From: Daucus carota subsp. sativus
Taxonomy: Eukaryota; Streptophyta; Magnoliopsida; Apiales; Apiaceae
NCBI RefSeq assembly: GCF_001625215.2
Contig: NC_030383.2
Location: forward strand, 58,084,949-58,148,948
Direction of reading: 5' to 3'
DNA length: 64,000 nt
In this document: positions 1 through 64,000 of the stretch, in pieces
Position numbering within the stretch: position 1 is the first letter of the stretch
Layout of the letters: every line of letters starts with the position of its first letter
The notes under the pieces: model-generated
What the model was told of the DNA's origin: nothing
Seen by the model: the letters and a program-made list of their open reading frames with translations, nothing else
The model's database searches: none
Translations under genes and position numbers: made by a program

Positions 1-212
1 GCAGATTATATGGCGTCAATCCTAAAACCCATACAATCAAATTACTTAAGGACGGCTCATTTGCAGAACGGATATATAATTGTTTAAACTACTCTGAGAG
101 CCTGAGTTTTGTTGAGGGGATGAAGCCCCTTTCCGACAAAAGATATGGAGGCAATTTCATATTTCTTCACAAAGAGACACTAGAGCTTGCCCCTAGTTAT
201 CAATATATATGA
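1..212 (+). CDS. F-box/FBA protein, C-terminal end (cut by left edge)
   Basis: An open frame enters from the left edge (first full codon at base 3) and stops with TGA at 210-212. Its 69 codons match the C-terminal part of the F-box gene at 3959-5175 almost residue for residue, including the LYGVNPKTHTIKLLKDG stretch and the end LAPSYQYI. In this family the region belongs to the F-box-associated (FBA) substrate-recognition domain of SCF ubiquitin-ligase adaptors. No stop or frameshift is visible in the part present. The F-box itself lies outside the window, so it cannot be judged whether the whole gene is intact. It is the first of at least three tandem related units. Confidence 0.7.
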   Translation, partial: RLYGVNPKTHTIKLLKDGSFAERIYNCLNYSESLSFVEGMKPLSDKRYGGNFIFLHKETLELAPSYQYI

Positions 213-1042
213 TTCAGTACATGTTTTCTATTTAGAACTTGCTTCTTTTTTTCTTTTTCTTTTTTTGCCAAGTTAGAACCTGCTTCATTAAATAATTGCG
301 GCTTTTATTCTGAGTTTGTTTTTTCATTTACTGAGAAATTTTTGGAATACTAATATCAGTCAGATCTATATACTTGATGTACAGTGAGATTTGTTGTAAA
401 ACAGTCGAGAATCATCTTTTACCTTCCTCCATTTTTGCTCGCTGTTCTTGTGAGCACTAGCTATACTTTGCAACACAATAAAATTCTTTACAAGAACCAA
501 CAAAGTGTCAACATTTCTTCAAGGAAGCTAGCTACTTATCAAAATCTTCCAAGGAACCCTCATCTTACACACTAATTTTTTTACTAAAACAGATATATCT
601 GGTATGACTTGGTTGAAATCAAATGTGCAAGCGGCGACAACCTAGAAGTCTATTACATTAAACAGATAAACCGGCCAGTACTACACATAGACATCATTGG
701 CGACGGATTATAAACATGTAATGTCTTTTTCTGAACAGAGAACACAATGGATTTTGAACATGTAACGTTTTTTAAACTTTAAGGTGCATATTTCCAAAAA
801 AAATTGTTTGAGATTAAATTGAAAAAACGCCTAAACTTAAGGAGTGTAAAGAGTCAATTACTCTTAAAAGAAAATTGCTCCCTCCAACATAATGAATGAA
901 TACCGCCCAACAATCCACCACAGGTTAGTCTAAAAGTGCCATCAAATTGGTATAAATTAGTTATTAGTTATTTGTTAGTGTGTATAAAGGACTCAAATAC
1001 TCCGATGTGAAATGTTCCACCAAATAATTGTCAATGAATCAC
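213..1042. other. 3' flank of F-box copy, no convincing complete gene
   Basis: The first about 170 bases repeat the downstream flank seen after the other F-box copies (2078 onward and 5173 onward). The rest is AT-rich and holds only one exon-like stretch (593-713), annotated separately. Confidence 0.5.
593..713 (+). other. Orphan exon-like open stretch, unrecognised
   Basis: A polypyrimidine run and AG acceptor (591-592) are followed by a frame reading YIWYDLVEIKCASG and on to a TAA at 711-713. The composition looks more protein-like than the surrounding AT-rich DNA. I do not recognise the family. It could be a captured or orphaned terminal exon, or chance. Confidence 0.25.
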
Positions 1043-1603
1043 CTTTTAGGTTGAATCAGAAGGCAGGATTCAAAAATCAGTCTGGCTGTGATCTCGTTCG
1101 ATGTTCGCATGAGGTTTTTAGGATGCAACTTAGTTTCTTTTTTTTTGTAAGGGGATGTAACTTAGTTTCAGTTGTACTGAAAATAACAACTTGAAAAAAT
1201 CTTTTGTTTCCATGAACTTCATGGGTTCTTTGGCAATCATGGTCTACGACCTGGGAATGTATTTTGTACAATTCCAATTGATGTTTCTATTTTCAATCAG
1301 AGATGTGGTGTTTGGAACAAGCAGATATTCATTTTAGATAAAGATTCTAGTGAGACTGCTGAAGTGCAGGCTCAAGTTCACAATGCAGTGTTAGACAGCA
1401 TGCATAAAGTTCAGTACAAAGCAAGTATATTCAAGGCAATGAAAGCACAAATAATAAGTTGAAGGATATATATCAGAACGTTTAGAGTACCAGAGACGAA
1501 ACTATTAAAACCTTGTTCTAGGAATGGTGACATTATATTTTTAGATGTCCATGGTTGCGGATTATACGGCGTCAATCCTGAAGCCCATACAATCAAAATT
1601 CTT
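1043..1603 (+). pseudogene. Decayed F-box FBA-domain fragment (unit 1)
   Basis: The stretch parallels about 4573-5010 of the main F-box gene: a frame like LVVTSFDVRLEVF, then MNFMDSFAIMVYD, then CSRNGDI, LYGVNP and THTIK. Frame changes and stops interrupt it, and about 130 bases near 1345-1480 have no counterpart in the intact copy. It ends abruptly at about 1603 inside the THTIK region, where it is joined to the middle of a second FBA fragment. That junction suggests unequal recombination between tandem F-box copies. It has no F-box and is not expected to be functional. Confidence 0.6.
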
Positions 1604-2050
1604 TGGTTTCACTCGTATTGACAAAAACAACTTAAAAACATTTATTCTCATGAATTTCATGGATTCTTTTGCCATCATGGTCTATGACGTGAGAATGCAT
1701 TCTGTTGAACCAATTGATGCTTATATTTTTAATCAGAGAAGTAGTGTTTGGAACAAGAAGATATTGGACCATTTATATGTAAAGAGCCGAATATTAAGTT
1801 GAAGAAGATTGCTATTGGAAAATTAAGAATACCTGAGACTATTATGTTGCATAGCATAATACTGTGTTCCAGGAATGGTGACATTCTATTTCTGAATGCC
1901 CATGATTGCAGATTATATGGCGTCAATCCCAAAACCCATACAATCAAATTACTTAAAGACGGCTCATTTGCAGAACGGATATATGATTGCTTCAACTACT
2001 CAGAGAGCCTGAGTTTTGATGAAGCCCCTTTCTTCACAGAGAGACACTAG
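1604..2050 (+). pseudogene. Decayed F-box FBA-domain fragment (unit 2)
   Basis: The stretch begins in the middle of the FBA domain (FILMNFMDSFAIMVYDVR) and runs to a shortened C-terminus. Relative to 4297-5175 it has a frameshift near 1770, between the WNKKI and GPFICK parts. It also lacks the segment encoding KGMKPLSDKRYGGNF, so it jumps from ESLSF almost directly to the terminal ETL region and stops at 2048-2050. Its 3' flank is the same duplicated sequence that follows the other copies. Confidence 0.65.
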
Positions 2051-3380
2051 AGCTTGCCCCTAGTTATCAATATTTATGATTCAGTACATGTTTTCTGTTT
2101 AGAACCTGCTTCTTTAAATAATTGCGGTTTTTATTTTAAGTTTTTTCATTTACTGAGAAAATTTTGGAATACTACTTTCAATAAGATCTACTATATACTT
2201 AGCAAAAAAAAAGATCTATATACTTAATGTACAGTGAGATTTGTTGTGAAGCTTGAGTAATGAAATGATTATGACCGAAGGCTCGTCCAATTTTACAGAA
2301 GGCAGTAGCTAGCCAGATGCATTGATGTGCATTCTTCGATCTTAATTTCAGGTGTACCGTGTATGGCATTCGTTCATCTCTAGTACTCTGATAGTTAACC
2401 AAGTCATATACAGGGGATGTCTGCACAATCAACTCAGCTGTTATCATCTCAGCAAGTATTATAAGTAAAGAGAAAGAGTATAAATCTACTGCATTCCATA
2501 CGGTAAAATGGCTAATCACCAACACATGGGCTTGAGATTCCAATTCCGGTTAGCCGGACTCATCAATCATGAACCAAACACCACTTAATCACACTACAAG
2601 TATAAAACTTACACCAAATGAATGATATTACACCAAATTTGGGGTCAAGAGTACATTTGGTGTAATTTTTTATTTGATGTCTTTCATAATTCCAAAAATG
2701 TCCTTATTTTTTCTAACAAAATAAATGTGTTACCTTAATGTCATGAAAAGATTTTTTTAGTATAAAATATTGTGTTAATGAATTGAAATGTACTGTATTT
2801 TATAACTTTTGATGTTAAAATAATGTTGGGTTCGAGCTTGGAAATGATCTAAGCAAAGATAGTTTCTTAAATGAGAAGAAAAATTCAGCTTGCACATAAG
2901 TTCAACTACTAGAACGACTAGGAGCCCGTTTGGTTGAACTTATGACTTATGACTTAACGTGGCTTATGACTTAACGTGACTTATCTGATAAGCTGACAGT
3001 TTAAAATGTATGTTTGGGTAATTTTGGCTTATGAATGACTTATGAGTTATTAAAAATATAATAATAAAAATAAAAGTGATTTATGAGTAACTTATGATTT
3101 AGGAGTAATTTTTATCAAAAAAAAATTCAAAAAACTTTAGCCACTAGAAAAAGTACCTCAAACTAACTTCTGGTTTAAGTTCGTTTCTGGCTCATTTCTG
3201 ACTTTAAATTGGCTTATGACTTATTAAACAAACAGACATTTTTCAGCTTAAAGCCCGGGCTTAAGCCTAGGCAAACACACTCTAGGAGGAGTGGAGGACT
3301 AATAAGGATGAGGCATCGAGTTCGAGCTTCGAGCCATCGAATAAAAGAAGCGAGCTCGTTGGTCAAGCTTAAAACAATTA
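2051..3380. repeat. Duplicated F-box downstream flank, copy A
   Basis: This flank and copy B (5176-6100) align throughout: the stretch after the stop codon, a block around 2350-2460 equal to 5410-5520, and a block around 2560-2720 equal to 5660-5820. The block at 2880-2924 equals about 6000-6040, and homology resumes after 3289. The duplication unit therefore extended at least 900 bases past the F-box stop. Copy A is interrupted by a hAT-type MITE (2925-3280). A minus-strand open frame across 2199-2543 is shared with copy B but is not convincing as a gene. Confidence 0.7.
2925..3280. mobile_element. hAT-type MITE, 356 bp
   Basis: The element is absent from the paralogous flank (empty site near 6040). 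It is bounded by a target duplication: CTAGGAG at 2918-2924 and again at 3282-3288, 7 of 8 bp matching if the preceding base is included. The ends are short imperfect inverted repeats (CCCGTTTGGTTG left, reverse complement of CAAACACAC right). The left side has short subterminal repeats of CTTATGACTTA. It encodes nothing and is a non-autonomous element. Confidence 0.75.
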
Positions 3381-3505
3381 CTCCCTCCGTCCCAAAATAT
3401 TTGTCATATTTGATTTTGTGTCGGTCAAATTGACTAAAGTTTGACTGAAATTTATTAATATTTTATCAATTGACAAAATAAAAAAATATGTCATCGGAAA
3501 TAAAG
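3381..3505. mobile_element. Stowaway-like MITE, left-end fragment
   Basis: It starts CTCCCTCCGTCCCAAAATAT after a TA and shares the internal GGTCAAATTGACTAAAGTTT block with the element at 45454-46328, to about base 3505. No right terminus is visible, so this is a truncated copy. The related full-length copy supplies the family assignment. Confidence 0.6.
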
Positions 3506-3958
3506 TATGGAACCAAATAACACAACAAAGATAACAAAGATCCACGGCTAGATTCAGCCTCTCCGTGGCTTCGAAAGCTACTGCCCAGCCCCTCAAATAC
3601 ATCTCCGAATCCGATCTCCACCGTTCAGAATTTAGATATCAGTGTTAGGAATATGCTGTCCGAAATTAAGGATGACCTGACTGTTGGAACTCCGAAAAAC
3701 GCAAAAACAAGGCAATCAGCGCAACCAGAAAATTACCTACAAATTTTCACCTAATTTCTCTCCGTTGCCTATTTTCTCTGTTGCTTATTATAACAAATCT
3801 CCTCATATATTTATATATAGGGTTCTTTTTATTTTTATCTCCTTATGGGCCAAAACAAGGGTAATCCTATTGGGCTTTTAATCTCACAGTAGAAACTAAA
3901 ACCCAACACTTATGTCTTTATAAGGACTCGTAACTTTGTCCAAAGTTTAATATCAAAC
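3506..3958. other. Region upstream of the F-box gene
   Basis: The region probably includes the promoter and 5' UTR of the F-box gene at 3959. A stretch at about 3550-3645 reads as an open frame with unusually even codon content (FSLSVASKATAQPLKYIS), ending at a TAG. It may be a captured exon fragment, but I do not recognise it. An AT-rich block at 3790-3850 could hold core promoter elements. Confidence 0.3.
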
Positions 3959-5175
3959 ATGGCCATTACAAGATCCTTAACTAAGAAAGCAAAAGCAAGC
4001 AACAATCTTGTTTCTGTCCTGCCTCCAGAAGTTATTGAATGGGAGATACTGCCTAGACTTCCTGTGAAATCACTTTTGCGGTTTAAACCTGTTTGTAAAT
4101 CCTGGAATTTGCTTATTTCAACTAACCATAATTTCGTCAAGTCGCAATCATAACCTCAGCAGAGACTCTCTCATACTGCGCGCATCAAGAAGTAGGTCAT
4201 GAAAATTACTATAAATCTTTTATAGTTGGCTGCATTGATGGATTAGTATGTCTTTTCCGTTGGCCCGAGGATGCTTCAAACGTATTAGAAATTGCGGTGT
4301 GGAATCCTGCCACAAATCTGTGTTTGGTGATACCTCCTCTTCGGAAGAGAAGTGTTGGAAGATATAATGTCCTTTTAGGATTCGGTTATGATTCTGTGGA
4401 GAATGATTTTAAGGTAATGTATGGTATTAATATTAAAGAAAAAATATTAGCAGTTGAGGTATATTCATGCAAAGCTGCTTGCTGGAAGAAAATTGCTCCC
4501 TCCAACATCCTTTACCGTGGGAAAATTTCTAAAAAAAGAAAGCCAGTAATCTTCAATGGATGTCCTTTTTGGTTGATTCAGAAGAGACAGGACGCTGAAA
4601 TCAGTCTGGTTGTGACATCGTTTGATGTTCGGCTCGAGGTTTTCAGGTTGCTGCCTAGTTTCAGTTTTATGGACAATAACAACTTTAAAAGATTTGTTCT
4701 CATGAATTTCATGGATTCTTTTGCGATCATGGTCTATGACGTGCGAATGCATTCTGTAGAACCAATTGATGCTTATATTTTTAATCAGATAAGTAGTGTT
4801 TGGAACAAGAAGATATCTATTGGACCATTTATATGTAAAGGGCCGATTATTAAGTTGAAGAAGATTGCTATTGGAACATCAAGAATACCTGAGACTAATA
4901 TGTTGCATAGCATAATACTGTGTTCTAGGAATGGTGACATTCTATTTCTGAATGCCCATGAGTGCAGATTATATGGCGTCAATCACAAAACCCATACAAT
5001 CAAATTACTTAAAGACGGCTCATTTGAAGAACGGATATATAATTGCTTCAGCTACTCAGAGAGCCTGAGTTTTGTTAAGGGGATGAAGCCCCTTTCCGAC
5101 AAAAGATATGGAGGCAATTTCATAATTCTTCATAGAGAGACACTAGAGCTTGCCCCTAGCTATCAATATATATGA
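3959..5175 (+). pseudogene. F-box/FBA protein gene with one frameshift
   Basis: The ATG at 3959 opens an N-terminal F-box (LPPEVIEWEILPRLPVKSLL, then FKPVCKSWN), the Skp1-binding module of SCF E3 ubiquitin ligases. The frame ends early at 4151-4153. The frame shifted by one, open from about 4141 through SAETLSYCAHQEVGHENYYK to the TGA at 5173-5175, encodes a complete F-box-associated domain (VWNPATNLCL, GFGYDS, NDFKVMYG, EVYS). Joining the two gives about 405 aa, normal for this family and without introns. A single small indel near 4141 therefore separates it from an intact gene; it could be a recent pseudogene or a sequence error. The target protein is unknown. Relatives with this architecture include the immune regulator CPR1, but no orthology is claimed. 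Confidence 0.75.
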
Positions 5176-6100
5176 TTCAGTACATGTTTTCTGTTTAGAA
5201 CCTGCTTCTTTAAATAATTGCAGATTTAATTTTTAAGTTTTTTCATTTACTGAGAAAATTTTGGAATACTACTATCAATAAGATCTATATACTTGATGTA
5301 CAGTGAGATTTGTTGTGAAACTTGAGTAAGCCAAATGATTATGACCGAAGGCTCGTCCAATTCTACAGAAGACAGTAGCTAGACAGGTGCATTGATGTGC
5401 ATTCTTCGATCTTAATTTCAGGTGTACCGTGTACGGCATTCGTTCATCTCTAGTACTCTGATAATTAACCAGGTCATATACAGGGGATGTCTGCACAATC
5501 AACTCAGCTGTTATCAGCTCAGCAAGTATGAAAAGTAAAGAGAGAGAGTGTTTAATACATCCGAGGGATGTATAATAAATAATTTATTTTACTCACCAAG
5601 TGGGTATGAGATTCTCATTCCATGCCACAAAATTACTAATCCAAATATCAACATAGGGTTTGAGTTTCCGATTCCCGTTAACCAAACTCATTAATCATGT
5701 GCCCCTTAATCATTGTACAAGTATAAAACTTACACTAAATGTAATATATAACACCAAATTTGATATCGAGAGTACATTTAGTTTAATTTTTTATTTGGTG
5801 TCTTTCACAATTTCAACAATATCTTTTATTTTTTTAACAAAACAAATATGTTACCTTAATTATCATGAAAAGATTCTCTAAACTTAAATTATAGTGTTTA
5901 GTGGATTAAAATGCATTCTATAAATAATGTGACTTTGATGCTTAAATGATGTTGGATTGAAAATGGTCTAATCAAAGATAGCTTCATAATGAGAACTAAA
6001 ATTCAGCTTGCAAAGAAGTTCAACTACCAGGACTACTAGGAGGACTAATAAGGATCGGGAATCGAGTTCGAGCCATCGAAAAAAGGAGTAATAATTTGTA
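5176..6100. repeat. Duplicated F-box downstream flank, copy B
   Basis: This is the counterpart of copy A (2051-3380) without the MITE: the junction at about 6040 reads straight through the duplicated target. It includes an additional fragment resembling hAT MITE ends at about 5565-5700 (ACTCATTAATCATG, also at 42751 and 2558). Confidence 0.65.
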
Positions 6101-6162
6101 AATCGAGATAGACCCGGATTATAGGTGTATTGCATGTTGGATGATAAAACTTCATTTATTTT

Positions 6163-6600
6163 AGAATTAATTACACTTTGTAACTCCTAAGTTTGCTCCA
6201 AACGCAGTTTAGTATCTGAACTTTAAAACGTGACAATATGCACTCTAAACTTAACATTCCCGTACAAGTTGTAACCCTAGTTATTATTCTGTCCAAATCT
6301 GCCGTTAACTTTAACTGTTTGAGATGTAAAAGTGTGTATATTAGTTTCTAACAGCTACTTTACCCCTGTGACCCCTCAAAGTTTATTTATTATATTTTGA
6401 AATTATTTCTAAAAACACATGTAACGATGTAAAAAAAATAAAATAATTTTTAAGATATGTATTTATTTTAAAATTTTAAAATAAGTTACATCGTTTATGT
6501 AAAAGAAATAAATTTTCAAATTCGAAATCTAGATACATATTTTAAAAATTATTTTAATTTTTTTACATCATTGTGTGTGTTCAAGAATAATTTCATAATA
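6163..6600. mobile_element. Long-TIR (Mutator-like) element, left part
   Basis: Bases 6187-6385 are inverted and repeated at 11618-11813 (CAGTTTAGTATCTGAACTTT against TTTAATACCTGAACTTTAAA; both arms share TATTCTGTCCAAAT and TTAGTTTCTAACAG). Long terminal inverted repeats of about 200 bp suggest a Mutator-like non-autonomous element. Bases 6400-6595 contain a second, internal inverted repeat centred near 6500. The element is split by MLE1, so the mariner insertion is the younger event. Confidence 0.6.
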
Positions 6601-6797
6601 TACTCCCTCTGTTTTCATATAGTTGACGTTTTGAAAAAGAGAATTTGTTTTTTAATACTTGACGTTCTCATATTCCTATGCTGCATTATCTGCTCCTTAA
6701 CCTAGTTTTCATGTGTTCATATTAATTTGGACTTTGAATATTCAACACCTAACACAGAACAATAAATACTAAGTGATTTTATCAATGAATTCGTGTG

Positions 6798-6805
6798 TAT
6801 AAATA
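6798..6805 (+). promoter_or_regulatory. Possible TATA box of the MLE1 small gene
   Basis: TATAAATA lies 56 bases upstream of the ATG at 6861, a plausible plant promoter spacing once a short leader is allowed. Sequence-only call in AT-rich DNA. Confidence 0.35.
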
Positions 6806-6860
6806 CACTCACTAGTTTTGTTTTATATACTCTCTTAGTTTTTCTATAAATTCTTATATT

Positions 6861-7067
6861 ATGGCTACTGTGTATTCTGGAGAAGAAAAAGATCAAGGTA
6901 AGGAAGATAAAAAAGAAGAAACACCAGAAAAGGAAGAAAAAAAGCAAGATTTTTTGGCAAAAGATCTTCGACAAGATGTTATAATAATGTCAAATATATA
7001 TTTTCCAAGTGTCACACCATATTTGTTGCAGGATGAAGAGCGTGAAGATAAAAGTTACAAAGGATGA
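6861..7067 (+). CDS. Small charged open frame near the MLE1 left end, hypothetical
   Basis: This 68-codon frame, starting MATVYSGEEKDQGKED, is extremely rich in Lys and Glu (KKEETPEKEEKKQD) and has no recognisable domain. It is preceded by a TATA-like box and runs convergent to the transposase gene from the opposite end of the element, the same position as the DLNEPP gene of MLE2. It shows no DLNxxP motif. A GTAAGG donor-like site at 6897 and a TTGCAG acceptor-like site near 7030 mean it may be spliced. It may be a second gene of the mariner element or only a chance frame. Confidence 0.35.
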   Translation: MATVYSGEEKDQGKEDKKEETPEKEEKKQDFLAKDLRQDVIIMSNIYFPSVTPYLLQDEEREDKSYKG

Positions 7068-7117
7068 TATTGTATTAAATAAATATTATTATATCAATGT
7101 ATGTTAGTTTTGAGATG

Positions 7118-7778
7118 TAGGGGTGATCACGGTCTGGTTTAAACCGCAAAATCCGCATAAACCAATCCGATATTAATCCGATCCAAACCGAAACCGAAAT
7201 GAGGTTTACGGTTTCGGTTCGACTAATTTAAAAAACCGTGGTTTGTGGGTTGGTTTCGGTTTTATATTAAACCAACCCGTTATAAAACCGAACCGCATAT
7301 TTATATATATACAATATAAATATTTAATATTATAGATATTCAAAATATTAATTTTTTAGCTTTTATTTGCTGGGTTGTTGTTGTTTTTTACAAGTGCTGG
7401 ATTGTTGTTTAGTTACATACGGTATCAATACCGATTACAAGTGATATTAATACAGTAGTCCACGACTTTGAATCAAGTTTATGCATTTTATTAGACTAAA
7501 GTTTGTATTTTAATTTAACTATGTGAAATTGTGTAAATGGAGACAAAATGATAGTACTTTATTTTCTAATATTATTCATGAATCCTCATCTCTAATTATA
7601 AGCCTTAGTCATAAACCGATCAATCCGCTTAACCGAACCATCAAAAACCGCACCGCTTGGTCCGGGTTAATTGGTTTACGGGTCACGGGTTGGTTTGAGA
7701 TTTTAAAAAACTGCTAATGTATGGTTTGGTTCCGGTTCTAGCTCCAACCCGAACCAAACCGGACCGCGATCACCCCTA
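7118..7778. mobile_element. hAT-type MITE, 661 bp
   Basis: An exact 8-bp target duplication TTGAGATG (7110-7117, 7779-7786) flanks terminal inverted repeats starting TAGGGGTGATCACGGTCTGG on the left and TAGGGGTGATCGCGGTCCGG read from the right. The interior is rich in AACCG/CGGTT motifs on both strands near the ends and encodes no transposase. It is nested in MLE1, so it arrived later. Confidence 0.9.
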
Positions 7779-8278
7779 TTGAGATGAACTCATTTGAATC
7801 TTGAATAATGTTATTTTGTTGTTCAATGTAAAATTTTGAGTTCGAAGTGATTTAAATTAAGAAGATGCATAAAATCTAATTAACATGTATTAAAATATCA
7901 AATTTTTGATTTTTTTTAAATTAACAATATTTTAGTCTCGATCTCTCTCTTTTTTATATCTTTAAAAATATATTTTAGATAGAACTCCAATAAAACAATT
8001 TTGATATTTAATTTAAATACAGCTCAAGAAGTTATAAATTTGATAATATTGTCTTTCAAATATAAAAATATTATCTCTATTATATATAATTTATGAAAAA
8101 AATATTTTATCTATTTTGATATTATCCAAAGAAATAAAAGAGTGATATAAAATATTGTCTCTATTATCATATAGTTTATAAAAAATTATATTTTCTCATA
8201 TGTATAACATTTTTGTTGTATTTGATAAATAAATATTAGTTTGTAAATAAATTTTTAATATATAAAACTATAACTCAA

Positions 8279-8331
<53 letters not shown>
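8279..8331. repeat. (AC)n(AT)n microsatellite
   Basis: A run of AC dinucleotides (to about 8296) passes directly into AT dinucleotides. It lies in the non-coding 3' part of MLE1. The surrounding 7787-8554 is AT-rich with no other recognised feature. Confidence 0.9.
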
Positions 8332-8334
<3 letters not shown>

Positions 8335-8554
8335 GATATATTTTGTATGTAGTTACCATTAATTTAATAAAAATATTAAATATGTATAGAAATATATACA
8401 TATATTTTTTATCAGTTTTTAATAATTTTATGTGAATAACAAAAATGAACATATAAATAGGATAATATAAATATTTTCAAATGAAGAGTATATATGGATT
8501 AAAATTGATATTTAATTCAAATATTGAATTGTTTCATCAACAAGATTTGGATCA

Positions 8555-11272
8555 CAATCTATTTGATCAGGTAATTTTCCTTCTCTTTCTAGAGTATTTT
8601 TGCTAATATATACGAGGGATTTTGTAATTATTATCACTTTTTACTTTCATAGTTTCCCTCATACATAACTACAAACTCAAAAAAATATGATTCAGCTGCT
8701 TAACAGGGTAACTCTTAAAACTTTCTTCAATAGCAGCTATAAGATCATCTACTGATTTTACCGTCACTTTATACTTTAAGGATTGAAGAGCTCTGAAAAA
8801 TCCAAGATCCAAGATATTTAAGTCGGGAGAGTTCGGAGGTTGACACATTAAACATATATCAAAATCTTCTTCTTGTGCAGCTTCACAAAATTCTGTATCG
8901 GTAGGATTGACATGTGTCTTGGCATTATCTTGCTGAATATAAATTGTCTCAATATTTCTCACTGGCCATTTTTCTCTCACTGCTGGCAATACTTTTTGAG
9001 TCAAAAATTCTCTCACATTTTCTCTTTTCACAGATGTTATTGCTTTTGTCTCAAGTGTCCCTGCAGGCCTATTTCTACTACTCCTCTTGGCAGGCTCCTT
9101 GGTAACAAATGGAAAAATTTCAATTTTCCCATCAAATAAGACTTTCCCTTCATCGTCAAATCGTGGACGAGCTGTAGCTGCCAAAAACATAACTTTGGTG
9201 ATGAAATTCTTACTTTTGCACGTACGATGAGGCTCCTCCTCATCGGCCATAATATAATAAGTCTCGGTAGTTTTTGACATGTAAAACCACTTCTCATCTA
9301 TATGAATTATTTTGGACATATCCATAAATTTTGGCTCATGTGGAAGACTATTTTTGTCATCATAGATAGACAAAATCTTAGTTTAGCTTTCTTGTTATCT
9401 TCATTTAGAATCGGTTATCGGTTTGGTTGGACTGCTGTGCCGTTTTATAACACCTTTTTTCAGATTCTTGGATAACACTGACGTGCTAAGTTTCATAGCA
9501 GCTGCTGCATCACGGAGAGTTTTTCTCTTTGTAAGAGGAAGATTTCGAAATTGCTCCCAGTCAACACTTATTCTTTTTCGGCCAAAATTTTTTGTTTTCA
9601 AATGAGATACATCAGTAGCTCCATCTCTCAAATTTTTCTTTGATAGCTTCCAAATACGTTGCACGGTTCTCATTGGTATGGAAAACAAGGCTGCAACTTC
9701 TCTCCTTGTATTTTTCTTCAACTTTCCATTTACACTTTTTTGGAGCAGAGCAATGTAGACTGCATGTCTTTGTTCATTTGACAAAAATTTATTTTTCCCC
9801 GAATGTCTTACGGTCTCTGTTGTGTTTTCTTCTCCTGTAAAACTAGCCAGTAAACCAACATTAAATTGAAAATCAATATAATCAAGATATTTACTCCCAA
9901 AAAGTTAACTAATTACTTTTAAAAAAAAGAGACTTTAAAAAAATATCTTACTTTCAAATGGAGGCTCATTCAAATTAATATGATTAAATTCTTGAGAATG
10001 ATTATTTTCTAACTCCAAAGAATTTTCACCTAAAAAAAAAAAAAGCGAAAACAAGTCACACTAAATAATTGTTTACTAAAAATCATTAAATTGAAAATCA
10101 AAACAATCAAGATATTTACTCCCAAAAACTTCACCAATTACTTTTTAAAAAACGAGACTTTAAAAAAATAATCTTACTTTCAAATGGAGGCTCATTCAAA
10201 TTAATATGATTAAATTCTTGAGAATGATTATTTTCTAGCTTAAAAGAATTTTCACCTACAAAAAAAACAAGTGAAAACAAGCCACCCAATATAATTTTTT
10301 TTGAAAATTATTAAATTGAAAATCAAAATATTCAAAATATTTACTCCCAAAAAGTTCACTAATTACTTTAATAAAAATGAGACTTTAAAAAATTAAGCTT
10401 ACTTTCAAATGGAGGCTCATTCAAATTAATATGATTAAAATCATGAGAATGATTATTTTCAAATTCCGAAGAGTTTTTACCTACAAAAAAAACAAGTGAA
10501 AACAAGCCACACAATATAATTTTTTTTGAAAATTATTAAATTGAAAATCAAAATATTCAAAATATTTACTCCCAAAAAGTTCACTAATTACTTTAATAAA
10601 AATGAGACTTTAAAAATTAAACTTACTTTCAAATGGAGGCTCATTCAAATTAATATGATTAAAGTCATAAGAATGATTATTTTCAAATTCCGAAGAGTTT
10701 TCACCTATAAAAAAACAAGTGAAAACAAGCCATGCAATATATTTTATTACTAAAAATCATTAAATTGAAAATCAAAATAATCAATAAAATATATTTACTC
10801 CCAAAAAGTTCACTCCAATTAATTTGATTTCTTGCAAGTCTCGCTTCAGATTGAGATGCAGTGTACTCTCCTCCTTCTGTAAAATGTTGTGAGCCCAATT
10901 CATCTGCAAATACACATAAAAATATATAATTTGATAAATTTAGATATAGAAAATCATTTACAAGAAAAAATATTTACAAATTTGAAGATAACATAAACTT
11001 ATTTTTTTTATAAAAACTATAGTTATCATAGATGTTAAATGATAAAAAGAATACAAGAAAGTGTATTCACATGATACATGCCAGATGTAAATATAAACAA
11101 TAACATGAAGCATAAACATATAATTATATCAAAAATATAAAACTAAGCAAGAGATATGATACATACATATACATATACAGAAAATACAAGCCCTAAAGAG
11201 AAATCACATACCTTGTGCTGAAATATTCTCTTCTGGTGAAGCATTCAAATCAATATAATAATCTCCATCCAT
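8555..11272 (-). pseudogene. MLE1 mariner transposase gene with 5' LNEPP exons (disabled)
   Basis: Proposed exons, 5' to 3' on the minus strand: 11212-11272 (MDGDYYIDLNASPEENISAQ), 10814-10903, four 78-bp exons at 10627-10704, 10403-10480, 10178-10255 and 9952-10029, then a long exon from 9834 down. All junctions are GT-AG and all splice in phase 1. The long exon encodes a helix-turn-helix N-terminus (LSNEQRHAVY, RTVQRIWK) and a DD39D catalytic domain (IHIDEKWF, IQQDNAKTH, PPNSPDLNILDLGFF). Against the intact MLE2 transposase it has two frameshifts (near 9405 and 9365) and a premature stop at 8669-8671. Homologous sequence continues to about 8560. Transposase activity is therefore lost, while the small upstream exons stay open. 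Exon 1 holds an exact DLNxxP motif (DLNASP) and each repeated exon holds INLNEPP, resembling EAR co-repressor motifs. Confidence 0.75.
9952..10704 (-). repeat. Tandem exon array: four 225-bp exon+intron units
   Basis: Four units repeat with spacing of 226, 225 and 224 bases. Each contains a 78-bp block flanked by AG acceptor and GTAAG donor, all in phase 1. The encoded repeat is of the type SENS..ENNHS..FNHINLNEPPFE with few substitutions and no stops in any copy. The introns of about 147 bp are equally similar, so the units duplicated at DNA level as exon plus intron. Because each exon is a multiple of three with symmetric phase, adding or dropping copies leaves the downstream frame intact. 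Confidence 0.85.
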
Positions 11273-11323
11273 CTTGCATAGATATTTTTGATGTGTTTTT
11301 GTGTGTTATATGCACGCTCATCA

Positions 11324-11331
11324 TTTTTATA
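11324..11331 (-). promoter_or_regulatory. Possible TATA box of the MLE1 transposase gene
   Basis: TATAAAAA on the minus strand lies just over 50 bases upstream of the proposed ATG at 11272. The spacing is plausible, but the DNA is AT-rich. Confidence 0.35.
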
Positions 11332-11607
11332 ATACTCTTATGGAGGGAATGAGAAGAGGGAAAAAAATGGGAAATTTTTTCATTTGAATCATCTTAAAAT
11401 TGTGGAGGGAGGTTTTGAAGTGTTTATGCTAGCTCACGTAAGATTAAACATTGTTGTGAGTTTTTATGTATTCTCATTATTATTAATTATAGTTGTAAGT
11501 TTCAATAAGATAACAAAGAAGTATACCTAATTGTACGTGTTTTGATAGGACTTGTTAATATGTGTACATACACCTAAAACGTCAACTATATGAAAACAGA
11601 GGGAGTA

Positions 11608-11813
11608 ATACATAATTTTTTAGGGGTCACAAGCGGTAAAGTATCTGTTAGAAACTAATATACACACTATTATCTTTCAAATAGTTAAAGTTAACGATAA
11701 ATTTGGACAGAATAATGGCCAAGGGTTACAACTTGCACGGAAATGTTTAGTGTCTGGTGCATATTGACATATTTTAAAGTTCAGGTATTAAACTGTGTTT
11801 GAAGCAAATCTAA
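11608..11813. mobile_element. Long-TIR (Mutator-like) element, right part
   Basis: Inverted counterpart of 6187-6385, split off by the MLE1 insertion. Its outer end abuts the next MITE at 11814, so the original terminus may be overwritten. Confidence 0.6.
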
Positions 11814-12211
11814 GAGCATCTCCAACCATGAAGACCCCTTGGCTAAAAGATGAGTTGTCATGCCAAAAATAAAAAATTTAGCCAAAACCACTTCAAAAGT
11901 TCACACTCCAACCATAGTGACCTGTTGTCTATAAATTTAGTCAACCTCCTATGGATGGCTAAATTTGTCGAACCTCTACAGAGCTGTAAGAAATCTGTAG
12001 GGTGATTACACATCATTTATTACCATATTAAACTAATATATTCTATTTATAACAGTCTAAACATTAATAACATGCTATTTTCAAATTATAGTCATCCAAT
12101 ATAGCCAATACCATCGAAGCACAATGTCTTACAGGTTTAACAAATTTTACATAATACGCTACAGGTCTAATTTAGCCAACGATTATAACCAACGCCATTG
12201 GAGATGCTCTC
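11814..12211. mobile_element. MITE with AGAGCATCTCCAA ends
   Basis: Terminal inverted repeats AGAGCATCTCCAACC (left) and the reverse complement of GGAGATGCTCTC (right) enclose about 400 bases of non-coding DNA. The interior matches the element at 22264-22673 (ATCGAAGCACAATGTCTTAC, TAGCCAA). No clear target duplication was found, so the superfamily stays open. Confidence 0.65.
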
Positions 12212-12657
12212 ACTCTTTATTTTACTTGATTTGTCAATCGAGAATTCGAGATAGGGTACGTGACTCTTGTCTGTATGTGTAATTGTGTAGTCATTCTCCA
12301 AAAATAATGTAAATCAGTAAATCTACCGCTCTCTTCACTAGTACTCGTGTACTTTGGGCTGCTCCGTCAATAACGTAAAAATCTACAACAAACTTAAATA
12401 TCTATGACAATAAGGACCAGCCCCAACACCAATCAATAACAATCCATATTCCCACGTGATTTAATATGCCAACGCCCAGCGGCTCTAACCCAAACCACAC
12501 ACTTTTGACCTTGCAGAATGCAGATTACTTTTCTTTTGGTACAGGATCGGATTATACGTATTCTCTTAAAAAGTAATTATTTATTTATTTTTTGATTTAT
12601 ATACACATATATATGTCTTCAAAAAAAGTACTTCCCTTTGGAAAAAAACTGATATTC

Positions 12658-12784
12658 AACACTTTATAACTCTTTATTTTTGAAATAAATTGCAGTTTTA
12701 GCTTTTTGTTCTTTTTTTTTTTTGAAACAAAAACAAAAAGCTAAAACTGCAATTTATTTCAAAAATAAGGAGTTATAAAGTGTT
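12658..12784. repeat. Near-perfect 53-bp inverted repeat (hairpin)
   Basis: The left arm 12658-12710 and right arm 12732-12784 are reverse complements with one mismatch in 53 bases by my alignment, separated by a 21-base T-rich loop. The transcript of either strand would fold into a long stem. No transposon termini or target duplication were seen. The flank 12212-12657 is AT-rich with nothing recognised. Confidence 0.85.
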
Positions 12785-14226
12785 ATAAAGCTAAAGCTTT
12801 TTGTTCTATTTTGATGAATGTATCAATACTGATTAAAAAGGTTTTATATTCGGACCAAAAACCGATTATTTTGATGAAATTTTGGGATATCTTAATCTGG
12901 CCGAAACTGGCATTGAAGTTCTTCAACTCCCTTTGTAACCGATTTTTTAACTTTTTTAGATAATGTAGTAACATGATCGCCAAGGGAGCTGTCCCTGGGT
13001 GCACCAATGGGACATAATAAAGTGGGTCTGGGACATTGTGGGGATGATCATGATCCAGTTGGATTTATGTGTACCTACCAATCACTAACATACATAGTCC
13101 ATATTGTTTTGTACATCAGTTTGCTTACTTGGCGTCCTTTGATTGGCTGGTTCACTGTAATTAATGTACTAGTGTAGGACGGAATTAAAGTAAAATACAA
13201 CAGTGGCCTCAAATGATGTCCTAAATCATAATTCGAGGTATTTGATTAAAAATATTGCTCCAAGCTTTAAATCACTATGATAACTTACTCCAGCAGTCCG
13301 GCCTTATTTTTAGGACTCACCTACTTGAGCCTCATATCATTTTTAATAGCAAAATATTATGATCCCCTCTCTCCCCACTACTTTTCCCTCTACTTTTTTC
13401 CTTCAAAATATTAATATTTTAATAATAGGACTTCTGGATAAGGTTTCTTATTGGTGTGAATGTATAAAAGTGATGTCCTAAAATACTAGACCATCATATT
13501 TTATTATTTTTATAAGGCATCCATTAAGACACTCTTGCATCTAAGAGTGCTATAAATTGAGGTCCTAAATTACAATTTAAGGTAGTTGAAGCAAATGCGT
13601 GCTCCAATAATGTGCTAATGGTACTTTAAAATACTAGGACTTGTAACAAATGTCTTATTTTAAAGGCACAAGTATGCATGCCGTAAATCGTTTTTACTAA
13701 TAAATAATTAACTTGTCTAATTTTAAGACATCTTTCTTCTCTCTCATTTTTTTCCCTCTATTAATAATTCAAATATATTATTATTTTAATAATAAAAGAC
13801 AATAATAAGAAATGTTTTTGGAGGTTGGGAATGAGTTGGTGATTTTAATTATATGACATGTTATTTATTTAAATTACGTTTCCGACTTAAATTTGATCAT
13901 TAAAATTTTGATTTTGTTAAATGTTCTAGGATTAAAATCAATTGAGTATGATCGTGGGGTATTATTCTTAAATGTGCCACAATTATACTCTTAAAATACC
14001 TACAGTAATATCGCACGATTATACTCTTAAAATACTTTCAGTAATTGCAATAATATTTATAAAAAATTATAGTTATATCGTGTATATTCATGAATATAAA
14101 ATGAAAACTTATATCTGACACTAAATTCGCCGTTTATTTTTGTATTCATGTATATATCGTATATAAAGTTTTATAATATGTCAATATATAGTGTTATGAA
14201 TCAAGTTCTGTGGAGTATAAAAAAAA
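12785..14226. other. AT-rich intergenic DNA with short diffuse repeats
   Basis: No gene is seen. Related phrases recur (TGTCCTAAATCATAATTC near 13218, GGTCCTAAATTACAATTT near 13561; TTTTCCCTCTA near 13382 and 13750), suggesting old, degenerate MITE copies. The ends cannot be placed. Confidence 0.3.
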
Positions 14227-14564
14227 TTGGAGTATTGGAGTACACAATTGATACAATATAATCTAGTCATTTAAATCTTAATTTTTTTTATTCTACAATA
14301 TTTGTAAACATCTGACAACCTGCAGATTATATTCTACAACATAAACATTGTAATCAAAAGATAGAACATTTACTTTTATAAATCGTGGGACACTATGTTC
14401 TGCAATATAACTTATAAGCAGAATAATAATCTTAATGCTTGTTAAAGTTTAAAGATGATTAATTGATAATTATGTTTAATACTACTTATACATGATAAAT
14501 TAAATAATCAGAGATATTATTTATGATAAAACTAAAACTTATGATTTGTACTCCAATACTCTAA
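14227..14564. mobile_element. TIR element, 338 bp, non-coding
   Basis: It begins TTGGAGTATTGGAGTACA and ends with the inverted counterpart GTACTCCAATACTCTAA. Interior phrases such as TGTTCTGCAATATAAC recall the element at 36230-36554. The superfamily is unclear, and Mutator-like is a guess. Confidence 0.5.
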
Positions 14565-16649
14565 TGTTTTTATGTACACCATATATATATATAATTTATA
14601 AAATATTTATTCATATATTTATTTATATCGTGTACTCGTGTCGTGTTGTGCACTCGAGAGAAAAACAAATGCAACATAGTTGAAGTTGCGTTTTTTTCGT
14701 GTCGTGTATTTAAAATTACCCCAGACACAATTTTTTTTTTGTTATTTTATATGAATTTGTAATTTCTGTTAAAAAATTGATGGGACTAGTGTGTACCCAC
14801 TTGTTGCAATTTTGCGACACAAAAATTTAAGGCTAAACCCTTGATAAACTCATAAATCAACAACCATATCACATTAGATGTTTTTTTTTGGACCAGAAAT
14901 CTTTAAAAATAATCTCGGATACGAACCATAATACTACACCCAATACTAATAAATTGAATATTTATATTGATAAATGATCTCAAAAAAATGTATGCCGCTC
15001 ATATGATCCAACCTCTTCAACGATATCCACGATCATATTTGTTGTATTTAAGATATAGTGTTGTGGTGTCGGAGTATACTAAAGAATTAAAGCTGCCTGA
15101 CTAGGATTGGAACAGCTGACCTACATGCAAATTATTAAACATGATACCAATTATTTGGTTCTCTCAAATTATTGAAAAACACGAGAATACTCCGCGATAC
15201 AAATTATTAGGTTCTGTCATTCGGAATAGGTAAAACGAAGCAACAGTAAAAAATCAGCACGACTGCGAAAAAATGACGAATCCAACAGTGAGATTCGTTC
15301 GCATAATTGCCAATCATCTGCAAATGATACAGAACATAAATATCTCAACTAATTAGCAAACGGTCCAGGAGCATAAGTAGTACAGTTCTATCTGCAACCA
15401 TGACGTACTCGGTATGTTTCATCAATTATATTCTATGTACTCCCAGGTCCCATTTAATTGTTTAGGTTCATTATTTGAAATGTACTTCAATATTATTATA
15501 AATATAATTTTATAACAATTTTCAAGATTTTTTTGAATAAAAATTTAATATTCAAATTTTTGTCGGAGAAAAATATTATAAAACAATTTATAAAACTATA
15601 ACTTAGATTTTAAAAAACAATTTATAAAACTATAACTTAGAGGAGCATTAAGTGTGTTGCGCCCCACTCGTATATAACTTGCGGGAATTGATGGAGTAAC
15701 GATGTTATCTCCAATTCCTAAATAATAATAATTGAGAATTGACATACAATATCATATATTCCCCCCATACCTCTCAATTATATATTTATATTGAGTAATC
15801 GGAACTCAGTATGCATTTTCATAAATGTTCTTATAAAATATAAGTTGATATATTATTTTGAACTTTTTTAATACAAGTTTAATGTTTAAATTCTTTATAT
15901 AGAAAAGAAAAATTAAAATATAAATTATGAAATAATATTTTTTATGCGTTTTAAAATACGTGTTGGGTAACACGAAAATCGTAAAAAAATGAAAGGGAGA
16001 CGGGCACGCGGATGAAATTTTACAACATTTGCACAGCGAATGAAATTTGACAACATATGATCTATGTACATTAGCAAAAGTATGATACTCCCTCTCGTTC
16101 ATAATATAGATGGTTTGACTTTTTACATCTAACTTTAGATATTTTGACCACATAGCAAATGTTAATATTTTTGTAATTTTCTTTGTCCTGAATTTCAAAC
16201 ATGAGTTTGACAGAAAGTATTAAATTTATCAACTTCTCGGGTCCCTCTGTAAATTTTCGAGTAGTGAGCTAACCGAGAAAATGAAGATTTAATAAATAAT
16301 ATTCAGCGACCTGAGCAGCTGCAAGCTATCTGAAAATTTTGCAGATAACACAGCTGCCCATTAGGGACAAAATATACGAAACTGAAAATACAGTCTTTTT
16401 GAATTTCTACCCGGATTGTTTTGGGACTACCCTATCTTAGATTTTCATATATCGGGCTCAGATTTTTGTTTCTTCTTATTCCCTTATCAACAATCTAATT
16501 TATCTTTTTTTATTCTACCAACTTGTCAACTTGTAGACAGAGGAAACAAAAGCAATTAGTGTTTCCAAAATATTTCCAGAGCACTAAAATTTAAAATTCA
16601 TCACAGAATCTAGTAATTTAAAATAGCGACAGTAAAAAAAAATTACATA
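14565..16649. other. Gene-free DNA downstream of HSFC1
   Basis: Mostly AT-rich with no gene seen. A short direct duplication (TTATAAAACTATAACTTAG) lies near 15590 and 15622. A Stowaway-like left end (CTCCCTCTCGTTCATAATAT) begins near 16089 without a visible partner. A small stem-loop (GCAGCTG...CAGCTGC) lies at about 16315-16357 and could belong to the HSFC1 3' region. Confidence 0.35.
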
Positions 16650-17705
16650 CTAAAATTCACCTCCCAGCAGTGAGAAAGGATAGGGCAGTAGACTAGAATT
16701 TCCGGCGAAGAAACTCATATCACCGCCGCCGCCGCCGTCAACAGGCGGAGATACACCGGCATATCCTCCTCCGTTGTACGCGGCTTGCGCAACCAAAGGC
16801 TGCGTTTCCATCATCCTCAGCTGCCTTCTCTGACCCATCAACCACGCCGGTAACACCGTCTCGGACGACGGAGAATGGCCGTCGAAGCTCCCTTCCGACG
16901 ACGACATGGACCCCACCGTGGCCCTCTCCTCCTCCTCTTCACTCTTCAACGAAGTAGTCGCCATCATTTCCGACGAAGAATGCGATGAATTTGTCGACGA
17001 AGATATCGTCATTAGCCTTCTTTTTTTCTCTCCGATTCTCCGTGTTCGATCTTTATCGAGCATCATTCGAGAAATTATTTCGGGATCTTCGACGACTTTA
17101 TATAGAAACGCCATCATTTGTTGCGGCCTCCTTTCGGTGGCTTCTAATCTTTTCGTCATTCCCTCGACTTCAAGGTCTAATATCTTTTGCTCTTGCTTTA
17201 ATCTCGAAATCTCCGTTAATAAATCTTCTTCTTCCTCTTCGTCGTATTTGTTAAGCGGATATAATCCGCTTTTATTATGTCGTTTTCGCGCTATGTTCTT
17301 CAATATTTGCGTTTGGCCTCGTAGAAACCACTCGTTCGCAAATTCCCACCGATCTGGATCCACCTTCTTAAAACCCTAAACCAACCAAAACACGTCAGAA
17401 AAAAAAAATTAAAATTAAATATCAAAGTGGTCACTGAAATGGTGACAGAAAATCACTGATACTGGAACGAGAAATAAAAACACTGATATTACGTATGTGT
17501 TGAGTTGACGGATGAAGCTCGAGAAGTTGTTGTGCTTGAAGAAAACAGGCAAGAGTCGTTGAGAGAAATCAAGAGGGTTAACAACGATGAAGCTATTGTT
17601 GGCTCGTCCCCAGGTGATGAGATTATCAGTGGTCGGATCATTGACCATCTGATAAGTCTTGACGACGAACGGCGCGATGACGTTGTTGTCCTCGGCGACA
17701 TCCAT
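16650..17705 (-). CDS. HSFC1: Heat stress transcription factor, class C (HSFC1-like)
   Basis: Two exons, 17493-17705 and 16650-17375, join across a 117-bp GT-AG intron to give 312 aa. The intron sits in the DNA-binding domain right after RQLNTY, the conserved HSF position. The domain (about residues 9-100: [53 protein letters not shown]) binds heat shock elements in the nucleus. It is followed by a coiled-coil oligomerisation region ([20 protein letters not shown]), a basic GEKKRRL nuclear-signal candidate, a Ser/Glu-rich linker and a Gly-rich tail. No aromatic-rich AHA activation motif is obvious, as usual for class C. Length and FLRGQ...NIARKRH resemble Arabidopsis HSFC1. Class C factors are linked mainly to abiotic stress; this specific role is inferred. 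Confidence 0.93.
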
Positions 17706-17814
17706 TGAATTCGCTGTGTCTCGCCGTCCCTGACCTGAGCTGCTTTTATTACACGAGCGAGAGGAGAAATGTTTGTTGTAATGATTTACAGAGCATCTGT
17801 GACGAATATTTTTT

Positions 17815-17822
17815 ATTATATA
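17815..17822 (-). promoter_or_regulatory. Probable TATA box of HSFC1
   Basis: TATATAAT on the minus strand lies about 110 bases upstream of the HSFC1 ATG, implying a leader of roughly 80 bases. No clear heat shock element array was seen next to it. Confidence 0.5.
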
Positions 17823-17894
17823 GGATCATTTTTATGTGTGGATACGTGGCAGTTTTTAAGTAGGGATTAGTGGTCACTGTTGGGACCACTTATA

Positions 17895-18045
17895 GTTTTT
17901 TTTTTTTTTAACAAATATGATTTATAGCCTTATAAATGAATATCTGTTCTACGAAACTCTTAGGACGAGCCGGGATCGAACCCAGGACCTAGGACGACAG
18001 AGGATAAACTCTTTATCACTTAGTTATCCAACCGTGATCTGTAGC
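17895..18045 (-). mobile_element. tRNA-derived SINE
   Basis: Read on the minus strand, there is a box A-like stretch (GGATAACTAAGTGATAAAG, 18011-18029) and a strong box B (GGGTTCGATCCCGG, 17970-17983). They are followed by a short body and a 14-base A tail (T run at 17896-17909). Lack of acceptor-stem pairing argues against a functional tRNA gene. It lies just upstream of HSFC1. Confidence 0.65.
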
Positions 18046-19190
18046 CTCTTCTTTTAATTCATCGTAGTAAATAGTTTTAGGCTCGTTTGTGTAGTTTAAA
18101 AGAATTCTTTAATATTTATATATTACAAATTTTTGTAGATGTAAATCATTTTTTATTTTATAAATTATTGGGAATAAAAATTATTAATATAATAAAAAAT
18201 ATTATAAATTATTTTTTAAAATGATCATTTATAAAATCAATTTTCAAATGATAAAAATAAGTCACTAAAAAATTGAGATTTTCAATTTCTCAAATTGTGG
18301 CTATACGTCGAAAGTTGACATATAAATTCTTTACAACTTATAAATTATGGCTATACATCGAAAGTTGACATATAAATTTTTTCCGACTTATAAACTCAGA
18401 AGATGGACTTAACAACGAAGCCAAACACCACCTTGGATTGCGTCCGGAAACACATTTCTTTCAAATTTTAGATTTTAGATGACATAAATTAAGATGTTAT
18501 TTTTATTCTCAATTTATTCTTGTATTTGTTCTAAATTTTAAATGAAATCGAAATCCAATTTTAATGATGGTTGACATGATTTGTACGCTATTGCGTGAGC
18601 CCGTAAGTTCACCAAGTGCGCACTTGAAATGTAACGACCGCAGATTCTTACATTAAAAAAACGATGATTTCAAATGAAGTTTACCTTTTCAAACAGCCAA
18701 TAGAAATCCACCGCACAGTATACACCATAATAATTGATAGTACTGTATTATTTTTCTAAAAATTCGATAATCTTATGACACAGTCACGGTCCAGGTACTG
18801 AGATATTTTGGGAAAGTGGACACGCGCGGACAAGAGCGTGGGACCATGTGAAATTAATATCAATTAATATCTGTGCAACATGATGTGAGGATGATAACAA
18901 GATTGCAATAAAAGCAAATACCATAGGCGGCATGGGGAAGCATATCGTCTACATGCATAGGCCAGGTCCAATTTTTGTCGATTCTTACGGGATATTTTGG
19001 TTTTACTTGGATATTGCTAGGTTGGATGTAATCGAGTTTAATAAAATTTTAAGAGAGATAAAATTTTGTGTGTGAGAAATGAGTGTTGGTCGATCAGAAA
19101 TGTGTTTGCAATACCAGCAAACACGTTAAATAATGGCTTCTACGTAAATTATAGTGCAAAACTACGAGTAACCACAAAAATCAGAAAATA
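18046..19190. other. Intergenic DNA upstream of HSFC1
   Basis: No gene is seen. A short direct repeat of GGCTATACGTCGAAAGTTGAC type occurs at about 18299 and 18349. Confidence 0.3.
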
Positions 19191-19401
19191 CTCCTTCCGT
19201 TTTGAAATATAGGTCGTTTGATTTTTTTACACGTAGTTTTAGGTCTTTTGACCGCATATTTAAAATCATTATTTTTGAAATTTTCTTGTTTTGAATTATA
19301 ATATCAATTATATATTTTTATTTAAAAAAAATTCGAAAATAATGATTTTTAGCATGCGGTCAAAAGACTTAAAAATACGTTATATTTCAAAACAGAGATA
19401 G
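19191..19401. mobile_element. Stowaway-like MITE, 211 bp
   Basis: TA duplications bracket an element that folds back on itself (GGTCTTTTGACCGCATATTT left, inverted GCATGCGGTCAAAAGACTT right). It begins CTCCTTCCGTTTTGAAATAT. Confidence 0.7.
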
Positions 19402-19418
19402 TATGTAAAATTTACTTA

Positions 19419-19651
19419 CTCTGTTTTTAATTATTTGACGTTTTGACTTTTGGCATACATCTTTAGATAAGTTGACCGGATAGTAAAAATTATTATTTTT
19501 TATTAATTTTTTTTGTAGATGAAAATTTTGATCATATATTTTTATTCAGAAAAAAAAAATTAAAAAATAATATTTCTGACTACTCGGTTAAAGCACTTAA
19601 AAGTTAAAAGTATGTGTCCAAAGTCAAAGTGTCAAATATTAAACAATAGAG
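19419..19651. mobile_element. Stowaway-like MITE, 233 bp
   Basis: It starts CTCTGTTTTTAATTATTTGAC and ends with the inverted TCAAATATTAAACAATAGAG, with TA on both sides. It lies 17 bases from the previous element and shares the foldback layout but not its sequence. Confidence 0.65.
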
Positions 19652-20059
19652 TAATATTTTATCTATCACTAATTTGACACCTATCTTAAGATTCAAATAA
19701 TAATTATTTTAGATTCTTTTTATTATGTAAAAAGAATAAAAGTAAATTAATACATTATATTCATATATTGTATAATTTAAAATAGATGTTATATAGTGAA
19801 AAATTTATGACAAAGAAAATGAGACAGACGGAATGGTTGTATTTCTATCACCAACCCTTGTCCCTTGAGTTGTACTATGCAGCTCCGCTGTCGTCTGTCC
19901 GGCTATCATAAACACCTGGAGATTTTCATTTCTCTCAAGTTTTCATATTGTGGCGGCGGCAAAATACCATAAGAGATCCGATACTCTCTCCATCCCGACC
20001 ATTATAAAATTTTAAATATCAAATATTTATTCAGAATAGAAAAATAACTAAAATCATAC

Positions 20060-20165
20060 CTCGTGAATATAAACCCGAGTCAGGATCAAATTCGGATCTC
20101 CTGAGACAACACAGGATAAACCCACCACTTAGAAATATTCAATCATGCTTATAAAAATAATATGT
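20060..20165 (-). mobile_element. SINE-like relic
   Basis: On the minus strand GTTTATCCTGTGTTGTCTCA aligns with GTTTATCCTCTGTCGTCCTA of the SINE at 17895-18045, followed by a decayed box B region (AATTTGATCCTGACTC). Ends are not defined. Confidence 0.4.
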
Positions 20166-20307
20166 TTAATTACAAATAAATATAATTACTAAAAAGACCC
20201 CGGCAAACCATACTCCGTGAAGATAAACTGAATCGCAAAAGGACCGAACTTTAAAATAAGGAACCATGAAGGTGAAAATTCAAACTTCAACAAAACAACA
20301 ATATGAG

Positions 20308-20754
20308 GGGTATATTAGATTGGAATTTTAAAACATTTTTTTCATTTATGAAATCCGAGTATATTCGATTGAGATTATTTGAAATCCATTAAAATATTGA
20401 GGTATTCAATTGGGATTTTAAATTATGCTACAAAATCCAGTGGTATTCAATTAGGATTCTAAATTATACTTTAAAATCTGATGGTATTCAATTGGGATTG
20501 TTTAAAATCTATTAAAATCTGATGGTATTTAAATGCTGACGTATTTTTTTGGATTTCATAAAATGATGGATTTTGTTGCATTCTTCCGTGTATTTTAAGT
20601 TTTTAGAAATCCTACCAAAATCCGTGAAATTTTGAAGTATTGTGTTTAAATCCTATCACTTCTGCGACATTTTATCAAAAATTCAAAATCACATACAATT
20701 CATTAAAATTTATAAACTAAAAACAATAAATTAAAATCCTAATCGAATACACCC
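20308..20754. mobile_element. TIR element with internal tandem repeats, 447 bp
   Basis: The left end GGGTATATTAGATTGGAATT is the inverted counterpart of AATCCTAATCGAATACACCC at the right end. The left half is a run of degenerate units built on GGTATTCAATTGGGATT (20400-20530). It has no coding content; no target duplication was recognised. Confidence 0.6.
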
Positions 20755-22263
20755 TTTTCATTTTAGCCCAAATCTGTAAGACGAAAATGCCCCTTACTCT
20801 CCATCATTTCATCTCATCTACCCAAACCCTTAGAAATAAAATATAGGATCCACGTGACATTTCTAATAAAATAACACGAAATTTCAGGTCACGGAAATCA
20901 AAGAAACACTCACAAATTCAGATTGGTCAATCCGAATCAAACAGTGACTTAGATTCGGTGGGTTGATCTCCCGATTTGCTTTTGCCTTTTCTTAAATAGC
21001 TCACGAACTTAATGTGTCGCTTGCTAGTTGCAAGATAAGTGGGGACCTGCCCTCATTAATCTAGATGGTAAGCAGGTGTTTAGGGCGTGGAAACATAAAT
21101 GTAAGATAATTAGAGCTTGTCTCTCGAGTTTCACGTTGGCAAACACACTTTTCACATCCCCATAACAACGGAAACAAAGTAGTACAGTCAACTTGTAATG
21201 TGCTGCCAGCAACTCATATCCACGTTATAGAAACCCTGCTGCTTTTAAAGTTGGGGTCTGGTCACTCGTGCTCGATGGCAGGACGGGCTAAAAAAATTTT
21301 GAAGTTCAGTTTTAAAACAGATTTTCTATAAAAATGTAAAAATCAAAAAAAAAAAAATCAAATAACTATTTGTTTTTTATAAAAACACCTTTTTAACCAA
21401 CAATTGTTTCTGCCGACACAACAATTTTTAGCAGTACTCTCAAATAGATGAACATAAAAATCAATGAAATCTCCTTTTTTAAGAAGTATTCCTTTTAAAT
21501 ATATTTAATTGCTGGATTCACATTTACTAATATAATATGATTATCTATATTTGGGATTCATTCCGGCTCATTTTCATTTGTATTTGACAATTTTAATGAA
21601 TAGCTAATCTTTTGTCGCTTAATGATTGGACTACATATAAAAACCACAATTTCTCCCCGGCATCCAATAATATGCGTCCATGTTTCTAATTGGTGTAGTT
21701 ATCAGTAAAAATCACAGAAAAGAGACATAATTTTTGTCAAATATAGTGCAATTAAATATTGTTTACTTTTATAGAAAGTGGCATCCATTAGCTGCTAAAA
21801 TCATGAAGGGTCCATCAAATAATCCCCACTAAACAAAAATAATTAAGTATGATATGTCTGTGAACCAGATGAGAGAACGTATGTGGAAAGAATATGACCA
21901 AGTATTTGTGAATTGTTTATAAAAGAACAAACCTGTCTATCTTGATAAAGTGTAACATCCAAGCTGTCTTGCCTACCTGCTTCATATGAATTTTACCTCT
22001 TTCGATTCATTTTGATTCCAACTTATCTAGTAAAGAGGAAAAATAAAAATTAACTAAAAATTATGAAAATTAAATGATCAAATTTGTCTCTGACCATCAA
22101 AAAAAATCTGAATAACCCGTCCTCTTCTCTTTTTTTTTTTTTAAAAGAAAAAGCGCTTGATTCTGTCGTTCAAAACTTGTTCAATTTAACATGTTATGAA
22201 ATAATAATTAACAAGTGATTAGTTTGAGAACAATGCCTATCTATAAATGATATGCCTAACAAT
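20755..22263. other. Intergenic DNA, no recognised feature
   Basis: AT-rich sequence without a convincing open frame, RNA gene or bounded repeat on either strand. Bases 19652-20059 are similarly empty. Confidence 0.3.
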
Positions 22264-22673
22264 AAGCATCTCCGGTCATACAGATACTTTAATTAAAAAA
22301 TATTAAAATGTACTATAAATAAAAATTATGTAAAGTTAATTCAAAACCTATGATTACATTTCCTCTATAGACAGTCTTTTGATGTTAACTATTTTTTCTT
22401 ATATATATTTATATATACAGTCTCTTGGTGATAATTATTTTCATCATCTCTGCCTGTAAGAAATTTATAAGAAATTTATAAGAAAATTTCACTTACATCA
22501 AAATATATTCCATTTATGTCAACCTAATATATTCATTACATATCATTTTTAACAAATAGCCAATCAACATAGTCAAATTATCGAAGCACAATATATTACA
22601 AGTTAGAACAAATTTTACTTAATATTCTACATGTCCAATCTAACCAACTGATTTTAATCTTAGCACCGCTCTA
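22264..22673. mobile_element. MITE related to the element at 11814-12211
   Basis: The ends TAAGCATCTCCGG and GCACCGCTCTAA are degenerate inverted repeats. The right half shares CATAGTCAAATTATCGAAGC, ACAAATTTTACTTAATATTC and TAACCAAC with the 11.8-kb element. It is an older, more diverged copy. Confidence 0.5.
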
Positions 22674-23045
22674 ATTTTAAGAAATGCATACACCCTTTGG
22701 CCTCCCCATAGTTTACTTGAAGATTCTGAAGATGAGACTTGACATGCATTTCAATACACTTATAAAATATAATTTCATAAATTATTTAAAATATAATTTA
22801 TTAATTAAGATATTCCATTTCACTTCTTAAACTCTGCGCTTCTATTTTTTTTAATTTTCTTTCGGCACAAATTTTTTTATAACTCATTTTCACTTCTAAA
22901 TTTAATTTTAAAATATACATAAATTAATTAAAAAATATTTATTAAATGTTATTATATTAATAATTTTATAATAAATAAATTATAGATATTAAAAACTACA
23001 TCCAAATATATAAATAAAAAATTATTTCCACTTCTAACTTATTAA

Positions 23046-24358
23046 TAAATATACTTATATAAAGGAGAAGTGAGGGGCGTGTAGCTAGGTGGCGCCTCTC
23101 ACATCGCTCCGTTCTATTTTTCTGGAATTTTCGGATGAAAAATATCAAAAATTAGAACTACTTTTTTTAGTTTCGGATATATTAAAAGCAAGTTTCAGAT
23201 TCTGATTTTGTTTCAGATTATTTATGGAATCAATATACTTATATAAAGGAGAAACGAGGAGCGTATATGTGGCGCCTCTCACATCGCTCCGTTCTGTTTT
23301 TCTAATTTTCTGAAATTTTTAAATGAAAAATATCAAAAAATTAGAACTACCTTTTTTAGTTTCGGACATATTAGAAGCAAGTTTCAAAATCTGATTTTGT
23401 TTCAGATTATTTATGGAATATAGTAACTTGAAAGTTTTGATATGATTTTGTTTCAGATTATTTAATTATGGGAAAGAGTAGCACACAAGTCTCTCTGCAC
23501 CTATAAATACCCCTATAGGTTGTAGGGTTTTGGATCATATAAACACAACATACTCTCTCTCAATACCACAACCTTACCTCTCTCTGGTGATAAACGATAA
23601 GTGAAGGTTGTTTGTACGGTATTAAAAAAAAAAGATTGTTACAAGTAAAGGTAGTTATATACCGCTATGTGGGAGTCGACAAATCCAAACACGTGAGAAG
23701 AATATAGTCCTGACATGATATTGATGGATGATATTAATAAATTAACTATTAGTGATGCATGTTTGTTGGTTATTCTTTTATAATATATGTTTTGTTCATC
23801 GAACATGTTTGTTTTTGTTAATTTTTATATGATTTACTTTGTATACATGAAAAAATTATTCATGCATTATCTGTTTGCTCCGTTCAAGCAACTTTTAAGT
23901 GAAGGCTGTTTATACAGTATTAAAAAATAAAGGTTGTTACACGCCAGGGTAGTTATTGACCGCTATCTCGCAGATTTAAGTTAGATGTTTCTTGTGTATA
24001 ATCAATCCAAAAAAAAATTAGAGGATGGTGACAATGTAAGAACATAATTACTTTTCAAAAAGAAAAACACAAAAAAAAATTAAGATTCGTCGTGTTTTAA
24101 ATTGTTAATTACGTGTAGAAATTTATTTTCAATTTTTCACCATGAATTATAGTCCAAATTTTGCAATTTTATATATTAGTATTGGTATTATATCAAGATT
24201 TTTATAATATAAAATTTATTTTAATTTGCAAATATTAATTCTTAATCATTAATATACTTTTTATAGACATGCACAAAATTATTGTACTCTATAAACATTA
24301 ATATCGAATCATTAATATAATTTTTATTGACCGCGACAACGCGCGGATTCTCAACTAG
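23046..24358 (+). mobile_element. Non-autonomous Helitron with two stacked 5' ends
   Basis: The 3' end has a GC-rich hairpin (CCGCG...CGCGG, 24331-24346) followed by CTAG at 24355-24358 and a host T, as in Helitrons. One 5' end lies at 23230 (TC after host A, then AATATACTTATATAAAGG). A second, slightly decayed 5' end with the same following sequence (GGCGCCTCTCACATCGCTCC) starts at 23046. No RepHel open frame is present. The same family occurs inverted at 43785-45273, also with a doubled 5' end. A block at 23485-23580 with CACCTATAAATACCCC resembles a captured promoter plus leader. The flank 22674-23045 is plain AT-rich DNA. Confidence 0.85.
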
Positions 24359-25690
24359 TATAGTTAACAATAAGATAATGAACAGTTGGGCCATATAGTT
24401 TCGGTGACAACCGGTCTCCCGTTGTGATATGAGGATAAAGTCATATAGCCCATCAAATCATCAAACTATGTCAAATAATATTGAGCTCGCTATCAACAAA
24501 TTTAATATTTAAAAAGTGACGTAATAATGTTTGACATAAATTTTGAGACCTCGTTACCAATGATTTCGAAGTGATTGATGTGTTGCGTGTTTCACTCAAT
24601 TAAACTTCACATTACGATAGGAATGTATTACACGGTATTACTCCCTCTGTCCCTCTCATTTCTTTACATTTACTATTTTGGGATGTCCCTCTCATTTCTT
24701 TACATTACCATAAATAATAAGTTTTTTCCATCATTACACCCACTATCCTCCCCCACTATCTCATATTTAACAATAAAAATTACTACTCCCTCCGTCCCAA
24801 TTCTTTTGGCTGAGTTACCCTTTTAAGCTGTCCCAAAAAAATGTCCAAGTTTCTATTTTTATGTAATTAGTTCCCATATTACCCCCTTGCTATGCATGTA
24901 TAAGCGTGCACTGCAGTGCACACATCTCCTTTTCTAATGATGACTTTTTCTCTTTTTCTCTCGTGAACATAAGAACACTTATTAGGGTTGCACGTCTCAA
25001 TGTTAACTTTAAATACTTAGCCGCACACATCGATCAATTTTTTTTTCATTTTCCCTCTCAACACTGGACAATGTTTATTTATTTGCAAACTGAGTTCACT
25101 AAAATTTACATGATCTGACATTGTATTTAAATATTTCTAATGCTAGCATTTTTAGTTTTATTATTTTTTAATTTCTACCATAAAAAATGTTTAAAATTAT
25201 ATTTCATATCAGTTTAGAATAAAAATTAAAGCTTACTATAAACATGACTTTAATGAATATATTGTCACCAAAATTAATTGTAAGAAAAATTTAACAATAA
25301 AATATAAAATAGTATCTCTAATATAAAATTTTATAAAGTCAAGTATTCGTTTCAAATAATATTACTTATAAAATTTTATTAAAACTAAAACTTAATATGA
25401 ATAATTTTATTATTCATAATTTTAAGAATAATTTAACAATCAAATGTAAAATAATATTTTTTATATATTATTTTTATATTGTCTTTCATTTACAAACTGA
25501 AAATAATTTTTCGCTTAAAAAATAAAAATGAAATATTGATTAACATAAAAATATAATGTCCCTCCAATTATTTTTTCTTGTTTATAGTCCCACCAAAACT
25601 CCCTCCAACATCAATTATTTTCACTTCAAAAAATTTAGCTTAAAAATTTGAACTCCCTCCATAAACTCCCTCCATGATCTCCTCATTTGC

Positions 25691-25698
25691 CTATAAGA
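25691..25698 (+). promoter_or_regulatory. Possible TATA box of the MLE2 transposase
   Basis: CTATAAGA lies 72 bases upstream of the transposase ATG, followed by a short leader. Call is by position and motif only. Confidence 0.35.
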
Positions 25699-25770
25699 AC
25701 ATGACCGGCTTACTAGATTTTTCATTCAAAATTTACAACACCACACAAGATTTTACTTTCAAGTTTACAT

Positions 25771-27087
25771 ATGGAAGAAAATACAACAAATGAAGATGGA
25801 GCAACTACATATAAACACATGAGTGCAGATCAAAAGAGAATTGTTTTTGAGTTTCTCCAGCAAAATTCTAGGAATATGAAAGTGAAAAAGGGTTTCAAAA
25901 AAATTGCAGCCACCAAATTCTCAATTTCAGCTCGCACCATTACAAGAATATGGTTACTTGGTAAGCAAAACATTGCTAATGGTATTGATTTTAGTGGTAA
26001 GTCATTTGGTCATGCAGGAAGAAAGAGGGTAGAAATTGATGTCAACATGGTGAAAGAAGTACCTTTCAACAGAAGAACAAATATCCGGTCACTGGCATGT
26101 GCCATTCATTTATCAAAGTCTACTCTTCATCGGCGCATCCGAGAGGGACATCTTCGCCCACATACAAATTCAATAAAGCCATATTTGACGGAGGAGAACA
26201 AGAGAGCACGTCTAAGGTTTTGTTTATCTATGATCACTCATGATATGAATTTAAACATTTCCTTATTTTCAAGCATGTTAAACTCTATTCACATAGATGA
26301 AAAATGGTTTACCATGACAAAAAAAAACCAGAGGTACTATATTCTTCCCGATGAGAACCCACCCTTACGTACATGTAAAAGTTCTAATTTTATTGATAAA
26401 ATCATGTTTTTATGTGTGGTTGCACGTCCTAGATTTGACACTTTGAGGAACACCATGTTTGAGGGAAAAATTGGTATATTTCCCTTCATTACAAAAGAAC
26501 CTGCCAAGAGAAAAAGCAAGAATAGGCCTGCTGGTACTTTAGAAACTAAACCAATAAACCCAATAACCAAGGATGTGACAAGGAAAATGATGATAGATAA
26601 AGTGCTTCCAGCAATTGAATCTATGTGGCCAGGAGGAAATTCAGGTGGTATAATCTTTGTCCAGCAAGATAATGCAAAACCCCACATTAGTGTAGATGAT
26701 CCTGAATTTGTGGAAGCTGCTAAAAGGAATGGTTTTGATATACGATTGTGCTTTCAACCTCCTAATAGCCCAGACCTAAATGTGCTGGACTTGGGATTTT
26801 TTAGAGCAATACAAACTTTACAGCATGAACAGGCACCCAAAAGTATAGATGAACTTGTTGCGGCAGTTGAAAAATCTTTTGTTGAGCTACATCATGATAA
26901 GCTCAACAAGATTTTTTTGACGTTACAACTAAACATGATCGAGATAATGAAGAAGGCAGGAGGTAACAACTATAAACAGCCTCACTTTGACGACAATCAG
27001 TGCCCTAATGGAAGCATTCCCCTCCAGTTATCTTGTGATGAGGAGCTTATCAACTCTGTTCATAATCACTTGTCTCATTCTAGTTAG
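25771..27087 (+). CDS. Mariner-like (DD39D) transposase, intact
   Basis: A single uninterrupted 438-codon exon encodes a plant Tc1/mariner-superfamily cut-and-paste transposase. The N-terminal part (about residues 15-130) holds helix-turn-helix segments for terminal-repeat binding (MSADQKRIVFEFLQQ, ISARTITRIW, HLSKSTLHRRI). The catalytic metal ligands are D176 (IHIDEKWF), D300 (VQQDNAKPH) and D340 (PPNSPDLNVLDLG), giving the D39D spacing typical of plant mariner elements. The length is normal for the family. The start MEENTT aligns with the internal REENTT that begins the last exon of the MLE1 gene, so MLE2 lacks the upstream LNEPP exons of MLE1. Chromosomal insertion is at TA. Every frame-disrupting change seen in MLE1 is absent here. 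Confidence 0.95.
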   Translation: MEENTTNEDGATTYKHMSADQKRIVFEFLQQNSRNMKVKKGFKKIAATKFSISARTITRIWLLGKQNIANGIDFSGKSFGHAGRKRVEIDVNMVKEVPFNRRTNIRSLACAIHLSKSTLHRRIREGHLRPHTNSIKPYLTEENKRARLRFCLSMITHDMNLNISLFSSMLNSIHIDEKWFTMTKKNQRYYILPDENPPLRTCKSSNFIDKIMFLCVVARPRFDTLRNTMFEGKIGIFPFITKEPAKRKSKNRPAGTLETKPINPITKDVTRKMMIDKVLPAIESMWPGGNSGGIIFVQQDNAKPHISVDDPEFVEAAKRNGFDIRLCFQPPNSPDLNVLDLGFFRAIQTLQHEQAPKSIDELVAAVEKSFVELHHDKLNKIFLTLQLNMIEIMKKAGGNNYKQPHFDDNQCPNGSIPLQLSCDEELINSVHNHLSHSS

Positions 27088-27244
27088 TTAGCTGCAGTGT
27101 TGTTTTCCAGCTATCTGTATTACTTCTATGTTTGTTAAATTGTGCACTAAGTCTTTTGCTTGTTTTATGAATTTCAATGCATTTTTATTTAAGTGTTTCT
27201 TGAATTGATAATTTAATTTTATTAGCTAATTTGATTATATTATT

Positions 27245-27775
27245 AATAGTGTGATTTAAAAAAATACAATACAAATTTATGATAGTGCAAGTTTAATTAT
27301 GTAAGCGATTTTATCAGCTAATTTAATTTAATGATTCAAGTTTAAACATGTCATTATTTTTCTAGAAAATAAACTAATGACCTCAATATTATTTTTCAAA
27401 TTTTATATTAGCGTGATTTATATTCTTATTAGTGTGATTTAAAAAAAAATTAAATTTATGATAGTGAAAATTTAAGTGAGTATGTGATTAATTTTTTTAG
27501 CCAATTTAATTTAATGATTCAAGTTTAAATATGTTATTAATTTTTAGAGTAATGACCTTCATGTGTTAATTTCAAGTTTTACCTTAGTTTGATCATATTC
27601 TCAATAGAGTGATTAAAAAAAAAACAAATTTATGATAATGCAAGTTTAATTATGTAATTGATTTTATTAGCTAATTTAATTTAATGATCCAAGTTTAAGC
27701 ATGTCATTATTTTTCTAGAAAATGAACTAATGGCTAATTTTATTAGCTAGTCTAATTTAATTTTATTAAGCATTT
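27245..27775. repeat. Three tandem units of about 175-183 bp inside MLE2
   Basis: Units start near 27245, 27428 and 27602. Each runs from AGTGTGATT plus an A-run through AAATTTATGATAGTG, TTAATTTAATGATTCAAG and on to ATGTTATT/GTCATTATTTTTCTAG. They lie between the transposase gene and the convergent DLNEPP gene and do not encode protein. Confidence 0.7.
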
Positions 27776-28037
27776 ACTATGCTATACAATGTAAAATATA
27801 ACAAAAAAAAATTAACAAAAAATTAGTGCATAAGTAGACATAAAACTTAAAAACATACACTTCCCGAAACATATCCGTGAAACATTGCAAAAATATTTGA
27901 TTACATCAAATATAAATCATTAACATTAGTTAATATCTCCATCTTCTCTGCATGCAGTATAATCATCTAGCCCAGCTCTTAATAACAACCTAAAAAAATT
28001 ATAAGCATATGTTAGATTTTATTTTAATCAGACATAA

Positions 28038-28274
28038 TTATATAAAAAATAAAAATAAATAAAAAAACTTACAGTTACAACATGAGATAAAAATACTCAA
28101 CATTTGCATGATGCTTTGCTGCTTTTCTATAGACATATTTTCAGGCGGCTCTGGTTCATTGATATCAACAACTCTGGGTATTTGAGGTGGCTCATTAAGA
28201 TCAAAAAATATTTTAGGTGTCTGAGGTGGCTCATTAAGATCAAACCATATTTTCTTCTCCTGTTTCATTTGCAT
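28038..28274 (-). CDS. MLE2 accessory gene with DLNEPP (EAR-like) repeats
   Basis: A minus-strand frame of 78 codons starts MQMKQEKKIWFDLNEPPQ and contains two exact FDLNEPP repeats and a third diverged one (VDINEPEPPE), spaced about 14-15 residues. DLNxxP is a defined class of the plant EAR repression motif, which binds TOPLESS-type co-repressors. The frame sits convergent to the transposase near the right terminus and has a TATA box about 70 bases upstream. The 3' end may be spliced: GTAAG near 28073 and an acceptor near 27991 are visible, but joining them brings a stop within a few codons. I do not recognise the rest of the protein. That it is expressed, and represses anything, is inference. 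Confidence 0.55.
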   Translation of the reverse strand: MQMKQEKKIWFDLNEPPQTPKIFFDLNEPPQIPRVVDINEPEPPENMSIEKQQSIMQMLSIFISCCNCKFFYLFLFFI

Positions 28275-28340
28275 GTTGTATATTCAAAGAGAAAATAGAA
28301 GAAGAAAAAAGAGCTAATGGCCAGAGAGTTTTAACGTTGG

Positions 28341-28350
28341 TTTATATAGG
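28341..28350 (-). promoter_or_regulatory. Probable TATA box of the DLNEPP gene
   Basis: CCTATATAAA on the minus strand lies 66 bases upstream of the ATG at 28274, followed by a pyrimidine-rich leader. This is a good plant core-promoter arrangement within 225 bases of the element terminus. Confidence 0.5.
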
Positions 28351-28829
28351 CTATATGTAAACAACCACCTACCTGCATTTAGTGTAGAGTCAAATGAAAG
28401 TTCCTACGTTGTTTTGAAAAAATGAAAGTCCCCATACACTTTTACTGTAAACATTGAAAAGCTGTTAAAAAAGGGGATATGCATTGATAAAGATAAACAC
28501 TCCATGCACTATTATTAATATGTGTGCAAAAATCAAATCAGCCAAAAGAATTGGGACGGAGGGAGTATTACACCCACTACTTTCCTCCACTATCTCAAAT
28601 CTATTATTAAATATTGATGGGTCCCACCACTTTACCCACTTTTCATCTAACTTTACTCATTTTTCATACATTGTCTTGGTCTCCGTGTCCCCCTCCAATG
28701 TAAACAATTGAGGGGGACGGAGGGAGTATTATAGTAGGAGTATTATGATTAGGCGCCCTGCATCAGTAATAGAGTAACTAGTAGTAACAAGAAGCGTTTC
28801 AACCGCCCATATCAAATGCTCTTGCGTTA

Positions 28830-29202
28830 GAACAACTCCAATGCACCCATTCCTTACCTATATTTGATCTACATGGACAAGATTTGAGGATTGATAACAA
28901 AAAGAGCTCCTCCAACGCAACTCCCTATCCCCTATTAATTTTAGGTGAGAGAAAGTTCAACCCCTTATTTGAGGGATGAAAAAGCAACCCCCTATATGTT
29001 CCATGTCATCATCGGCTCATATCTCCTCTTTTTTCTGTTATTTATTAGTGCAATATTTCTCTCTTCTTGAGTTATATATATAAATTTAAAATATAGGGAA
29101 TCAAATAGGGAACACCGTTGGAGCAAAATAGTTTTTTGATCCCCAATATTTTAAGTTATAATTTTTAGGGGTTGAAAATAGATAATTGCATTGGGCTTGC
29201 TC
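28830..29202. mobile_element. Tourist-type (PIF/Harbinger) MITE, 373 bp
   Basis: TTA duplications at 28827-28829 and 29203-29205 flank inverted ends GAACAACTCCAATGCA and the reverse complement of TTGCATTGGGCTTGCTC. It is the same family as 38988-39380. Confidence 0.8.
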
Positions 29203-29288
29203 TTAGGTGATCTTCTGAATGGGACGAAGATGAGGTTATTATAGTGAAGGGGCATCATCATATCGGGATACCAAAATATATCTGCATA

Positions 29289-29931
29289 TAGGGTTAAAAA
29301 TGGGCCGGGTTCGGGGCGGGGACTTCATTTCCCAGCCCCACCCCATATATATTTATTTTGCCCCATCCCCGCCCCATTCCCCGCGGGGATTTAATTTTAA
29401 TCTCCATCCCCACCCCACCGGGGATTTAATATAATTCCGCCCCGCCCTGCCCCGCCCCGTCTCGTCACGTCACTATATATAATATTACATTTAAGATATT
29501 TACTTAAAAATTTAGTATTTTTTTCTTCAAAATTTAATAAAAATATACGAGACGTGTATATTAAAAACAAAAAACTAGATAATGCATGCATGTCAAATTA
29601 AAATAACAATATAATCATGCAATTTTTTATAATAATCGCTTTGCATATAAAAATATCAAAAGAGACATTAGCTAACATAATAAATATATTTATATAAAAT
29701 ATTATAAATATATTATATTAAATATAATTATTTATTTAAATTAAATATATGCGGGGCGGGGCGGGGAATCCCCGCGGGGATTTAACAAATACCATACTTG
29801 CCCCGTATTTTTGCGGGGTGAAAAACTATTCCCCGTCACTACCCCATTCCCCATATTAGCGGGGCATATCTACCACATTCGGGGAGGGTTAGGGCGGGTT
29901 CCCCATTTTCCCCACCCCATTTTTAACCCTA
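29289..29931. mobile_element. hAT-type MITE with GC-rich ends, 643 bp
   Basis: The exact 8-bp duplication TCTGCATA (29281-29288, 29932-29939) flanks inverted repeats TAGGGTTAAAAATGGGCCGG and the reverse complement of CCCATTTTTAACCCTA. About 150 bases at each end are runs of CCCCGCCCC/GGGGCGGGG, while the middle (29460-29750) is AT-rich. No coding capacity. Confidence 0.9.
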
Positions 29932-30412
29932 TCTGCATATATAATATATAGCGATAAGATTATGTATTTATATATTTATATACATTTGAATTGTTGTATT
30001 ATTAATTTTAAAACAATATTTTAATCATGTCATTGTATAATTCGAATGTATGTAAAATTTTCCCTTACGATCTTGAAAAATAGGGGCATCATTTTCAAAA
30101 TTCGTCTAAGACACTCAAATATATGAGACCGGTCTTGATGATTAATGACGTTGTTAGTAATGGTGATATTTTTTATTTTTCAACATATGGTGTTTCTCTT
30201 GAGGGTCTAGATAGGCTGTAAATGGATATCGGTCTAGATATGCCTGTAAATGGATTGGATATCCAATCCGATCCTTAGTTAAATAAATGGATATGGACAC
30301 TTATTAAAAAAATCCGATTCTAATAATCTGATTCAATAAAATCCGGTCCGATAAGGAATGGATATGAAAAATGGTCAAATCCGATTTGTTAAAGATCCGA
30401 TCCACGCTTAGC

Positions 30413-31179
30413 TAAGGGTGTGCACGAGTCGGTTCGGCTCGGTTTTTAGCTAAAACCGTTACCGAAGCGTACATGTCGGTTCGGTTTCTACCTTAAAACC
30501 GTTACCGAACCATTTCAAACGGTTTTTTTCCGGTTTGGTTAACCGTCGATTTGGTTACGGTTTTTGTATGATAAAAAATGTTATACAAATTTAATAATCA
30601 TCTCAAAAGAAAAAATTAATAAAAAATAAGGTATAATCACTAATTAAATATTATTCATTAGTACGTATTTTACCAAAATAAATAAGAAAGAAAATATTTA
30701 AAATATAAGTACTCATTAATATAATCGAAATGAAGTAGATGAGCACTGTTACGGTATGTAAAAGATGATCTAGAAATGTAAAGTATGAATCAGCCCGGTG
30801 TTTCTTATTTATACAAGACTTAGTTACACAGTATCTCTCTATGGAAATGATGTTAATTCCTAACTACTCTACTACTCTCTCTCTACTTAAATATGCTAAC
30901 AAACTAATGTAACTTGCTGACTTGTAACTATAGTTAAGCTGGATAGTTCCAGAAAATATACCAATAATACCAGAGTAATAATTTATTATATATATAATAT
31001 ATAATAAATTATATAATACTATATAAGCGGTTCGGTTTTTCGGTTCACTTTTAGATGTAAAACCGTAGCCGTCGGTTCGGTTAACCGTCGGTTCAGTTGA
31101 GCTACGGTTTTTTTCGATTTTTGTCGATTTCGGTTTTTCGACTCGGTTTCGGTTTTTCGGGTTTTTTCGCTCACCCCTA
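30413..31179. mobile_element. Nested hAT-type MITE, 767 bp
   Basis: The exact 8-bp duplication CGCTTAGC (30405-30412, 31180-31187) brackets ends TAAGGGTGTGCACG and the inverted TAGGGGTGAGCGAA. CGGTTCGG-type repeats are rich near both ends. The interior block 30737-30962 (starts TGTTACGG, ends TATACCA, contains TATACAAG on one strand and TATAAATA on the other) could be a solo LTR, but no target duplication was found for it. Confidence 0.88.
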
Positions 31180-31196
31180 CGCTTAGCTATATTATA

Positions 31197-31224
31197 TATT
31201 TTACAATATATTATATTATAATAT

Positions 31225-31305
<81 letters not shown>
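31197..31305. repeat. (AT)n microsatellite
   Basis: About 100 bases of nearly pure AT/TA dinucleotide repeat with occasional AAAT interruptions. Confidence 0.9.
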
Positions 31306-31307
<2 letters not shown>

Positions 31308-31899
31308 TATTACATATAAAATAGACACATGGGAGCTAAACTCTTTCACTTGGTCGTGGAGTTTATTCCACTTGTAACACCTCCTCAGTCACATTGTTAT
31401 GTATTTATGACATATTTATTGATTTTAATCCTTATAAATAGAGGAGAAGGCAATAATTGTTTCCTCTAGAAGTATCAAGCAACTTATTTATTATTTTTCT
31501 ATTCACTTGACACATTTTATGTTGAAGGTTATATAACAAAGTTTTTCAGTTGTATTTTTGTTAATAACATGAAACTACATACTTTACTTTTTTGATTTAT
31601 TAGTCCCTTTTTATGCTTGTTAAGTTAAAATTCATGAATTAATATACGTAGGAAGTATATTTCTTTTCCCTTTTATGGAAGGTTCATTGTCCACGTACGT
31701 GCAAAAATATATTTCATAATTTTTAATGGATCGGATCCACGATCCGAATAGATCGGAAAAGATTTGACTTGTAAAATATGTGACTTTTGATCTGAACTGA
31801 TCTGAATCCGATAAATCTAAATGGATTAGGATATGAATTTAGTTAGATACGATCCAAATCCGATCCGTTTACAGACCTAGGTTTGAACCGTCAATGTAT

Positions 31900-32880
31900 G
31901 ACAATGATGTTATTGAGCTGGCTAGAATGCTCAGATAATAAGAGTTTGTAGGATCTATGTGTTTCATTCATTCTCCAATACTAATCTACCAAAAAAAAGT
32001 GAATGAATTGAACATTTGCTATTTGGTAATGCTGACGGGAGTGACTTATCTTGGAGTTTCAATGAGAGTAATATATAAGACAGTGATGACAATGCACAAG
32101 TGGGTGAGGATACTGCAGAATAAGGTGATGGCAATGCATTACGGAGACTGAGAAAGGAGAGGAAACAGAAGAATTGACGTCTGAAAGAAAGTCGATGAAG
32201 AAAAAGAAAAAGATATACTACATCAAAAAAGAGTTGAAATGAGTGGATTTCTTCATATTATATCGCCTAGGGGCCAGGGCTAAGAAAATTTTAGTTGAGA
32301 CAATTAAAAAATATCGAATGTAGTGTACTTTATGATAGTAAGCAAAAATTTTCAACTTCATTGAAGAAGTAGGGTATTTTGTGAATTTGTAAGAACAATG
32401 ATGTAGCTATGGGATTTAGGAGTTAATTGGTCTTTCCATTCTGTACTAGTGAGAAAGAATGAGATTCAATTCATATAATTTTTTTGAACTTTTTTTTGAA
32501 AAAACATGTATGAAAACATACCATATTGTCTTGAACTGTTAAAAGGGAGGCTTTTATGAGAAGAGGTGAAAGGAGGTGATGTGTTCCCACCTAAAATTGT
32601 CAAAAAATGGAGAGGTGGGATTACAAAATAGATGAGAAAAAGGAGGGTTGTGAAGTAATTGATGGTAAAGCACCCAAAGAAGTTATCTAGGATGACGAGA
32701 CGAGGTAAAGTGATGCATTGTTTTAATTACAAGAAAAAGGTAATTAGAGAACATGATGGTACGCTAGCCCCCAACAAGCTACACCTCCAAAATCAACCGG
32801 TGGGAAAAATAGAAAGCCCGCTAATGAAGAACAGGAAATTGCTACAAAAATGAAATTACATGAAACCAAAGTTAAAACAA
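31900..32880 (+). pseudogene. MuDR-type transposase relic
   Basis: Read with stops and shifts, two blocks resemble plant Mutator transposases. The first is an acidic segment near 32040-32175 (DSDDNAQVGEDTAE, then GNALRRLRKERKQKN). The second is a C-terminal basic region and zinc-knuckle remnant near 32665-32815 (KHPKKLSRMTRRGKVMHC, then FNYKKK, a decayed GHNKRTC and a Gln/Pro-rich tail). The central catalytic part is missing or unrecognisable. Stops lie in both blocks. Terminal repeats were not identified. Assignment rests on motif order and is moderate. Confidence 0.45.
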
Positions 32881-33226
32881 GTGAGACTAACTAATAAAAA
32901 GACTTAAATAAATGTCACACATTCATCTAACAAGTGACATCTTCTGAATATGGTACCTAGATCGAGCAGTCACATAACCTGTCATAGATTATTGTATGAA
33001 ACAAGTAACAACTAAATATTATTACAACTCAACAAAAGTTTAGAAACATATATCTGTTTACATTTATAACCTAAATAATTTACATAACTTAATTCTAACA
33101 TATTCCCAATCACCTAGTGCTCTTACATAATATCTACCTATGACGACGAGTCAAAACATAACCAGGTCGATAAATAATAATATGAACTATTTTTGTGGTG
33201 GTGTGTTTAGTTCTTACCACCTCCTC

Positions 33227-33547
33227 GCTTAGTTGTCAGGGTTAGATAACAAAATGTGAACTAAACATGCTTAGCATGTAACCAAATCTAATTCAAGAAA
33301 ATAAGTTAAGACTTGAGTGGTCATAATAGGTAATGAACAAGGTTGGCTATGAGTTTGTCTAATATAGTTAATTTCTGTGTTTGATAGGAACGCTTAGCTG
33401 TCAGAGTTAGATAACAAAATATGAACTAAACATGCAATCAAATCTGATTCAAGAAAATAAGTTAAGGCTCGAGTGGTCATAATAAGTAATGAATAAGGTT
33501 GACTATAAGTTTGTCTAATATTGATAATTTCTGTGTTTGACAGGAAC
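33227..33547. repeat. Tandem duplication, two units of about 160 bp
   Basis: Unit 1 (33227-33391) and unit 2 (33392-33547) are nearly the same sequence, each from GCTTAG.TGTCAG.GTTAGA to TTTCTGTGTTTGA.AGGAAC. Unit 2 lacks a few bases found in unit 1. Non-coding. Confidence 0.9.
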
Positions 33548-34990
33548 ACCATTGTTAAAAAATCATTTCGAATTTCAACAAAAACATATTTATTTTTCAG
33601 TCCTTGAGAATTTCATTTTCTAATATCATCATCTCATCATAACTTCTCAAATAAGTATTATAATCAAAGAAATTTTAAAAAAAAAATTACTATAATTTGA
33701 TCCTTGACGATTCTGAACTACGTGGGTGATAAGCCACGTAGGTCGATCATAATTAACATAAAATGTCTATGGACATTAATCGGAACACTCACGACTCCCT
33801 GATTTTTTATGCTGGACTAATAATAGCCTCTTATACAACCTTAATTATGGTAGACAGGCGTCACTCGACATTTTATGCTCACTAATTATTTTTAAATAAA
33901 TTTAACAATTCAAATTTTGCCTCCCTCGTTTCTCTTATTTAGCCAGAAGAAATATGTAACTTATATGATGGCTTGTGTCTGTCTCTAGAAGCCTATCAGA
34001 ATTAAGAAGAGAAAACATGATCTATTTCTCAGTTAAATAACAAAAACAAAATTCAATATGATCAACTCATTTGTACTATAATATAAAATAATTTAATCAA
34101 ACAAATGTGTGAAATTATAGATATGATCTGTTTATCTTTAATAATTTGTATAAATTAATAATTCAAATATTTAAATTATTTAAGGAGGTCTAGAAACTCC
34201 CACCAGAGATCACTAATCCTAAACCTTGCCCCTCTCTCCTAATTTTTAACGAATTCTTACCCATTTTCTGGTTGGTGCTCCAAAACTTCCCCAATTTCTC
34301 GACGATCGGAGCAGTCAGACAGAAAAAATGCCCGGCGGGTGGGAAAATCGTATCAGGTTTGGGACAGGAAGAACACCCATCCTTACCAAACATAAAGATG
34401 AAATATATATATTAAAATATGTTCCTTAAATGGAATGGTCATAACAGAAACTATGTGTTCAGGTGTGCATGGATTGGCCCAACTCGACATGATGCATCAT
34501 GATTCATGGCCTATATATACTAGAAAACGCTATGGCCTTCTCTTATTATTACGTTGCTTCGAATAGAGGTCAAAATATAAACAAATAGCAAAAAACTGGT
34601 GCTAGTATTATCTTGTTACAGATTGGTTTTAATAGAATCTCGTTTGTGACCTCTCGACATGACAACATTAAAAAGGAGTCCTAACGAAAAATGGCCACAT
34701 CAGGTTTGAAATTAAGGTTTTATGATGAATTTAACTCAACTATTGCATAATTTTTTTCCCAATCATCAATTTGTAGAGGAATTTTGTGTCCTTGTAACTA
34801 ATTTTTCATAAAAAAAGAATTTTAGGGCCCATCGTTGTGAAGGACCCAATGTGATGATGGCCCAAATACCAATGCTCAACATTCACAATCAGAAATTTGA
34901 AATTCCATTGAGATATAAAAATTCATACTTGAAATTTGAATCAAATTCGAATAAAAATTTCATGAGTCTAAAGTCTAAACTATACTTAAT
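33548..34990. other. Intergenic DNA, no recognised gene
   Basis: AT-rich with no convincing gene. A short minus-strand frame at 34190-34393 has normal-looking composition but no recognised family. The stretch 32881-33226 before the tandem duplication is equally uninformative. Confidence 0.3.
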
Positions 34991-34991
34991 A

Positions 34992-35231
34992 CTCCCTCCG
35001 TTTCTATTTACTTTGCTCGTTTGATATGTAGGGACTGTTCATAACATGAGACAAATTACTAATTTACGTCTAATTTATAACACTAAATATAATCATGAGT
35101 GCTCTTGTTGGATTCGTATTCATAAATACTTTAATATGGTGAAGATTTTATATTTAATATTAATACGAAATTAAAGATATTAACTATCAAAAATGTGTAT
35201 TGGCAAACGTGATAAATGTAAATGGAAAAAG
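34992..35231. mobile_element. Degenerate Stowaway-like MITE
   Basis: It starts CTCCCTCCGTTTCTATTTAC after TA and ends with an imperfect inverted counterpart (GCAAACGTGATAAATGTAAA) before AGTA. Diverged but recognisable at both ends. Confidence 0.5.
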
Positions 35232-36229
35232 TATCAAGAGACAGAAGAATACTACTTCCAAAAAATTTCACGTGTTTTCCTCTTGCTAACGCAAGACCAA
35301 AGGAGTAAGGACCATCACAATCCGCTGAAACCAAGGCCGAGGGGTCTGTGACCTCTTGTACCGAATCATATGTCAACTCATGACAGGGATGCGTTTTTGC
35401 TCTAAACCGTAAGATCTCTCCTAGTCATGTAAGGAAGCAAACTGTACTGCTCATCTTATGACTGATCTCTCTATTTCTCGATTCGTTGTTTTAATGAAAA
35501 CTTTATTTTCAAAATGGGTGAAATATCATCTATTTTTAATCATAAAAAGAGACACGTGTTGTTACGTAAAGGAAAAACATATCACCGAGGGAGACGCGTG
35601 TCCCTTCTAATTTTTTTTTACATTTTTATTATTTTAAATTTTATAATATTGTAAAAATAAAAATTCAAAAATTTTGAAAATATATATAAATATAATATGA
35701 AAATTTATTGATCGCCGTGAAAATCTCATGTTAGATCAGCCTCAACATAGATACCCAGATTACCGATGAGCGGGCCGGTGAATAGTACCGGACAAACAGT
35801 CCCATTGGGTCTTAAAATGGTCCCAATTTTCAAGTCCATAACAGTTATGACTTATGTATATGCGATTACTTCATTTTTTTATTATATATTGATTAAAATC
35901 TTTAATTTATATTGTTTTCTTATTTTTATTGTATTTTGATAAAAATACCTAATTTATATTTCTCTATTTGTGATTGCCAGTGCATGCAAATTGATACTAT
36001 ATTATCGTGTTAATGTTTTATTTTGAATTTAATTATTGTGTAGTAAATTAATATTTGAGCCTTTTATATCAATTGGATAAGTATTTTTAGTGGCTATTTT
36101 TTTCCTTTAGACAAGTCATTTTATTTATAAAGAAAAGAAGCATCTAGAACTTCATTTCTAATCACAAGTTATGTATTATAATAATTAATTTTCGATATTA
36201 TATATATTATATATATTATCGGAGACCTC
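35232..36229. other. Intergenic DNA, no recognised gene
   Basis: A minus-strand exon-like stretch at about 35270-35376 reads QEVTDPSALVSADCDGPY. It is not recognised and has no supporting splice context. Otherwise AT-rich. Confidence 0.3.
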
Positions 36230-36554
36230 GGAGACCACGTATGTTCTGCAATCAAAACATTGTACAATATATTATTTTGTAAAATATGTTCTACAAATAT
36301 TATGTATTCATTAAAATTATTGAAAATCATCTATGTTTAATAAGTTGATAATGTATGTTCTGCAAGTTGAACATATGTTCTGCAAATTAAACATAATCCA
36401 TAGAATAAAATATTTTGTAATGTTCCATATGTAAAACTTATATGATATTCAAGATTTTAGATGTAATAATGATTTCAGAGAATATGATTCGTAAAACTAT
36501 ACGTTTTGCAATGTTTTTATGAAATATTTTATTTACCGAACATATGTGGTCTCC
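36230..36554. mobile_element. TIR element with GGAGACCACGTATGTTC ends
   Basis: The left end GGAGACCACGTATGTTC pairs with GAACATATGTGGTCTCC at the right. The interior repeats ATGTTCTGCAA-type phrases. About 325 bp, non-coding; Mutator-like origin is only a guess. Confidence 0.6.
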
Positions 36555-38987
36555 AGTTCTAAAAAAAATATGATCTTCATTGAACTAAACTCATTAAATT
36601 TAATAATTTAGTTTTACACAGGCATAACGGCGTCTCAGACTATTGAATCAGTCGTCGTGGGAAGGCATAACCTCCTGCTAATCCATCAAAAGATACCTGA
36701 TGGCTCATACTCAATTAATTAAATTAGAATGAGACTCCAGCGCATGAAGACAGCGCAGCCTCCGGCGCGACATGCATTTTTATCATAGTTCTTGCAATAG
36801 TGCACCTTAAGATATTGTTTGAAAGGTGAGTTTTACAACATATACACATATAAAATAATGCAAATTATAAATGGATTATGCTTTTTGTTTATGCTGAATT
36901 ATTATATAATATAAATGGATTATTATAGGGTTTTGTTTTTCATAAATATCCAAGTAAAAAAAACGAAAACTGTCATTTTTAAAACAAATGATACAATATT
37001 ATCTTTCAAAATATATTTATATAAATATGGAGGTCCATCCTATTCTTTCCTTTCTACAAAAAATTAAGAAAGCACGTCTCATACAAAATATATCATAATC
37101 AATTTCATATTTTAAGTTGGTAGGGAAAACTAGTTACTTTTTATAATCAACTTCCATTTATAAAGTATGATAAAAGATTTGATCGATTGAATGAATCCAT
37201 TTTACTAAAATAAAGGCAGGATATTGATGTGAAAACGATATGTATTGTTGTTAAAGTATTAAATTCTACAGAGGATAATATTTTATTGATGTTATAGGAA
37301 CTAGGAAATAGGAAGTCCAAAATTATGGTAATATTTTAGTGATGTTACTAGAAGGACATATATGGATTGAAGCATTGGATGCTCAGCAATCATCATACTG
37401 TCCATTTTTACAAATTATTTGTATTCGTAAGAGTAAATGAGGAGTACGAAATATATTTATCCTTTTATTATTAAAAAAATGTTTCGAGCACAGTTCGAAA
37501 CTCAAGTCGTTGAGAGTTTTTCTTCTTGATCCCGAGAATTTGTAAGATTATATAAGTCATGGTTGTCAAAAAAAAACAAAAATATTCCTAAAATTATTGT
37601 CGGAGGATGTAAAAATTGTATTTTTCGATTCATATGTAACTTTGACGAATAATTGTATCAATCACCGGGCAAACTCCTATTTAATTTGCTGAAGTAAGTT
37701 TTTCTTTTTTGACTTAATAGTATCATAAACCATGTCAAAAACACTGATATTCTCATATAACATTTATGTTTATATTATGGATGAGTGCATTTGACAATAC
37801 TTATTCTAGAAATATATAAACTTATTTCGGAAAAAACACGTTCATATAATATTTTTAATAATTATATATTCCATATAAATAAATAATTGTCTACAGTCTT
37901 CAAAATAAGTGACCGACTTGTGAAAAATAAGATAAATTAAACAGGATTATTATAATATAAGCAATTAAGAGGAAATAGCAAATTATTTAATATGTAAGTA
38001 ATAAAATAAATTAAAAAAAAATCTTGAACAAAAGAAAATTATATATTTAATTTAATAAATATAAATACAAAATTATGATTTAAACTCATTTCCGTGGGTT
38101 CATCACTCATACCAATTAGGTCATACTCTATGTATCCACCCGGACCACCTCCCCAGCTCCACTATATTCTCGGCGCAAGAAATAAAAAAAATCTTTTAAA
38201 ATTTATAATTCTTCCAAGTGCAACTTTGAAAGATACTATAATATTAATTAATAAAGATGAGAAATGCTTCTAAAAGAGCTTAAATTTATCTAATTTCTTT
38301 AAAATAAATTTATTTTTATAAAGATATATTGAACAGACACCCTAAATTTGGGACCGGCGTGAATTATAGAACAGAGATCTTCGTCATCAATTTTCAAAGT
38401 CAACTAAAATTATTATCCCGGTCACTGTCGAACTTCATCCCAGTTTAGTTTAAACTGGGAAAAAGAAAAATTAAAGAGACATCGTGAATACAGACAAAAA
38501 TTCTATTTATTTAGTTGTAATCATACAAGCCCAAACAAAATGGGTCTCGCTGGTAACATGTTACATGAATATAATAAATAATAAAAAATTCTCGCGGTGA
38601 TAATTTCCGATGGAGATTAATTTCCTGGCCGGATGAATTTTGAGCTAAATTAAAATCAAATAAAATTAAATATTTATTAAAAAATCATAATATTTTCAAA
38701 TTTTAAATCATTTTAAATCGGCGCTGATCATTTTCAAATTCCTTTCGTAATTTATACTATTAATTACAAATTGGGTCGATTTCGAACCAACCCAAATTTA
38801 TCCCTCAGTAGCATTTATGAGCAATGACGGATTGACCCACGTAAATATGGTCGTCTGTTAACAAGGCAACACAACTGTGCAAGTGCCTATATACTATATC
38901 TTGTGAGCTGTGGGGGGCTGCGTGTGCATGTGTGATTTATCCTCTTGCACCAAAAAACAAAGCGCCACTAATAGTAATCTCCCGTTA
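36555..38987. other. Intergenic DNA upstream of the first ALDH gene
   Basis: No gene is seen. At about 38020-38140 the minus strand has a box A-like (TGACCTAATTGGTATGAGTG, 38104-38123) and box B-like (GAGTTTAAATC, 38077-38087) pair followed by AT-rich DNA, probably a decayed tRNA-derived SINE. The last about 100 bases are ALDH promoter or leader, with CTATATACTAT near 38887 as a TATA candidate. Confidence 0.4.
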
Positions 38988-39380
38988 GAGCAACTCCAAT
39001 GCAATGCTATACTTGGTTCTATTGCTATATTATAGCATCAAAAGTAAAAAATTCAACTCCAAAAGAGTGCTATATTTGGATGCATCCATGCTTAGATGCA
39101 TCCTTGGTTCTATATTTGAAACCAAAGATGGATCCATCCATGTTGCCACATCATCAATAACTAGAAATTGGAAACTAGTTAATGAGTTAATGAGTTAGGT
39201 AAAAGTTAATGAGTTGTTTCTATATAGAAGTTAGGTAAAAGTTGATGAGTTGGTTAAATTTGAAACTAGTTATAGAACTTAGCATTGGAGTGCAAGTTTT
39301 ATTTTAGCACCAAAAAACACTTTTTGGTGCTATATTATAGCAATAGCAATAGATATATAGCATTAGCATTGGACTTGCTC
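38988..39380. mobile_element. Tourist-type MITE in the 5' region of ALDH copy 1
   Basis: The target TTA is duplicated at 38985-38987 and 39381-39383. Ends are GAGCAACTCCAATGCAATGC and the inverted GAGCAAGTCCAATGCTAATG. The second ALDH gene has the uninterrupted sequence CCGTTACTTGCACAAA at about 46997, the empty site. The element ends 73 bases before the ALDH ATG, so it lies in the 5' UTR or core promoter. Confidence 0.93.
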
Positions 39381-39453
39381 TTACTTGCACAAAAAAAGAC
39401 TTAAATAACAAACGTTGACAAGGAGGTAGCAAAACAGAGGAAGCTAGCTCAAC

Positions 39454-42200
39454 ATGACTGGTGAGAGCAATGGAAAGCTTACTGTCAAGGAGATGATACC
39501 AGAGATCAAGTTCACTAAGCTCTTTATTAATGGACTCTTTGTTCAGTCCCTTTCAGGTTTGTCTCCATGTCTTAATCTTCTTGTCATAGTTTCTTCACAT
39601 GCAGATGAATCTATGTCAGAATTGTATGTGAGTTTTTGTTATTTGGTTATGTGTAGGTAAGACTTTTGAGACCATAGACCCAAGGACAGAAGAGGTGATT
39701 GCAGAGGTTTCTGAGGGGAGCAAGGAAGATGTCGATTTGGCTGTCAAGGCTGCTCGGGATGCTTTTGACAATGGTCCCTGGCCTCGATTTTCCGGAGCTG
39801 TAAGCACTTCGTCGTTTTTCTTAATTTTTCATGGACCGAGTATAGTGTCAAGTGACCAGTTCTCCCAAAATCTCAAGATTTTGGAAGGAGGCCTTACCAT
39901 GATCATATTACTCGAAAGGTCATTTATGGATTGAGCCTGAGCTCTGATATCATTTTAAGTGACCAGTTCTCCTAAAACCTCAAGGTGTAGGGAGGAGGGG
40001 TACTAGGATCATATTATATTCTAGCATATAGATCTTAAAATGCCCTGTTTGATTTGAAGGATTAAGCTTCTTTTTTTTTTTCCTGATGATCAGCAAAGGA
40101 GAAGGATAATGATGAAACTAGCGGACTTGATTGATGAAAATACAGAAGAATTGGCAGCTTTAGATACTATTGATGCAGGGAAACTGTATCATCTTGGCAA
40201 GGCAATAGACATTCCGGGAGCAGCAGAAACCTTCCGCTATTATGCAGGTGCAGCAGATAAAATTCATGGAGATACACTGAAGATGTCAACGGACTATCAA
40301 GCGTATACATTGCTGGAGCCTGTTGGTGTGGTCGGGCACATCATTCCTTGGAACTTCCCGACCCAAATGTTTGCTATGAAGGTTGCTCCAGCATTAGCTG
40401 CTGGATGCACCATGATTGTCAAACCTGCTGAGCAGACACCTCTTTCAGCTCTTTTCTACGCTCATTTGGCGAAGCTGGTATGTCACTTGATTAGTATGAT
40501 GGAAATTTAGTACTCCCTCCGCTTCATTCCATAAATAAATTCATTCTTGTTCAGATAAAAACTTAATGGTTGTTAGCACACAAATTGATTGCGCCATATC
40601 AATGCTGTAGATATTGTCATGTTATAACATAATCAAAGAAGTTGATTTGTCAAGTAAATTAAGAACAAGAAGAAAAGAAATTAACTTGCTTCATATAGAA
40701 CTCTTTCCGCGGAACTGAGGGAAAACTCTGACTCATCTAACACAAAGCAGCCTGTTACTTTGTTAACATCTTATTTTTATTACAGGCTGGAGTTCCTGAC
40801 GGAGTGGTCAATGTCGTCAATGGATATGGGCCAGTAGCCGGTGCTGCTTTAACTTCTCATATGGACGTTGATAAGGTTATTGCAAGATTCACCTTAGATA
40901 TCGTCTTAACTAGTAGTTGCAGAAATATGGATATGGATCTCTATCATTGATTTAGAATTTAATGGATAAACCTTGGAATGTTTATTAGGTGTGTTTCACA
41001 GGATCGACGAGTGTGGGGCGTTTAGTAATGCAGGCTGCAGCATTGAGCAACTTGAAGCAAGTCACACTTGAACTAGGGGGGAAATCACCAATCATAATAT
41101 TTGATGATGCAGAGCTTGATAAAGCCGTCCATCTTGCTCTCATAGGAAATCTATATAACAAGGTGAGTAGATTTTTCTAAATTGTAACATCTCACTGAAC
41201 TTACACTAGACAACATAAATATTGAACTTGCTTGATGTTCTTCCAGGGAGAAGTTTGTGCAGCTAGTTCTCGTGTTTTTGTTCAGGAAGGTATATATGAA
41301 CAATTTTTGAAGAAGTTACAAGAGAAAACCAAATCTTGGGTCGTTGGAGATCCGTTTGATCCAAATTCCCAGCAAGGACCACAAGTATGAGCATGCCATA
41401 TACAATACTCCCTTATCTGACTTCTTACCACTTGTCTAAACAGAATATTTAGTTACGCGGTTTATTACAGTACATACCAAATTTTCAAATATGCTTGCTT
41501 TTGCTGCGGTGCAGATTGAGAAGAAACAGTACGATAAAATACTATCATACATTGAACATGGTAAGAGGGAAGGTGCCATCCTTTTAACTGGCGGTAAGCC
41601 CTTGGGAGAAAAAGGATATTATATTGAGCCAACAATATTTACTGATGTTAAGGTAAGCACATTTTATAGTTCAACTGTTGTTTGTATTTTCCTCTATGAT
41701 GATATATATTGAGTTGAGTTTGTATGTCAGTTGGGACTTCATTTTTTTGTTTGCACAGGATGATATGATAATTGCGAAAGAAGAAATTTTTGGCCCTGTC
41801 ATGTCAATTCTGAAGTTCAAGTAAGTTTGGCTAGTTCTGGTTTTTATATTTGAACTAACAGGGCTTTCCAGATATCTTGAGCTAAGCGGCTGAATGTTCA
41901 CAAAATTATTGTTCAAAATATTGCAGGACCACTGAAGAGGTGATTAAGAGAGCTAATGCCACAACATATGGCCTAGTAGCAGGTGTTATCACCAACAATT
42001 TGAACACTGCCAACACTGTATCAAGATCCATTCGCGCAGGCTCAATCTGGATAAACTGCTACTATGTGTTCGACAGGGATACTCCTTTTGGAGGGTACAA
42101 AATGAGCGGATATGGTAGAGACATGGGAATGGAAGGACTCGAAAAGTATCTTCACGTCAAGACTGTTGCAACTCCTATATATAATACCCCTTGGCTTTGA
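39454..42200 (+). CDS. ALDH2C4: Cytosolic aldehyde dehydrogenase, ALDH2C4-like, copy 1
   Basis: Nine exons: 39454-39556, 39657-39799, 40094-40477, 40786-40875, 40989-41162, 41247-41384, 41515-41652, 41759-41820, 41927-42200, all GT-AG. They total 1506 nt and encode 501 aa. Key residues fall on classic ALDH numbering: N169 (PWNFP), G245-G250 of the NAD-binding FTGSTSVG, general base E268 (LELGGK) and nucleophile C302 (GEVCAASSR). There is no transit peptide ([11 protein letters not shown]), consistent with the cytosolic family 2C of plants. In Arabidopsis the 2C4 member oxidises coniferaldehyde and sinapaldehyde to ferulic and sinapic acid; this substrate is inferred from family. A Stowaway-like end at 40510 in intron 3 is shared with copy 2 and so predates the duplication. 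A Tourist MITE lies just upstream of the ATG. Confidence 0.92.
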
Positions 42201-43784
42201 AGCATTCTCTCAGAGGCACCTCAACCAAACGTGAAATTCTGAGCTAAATTTATGTAATGTCATCCTTGTCTAAATGTATTTGTCAGAATAATTTAAATTA
42301 GCATACATTTTAGAACTCAAGAATCCTACAGTATTTGTATACTACAAGATTTTATGTGAAATGAATGTTGTAAATGTGTTCTGTATGCTACTGTTTTGCA
42401 TGCTATCTATGGGGCCTTCAAATCTCTACAGCAACCAGCTAAAATCAACCACAGCAACCCATTGTATTCAAGTATTTCATGCTTCTAGACTGCAAGTGAC
42501 TGGTAGCGCTAAAGAGTAAAGCCATCCACTTGAATTCATCTTAAGTCATAGGGGGCGTTTGAATCGCTCATTGATTTGGGAATCAGGTAAATGGGATTAT
42601 GGGAATGAGAATGATATGAAAACCCAAGACGTAGTCAAGGAAAGAATTACCTATCTTATAGGAATGAAGTTCCCATTCCAACCTACTAACTTCCCAATCA
42701 AAACACTGGTACATGGGACAAGGGTTCAGAATCCTGTGTTAACCAGACTCATTAATCATGAACCAAACCAAACGCCCTCCTACATGAAAATGATGGTGAC
42801 CGTGTGAGCTTATGCTCAGTCCAGGTTAGGCTATCTATTTGGTCGACGGCGTTTTTTAGTATTCGTATTCTTTCATTTACTTTTCTTTTGCTCACAGAAG
42901 CTTCTATTCCAACTTCTTACAGAAGTTGTTCTGGCAGGCAGCAGCATTCATGTTGTTTCACCAATTCGTATAATTTTCTTACTATAGGAGATTCATTTCT
43001 CCAAGAACTTAAACGATAGACGACACCAAGTCTGACGTGGCACTACTACAATCAGGAGATTCGATTCATATTAGGAAAATTATTCGTATACGAAATTGGA
43101 TACCAAATCGTTTACAAATGATATGTGTTAAATTTTGATCGAGGTGTCATTTTGTGTGATAGTTTGTATCCAATTTTATATATATATAGCACTGTTCTTC
43201 GTGTAATCAATACCAAGATCAGCACTACTGGCACACCATGGTTACACCATCTTGTTATACGACGGAGGACGGTTTGAGTTAACTTAAAAGAAATTTTAAA
43301 GTAAAAAGGTGGAGTAGAGTGACAAGTAAATTAATAATTTAAGACGCATATAAAATATAGTTTTATAACTCTTTTTTGTATAAAAATTTAGATAGTAAAT
43401 ATTTATTCAAAAAGAAAAATTGAACATAATTTATCAAACTATATTTTATGAGAGTATTAGAATGTGTGGCAAGGCTCCATCCCTAATGTAAATAAATTAT
43501 GTTCATGTTTCGGGGTCATTTGTTGATCTAATATCAATTATAATTGATAATTCTGACGATTAGATGTTGCTGAAGGTCGATTACGAAACTACTATGTTCA
43601 AAACTGATGTAGTTTGGATTGTTCAAAATTTAATTGTAATATTTTTTTATTTAAAAATTTTAAATTTTCTATTTGTTAAGCTATCTGAAAACAAAACGGC
43701 AATATGTTTAGCTAATTTTTTGTTTCTTCATCAGGTTTTAATTGACAGTCCGAGGGTTTGTCTCAGTTTCAAATATTTATTAAA
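42201..43784. other. Region between ALDH copy 1 and the inverted Helitron
   Basis: Contains the ALDH 3' UTR, then a probable hAT-type MITE at 42551-42780 (GGGGGCGTTTG left, inverted GGAGGGCGTTTGG right, no clear target duplication). A small foldback (about 43345-43452) and otherwise AT-rich DNA follow. No gene is seen. Confidence 0.45.
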
Positions 43785-45273
43785 CTAGTTGAGAAACCGC
43801 GCGTTGCGGCGGCATGTAAAAATTATATTAATGATTCAATATTAATATTTGTAGAATGCAATAATTTTGTGGCTGTTTATAAAAAGTATATTAATTATTA
43901 AAAATTAATATTTGTAGGTAAAATAAATTTTATTTTATAAAATCTTGATGTAATACCAATACTAATATATAAAATTGCAAAATTGGACGATAATTCATGC
44001 TGAAAAAATGAAAATAAATTTCTACACATAATTAACAATTTAATGCACGACGAATCTTATTTCTATTTGTGTTATTTTTTTTTGTAAAGTAATCATATTC
44101 TTACATTATCACCTTCCTCCAGTTTTTTTGAATTGATTGTGCACAAAAACATCTAACTTAAATCCATGAGATAGCAGTCTATAACTACTCTTACTTGTAA
44201 CAACCTTTATATTTTAATACCGTATGAATAGTCTTCACTTAAAAGTTGCTTGAACGGAGCAAACAGATAATGCATGAATAATTTTTTCCTGTGTACAAAG
44301 TAAATCATATAAAAACTAACAACAACAAACATGTCCGATGAACAAAACAAATATTATAAAAGAATAACCAACAAACATACATCACTAATAGTTAATTTAT
44401 TGATATCATCCATCAATATCATGTCAAGACTATATTCTTCTCCCGTGTTTGGATTGTCGACTCCCACATAGCGGTCTATAACTAACTTTGCTTGCAACAA
44501 CCTTTATTTTTTTTTAATACCATATAAACAACCTTCACTTATCGTTGCAGAAGAACGACACCATCGAGTTAGAAATCGAGCAAGAGAACTATCACCAGAG
44601 AGGGGTAATGTTGTGGTATTGAGAGAGAGGAGGTTGTGTTTAGATGATCCAAAACCCTACAACCTATTGGAGTATTTATAGGTGCGGAGAGACTTGTGTG
44701 CTACTCTTTCCCATAATTAAATAATCTGAAACAAAATCAGATTAAAACTTTCAGGCTGCTATATTCCATAAATAATCTGAAACAAAATCATATTCTGAAA
44801 TTTGCTTCCAATATATCCGAAACTAAAAAAGATAGTTCTAATAATATATCCGAAACTAAAAAAGGTAGTTCTAATTTTTGATATTTTTCATCCAAAAATT
44901 TCAGAAAATCAGAAAAATAGAACGGAGCGATGTGAGAGGCGCCACCTACATGCCCCTCGCTTCTCCTTTATATAGAAACAAAATCAGATTAAAACTTTCA
45001 AGCTACTATATTCCATAAATAACTGAAACAAAATCAGATTCTGAACTATAGAAACAAAATCAGATTAAAACTTTCAAGCTACTATATTTCATAAATAACT
45101 GAAACAAAATCGGATTCTGAAACTTACTTCTAATATATCCGAAACTAAAAAGGATAGTTCTAATTTTTGATATTTTTCATCCAAAAATTTCAGAAAATTA
45201 AAAAAATAGAACGGAGCGATATGAGAGGCGCCACCTACACGCCCCTCGCTTCTTCTTTATATAAGTATATTGA
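43785..45273 (-). mobile_element. Non-autonomous Helitron, inverted copy
   Basis: Read on the minus strand it begins TCAATATACTTATATAAAG after a host A (45274). It ends with a GC-rich hairpin (about 43797-43813), then CTAG (43785-43788) before a host T. A second 5'-end-like block (44925-44985) lies inside, as in the copy at 23046-24358. Both share the leader block with TATAAATAC and GTAGGGTTTTGGATCAT. About 1.5 kb, with no RepHel protein. Confidence 0.87.
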
Positions 45274-45453
45274 TTATTATCTTTTCATCAAAAAAAATAA
45301 AAATAAATTAACAAGCGATTTATAAATTGTTAGGATATTTGAGATATTATAAATTACTTAAATATTTGAATAATTTTAATCATAATATTTGATAATAATT
45401 TAAGAAGTACTCATGTTATAAAGAAGACGGTAAAGAATAAATAAAAAAAAATA

Positions 45454-46328
45454 CTCCCTCCGTCCCATTTGGTTTTGTGCCGGTCAAATTGACTAAAGTT
45501 TGACTGAAATTTATTAATATTTTATTAATTGATAAAACTAAAAAAAACATATCATCGGAAATAATTTTTAATCTACCCTAAAATGTAATTTTCAGCTTCA
45601 ATATATATATATATAAAGGAGGATGCGGGCGTCTCTAGAATTACTCGATTCAGTCCTCTGAATTTTCTTGATTTTCGGAGAGAAAATATAGTTATAATTC
45701 AAAAAATCAGGTCCAAGAATTCTAAAAGTAATACAATTCTTTTCTTATTTAATTCTAAAGATGATACAGTTCTTTTCTTATTTGGTATTTTTTATTAAAC
45801 TCTAAAGATGATACAATAGTATTTCTTATTGAATTCTAAAGATGATACAATTCTTTTCTTATTTAGGAATCCAAAACAAGTAGGATTATATTTATTCAAA
45901 CTAATAATAATAGATAAAATACAATTTATATTTAAGATATGTAAAATAATATATACAATTCTTATTTTCGATAAGATATATTGAAGATATGTTTAACGGG
46001 TACACGATTGAAAATAACTTTTATGGAATTATAATAGTATTTCGCATCAAACTTTATAAAAAAAATTATTTATTAGTATTGTGTTTAAGGGGAGGGCGGC
46101 CCAAATTAATTTTTACCTAAATAATAATATTTTTTTATTAGTATTATGTTTGATGGGAAAGTAGCTAAAACAATTTTTTGTCTAAATTTATAAAAAATTC
46201 ATAACGCCGCCGCGAAGCGCGGCTTTTTTCACTAGTTTTAAAATAATGAAAGAGTAATTAATAATTTTTGGTCAAAATTTAGTCAATTTGACCAATAAAA
46301 ATGTGACAACTAAAATGGACGTAGGGAG
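45454..46328. mobile_element. Stowaway-like MITE carrying a nested Helitron
   Basis: TA at 45452-45453 and 46329-46330 flanks CTCCCTCCGTCCCATTTGGT and the inverted CTCCCTACGTCCATTTTAGT. Both arms carry GGTCAAATTGACTAAA. The internal 638-bp Helitron accounts for most of the length. The left arm matches the fragment at 3381-3505. Confidence 0.8.
45598..46235 (+). mobile_element. Small Helitron, 638 bp
   Basis: The 3' end shows a perfect hairpin GCCGCG-AAG-CGCGGC (46209-46223) followed by CTAG (46232-46235) and host T. The 5' end is taken at TCAATATATATATATATAAA, preceded by T rather than the expected A, so the start is less certain. The sequence after the 5' tip (GGAGGATGCGGGCGTCTC) differs from the larger Helitron family. 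Non-coding, with three TTCTTTTCTTATTTA-type internal repeats. Confidence 0.75.
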
Positions 46329-46330
46329 TA

Positions 46331-47070
46331 GAAAATAAACAAAAATTATAAAGAAAGATGCCGACTTTCTAAACTTGCAACTGATCGATTACGAGCAACG
46401 ACTGATTGACACGCTAAGTATGGTCCAAATGCGTGCGTATACATCACCTTCCCAATTTTATTTATTTAGCATTGACTTTTGACTCATAAGTCGGTTGACC
46501 GGATAAACACATATTCTCAATTGATTTGTTTATAAAATGATTACATTTCTTTTTCAAAAAGTAAAAGTTTATAATAATAATTTAAACTCCATTAACTTAA
46601 ATAGTGATAATAAGAAGAATAGAATGCAAAATAGTAGTCAAATTTTATACCTTTTACGTTTTATTGATCCGACTTTGAATTTTACGTTTTATTCATATAT
46701 AAAAATGATTAAAATCACATCACAATTCTAATAAAAATATAATAAAAATTTTCTAAGGAAGGACCCTTAACTTTTTAAAAAATTAATATTATATATGATC
46801 ACTATATTACAAATCAAAATTTTCAATCATTAAAATAGAAAATTAAATAAAATTTGATCACCTATTAACATCGTACCTTTGCTTTTTCACAAATGGACAA
46901 ATGACAACGTTAGCAAAGTATATGTTCTGAGTGGTGGCGGGCTGCGTGTGCATATGTGTGTCTATTTTGTTGCAGCTAAAACAGACCTAATCTTCCGTTA
47001 CTTGCACAAATAAAGACTTGAACAACAAACGTTGACAAGGAGGTAGCGAAACAGAGGAAGCTAGCTCAAC
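46331..47070. other. Upstream region of ALDH copy 2
   Basis: AT-rich DNA followed from about 46900 by sequence homologous to the ALDH copy 1 promoter (GGGCTGCGTGTGCAT). It contains the empty Tourist target CCGTTACTTGCACAAA near 46997. GTATATG near 46918 is a weak TATA candidate. Confidence 0.5.
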
Positions 47071-47570
47071 ATGACTGGTGAAAGCAATGGAAAGCTTACT
47101 GTGAAGGAGATGATACCAGAGATCAAGTTCACTAAGCTCTTTATTAATGGACTCTTTGTTCAGTCACTTTCAGGTTTGTCTCCTTGTCTTAATCTTCTTG
47201 TCATAGTTTCTTCACATGCAGATGCATCCATGTCAGAATTTTGTATTAATTTTTGTTATTTGGTTGGTACAAAATAATATGTGTAGGTAAGACTTTTGAG
47301 ACTATAGACCCAAGGACAGAAGAGGTGATTGCAGAGGTTTCTGAGGGGAGCAAGGAAGATGTCGATTTGGCTGTCAAGGCTGCTCGGGAAGCTTTTGACA
47401 ATGGTCCCTGGCCTCGATTTTCCGGAGCTGTAAGCACTCCATCGTTTTTCTTAGTTTTTTCATGACCAAGTATGGTGTTAAGTGACCACTTCTCCCAAAA
47501 TCTCAAGGTGTTAATTTTCTTCTTTTTTGCTGAAGGATTTTTTTTTTTTTTTTTTTTTTTTTTGTGTGGG

Positions 47571-47603
<33 letters not shown>

Positions 47604-49850
47604 CGGAGTATGATCCTAAATGGGCATGTTTGTTTGGACGGAGCTATTGCAATGATTCATTATGTGTTCACTACTACTCTGTACATATGTTTATGTGTCA
47701 ATAAGCTCGATTTAAACATGACAGACATGTTGTAATTTGTTTAGAAGTTAAATGGTTTCTTCTGATGATCAGCAAAGAAGAAGGATACTGATGAAACTAG
47801 CTGACTTGATTGATGAGAATAAAGAAGAGTTGGCAGCTTTAGATACTATTGATGCAGGAAAACTGTTTCATCATGGCAAGAATCGAGACATTCCAGGTGC
47901 AGCAGAAACCTTTCGCTATTATGCAGGGGCAGCAGATAAAATACATGGAGATACACTGAAGATGTCGATGGACTATCAAGCATATACGTTGCTGGAGCCT
48001 GTTGGTGTGGTCGGGCACATCATCCCTTGGAACTTCCCGGCTCAAATGTTTGCTATGAAGGTCGCTCCATCATTAGCTGCTGGCTGCACCATGGTTGTCA
48101 AACCTGCTGAGCAGACGCCTCTTTCAGCTTTGTACTATGCTCATTTGACGAAGCTGGTAGGACACCTAATTAGTATGCTGCAAGAATTAGTACTCCCTCC
48201 GATTCATTCTATAAAACATGTTAATAGTATATAAATTGATGGCACCATATTAATGTCGTAGGTATTGTGGCATGCTGTAATATAATCAGCCTGTTCATTT
48301 ATCAAGGCTACTTATTTGCAAACAGGCTGGAATTCCAGATGGAGTGGTCAACGTCGTTAATGGATTTGGGCATGTAGCTGGTGCTGCTCTAACTTCTCAC
48401 ATGGACGTTGATAAGGTGAGTGGAAGCTCCATCTTAGATACTGTCTTAGTTATTGCCAAGATAAATTATGGATGTACATCTTTGGATCAAAATTAAATGG
48501 CTAAACCTTGGTATGTTCTATCAGGTATCTTTCACAGGATCGACAGAAGTAGGGCGTAAAGTAATGCAGGCCGCAGCAATGAGCAACTTGAAGCAGGTCA
48601 CACTTGAACTAGGGGGAAAATCACCAATCATAATATTTGATGATGCAGAGCTTGATAGAGCCGTCCATCTTGCTCTCATCGGAAGTCTATATAATAAGGC
48701 AAGTAGATTCTCCTATTTTCTACTTCTCGCTTAATTTACATTAGACGACATTAACATACAACTTCCTTCATGTACGTCCAGGGAGAGATTTGTGCGGCTG
48801 GTTCTCGTGTATTTGTGCAGGAAGGTATATATGAAGAATTCTTGAAGAAATTGGAAGAAAAAGCCACATCATGGGTTGTGGGAGATCCATTTGATCCAAG
48901 TTCCCAGCAAGGACCACAAGTATGAGCATGCTACTTTCATTCACTCATAAATTATTTACAATTAAGGACCACCTCTTGTCACCACTTGTTTAGAAACATA
49001 AATCTAACACGCAGTTCATTGCATATACCCAATTCTAAATACGTTTCCTTGCGCTGTGGTACATATAAAAAAGAACCAGTATAGTAAAACACTAACATAA
49101 TATGTTTCCTTGTGCTGCGGTGCAGATTGAGAAGAAACAGTACGATAAAATACTATCATACATTGAGCAGGGTAAGAAGGAAGGTGCCACCCTGTTAACT
49201 GGTGGTAAGCCCTTCGGAGAAGGAGGATATTATATTGAGCCAACAATATTTACTGATGTTAAGGTGAGAACTTTTTAATTTTCAACTGTTGCCTGTATTT
49301 CCTCTGTTGATGATATATTTTTTAAATTTTATTATGTCATTTGGAATTTCATATTTTTTTTTGCACAGGATGATATGATAATCGCAAAGGATGAAATATT
49401 TGGCCCTGTCATATCAATTCTGAAGTTCAAGTAAGTTTTGCCAGTACTGGTTTTTTTATGTATGAACTAACAGGGTTCTGCACGTTTGGATTAGTTTACT
49501 CTCCGGTTTCCAGACATGTTAACTTGAGATAAGCGGCTGAATGTTCACAAAACCTATCATCGTAAATCTATTGCAGGACCATGGATGAGGTGATCAGGAG
49601 AGCTAATGCCACAACATATGGCCTAGTAGCAGGAGTTATCACCAACAACTTGAACATTGCCAACACGGTGTCAAGATCTATTCGCGCAGGTACTATCTGG
49701 ATAAACTGCTATTTTATTTTCGACAAGGATACTCCTTTTGGAGGGTATAAAATGAGCGGGTATGGGAGAGATATGGGAATGGACGGACTTGCCAAGTATC
49801 TTCATGTCAAAACTGTGGCAACTCCTATATATAATACCCCTTGGTTGTAA
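47071..49850 (+). CDS. ALDH2C4: Cytosolic aldehyde dehydrogenase, ALDH2C4-like, copy 2
   Basis: Nine exons: 47071-47173, 47287-47429, 47773-48156, 48326-48415, 48525-48698, 48782-48919, 49126-49263, 49369-49430, 49577-49850. Exon sizes are identical to copy 1 and encode 501 aa. The catalytic set is complete: N169, FTGSTEVG, E268 and C302 (GEICAAGSR). Copy 2 differs from copy 1 at scattered positions (for example [31 protein letters not shown]), as expected for a recent tandem duplicate. Intron 5 uses a GC donor (GCAAGT at 48699) where copy 1 has GTGAGT. Intron 2 contains long T and G homopolymers. The function is the same as copy 1 by family; division of labour is unknown. Confidence 0.92.
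47538..47601. repeat. Poly-T / poly-G tract in ALDH copy 2 intron 2
   Basis: About 26 T (47538-47563) is followed by GTGTGGGTT and 29 consecutive G (47573-47601). It is not present in copy 1 intron 2. It is strong G-quadruplex-forming sequence on the coding strand, and also a typical place for assembly error. Confidence 0.9.
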
Positions 49851-50299
49851 TTTTGCTTATTATTGTGGTAGTTTCAAACAAAACTATGCTTCCATGTTAA
49901 ATTGCAAGGATAAGCCTTAGTGTTAAACTTTAAGGGGCCATAAATTATTTGTATAAAATAACATCTTATGTTTGAAATGAATGTGTTATAAATTTGTTCC
50001 CTATGTGTATAAATTGCATTCACTTTATGAGGCCTTGGATCACCGATATTATTACGACTCTTTTGTTATCTGTGTCAAAAAGCTGAACACTTTGACATTA
50101 TACTTTTTGTCGGATCCTTTAAGTGAAATATGGATATTTCATCCAATTCAAAGATCACGTACGAATCAATCCAATAATTATTTTTGCAAAATGCACCAGA
50201 GGATCAAATTTTACATGATATTGTATCTTACAATTTCAATTTAACCAAACATTTTTAGCTAATACCCTTGGAGATGTCCTTGTCATTTGGTTGGTTTCA
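49851..50299. other. 3' region between ALDH copy 2 and the RLP cluster
   Basis: ALDH 3' UTR and AT-rich spacer; no gene recognised. The two convergent gene groups are separated by only about 750 bases. Confidence 0.4.
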
Positions 50300-50365
50300 G
50301 TTAACCCCATCCTGTGTGCAGCAATAAGCTAGAGCTCATTCTCCAAGCCGTCGTCTTTGGATGAG
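50300..50365 (-). pseudogene. Relic of an RLP 5' end
   Basis: The minus-strand reading SHPKTTAWRMSS followed by a shifted remnant of DCCMWEG matches the conserved N-terminal cap of the neighbouring receptor-like proteins (HPKTMSWTMSSDCC). Only about 65 bases survive. It lies downstream of RLP1 and shows that a further gene copy once existed here. Confidence 0.55.
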
Positions 50366-50600
50366 AAAAATCATAATTTTGCATGTTAGGGGCCAAACTA
50401 TAAGTAGACAGGCATTTAGAAGGTGATAAAATAGCAACATGCATGATGCATTGTGCAAGAACAACTTTATCATGTTTGTGAAACCAAAAGAAAACGCCAC
50501 AAGACTGATACTTGTTCCTTAGGTTTATACACAAGATCGTAAACCACCAGAAATAGCCCACAACTAGATAGAAAATAAATACACATGTTTAATCTCAATT

Positions 50601-53405
50601 TCATCTTCTTCTAATCTCCAACCTTCTGACTTTTAGGCCCAGTCCTCTAGCAATAACTCTCGTAAACCATTTCAGTTTTCCAGCCATGAACATCATGTAG
50701 CCTACAACAAATCCTGGCACCACTCCACAGCAATATCCTATCACTAAAGATTTCCAACTAAAACCACAAAAGAAGTGATCATCATCTTCTTCTATTTCTT
50801 CTTCATTTTTTCCTACTTGTGTCTCAGTAATGCACTTCTTGGACAATGGACTTCCACATAGTCCCAAGTTCCCAGCATAGCTATCATTTTCAAATGTTTG
50901 GAACTGAGGTCCTTGTGGAATACGACCGCTAAGATTATTACTAGAGAGATTTAGACGTGACAGAAAATATATGCATGTGAGCTGCGGTGGAATGACTCCC
51001 GTGAGTTGGTTGAAAGAGAGGTCTAGTGACTCTAGCAGTAACAATTCCCCAATCGAATGTGGAATTTGACCTGAGAGATGATTGTGAGATAAATTAAGAT
51101 ATCGGAGTGACTTTAAATTTCCAATATATTCAGGAATCTCCCCCTCAAACTTGTTTCTTGATAGATCAATGGTTGTAAAAACAGTTAAAATCCTGACAAG
51201 TTCAATCTCTACCCCTTTGATCACTACAGTTATAGAATCACTGTAAGAAGAATCTCCCATGTAATTCAGCTGTACCTTGGTGACATCACCATTCATCATA
51301 GCATTGAAGTTTTTGATATATTTTTCTGGCAGAAGGCCCGAAAACTCGTTGCATGAAAGGTCAATGATTCTCAAGCTAGGAAATGGATGCTCTATCTTTG
51401 TATCGTTGCTTATGAAACCATGGAATTTGTTGGATTTCAAGACCAGAACTTGTAGAGTTGGAAGTGACTCTAGACAGTGGGGGAAGGTATCATGTATTTG
51501 ATTACTTCCGATATCAAGAACTTCCAAGTATGAAAATTTGGCAAAAGAGACAGGAATTGTTCCTTCCAGCTTATTGCTATTCAAATTCAAAGTTCTCAGC
51601 TCGCGAAAATTTGGTAAAGCTGATGGAAGACTTCCTGTGATATTATTCATCCTCAGATCCAACACCGAAAGAATGTTGTTTACACTTCTTGGACATGTAG
51701 GAAGTACACCGCTGAAATTGTTATAAGACAGATTGAGAATATGGAGAAAGCTCGAATTGCAGATAGAGGCGGGCAAAGATCCATTGAGCATATTAGAGTG
51801 GAGATCGAGAGAATGAATATTCTCAGCTGAAAGATACTGGAAGCCCCCTGTCAGGCTGTTGTGGGAAAGATTCAAATATTCTAGCGAAGTCTGCAACATG
51901 GACTCAATCCACTGAGGTATTTCTCCATAAATTTGGTTGTTTGATAGATCCAGGTAGTAAAGACCAAGGCTTTCTAATGATGTTGAAGCATTCCACTGAG
52001 GAATTTCTTCATCAATTTGATTGTTCGACAGATCTAGATATCCAAGGAATGAAGATCCTTTAATGAAATGTGGAAACTTGGTGATCTTGCAAGATGACAA
52101 ACCCAAATATCCAATATCTGGACTGAGAGTAGTCGAATGTGTATATCTTACAGATAGACTATTATTAGAAAGTGCAAGACCATATAGATGCTCCAGATGT
52201 GATAACTTTTCAACATCAAAGACACCGCTGAAATTGTTTGATGAAAAGTCTAGATCGCTGAGGTTTACAGGTTCATAGAAGGATTGCGGAATGGTTCCAC
52301 TTAGCAAATTTTGGCTACAAGAAAATGACTCCAGTGCTGACCTAGAGGAATCAAACTCATTTAGCTTACCTGTGAACCCATTACTACCTATATATAAACC
52401 TTCTATCGAATGATCAAACAACCAAGATGGTATAGTTCCATTTAGCATGTTATACGACAAATCCAGAGTAGCTAGTCTTGGGAAAGAGAGAGCAGTTACG
52501 TTTGATGGCAAGGATCCCGTAAATGAATTACTTGATAAGAATAAATTTACTAGTTGTCTTAAGTTGCCAACCCAAGATGGGAACTGGCCAATTAAATTGT
52601 TTTGACCGAGTGAAAGGACTTTTAGATTTTGAAGATTAGCTAAAGAGTTGGGAATTTGGCCAGTAATTTGATTTGATCGGAGATCAAAATCAGTAAGTTG
52701 AGTAAGGTTGCCCATGGACATTGGAATTTGTCCAATAATGTGATTGGAACCGAGGTCCAACTCATGAAGTTGAGTAAGGTTCCCCATTGATATTGGAATT
52801 GGCCCAGAGATATTGCAGGCTCGGAGTGACAAAGATCTTAAGGACTCGAGGTAGCCAACTGAATCAGGAATTCCTCCGTTTAGGGATACATATCGAAGGA
52901 AAAGATTCTGGAGACTTCCACTACTTCCCCACTTGACTTTCGGTAAAGTAACAGTGAGATGGGAGTTAAACGTTAAACGAAACTTTTGCAAGTTGGGTAG
53001 GTGGAAAATATCTTCAGGTAATACTCCACATAGATCATTGCGACTCAAGTTGAGGGACTGGAGGTGAGAAAGTTGGAAGAGGGTGCTGTTGGGAAGGATG
53101 GTTCCGACAAGCTGGCTGCAACTCAAGTCCAGTCCGATCACGTCCCTTGTCACCTGGTTGCAGGTAACTCCCTCCCACATGCAGCAATCAGAACTCATGC
53201 TCCAGTTCATCGTCTTTGGATATGGAGTAAAACAATATTTTGTAAAAGAAGTATTTATCATCAAACTAGTCTTAAATTGATACAGAGCAAGCTTTTGCGT
53301 ACTATGACTCAAATGGTTAGGGGTAGATGATGATGAAAGAGCAACATGCTGCTGTAAGAACAGCACAATAATAATGATTGTGAAAAGTTTCATAGATTTC
53401 CACAT
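50601..53405 (-). CDS. LRR receptor-like protein 1 (Cf/Ve type)
   Basis: This intronless frame of 934 codons encodes a signal peptide (LFTIIIIVLFLQQHVALS) and an LRR N-terminal cap with paired cysteines (SSDCCMWEGVTC). A long run of extracytoplasmic plant LRRs (LxxLxLxxNxLxGxIP) follows, then a non-LRR island at about residues 700-745 (SYSDSITVVIKGVE), four more LRRs and a C-terminal cap (NLGLCGSPLSKKC). After that come an acidic juxtamembrane stretch (EEEIEEDDD), one transmembrane helix (about 883-905, with GxxxG-like spacing) and a short basic tail. There is no kinase, so signalling would need partners such as SOBIR1/BAK1, as known for Cf proteins. One LRR is doubled near LDLSNNQIDEEIPQW / LDLSNNQIYGEIPQW. 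The likely role is surface recognition of pathogen or self peptides; the ligand is unknown. The ATG (MWKS) aligns with the starts of RLP2 and RLP3. Confidence 0.9.
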   Translation of the reverse strand: MWKSMKLFTIIIIVLFLQQHVALSSSSTPNHLSHSTQKLALYQFKTSLMINTSFTKYCFTPYPKTMNWSMSSDCCMWEGVTCNQVTRDVIGLDLSCSQLVGTILPNSTLFQLSHLQSLNLSRNDLCGVLPEDIFHLPNLQKFRLTFNSHLTVTLPKVKWGSSGSLQNLFLRYVSLNGGIPDSVGYLESLRSLSLRACNISGPIPISMGNLTQLHELDLGSNHIIGQIPMSMGNLTQLTDFDLRSNQITGQIPNSLANLQNLKVLSLGQNNLIGQFPSWVGNLRQLVNLFLSSNSFTGSLPSNVTALSFPRLATLDLSYNMLNGTIPSWLFDHSIEGLYIGSNGFTGKLNEFDSSRSALESFSCSQNLLSGTIPQSFYEPVNLSDLDFSSNNFSGVFDVEKLSHLEHLYGLALSNNSLSVRYTHSTTLSPDIGYLGLSSCKITKFPHFIKGSSFLGYLDLSNNQIDEEIPQWNASTSLESLGLYYLDLSNNQIYGEIPQWIESMLQTSLEYLNLSHNSLTGGFQYLSAENIHSLDLHSNMLNGSLPASICNSSFLHILNLSYNNFSGVLPTCPRSVNNILSVLDLRMNNITGSLPSALPNFRELRTLNLNSNKLEGTIPVSFAKFSYLEVLDIGSNQIHDTFPHCLESLPTLQVLVLKSNKFHGFISNDTKIEHPFPSLRIIDLSCNEFSGLLPEKYIKNFNAMMNGDVTKVQLNYMGDSSYSDSITVVIKGVEIELVRILTVFTTIDLSRNKFEGEIPEYIGNLKSLRYLNLSHNHLSGQIPHSIGELLLLESLDLSFNQLTGVIPPQLTCIYFLSRLNLSSNNLSGRIPQGPQFQTFENDSYAGNLGLCGSPLSKKCITETQVGKNEEEIEEDDDHFFCGFSWKSLVIGYCCGVVPGFVVGYMMFMAGKLKWFTRVIARGLGLKVRRLEIRRR

Positions 53406-55754
53406 TGCAGCTTTTTTTGAGCCTGTGTTTATGTTACGGCAGATTTAATGCTCTGAGTTTTATTGGAAGTCTCAGTTCTCAACCAAATAAGTAGACTAAG
53501 CTAAATTTGAATTAAAATTTCTGTTGTATAAATAAGTATATATTTTGTTGAAATTTTCATTGTTTGCGTAATACAAACTGTGTGGTGTCATTGCCTTAAT
53601 TTTTTCTACATAAAATTATTAATAGTTTTTTCTCCTTTCATTGGATAAAAACAGCTGACTAGTATTTAAATAAATATATCCAGTGAGATCAGCACTGTTG
53701 GCCGAGTCAAATGGATCAGTACTGGGAGGTCGCACACATGGTGACACACTTACACCCTCTTCTTAGACTTGGGCTCCTATAGTAGAGTAGTATATTTACA
53801 GAGAAAAATGCTCCTAAGTACATAGTTAGGTAAATTATCTAAACAGGCAGTACAAATTAATGACAGTTTTATAATTATTTGATCTAATCTTTTAAATTAC
53901 ACTAAACCTGCATTTATATTAAAAATCTCCTGGGCTCACTAAACTGAGGTGAGTACGTGCTTAGAAGCATTAAGCTCGTATTCATAATAGAGCAGGTTTG
54001 TGTTGTCCCAGACTACTGTGTCGAAGTGCAGATCATTAAATCTTAGTGTGGCATTATCTGATAATTTGGAAATGGTACTATCAGATGCTTTAAATCTAAA
54101 GATTTGAAGTTGATATACCAAAATAAAAACTGTGAATATGTTAGTAAAATTATTTTCATATACATAAATTCATAAGCACGCCTGCAATATTCTTGGCAGT
54201 TACTACCGGCTACCAAAAGCAGAATGAGTACGTGCTGCTGCACAATAGTAAAAGTCCATCAGTTATATCATCTGTGCTGCGTCCTGCAGAAGTACACAGC
54301 TTAAAATATGTCTTCATACCTCAGTGTGAAAGTAAAATATTTTTCTGAAAGCTAATATCTTCTAAGTGATTTGAACTAGTCCACAGTCAAATGCAGTTAA
54401 GAGTCCCTTTATTTCATTACTTGTAAATTGTGTTCTAATACCAGATATACTTGCTTTAATCAATTATTTGCATATCTGCAACATGCCATTTTTCTGTCCA
54501 TCGGTTGAAGGGGCTACTTTAGGTTGCGTTCACTTGGTAAAATGGAATGAGGGGAGAATGAAATGAAAAATTATAAAAAAGTATATTAATTTTTATCGTT
54601 CAAGTAAAAGTAAAATTGTGTCTGCCATCGGCTTTTCTAAAACTGTATCGTGTCACCCCCTTGATTTTTCAACATAATCCTGAGTTTTTGTCAATTTTTC
54701 ACTGTTTGACATAAATCATCTATATTTGACAAGTAAAATAATAATAACAATGTAAACTGAGGCCCTTTTCAAAAAACAAATGAATGTATAAACTGAGGTC
54801 AGCATGGTAGTCTAATGTGATATATCAGAGTTGCAGACATGGAAAATAATATTTCATGGGCAAATAATACTCGTCGTATTTAAGAATAAGAATGAAAAGA
54901 ATTAATAGAGCTTGCTAAGAAATGAAGAAAACTGCTCTGCATTTAACATTTCTTTATTGTCATTGTTATCACTTATGACTCATCTTATTCTCCTTATAAG
55001 GTTCCAACTCCATTACTGTAGGTAAATAAGAATCTCCTATATAATTCGATTATAAGGTCCTTTTACTCACCGTTCCTTCTGCAATTAAAGTTGATATTTG
55101 TATATGATGGAAGAACACCAGAAACTATTTTGCAAGAGACCTCAATGGTTCTGGCTTTAGGGTATGGATAGCCTTTCTTAGATGTCTTGTTCACGTAACC
55201 ATAAAATTCATGTGATTTTGAAGCAACTCGAGTTATGGAAGAGTTCTAGATTTTGTGAAAATGTACCCTTTTTAATTTTTATATGATGATTACTTTCAAG
55301 ATCAAGAAGTTCCGAGAGAAATATTGATGATTTATACTCGCTCCGTCCCTCTCATTTCTTTACTGTTTTTTCACTACGTGACATGCATTTCAAGGTGTAC
55401 ATAAAAATATAGTTTCATAACTTATTTTTTGGAATTTTCTTTTTTTAAATAAAATTTAAATATTAATTTTTTATTTAAATAAAAAAATTAAAATAATTTA
55501 TAAAATTATACTATAGGAGTTTTAAAATACACGTTAAACCCTCCCTTTTGTCAAGAATTGGATGCAAGCTGTGTTCTGCTACCAGAAACATATATTTAAT
55601 GAAAACATTGCAGATCTTCAATCCACTACTATTTCGAATTAGCCCGTGGTTGAGGAATTTAGAGTTGATAACTATTTAAAACTTGTGTGATGAAATGTTA
55701 TATTGGTGAAAGACATAAATTAGTATGCTTATTTGATAATTCAAGCAGAAAATC
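53406..55754. other. Spacer between RLP1 and the RLP relic
   Basis: Upstream region of RLP1 plus AT-rich DNA. A MITE-like left end (GGTTGCGTTCACTTGG) occurs at 54523 and a Stowaway-like end with a foldback lies at about 55336-55540; neither is complete. Small open frames near 53939-54243 are not convincing. Confidence 0.35.
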
Positions 55755-56000
55755 TAGCTATAATTATCTCAGCTTCTCCTGATTCCAGCCATCTGACCTC
55801 AGGGCTCCATGCTCTGAGAATGATTTCCATAAACCATTTTGGCTTTTGCGGCCATGAACATAATGTGTCCTCCACCAAATCCCATCACCACTCCACCCCC
55901 ATATCCGATCAGCAGAGCTTCCCAAGTAAAATAATTAAAAGGGTAATTATCATCTTCATTTTCTTCTCCTTGAGTTGCATATTGTTGTGAAGTTTTAGAA
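55755..56000 (-). pseudogene. RLP C-terminal relic
   Basis: The minus-strand frame reads EENEDDNYPFNYFTWEALLI, then GYGGGVVMGFGGGHIMFM and a terminal AKAKMVYGN. This matches the acidic segment, transmembrane helix and cytoplasmic tail of the neighbouring receptor-like proteins. Everything upstream (the LRR ectodomain) is gone, and the very end is frameshifted relative to KVRRLEIRR. It is an isolated remnant from cluster rearrangement. Confidence 0.7.
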
Positions 56001-56432
56001 TAGCAAATAGTATATAACTTAGTCAAAAAAATATTAGTAGTATATAACTAGTATTTGCAATGTATTTCAGTGAATGAAGAAGTTCAAGAGTTTTCTATTA
56101 TTGCTCATTCATGTACTAAATGTTCTTTTAGAGCTATAAAATGATAAGCTCTGGAGTCACTTGTAAGGAAGTCAAGTTTGTTAATGCAAATCAGTATTCT
56201 TCACTTTATAGTTAAAGACTTCTTCTTTCTATTTGTTTGCCAACACATGCATGGTGCAAGATCAACTTTATCATGTTTGTACCCCAAAAGATAAAAGCCA
56301 AAAGACAGAAACTTGATCCTTATTTCTATAACAAGATCATAGAACCACAAGAAACGGCCAGCACCAGAGGGTTAGTAATTTACAAATGCCAGATAAAAAA
56401 TTAAAAAAAAAAAAACACATTAAATCTCAATT

Positions 56433-58859
56433 TCATCTTCTTCTGATCTCCATCCCACTGACTATTAGGCCCGGTTCTCTAGCAACAATCTTAGTTAACC
56501 ATTTTGGTTTTCCAGCCATGAACATCAAATAGCCTGCAACAAATCCCAGCACCATTCCACAGCCATATCCCAGAAGCATAGCTTTCCAAGTAAGACCACT
56601 AAAAAAGTAATCATCATCATCATCATCTTCTTCTTCTCGTTTCTCAGCAATGCACTTCTTGGACAATGGACGTCCACATAGCCCCAAGTTCCCAGCATAA
56701 CTATCATTTTCAAATGTATGAAACTGAGCTCCCTCTGGTATACGACCGCTTAGATTATTCTGAGAGAGGTTTATATGTGAAAGAGAAAATAAATTTGTGA
56801 GTTGTTGAGGAATTACTCCATCGAGTCGATTGAAAGAGAGGTCTAGTGACTCCAGCACTGACAGTTTCCCAATTAAGGGTGGTATATGGCCGGTGAGATA
56901 ATTGTGAGATAAATTGAGATATCGGAGTGACTTCAAATTTCCAATGTATTCAGGAATCTCCCCTTCGAACTTGTTTTGTGATAAATCAATGGTTGTCAAT
57001 GCAGTTAAAATCCTGACAAGTTCAATCTCTACCCCTTTGATCACTACAATTATGGAATCACTGTAAGAAGCATATCCCATGTAACCAAGTATTACTTTGT
57101 GGACATCACCATTCATCATAGCACTGAAGTTTCTAATATATTTTGCTGGCAAAAGTCCTGAAAACTCATTGTATGAGAGGTCAATGATTCTCAAGCTAGG
57201 AAATGGACGCTCTATCTTAGAATCGTTGCTTATGAAACCATGGAATTTGTTGGATTTCAAGACCAGAACTTGTAGAGTTGGAAGTGACTCTAGACAGTGG
57301 GGAAAGGTATCACGTATATGATTACTTCCGATATCAAGAACTTCCAAGTATGAAAATTTAGCAAAAGAGACAGGAATTGTTCCCTCCAGCTTATTGCCAT
57401 ACAAATTTAAAGTTCTCAACTTACCAAATGCTAAACTTGATGGAAGACTTCCTCCGATACTATTCATCCGTAAATCCAACACTGAAAGACTGTAGTTTAC
57501 ACTTCCTAGACATGTAGGAAGTGCACCACTGAAATTGTTATAAGACAGATTGAGAATATGGAGAATGCTGGAATTGCAGATAAAGGAGGGCAAAAATCCG
57601 TTGAGCATATTAGACTGGAGATCAAGATACTTAAGTTGGTTTGCATTTCTTGGGAATGAGGGAAGTACACCACGCAAATTGTTGTGAGACAGATTAAGGA
57701 TACAGAGAGAGCTAGAATTGCTGATGGATGCTGGCATTGATCCGTTAAGCATATTGGAGTGGAGATCAAGGATAAATAGGTTGTCCCAAGGAAGATGCTC
57801 AATACCACCTATGAGGCTGTTGTGAGAAAGATTCAAATAAAAGGATGAACCCTTCAATATCAATCCATTCCACTGTGGTATTTCTCCACCAAATTGGTTG
57901 TCTGCCAAATTTAGGTGAGTAAGGTTCACAAGTTTTGAAAATGATTGTGGAATGGTTCCATTTAGCATGTTTTCTCTACAAGAAAAATGCTCCAAGGCTG
58001 ACCTAGAAGAATTAAACTCATTTAGCTGACCTATGAACCCGTTATAATCTACATATAAGTATTTTAACGATGGAAGATCAAACAACCAGGATGGTATCAT
58101 CCCATCTAGCAAGTTATTCGCCAAATCTAGAGCAAGTAGTCTTGTCAGATTGAGAGCGGTTAGGTTGGAGGGCAAGTGTCCACTTAGTAAATTATCAGAC
58201 AGATCTAAAGAAACGAGGTGTCCAAAGTTGTTGAACCAAGAGGGGAACTGACCAGTTAAACTATTATTATGAAGAAAAATGTATTCTAGGCTTTGAATGT
58301 TAGCTAAAGAATAGGGAATTGGGCCAGTAATATGATTAAATTCAAGGTTTATATAAGTAATTTTAGTAAGGTTTCCCAAGGTTCTTGGAATTGGCCCAGA
58401 GAAATTGCAATCCGAGAGAGACAGGGTGGTTAAGGACTTGAGGTTGGCTATTGAATCAGGTAATACCCCATGTAAATTATTGCCATCAAAATAAATAAAC
58501 TGGAGAGTGGAGAGTTGGAAGAGGGTGCTGTTGGGAGAGATGACTCCTTCAAGATGGCTGCAAGTCAGGTCCAGTCCGAACACGTTCCTTTTCATCGGGT
58601 CGCAGGTAACTCCTTTCCACATGCAGCAATCAGAACTCATGCTCCAGTTCATCATCTTTGGATAAGATCGATCAGATGTGCAAGCTGCAGAAGCAGAAGT
58701 ATGTATCAACAAGCTAAGCTTAAATTGAAACAGCGCAACCTTTTGCATGCTAAGACTCAAATGTTTTGAAGTAGGTGCAGAAGGCAATGACACAGCAACA
58801 TGATACTGCAATAACAGTAGCATTATCAAGATTCTGAGAAGTCCTAGGAGTTTCCACAT
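56433..58859 (-). CDS. LRR receptor-like protein 2 (Cf/Ve type, shortened ectodomain)
   Basis: The frame has 808 codons starting at the ATG for MWKLLGLLRI; the frame is open slightly further upstream but without ATG. It has the same architecture as RLP1: signal peptide, N-terminal cap (SSDCCMWKGVTC), LRRs, island at about 580-625 (SYSDSIIVVIKGVE), C-terminal cap (NLGLCGRPLSKKC), a run of Asp/Glu, a transmembrane helix (about 758-780) and a basic tail. The C-terminal half is very close to RLP1 (SFAKFSYLEVLDIGSN, HCLESLPTLQVLVLKSN), while the N-terminal half differs. It lacks the LRR block that in RLP3 runs through LDVDMFSHL and FPHFIKS, which explains the shorter length. Its 3' flank also matches that of RLP1, marking the duplication unit. 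Ligand unknown. Confidence 0.9.
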   Translation of the reverse strand: MWKLLGLLRILIMLLLLQYHVAVSLPSAPTSKHLSLSMQKVALFQFKLSLLIHTSASAACTSDRSYPKMMNWSMSSDCCMWKGVTCDPMKRNVFGLDLTCSHLEGVISPNSTLFQLSTLQFIYFDGNNLHGVLPDSIANLKSLTTLSLSDCNFSGPIPRTLGNLTKITYINLEFNHITGPIPYSLANIQSLEYIFLHNNSLTGQFPSWFNNFGHLVSLDLSDNLLSGHLPSNLTALNLTRLLALDLANNLLDGMIPSWLFDLPSLKYLYVDYNGFIGQLNEFNSSRSALEHFSCRENMLNGTIPQSFSKLVNLTHLNLADNQFGGEIPQWNGLILKGSSFYLNLSHNSLIGGIEHLPWDNLFILDLHSNMLNGSMPASISNSSSLCILNLSHNNLRGVLPSFPRNANQLKYLDLQSNMLNGFLPSFICNSSILHILNLSYNNFSGALPTCLGSVNYSLSVLDLRMNSIGGSLPSSLAFGKLRTLNLYGNKLEGTIPVSFAKFSYLEVLDIGSNHIRDTFPHCLESLPTLQVLVLKSNKFHGFISNDSKIERPFPSLRIIDLSYNEFSGLLPAKYIRNFSAMMNGDVHKVILGYMGYASYSDSIIVVIKGVEIELVRILTALTTIDLSQNKFEGEIPEYIGNLKSLRYLNLSHNYLTGHIPPLIGKLSVLESLDLSFNRLDGVIPQQLTNLFSLSHINLSQNNLSGRIPEGAQFHTFENDSYAGNLGLCGRPLSKKCIAEKREEEDDDDDDYFFSGLTWKAMLLGYGCGMVLGFVAGYLMFMAGKPKWLTKIVAREPGLIVSGMEIRRR

Positions 58860-59996
58860 TGCGGCTGTTTTGAGTTTCTGCACATCTGATTACAGTTTTT
58901 TGATTTTCTTCTATTTTTTAAGGAGTGTCGACATAAACTATTTGATTGACAAATAAATTGAGGTCGGCTCTGGGGAACAAGCCTGTCAAAAGAATTTTAT
59001 ACAACCTTGGGATGCTGACATAATAAACATTTAGTATTTGTATAATACTGAAGGGCATTGCACACGGCCATCTTACCTTTTCGAAAATTTTCACTCTTTC
59101 TAGTAATCTTTGCAGATACTGGCAAAAGCCGCATGATTACACAATGCAAAGTTCATCTACTGCAGTGCCATATGGCAACTCCACAAGTGCTATTCTCCAT
59201 GATGTACTTAATTTTGTTATTTGCAATAAATGATTTCGCTTTAGTTAAACTGGGTACCACTGCAAATTGTATTCTCCTACTAAAAATTGTCATATCCAAT
59301 GCTCACAGCTCTCCCTCCCTCCCTCCCCCTCCTCTGATATTATCTTGAAAAATTATAAACTTAGACTAGTAATCTTTTACGAATATGATAAATAATCTTT
59401 TTTTCTTTCTGACACAAGAAAGAGATGTGGAAAATTCCTTTTCTTGTGTCGAATACTAGGAAGATGAATAATCGTCCCTATAATTTTGTGTTCCAAGCAT
59501 TTATCCGTTCTATTCCCCGCTCTCCCTCCCTCTCTGGAACTGAGCTTCTTTTGGAATAAGACCTCTAAAATCACTATGACAGATTCATTTTGTATTGTCC
59601 TAGACAACTAGCTAGCTACTCTTAAGTCTTAATAACTGGAATAATGCATATTATTCAATCTAGTCTAGCACTATGGAACTAGGTAAAATATTTTGGTTTC
59701 CGTAAATTCGTAAGCATACTTGCAATAATAATCTTAGCAGTAACTATGCAGCTGCTATCTTCTGTACTTGTATCAAACTTTCAAATTTGAGATGATGCCT
59801 TATTAGAAAAACTTTGATGATATGTTAAATTTGTTAAGAGATAAGATGAGACAGAAAAACTACAGATATTCTTGTATTAATTATTTAGTAGGATAAAGAG
59901 AAAAATCAAGTTGCTGTAACATGACAACTCAAAAACTTGAATGCAAGCACCAGATATTACAAATTTGTAATGACTAAAAACCACATACCCAAATCT
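58860..59996. other. Spacer between RLP2 and RLP3
   Basis: Upstream of RLP2 and downstream of RLP3. Contains a CT-rich simple stretch (CTCCCTCCCTCCCTCC, near 59311). No gene recognised. Confidence 0.35.
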
Positions 59997-62639
59997 CTAT
60001 GCAAATCTTTTGATCTCCAGTCTTCTGACCTTGAGGCCTAACTCTCGGGCAATAATTCCCATAAACCATTTTGGTTTTCCCACCATGAACATAATGTATC
60101 CTACTACAAACCCCAGCACCACACCACTGCCATATCCGATCACAACAGCTTCCCATGTAAAACCATTGAAAAAGTAATCATCACCCTCGTCTTCTTCTTC
60201 TTGCATCTCATTAGTCTCTCTCTCACACTTAATGGACAATGGCTGTCCACACAACGCCAAGTTCCCTGCATAGCTATCATTTTGAAATGTATAAAACTGA
60301 GCTCCTTCTGGTATACGTCCACTAAGATCATTATGAGAGAGATTTAGACGCGAAAGAGTATAAATACTTGTTAGCTGTTGAGGAATTACTCCTGTGAGTC
60401 GGTTGAAAGAGAAGTCTAGTGACTCGAGCAATAGCAAGTTTCCAATTAAGGATGGTATATGGCCTGTGAGATGGTTCTGAGATAGATTCAGATTAATGAG
60501 TGACTTCAGATTACCAATGTATTCTGGAATTTGCCCTTCAAACTTGTTTCTCGATAGATCAATAGTTGTGAATACAGTTAAAATCTTGACATACTCAGTC
60601 TCTACCCCTTTTATTACTGTGATAATTGTATCACTATAATAGGAGTTCCCCATATAACTTCTTTCCTTTCTATTGACTTCACCATCCATCATAGCCTTAA
60701 AATTTTTGATATATTTTGCAGGCAGAGGACCCGAAAACATATTGTCAGATAGGTCAATGATCCTAAGGCTAGGGAACGGGTGTTCTATCTTAGAACTATT
60801 GTTTATCATGCCATGAAATTTATTAGATTTCAAAATAAGAACCTGGAGATTTTTAAGATATTCCAGCCACTGGGGAAAGGCGCCATTTAGTTGATTACTT
60901 CCGAGATCAAGAACTTCTAAGTGATCAAATTTAGCAAAGGAAGGAGGAACTGTTCCTTCAAGTTTATTCCCATACAAATTTAAACTTCTCAGCATCCGAA
61001 AATTTGATAAAGTTGATGGAAGACTTCCACTTATTCTATTTATGAGCACACCTAACACTGAAAGACTGGACTCTAAACTTCTTGAACATGTGGGAAGTGC
61101 ACCTGTGAAATTGTTGTGAGACAAATTGAGAATTTCAAGAGAGCTTGAGTTGCAGATAGAGTCTGGCAAGGATCCGCTGAGCGTATTATACTGGAGTTTG
61201 AGAAAAAATAGCCTGTTCTGCAGAAGATGATGAAGTCCACCAGTTAAGAAGTTATGAGAAAGATCCAGATCATTCAAAGAATCCTTCCAAATCCATTGAG
61301 GTATTTCACCATCAATTAAATTGTTGGACAAATCTAGGTCTTGAAGGTGTTCTAAGGATTTAATAAAGTGTGGGAACTTCTTTATATTGCAAGATGCCAA
61401 GCCCAAACTTTCAAGATTTGGATTGAACTTAGTCATATTTGTGATTCTCAATGATAGACCATTATGTGAAAGATCCAAAGTGTACAGGTGTGAGAACATA
61501 TCGACATCCAAGAAACCAGGGAAATTGTTTGAGGAAAGCTCTAGATCAATGAGGTTCACAAGTGTAGAGAGTGACAGTGGAATGTTTCCATTAAGTAAAT
61601 TGTTGGCACAAGAAAAAGACCTTAGCGGCGACCTAGAGGAATTGAACTCTTTTATCTGACCTGTGAAGTCGTTATGATCTAGTGATAATTCAGCTAATGA
61701 TGGAAGATCAAACAACCAAGATGGTATTGTGCCGTTCAATGAGTTATTTGATAGATAGAGAGCAGTTAATTGTGGAAGTTGGAGAGCTGTTAGGTTGGAG
61801 GGAAGGGGTCCTCTTAGTGAATTATCAGACAGATCTAAACCATTATCAGACAGATCTAAACCAACGAGCTGTCTAAGGTTGGCAACCCAAGAAGGGAACT
61901 GACCGACTAAATTGTTAATATCAAGGAAAAGGTATGTGAGGTTTTGAAGATTAGCAAAAGAGTCCGGAATTGGGCCACTAAAATTATTGGAACTCAGATC
62001 TAACGTAGTAAGTCGAGTGAGGTTCCCAATAAATCTTGGTATCAGCCCAGAGAACTTGCACTTCCGGAGAGACAAGCTGCTTAAGGAGTTGAGGTAGCCT
62101 ATGGAATCTGGTATTCCTCCAGAAAAGGTTGTTTCTGAAAGGGAAAGTATCTGCAGACTACTACTACTCTCCCACTTAACTTCTGGCAAGCTAATAGTGA
62201 GATTGGAGTTATAGTCTACCCTTAATTGTTTCAAGTTGTGTAGGTGGAAAATTCCTTGAGGTAGTACTCCACTAATATTATTGGCACGAAAGTTGAGAAA
62301 CTGGAGATAAGAAAGTTGGAAGAGGGTGCTATTGGGAAGTATGGATCCTCCAAGGCAGCTGCAACTCAGGTCCAATCCGATCACATCTCCAGTCAACTGA
62401 TTACAAGTCACTCCATCCCATGAGCAGCAATCAGAACTCATGGTCCAACTCATTGTCTTTGGATGAGAAATATCACAATGTGTAGAAGCACAAGCTTCTA
62501 TTGACAAACTGAGCTTAAACTGAAACAATGCAAGCTTTTGCACGTCAGAACACAAATGTGTAGTAGTTGCAGAAGGTGATGAAACAGCCTGCTGCAAGAA
62601 CAGCAGCACTATCATGCTTGTAAAAAACCCCTTGAACAT
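59997..62639 (-). CDS. LRR receptor-like protein 3 (Cf/Ve type)
   Basis: The frame has 880 codons from the ATG of MFKGFFTSMIVLLFLQQ; an 11-codon upstream extension lacks ATG. It has a signal peptide, a cap (SSDCCSWDGVTC), a long LRR array with many N-glycosylation sites (NxS/T) and an island at about 650-705 (YYSDTIITVIKGVE). The C-terminal cap (NLALCGQPLSIKC), acidic segment (EEEDEGDD), transmembrane helix (about 830-851) and short basic tail follow. A 21-bp in-frame tandem duplication at 61821-61862 produces LDLSDNGLDLSDNSLRG, adding seven residues to one repeat. There is no kinase domain. The presumed role is plasma-membrane recognition; specificity cannot be read from sequence. Confidence 0.9.
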   Translation of the reverse strand: MFKGFFTSMIVLLFLQQAVSSPSATTTHLCSDVQKLALFQFKLSLSIEACASTHCDISHPKTMSWTMSSDCCSWDGVTCNQLTGDVIGLDLSCSCLGGSILPNSTLFQLSYLQFLNFRANNISGVLPQGIFHLHNLKQLRVDYNSNLTISLPEVKWESSSSLQILSLSETTFSGGIPDSIGYLNSLSSLSLRKCKFSGLIPRFIGNLTRLTTLDLSSNNFSGPIPDSFANLQNLTYLFLDINNLVGQFPSWVANLRQLVGLDLSDNGLDLSDNSLRGPLPSNLTALQLPQLTALYLSNNSLNGTIPSWLFDLPSLAELSLDHNDFTGQIKEFNSSRSPLRSFSCANNLLNGNIPLSLSTLVNLIDLELSSNNFPGFLDVDMFSHLYTLDLSHNGLSLRITNMTKFNPNLESLGLASCNIKKFPHFIKSLEHLQDLDLSNNLIDGEIPQWIWKDSLNDLDLSHNFLTGGLHHLLQNRLFFLKLQYNTLSGSLPDSICNSSSLEILNLSHNNFTGALPTCSRSLESSLSVLGVLINRISGSLPSTLSNFRMLRSLNLYGNKLEGTVPPSFAKFDHLEVLDLGSNQLNGAFPQWLEYLKNLQVLILKSNKFHGMINNSSKIEHPFPSLRIIDLSDNMFSGPLPAKYIKNFKAMMDGEVNRKERSYMGNSYYSDTIITVIKGVETEYVKILTVFTTIDLSRNKFEGQIPEYIGNLKSLINLNLSQNHLTGHIPSLIGNLLLLESLDFSFNRLTGVIPQQLTSIYTLSRLNLSHNDLSGRIPEGAQFYTFQNDSYAGNLALCGQPLSIKCERETNEMQEEEDEGDDYFFNGFTWEAVVIGYGSGVVLGFVVGYIMFMVGKPKWFMGIIARELGLKVRRLEIKRFA

Positions 62640-63388
62640 TGCACTTCGTAATTTCTTTTGATATACTTGCAAATTTAATGTTGAGTATTTCTGTGTTTAC
62701 CTTGATCTGTTTTTCATTGTAGGGTTCAAACATCTGTATATAAATTGATTGAGCCTTTAAATATGTGGTTTATTAATTTTAGACCATCACCTTTTTCTTT
62801 TGAGCAAAGCCGGAGTTTTGTTTATCCAAGACCTGGATGAAAAGTAAAGCATGTGGTATGGTATTTTGAGTAACCAGTGGCCCTTAACCTACCCCTAAGA
62901 ATCAACAAAACAAGCTTTAGCACGACGACTCAGATGAATGTTATGGTTTCCGACGTGTCATACACCTTCTGCATTATTTTTACGTATTGCTGTATACTAT
63001 TATATTACCTTTTTATTTTTAATGAAAGAATGGCTAGTTAGATTAATTAGATTTTAGTCTAAAGTCTAAGAAGTCAGGCAAAGAGATGATCCAACTATGG
63101 ATCACAGTGCAGTTCACACCAGCTTTAGTATAAATTCTCAATCAGCGATAATTGATGCATTTGAGCAGAACTTAGACAATAGATTTATCCACCTTTAAAA
63201 ATATGTGATTGTTTTGGTGAAATCATTCAGACATTTGGAAACCTGCAATAATGCGGCAATTTCTACTTGCTCAATAGGTTGGAAAAAAATAATCCAGATT
63301 TCGTAAAAACCTCAACTTAAATCCCAAATCCAGAGGATTACGTATGTACAATAATGAAAATGTATCAAAGTCACACATAGCCTAATCT
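62640..63388. other. Spacer between RLP3 and RLP4
   Basis: Promoter side of RLP3 and 3' side of RLP4. AT-rich, nothing else recognised. Confidence 0.35.
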
Positions 63389-64000
63389 TCAGAAGAATCT
63401 TCTAATCTCAGACCTTCTGACCTTGAGGCCAATTTTTCTGACAATGATTCCTGTTATCCATTTTGGATCTCGTGTCCTGAACATGATGTATCCGACAGCA
63501 AATCCCACCACCACTCCACTGCCATATCCGATAACCACAGCTTCCCAGGTAAAACCACTAAAAAAGTAATCAGCATCCTCATCTTCTTCATCTTGCATCT
63601 CAATATACTCTCTTGTGCAGTTTTTGGACAATGGAGGTCCACATAGTGCCAAGTTCCCAACATAGCTATCATTTTCAAATGTTTGGAACTGAGTTCCATC
63701 TGGAATATGACCGTTAAGATCATTATGGGAGAGATTTAGACGTGAAAGAGTATATATACCTGCAAGTTCTTGAGGAATAACTCCCACGAGTCGGTTGAAG
63801 GAGAGGTCTAATGACTCTAGCATTAACAATTTTCCCATCATGGATGGTATATGACCTGAGAGATGATTGTGAGAAAAATTGAGGAGTCGGAGTGATTTCA
63901 GATTTCCAATAAATTCAGGAATCTGCCCTTCAAACTTGTTTTTTGAAAGATCAATGGTAGTGAATACAGTTAGAATATTGAGAACTTCAATATCTACTCC
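63389..64000 (-). CDS. LRR receptor-like protein 4, C-terminal part (runs off right edge)
   Basis: The frame is open from the right edge (GVDIEVLNILTVFTTIDLS, the end of the island) through the last LRRs, C-terminal cap (NLALCGPPLSKNC), acidic stretch (EDEDADYFF), transmembrane helix and tail to a TGA at 63389-63391. About 200 residues are visible. It is closest to RLP3 in the tail (GFTWEAVVIGYGSGVV). The gene continues beyond base 64000, so its integrity upstream is unknown. Confidence 0.85.
   Translation of the reverse strand, partial: GVDIEVLNILTVFTTIDLSKNKFEGQIPEFIGNLKSLRLLNFSHNHLSGHIPSMMGKLLMLESLDLSFNRLVGVIPQELAGIYTLSRLNLSHNDLNGHIPDGTQFQTFENDSYVGNLALCGPPLSKNCTREYIEMQDEEDEDADYFFSGFTWEAVVIGYGSGVVVGFAVGYIMFRTRDPKWITGIIVRKIGLKVRRSEIRRFF

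Follow-up and report, generated by a model that had tools for sequence, protein, structure and literature searches.

Two mariner-like elements in the carrot window

The 64,000-nucleotide stretch of carrot contig NC_030383.2 that we analyzed (the window) contains two mariner-like elements, MLE1 and MLE2 (Table 1). Both are PlantMar DD39D elements, with TIRs that start CTCCCTC and a TA target site. In each transposase, 34 residues lead from the aspartate of QQDNA to that of SPDLN, and the aspartate of LN(I/V)LD, which we take to be the catalytic residue of the DD39D triad, lies five residues farther on, giving a spacing of 39.

Table 1. Features of MLE1 and MLE2, in window coordinates.
Feature	Position	Strand	Evidence or remark
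MLE1, mariner-like element, TA target site	6601..11607	-	TIRs identical 32/32 bp
MLE1 left TIR	6601..6632	.	32-bp TIR match
MLE1 ORF2, 68 aa, RQDVIIMSNIYFPSVTPYLLQD, copy lacking a DLN motif	6861..7067	+	also matched by L030 ORF2 query, E 6.4e-8
MLE1 catalytic domain, premature stop at end	8669..9382	-	DDE_3 E 6.5e-05, under Pfam cut-off
MLE1 exon 7, DUF7769, to first frame break	9401..9834	-	PF24964 E 5.8e-24
MLE1 exon 6, INLNEPPFE repeat 4 (HINLNEPPFE)	9952..10029	-	translation + exon joining
MLE1 exon 5, INLNEPPFE repeat 3 (HINLNEPPFE)	10178..10255	-	translation + exon joining
MLE1 exon 4, INLNEPPFE repeat 2 (HINLNEPPFE)	10403..10480	-	translation + exon joining
MLE1 exon 3, INLNEPPFE repeat 1 (HINLNEPPFE)	10627..10704	-	translation + exon joining
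MLE1 exon 2 (DELGSQ...NWSELFG), linker, phase 1 at both ends	10799..10903	-	exon joining
MLE1 transposase exon 1, MDGDYYIDLNASPEENISAQ, strict DLNxxP	11212..11272	-	translation + exon joining
MLE1 right TIR	11576..11607	.	32-bp TIR match
MLE2, mariner-like element	24784..28567	+	TIRs identical 30/30 bp
MLE2 transposase, uninterrupted 438 aa, DUF7769	25771..27087	+	PF24964 E 4.2e-8
MLE2 ORF2, unspliced ORF: FDLNEPP, FDLNEPP, VDINEP	28038..28274	-	translation

The initial annotation described a disabled transposase gene at 8555..11272, with a DLNASP exon and four INLNEPPFE exons running in phase 1 into the transposase frame. The element itself is longer (6601-11607), and the rest of that description is borne out. 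Exon 1 encodes MDGDYYIDLNASP, which holds DLNASP. All six internal joins between predicted exons 1-7 are in phase 1 and use AG and GT sites. Once joined, the exons give an open frame of 303 codons that runs past DUF7769 (a domain that presumably marks the N-termini of plant mariner transposases) to its first break. The frame is lost near 9382-9401, a stop follows at 8669-8671, and the C-terminal frame, whose remnant ends at 8512, is broken again. A search of sets of genome contigs and viral contigs with the catalytic domain returned no relatives.

Exons 3-6 of MLE1 sit in a tandem array (225-bp unit, 4.2 copies); with phase 1 at either end, every copy leaves the frame intact. Only exon 1 has a strict DLNxxP; the four repeats read NLNEPP. 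All six instances of [DN][LIV]NEPP in a six-frame translation of the window fall within MLE1 or MLE2, and 100 Markov simulations of 64 kb gave none. The count of strict DLNxxP in the window, four against a simulated mean of 0.81 and maximum of 4 (100 Markov simulations), is by itself weak evidence. Across the four copies, 11 of 78 exon columns vary versus 26 of 144 intron columns, the motif-bearing exon end is invariant, and each of the six pairs has pN lower than pS; these counts are small, so the argument for selection rests on the family instead. A genome search for similar repeat exons gave 13 matches, four of them MLE1's own, and at four further places such an exon recurs in two to three copies 215-226 bp apart.

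Several other repeats were seen in and around MLE1. A hAT-like insertion lies inside it at 7110-7786, with an 8-bp target duplication (TTGAGATG, 7110-7117 and 7779-7786) and ends TAGGGGTGATC. A 200-bp inverted repeat (84% identical, 6192-6392 and 11606-11808) lies on both sides of MLE1, which seems to be nested in another palindromic element; there is an additional palindrome at 6391-6602. Elsewhere in the window are near-identical inverted repeats about 20 kb apart (23228-24362 and 43781-45275, 89-92%) and, at 50572-63997, gene-sized duplications near 50.6, 56.4, 60.0 and 63.4 kb with 77-86% identity.

MLE2 shares 56% identity with MLE1 over 220 aligned residues of the catalytic region, and its transposase starts where MLE1 exon 7 starts (EENTT is common to both). 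We found no DLN exons before the MLE2 transposase and no N-terminal DLN. Its perfect TIRs and unbroken transposase frame suggest that MLE2 may be a young insertion; its nearest relative among the loci we read, L042, has a broken transposase frame. MLE2 in turn seems to be nested in a Stowaway-like element (24639-28728, TIRs 26/30 matching).

On the opposite strand, MLE2 carries a second ORF (ORF2) of 78 aa with two strict motifs and one DINEP. A TATA sequence lies 74 bp upstream of its ATG, and a donor-like GTAAGT at about 28072 may end a first exon. Neither this ORF2 nor that of MLE1 matched a Pfam family above cut-off, and a sequence search against solved structures returned nothing credible (best E 0.11 for MLE2 ORF2 and 0.15 for the MLE2 transposase). 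The initial annotation had reckoned with intact relatives that lack the repeats as evidence against its reading; the MLE2 transposase is such a case, but MLE2 as an element is not, since its ORF2 has two DLNEPP motifs.

DLNx(x)P motifs are strand- and place-specific across carrot elements

In the carrot assembly (441 Mb, 11 contigs), a DUF7769 search gave 76 matches at 73 distinct places. We read 30 of these loci: MLE1, MLE2, the 20 top-scoring besides MLE1, and eight picked for long open frames or an adjoining ORF2 match, a choice that biases the set toward better-preserved copies. TIRs matching at no fewer than 22 of 30 bp bound 17 of the 30; L024 was bounded by hand after its twin L029, as its own inner pair matches at 17/30 ungapped. 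The strand test likewise comprised 17 elements, with L021 left out as a near-copy of L020, the similar L024 and L029 both kept, and L022 included without its downstream zone.

Upstream of DUF7769, strict DLNx(x)P occurred 21 times in sense and never in antisense (Markov expectations 0.1 and 0.15), and downstream ten times in antisense and never in sense (0.35 and 0.2). A loose pattern, [DN][LIF]Nx(x)P, gave 30 sense and one antisense instances upstream (1.95 and 1.45 expected) and 15 antisense and one sense downstream (1.35 and 1.85) in the same 17 elements. At least one strict motif is present in 14 of the 17 TIR-bounded elements and absent from L037, L040 and L041. A first-exon-like M-x(2-8)-hydrophobic-[DN][LF]N lies upstream in 19 of the 30 loci, and in none of them on the antisense strand. 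With five near-copies left out, 22 of 25 loci hold 43 strict instances, in all of which F, I, L or V precedes the aspartate; one, in L035, has a stop directly after DLN. DLN is spelled by 14 codon triplets that use all six leucine codons, although the 43 instances include repeats and related elements and are not independent.

Motif and transposase are fused outright in two loci. L038 (482 aa) and L039 (522 aa) encode the motif and DUF7769 in one uninterrupted ORF, so splicing is unnecessary there; the motifs of both are of the DLNxP rather than the DLNxxP form, and the L039 ORF has two NLNEP and two DLNQP. Used as a genome query, the L039 N-terminus matched five places, three of them (its own included) directly before a DUF7769 match. 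In the other loci, upstream motif exons would have to be spliced to the transposase. A phase-fitting acceptor precedes DUF7769 in nine of ten loci examined, L036 being the one without. With a simple donor pattern, phase-fitting sites close to the motif were found in MLE1, L022, L034 and L036 only; L016, L017, L019, L024 and L032 had none close to the motif, and the one found in L020 is far from it. Ahead of internal DLN exons, MLE1, L016, L020 and L032 have acceptor candidates in the fitting phase; for L022 and L024, the closest good acceptor is in a different phase. Predicted exon ends outside MLE1 are therefore tentative.

We mapped the N-terminal motif by hand onto a tree of 28 transposases (L032 and L033 were too short; FDFN of L018 was counted as present). 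At least three changes are required. Transposases with the motif occur to either side of the midpoint: the L038/L039 pair has it, as does a large group that includes MLE1, and L040/L041, L037, MLE2/L042/L043 and L031 lack it. One simple reading of this unrooted tree would be an ancient origin of the motif followed by losses.

A second, convergent gene is under purifying selection overall

The downstream antisense motifs fall in small ORFs that converge on the transposase. A single transposase gene is usual for PlantMar elements, though not defining; both window elements and others have this second convergent ORF. In all 13 elements measured, the ORF2 ATG lies 248-367 bp inside the TIR, and in eight of them TATA[AT]A lies within 160 bp of it. 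Five of these ORF2s align at EEVIxMSxIYFPSVxxFLLQE, followed by DLNxxP in four of them and not in that of MLE1. The core pattern I[YF][FILM]P is likewise strand-specific downstream (13 antisense, two of them stray in L037 and L041, versus 0 sense), with two and three instances on the two strands upstream. An origin of ORF2 by inverted duplication of the 5' end of the transposase is disfavored by its own IYFPSV motif and its different context.

The ORF2 motif is present in MLE2, L042 and L043 although their transposases lack one. At the same position, L038/L039 and L040/L041 encode different small proteins without a strict DLN, which we counted as ORF2 by position alone. Those of L040 and L041 are a similar, distinct small protein (FDDPTGLLHIFLP / FEDPTGMLQIYLP) in the same convergent placing.

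Three ORF2 proteins, used as genome queries, hit 7, 11 and 16 places, query elements included. Of these 34 matches, 19 (3, 7 and 9) lie no more than 3.1 kb from a DUF7769 match, against 0.095% for a random place, and all 19 are convergent with it; the other 15 have no DUF7769 match within 3.1 kb.

We estimated pN/pS from 22 ORF2 sequences, which range from 37 codons (a remnant) to 116. Of the 13 pairs computed, nine separate ones together gave pS 0.299 and pN 0.138, a ratio of 0.46 (Fisher p 1e-13), with some rows including unspliced or frame-shifted ends. Without the two pairs assigned by position, the seven sequence-related pairs gave 0.56 (p 0.001). The ratio was below 1 in eight of the nine pairs, MLE2/L042 standing at 1.29; the MLE2/L043 pair, outside the sum, gave 0.20 at pS 0.74. 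ORF2 is thus under purifying selection overall.

These data bear on whether the motif is simply inherited junk of dying elements, as the broken state of MLE1 and several further copies might suggest. The strand asymmetries of 21:0 and 10:0, the silent codon variation and the pN/pS values below 1 already contradict that reading, and we regard it as very improbable.

The motif resembles plant EAR motifs that engage TOPLESS

DLNx(x)P defines a class of EAR motif, whose pattern MLE1 exon 1 fits and its four NLNEPP repeats do not. The tomato repressor SlERF.F12 has DLNEPP listed among its two EAR motifs, and RAP2.1 has DLNQIP, with the same motif and proline position as here (PMC9956375; papers are cited by PMC number, for the excerpts consulted). 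SlERF.F12 has TPL2 and histone deacetylase partners, although the excerpt does not state which of its two EAR motifs is responsible for binding (PMC9956375). EAR repressors are host transcription factors whose motif is mostly C-terminal (PMC9956375), whereas here the motif belongs to mobile-element proteins and is N-terminal in the transposase. Also comparable are the fungal effectors Jsi1, Sr10312 and SPSC_03537, foreign DLNxxP proteins that interact with TOPLESS (PMC8126959); these are secreted effectors, and the likeness meant is one of motif. Changing the DLN of Jsi1 to AHN abolished TOPLESS binding, and motif mutants of two other smut effectors pulled down less TOPLESS (PMC8126959). By analogy with the AHN mutant, the NLNEPP repeats of MLE1 may be the weakest copies of the motif.

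The EAR reading of DLNxxP offered by the initial annotation is strengthened by the strand-specific, codon-diverse and widespread occurrence of the motif and by the hydrophobic residue before every aspartate. The TOPLESS N-terminal domain that it proposed for a binding test is another matter: Jsi1 contacts TOPLESS through its DLNxxP at the second WD40 domain, toward the C-terminus (PMC8126959). By the same analogy, we think it probable that the motifs of these elements bind TOPLESS. The motif is short and could have another reader, and the evidence comes from one genome; the motif-free transposases of MLE2, L042 and L043 and the MLE1 ORF2 without DLN are counterpoints in our own data.

One such reading is that the EAR likeness is incidental and the motif binds a different partner, for instance by linking ORF2 with the transposase or with some nuclear transport factor. 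Both element proteins carry it, and nuclear export signals in bamboo mariner transposases affect excision (PMC6699137). Those signals look unlike the motif, however (PMC6699137), and hydrophobic-DLNxxP, the exact DLNEPP included, is a listed plant EAR form (PMC9956375), so we consider this explanation rather doubtful.

Possible roles of co-repressor binding

We lean toward an EAR-type hydrophobic-D-L-N-x-x-P, carried by N-terminal transposase exons and by the convergent second gene, that probably contacts the C-terminal WD40 region of TOPLESS/TPR co-repressors. A TIR-bound transposase would then bring co-repressor to the element or the insertion site, and the ORF2 protein, competing for TOPLESS, would tune this recruitment. 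The initial annotation had the transposase docking a co-repressor at its own termini, which fits the transposase but is half the picture, as ORF2 carries the motif too.

The motifs, chiefly those of a free ORF2 protein, might instead act as a decoy that occupies TOPLESS and relieves repression of the element or of defense genes, in the way suggested for fungal effectors. The MLE2 ORF2, with its strict motifs and no Pfam match above cut-off, could play such a part, and for Jsi1, which carries DLNELP, interference with repressors of the DLNxxP type has been proposed (PMC8126959). The transposase side, however, has more motifs (21 versus 10) and binds DNA, and a scarce transposon protein may fail to titrate an abundant co-repressor; we hold a decoy to be a minor possibility.

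Alternatively, the motif could tether the transposase to TOPLESS-occupied gene regions, much as a motif of the Ty5 integrase binds Sir4. Its N-terminal place, ahead of DUF7769 and the catalytic core, suits such targeting. Yeast has, to our knowledge, no plant TOPLESS. Carrot Stowaways are non-randomly distributed relative to genes (PMC6881990), but in the seven events reported for bamboo Ppmar2 in yeast, insertions lay no farther than about 500 bp from coding regions (PMC9632168), and we consider targeting unlikely. The present data are compatible with self-repression, decoy and targeting. Ppmar2 transposes in yeast with the transposase as the sole element protein supplied (PMC9632168), so that any role of the motif or ORF2 is probably regulatory.

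Relation to known elements

PlantMar elements (DD39D; Osmar, Soymar, Ppmar and Dcmar) share with MLE1 and MLE2 their TIRs, TA target site, DD39D-type transposase and 2-6 kb size. They are described as typical in structure (PMC7325037), and rice mariners usually encode a single transposase (PMC4423477); the elements here differ in having two genes and DLNxxP exons. Carrot Dcmar1-11 are comparable, with TIRs of 24-32 nt, element sizes of 1922-4940 bp and, in eight of them, a DD39D triad, and the Dcmar1 transposase is expressed in four of 20 tissues (PMC6881990). The excerpts of that account mention no N-terminal DLN motifs or second gene, and a match of any Dcmar to MLE1 or MLE2 is not established.

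Other DNA transposons encode more than a transposase, among them ciliate TBE and Tec, PIF/Harbinger and CACTA, and in Tec one ORF lies in the complement, as ORF2 does (PMC7325037, PMC4423477). These belong to other hosts or superfamilies and have other accessory proteins. The open-access literature, to which our search was confined (subscription journals lay outside its scope), yielded no report of an EAR-type motif or second gene in plant mariners and no mention of DUF7769. Within that literature, the DLNxxP motifs and the second convergent gene appear to be new to plant mariners; PlantMar elements and EAR motifs were already known.

Among eukaryotic transposons, mariners count as the simplest, each with a single transposase. 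We suggest tentatively, at somewhat under even confidence, that plant mariners are two-gene transposons whose transposase and accessory protein mimic EAR motifs and engage TOPLESS, controlling expression, copy number or insertion of the elements and of Stowaway MITEs. Plants contain these MITEs in very large numbers, and a conserved second gene together with co-repressor docking motifs in each of the two proteins would give their source elements a further level of regulation. The motif also offers a ready way to test their coexistence with genes. If this is true, the TOPLESS hub is used by transposons as well as by fungal effectors.
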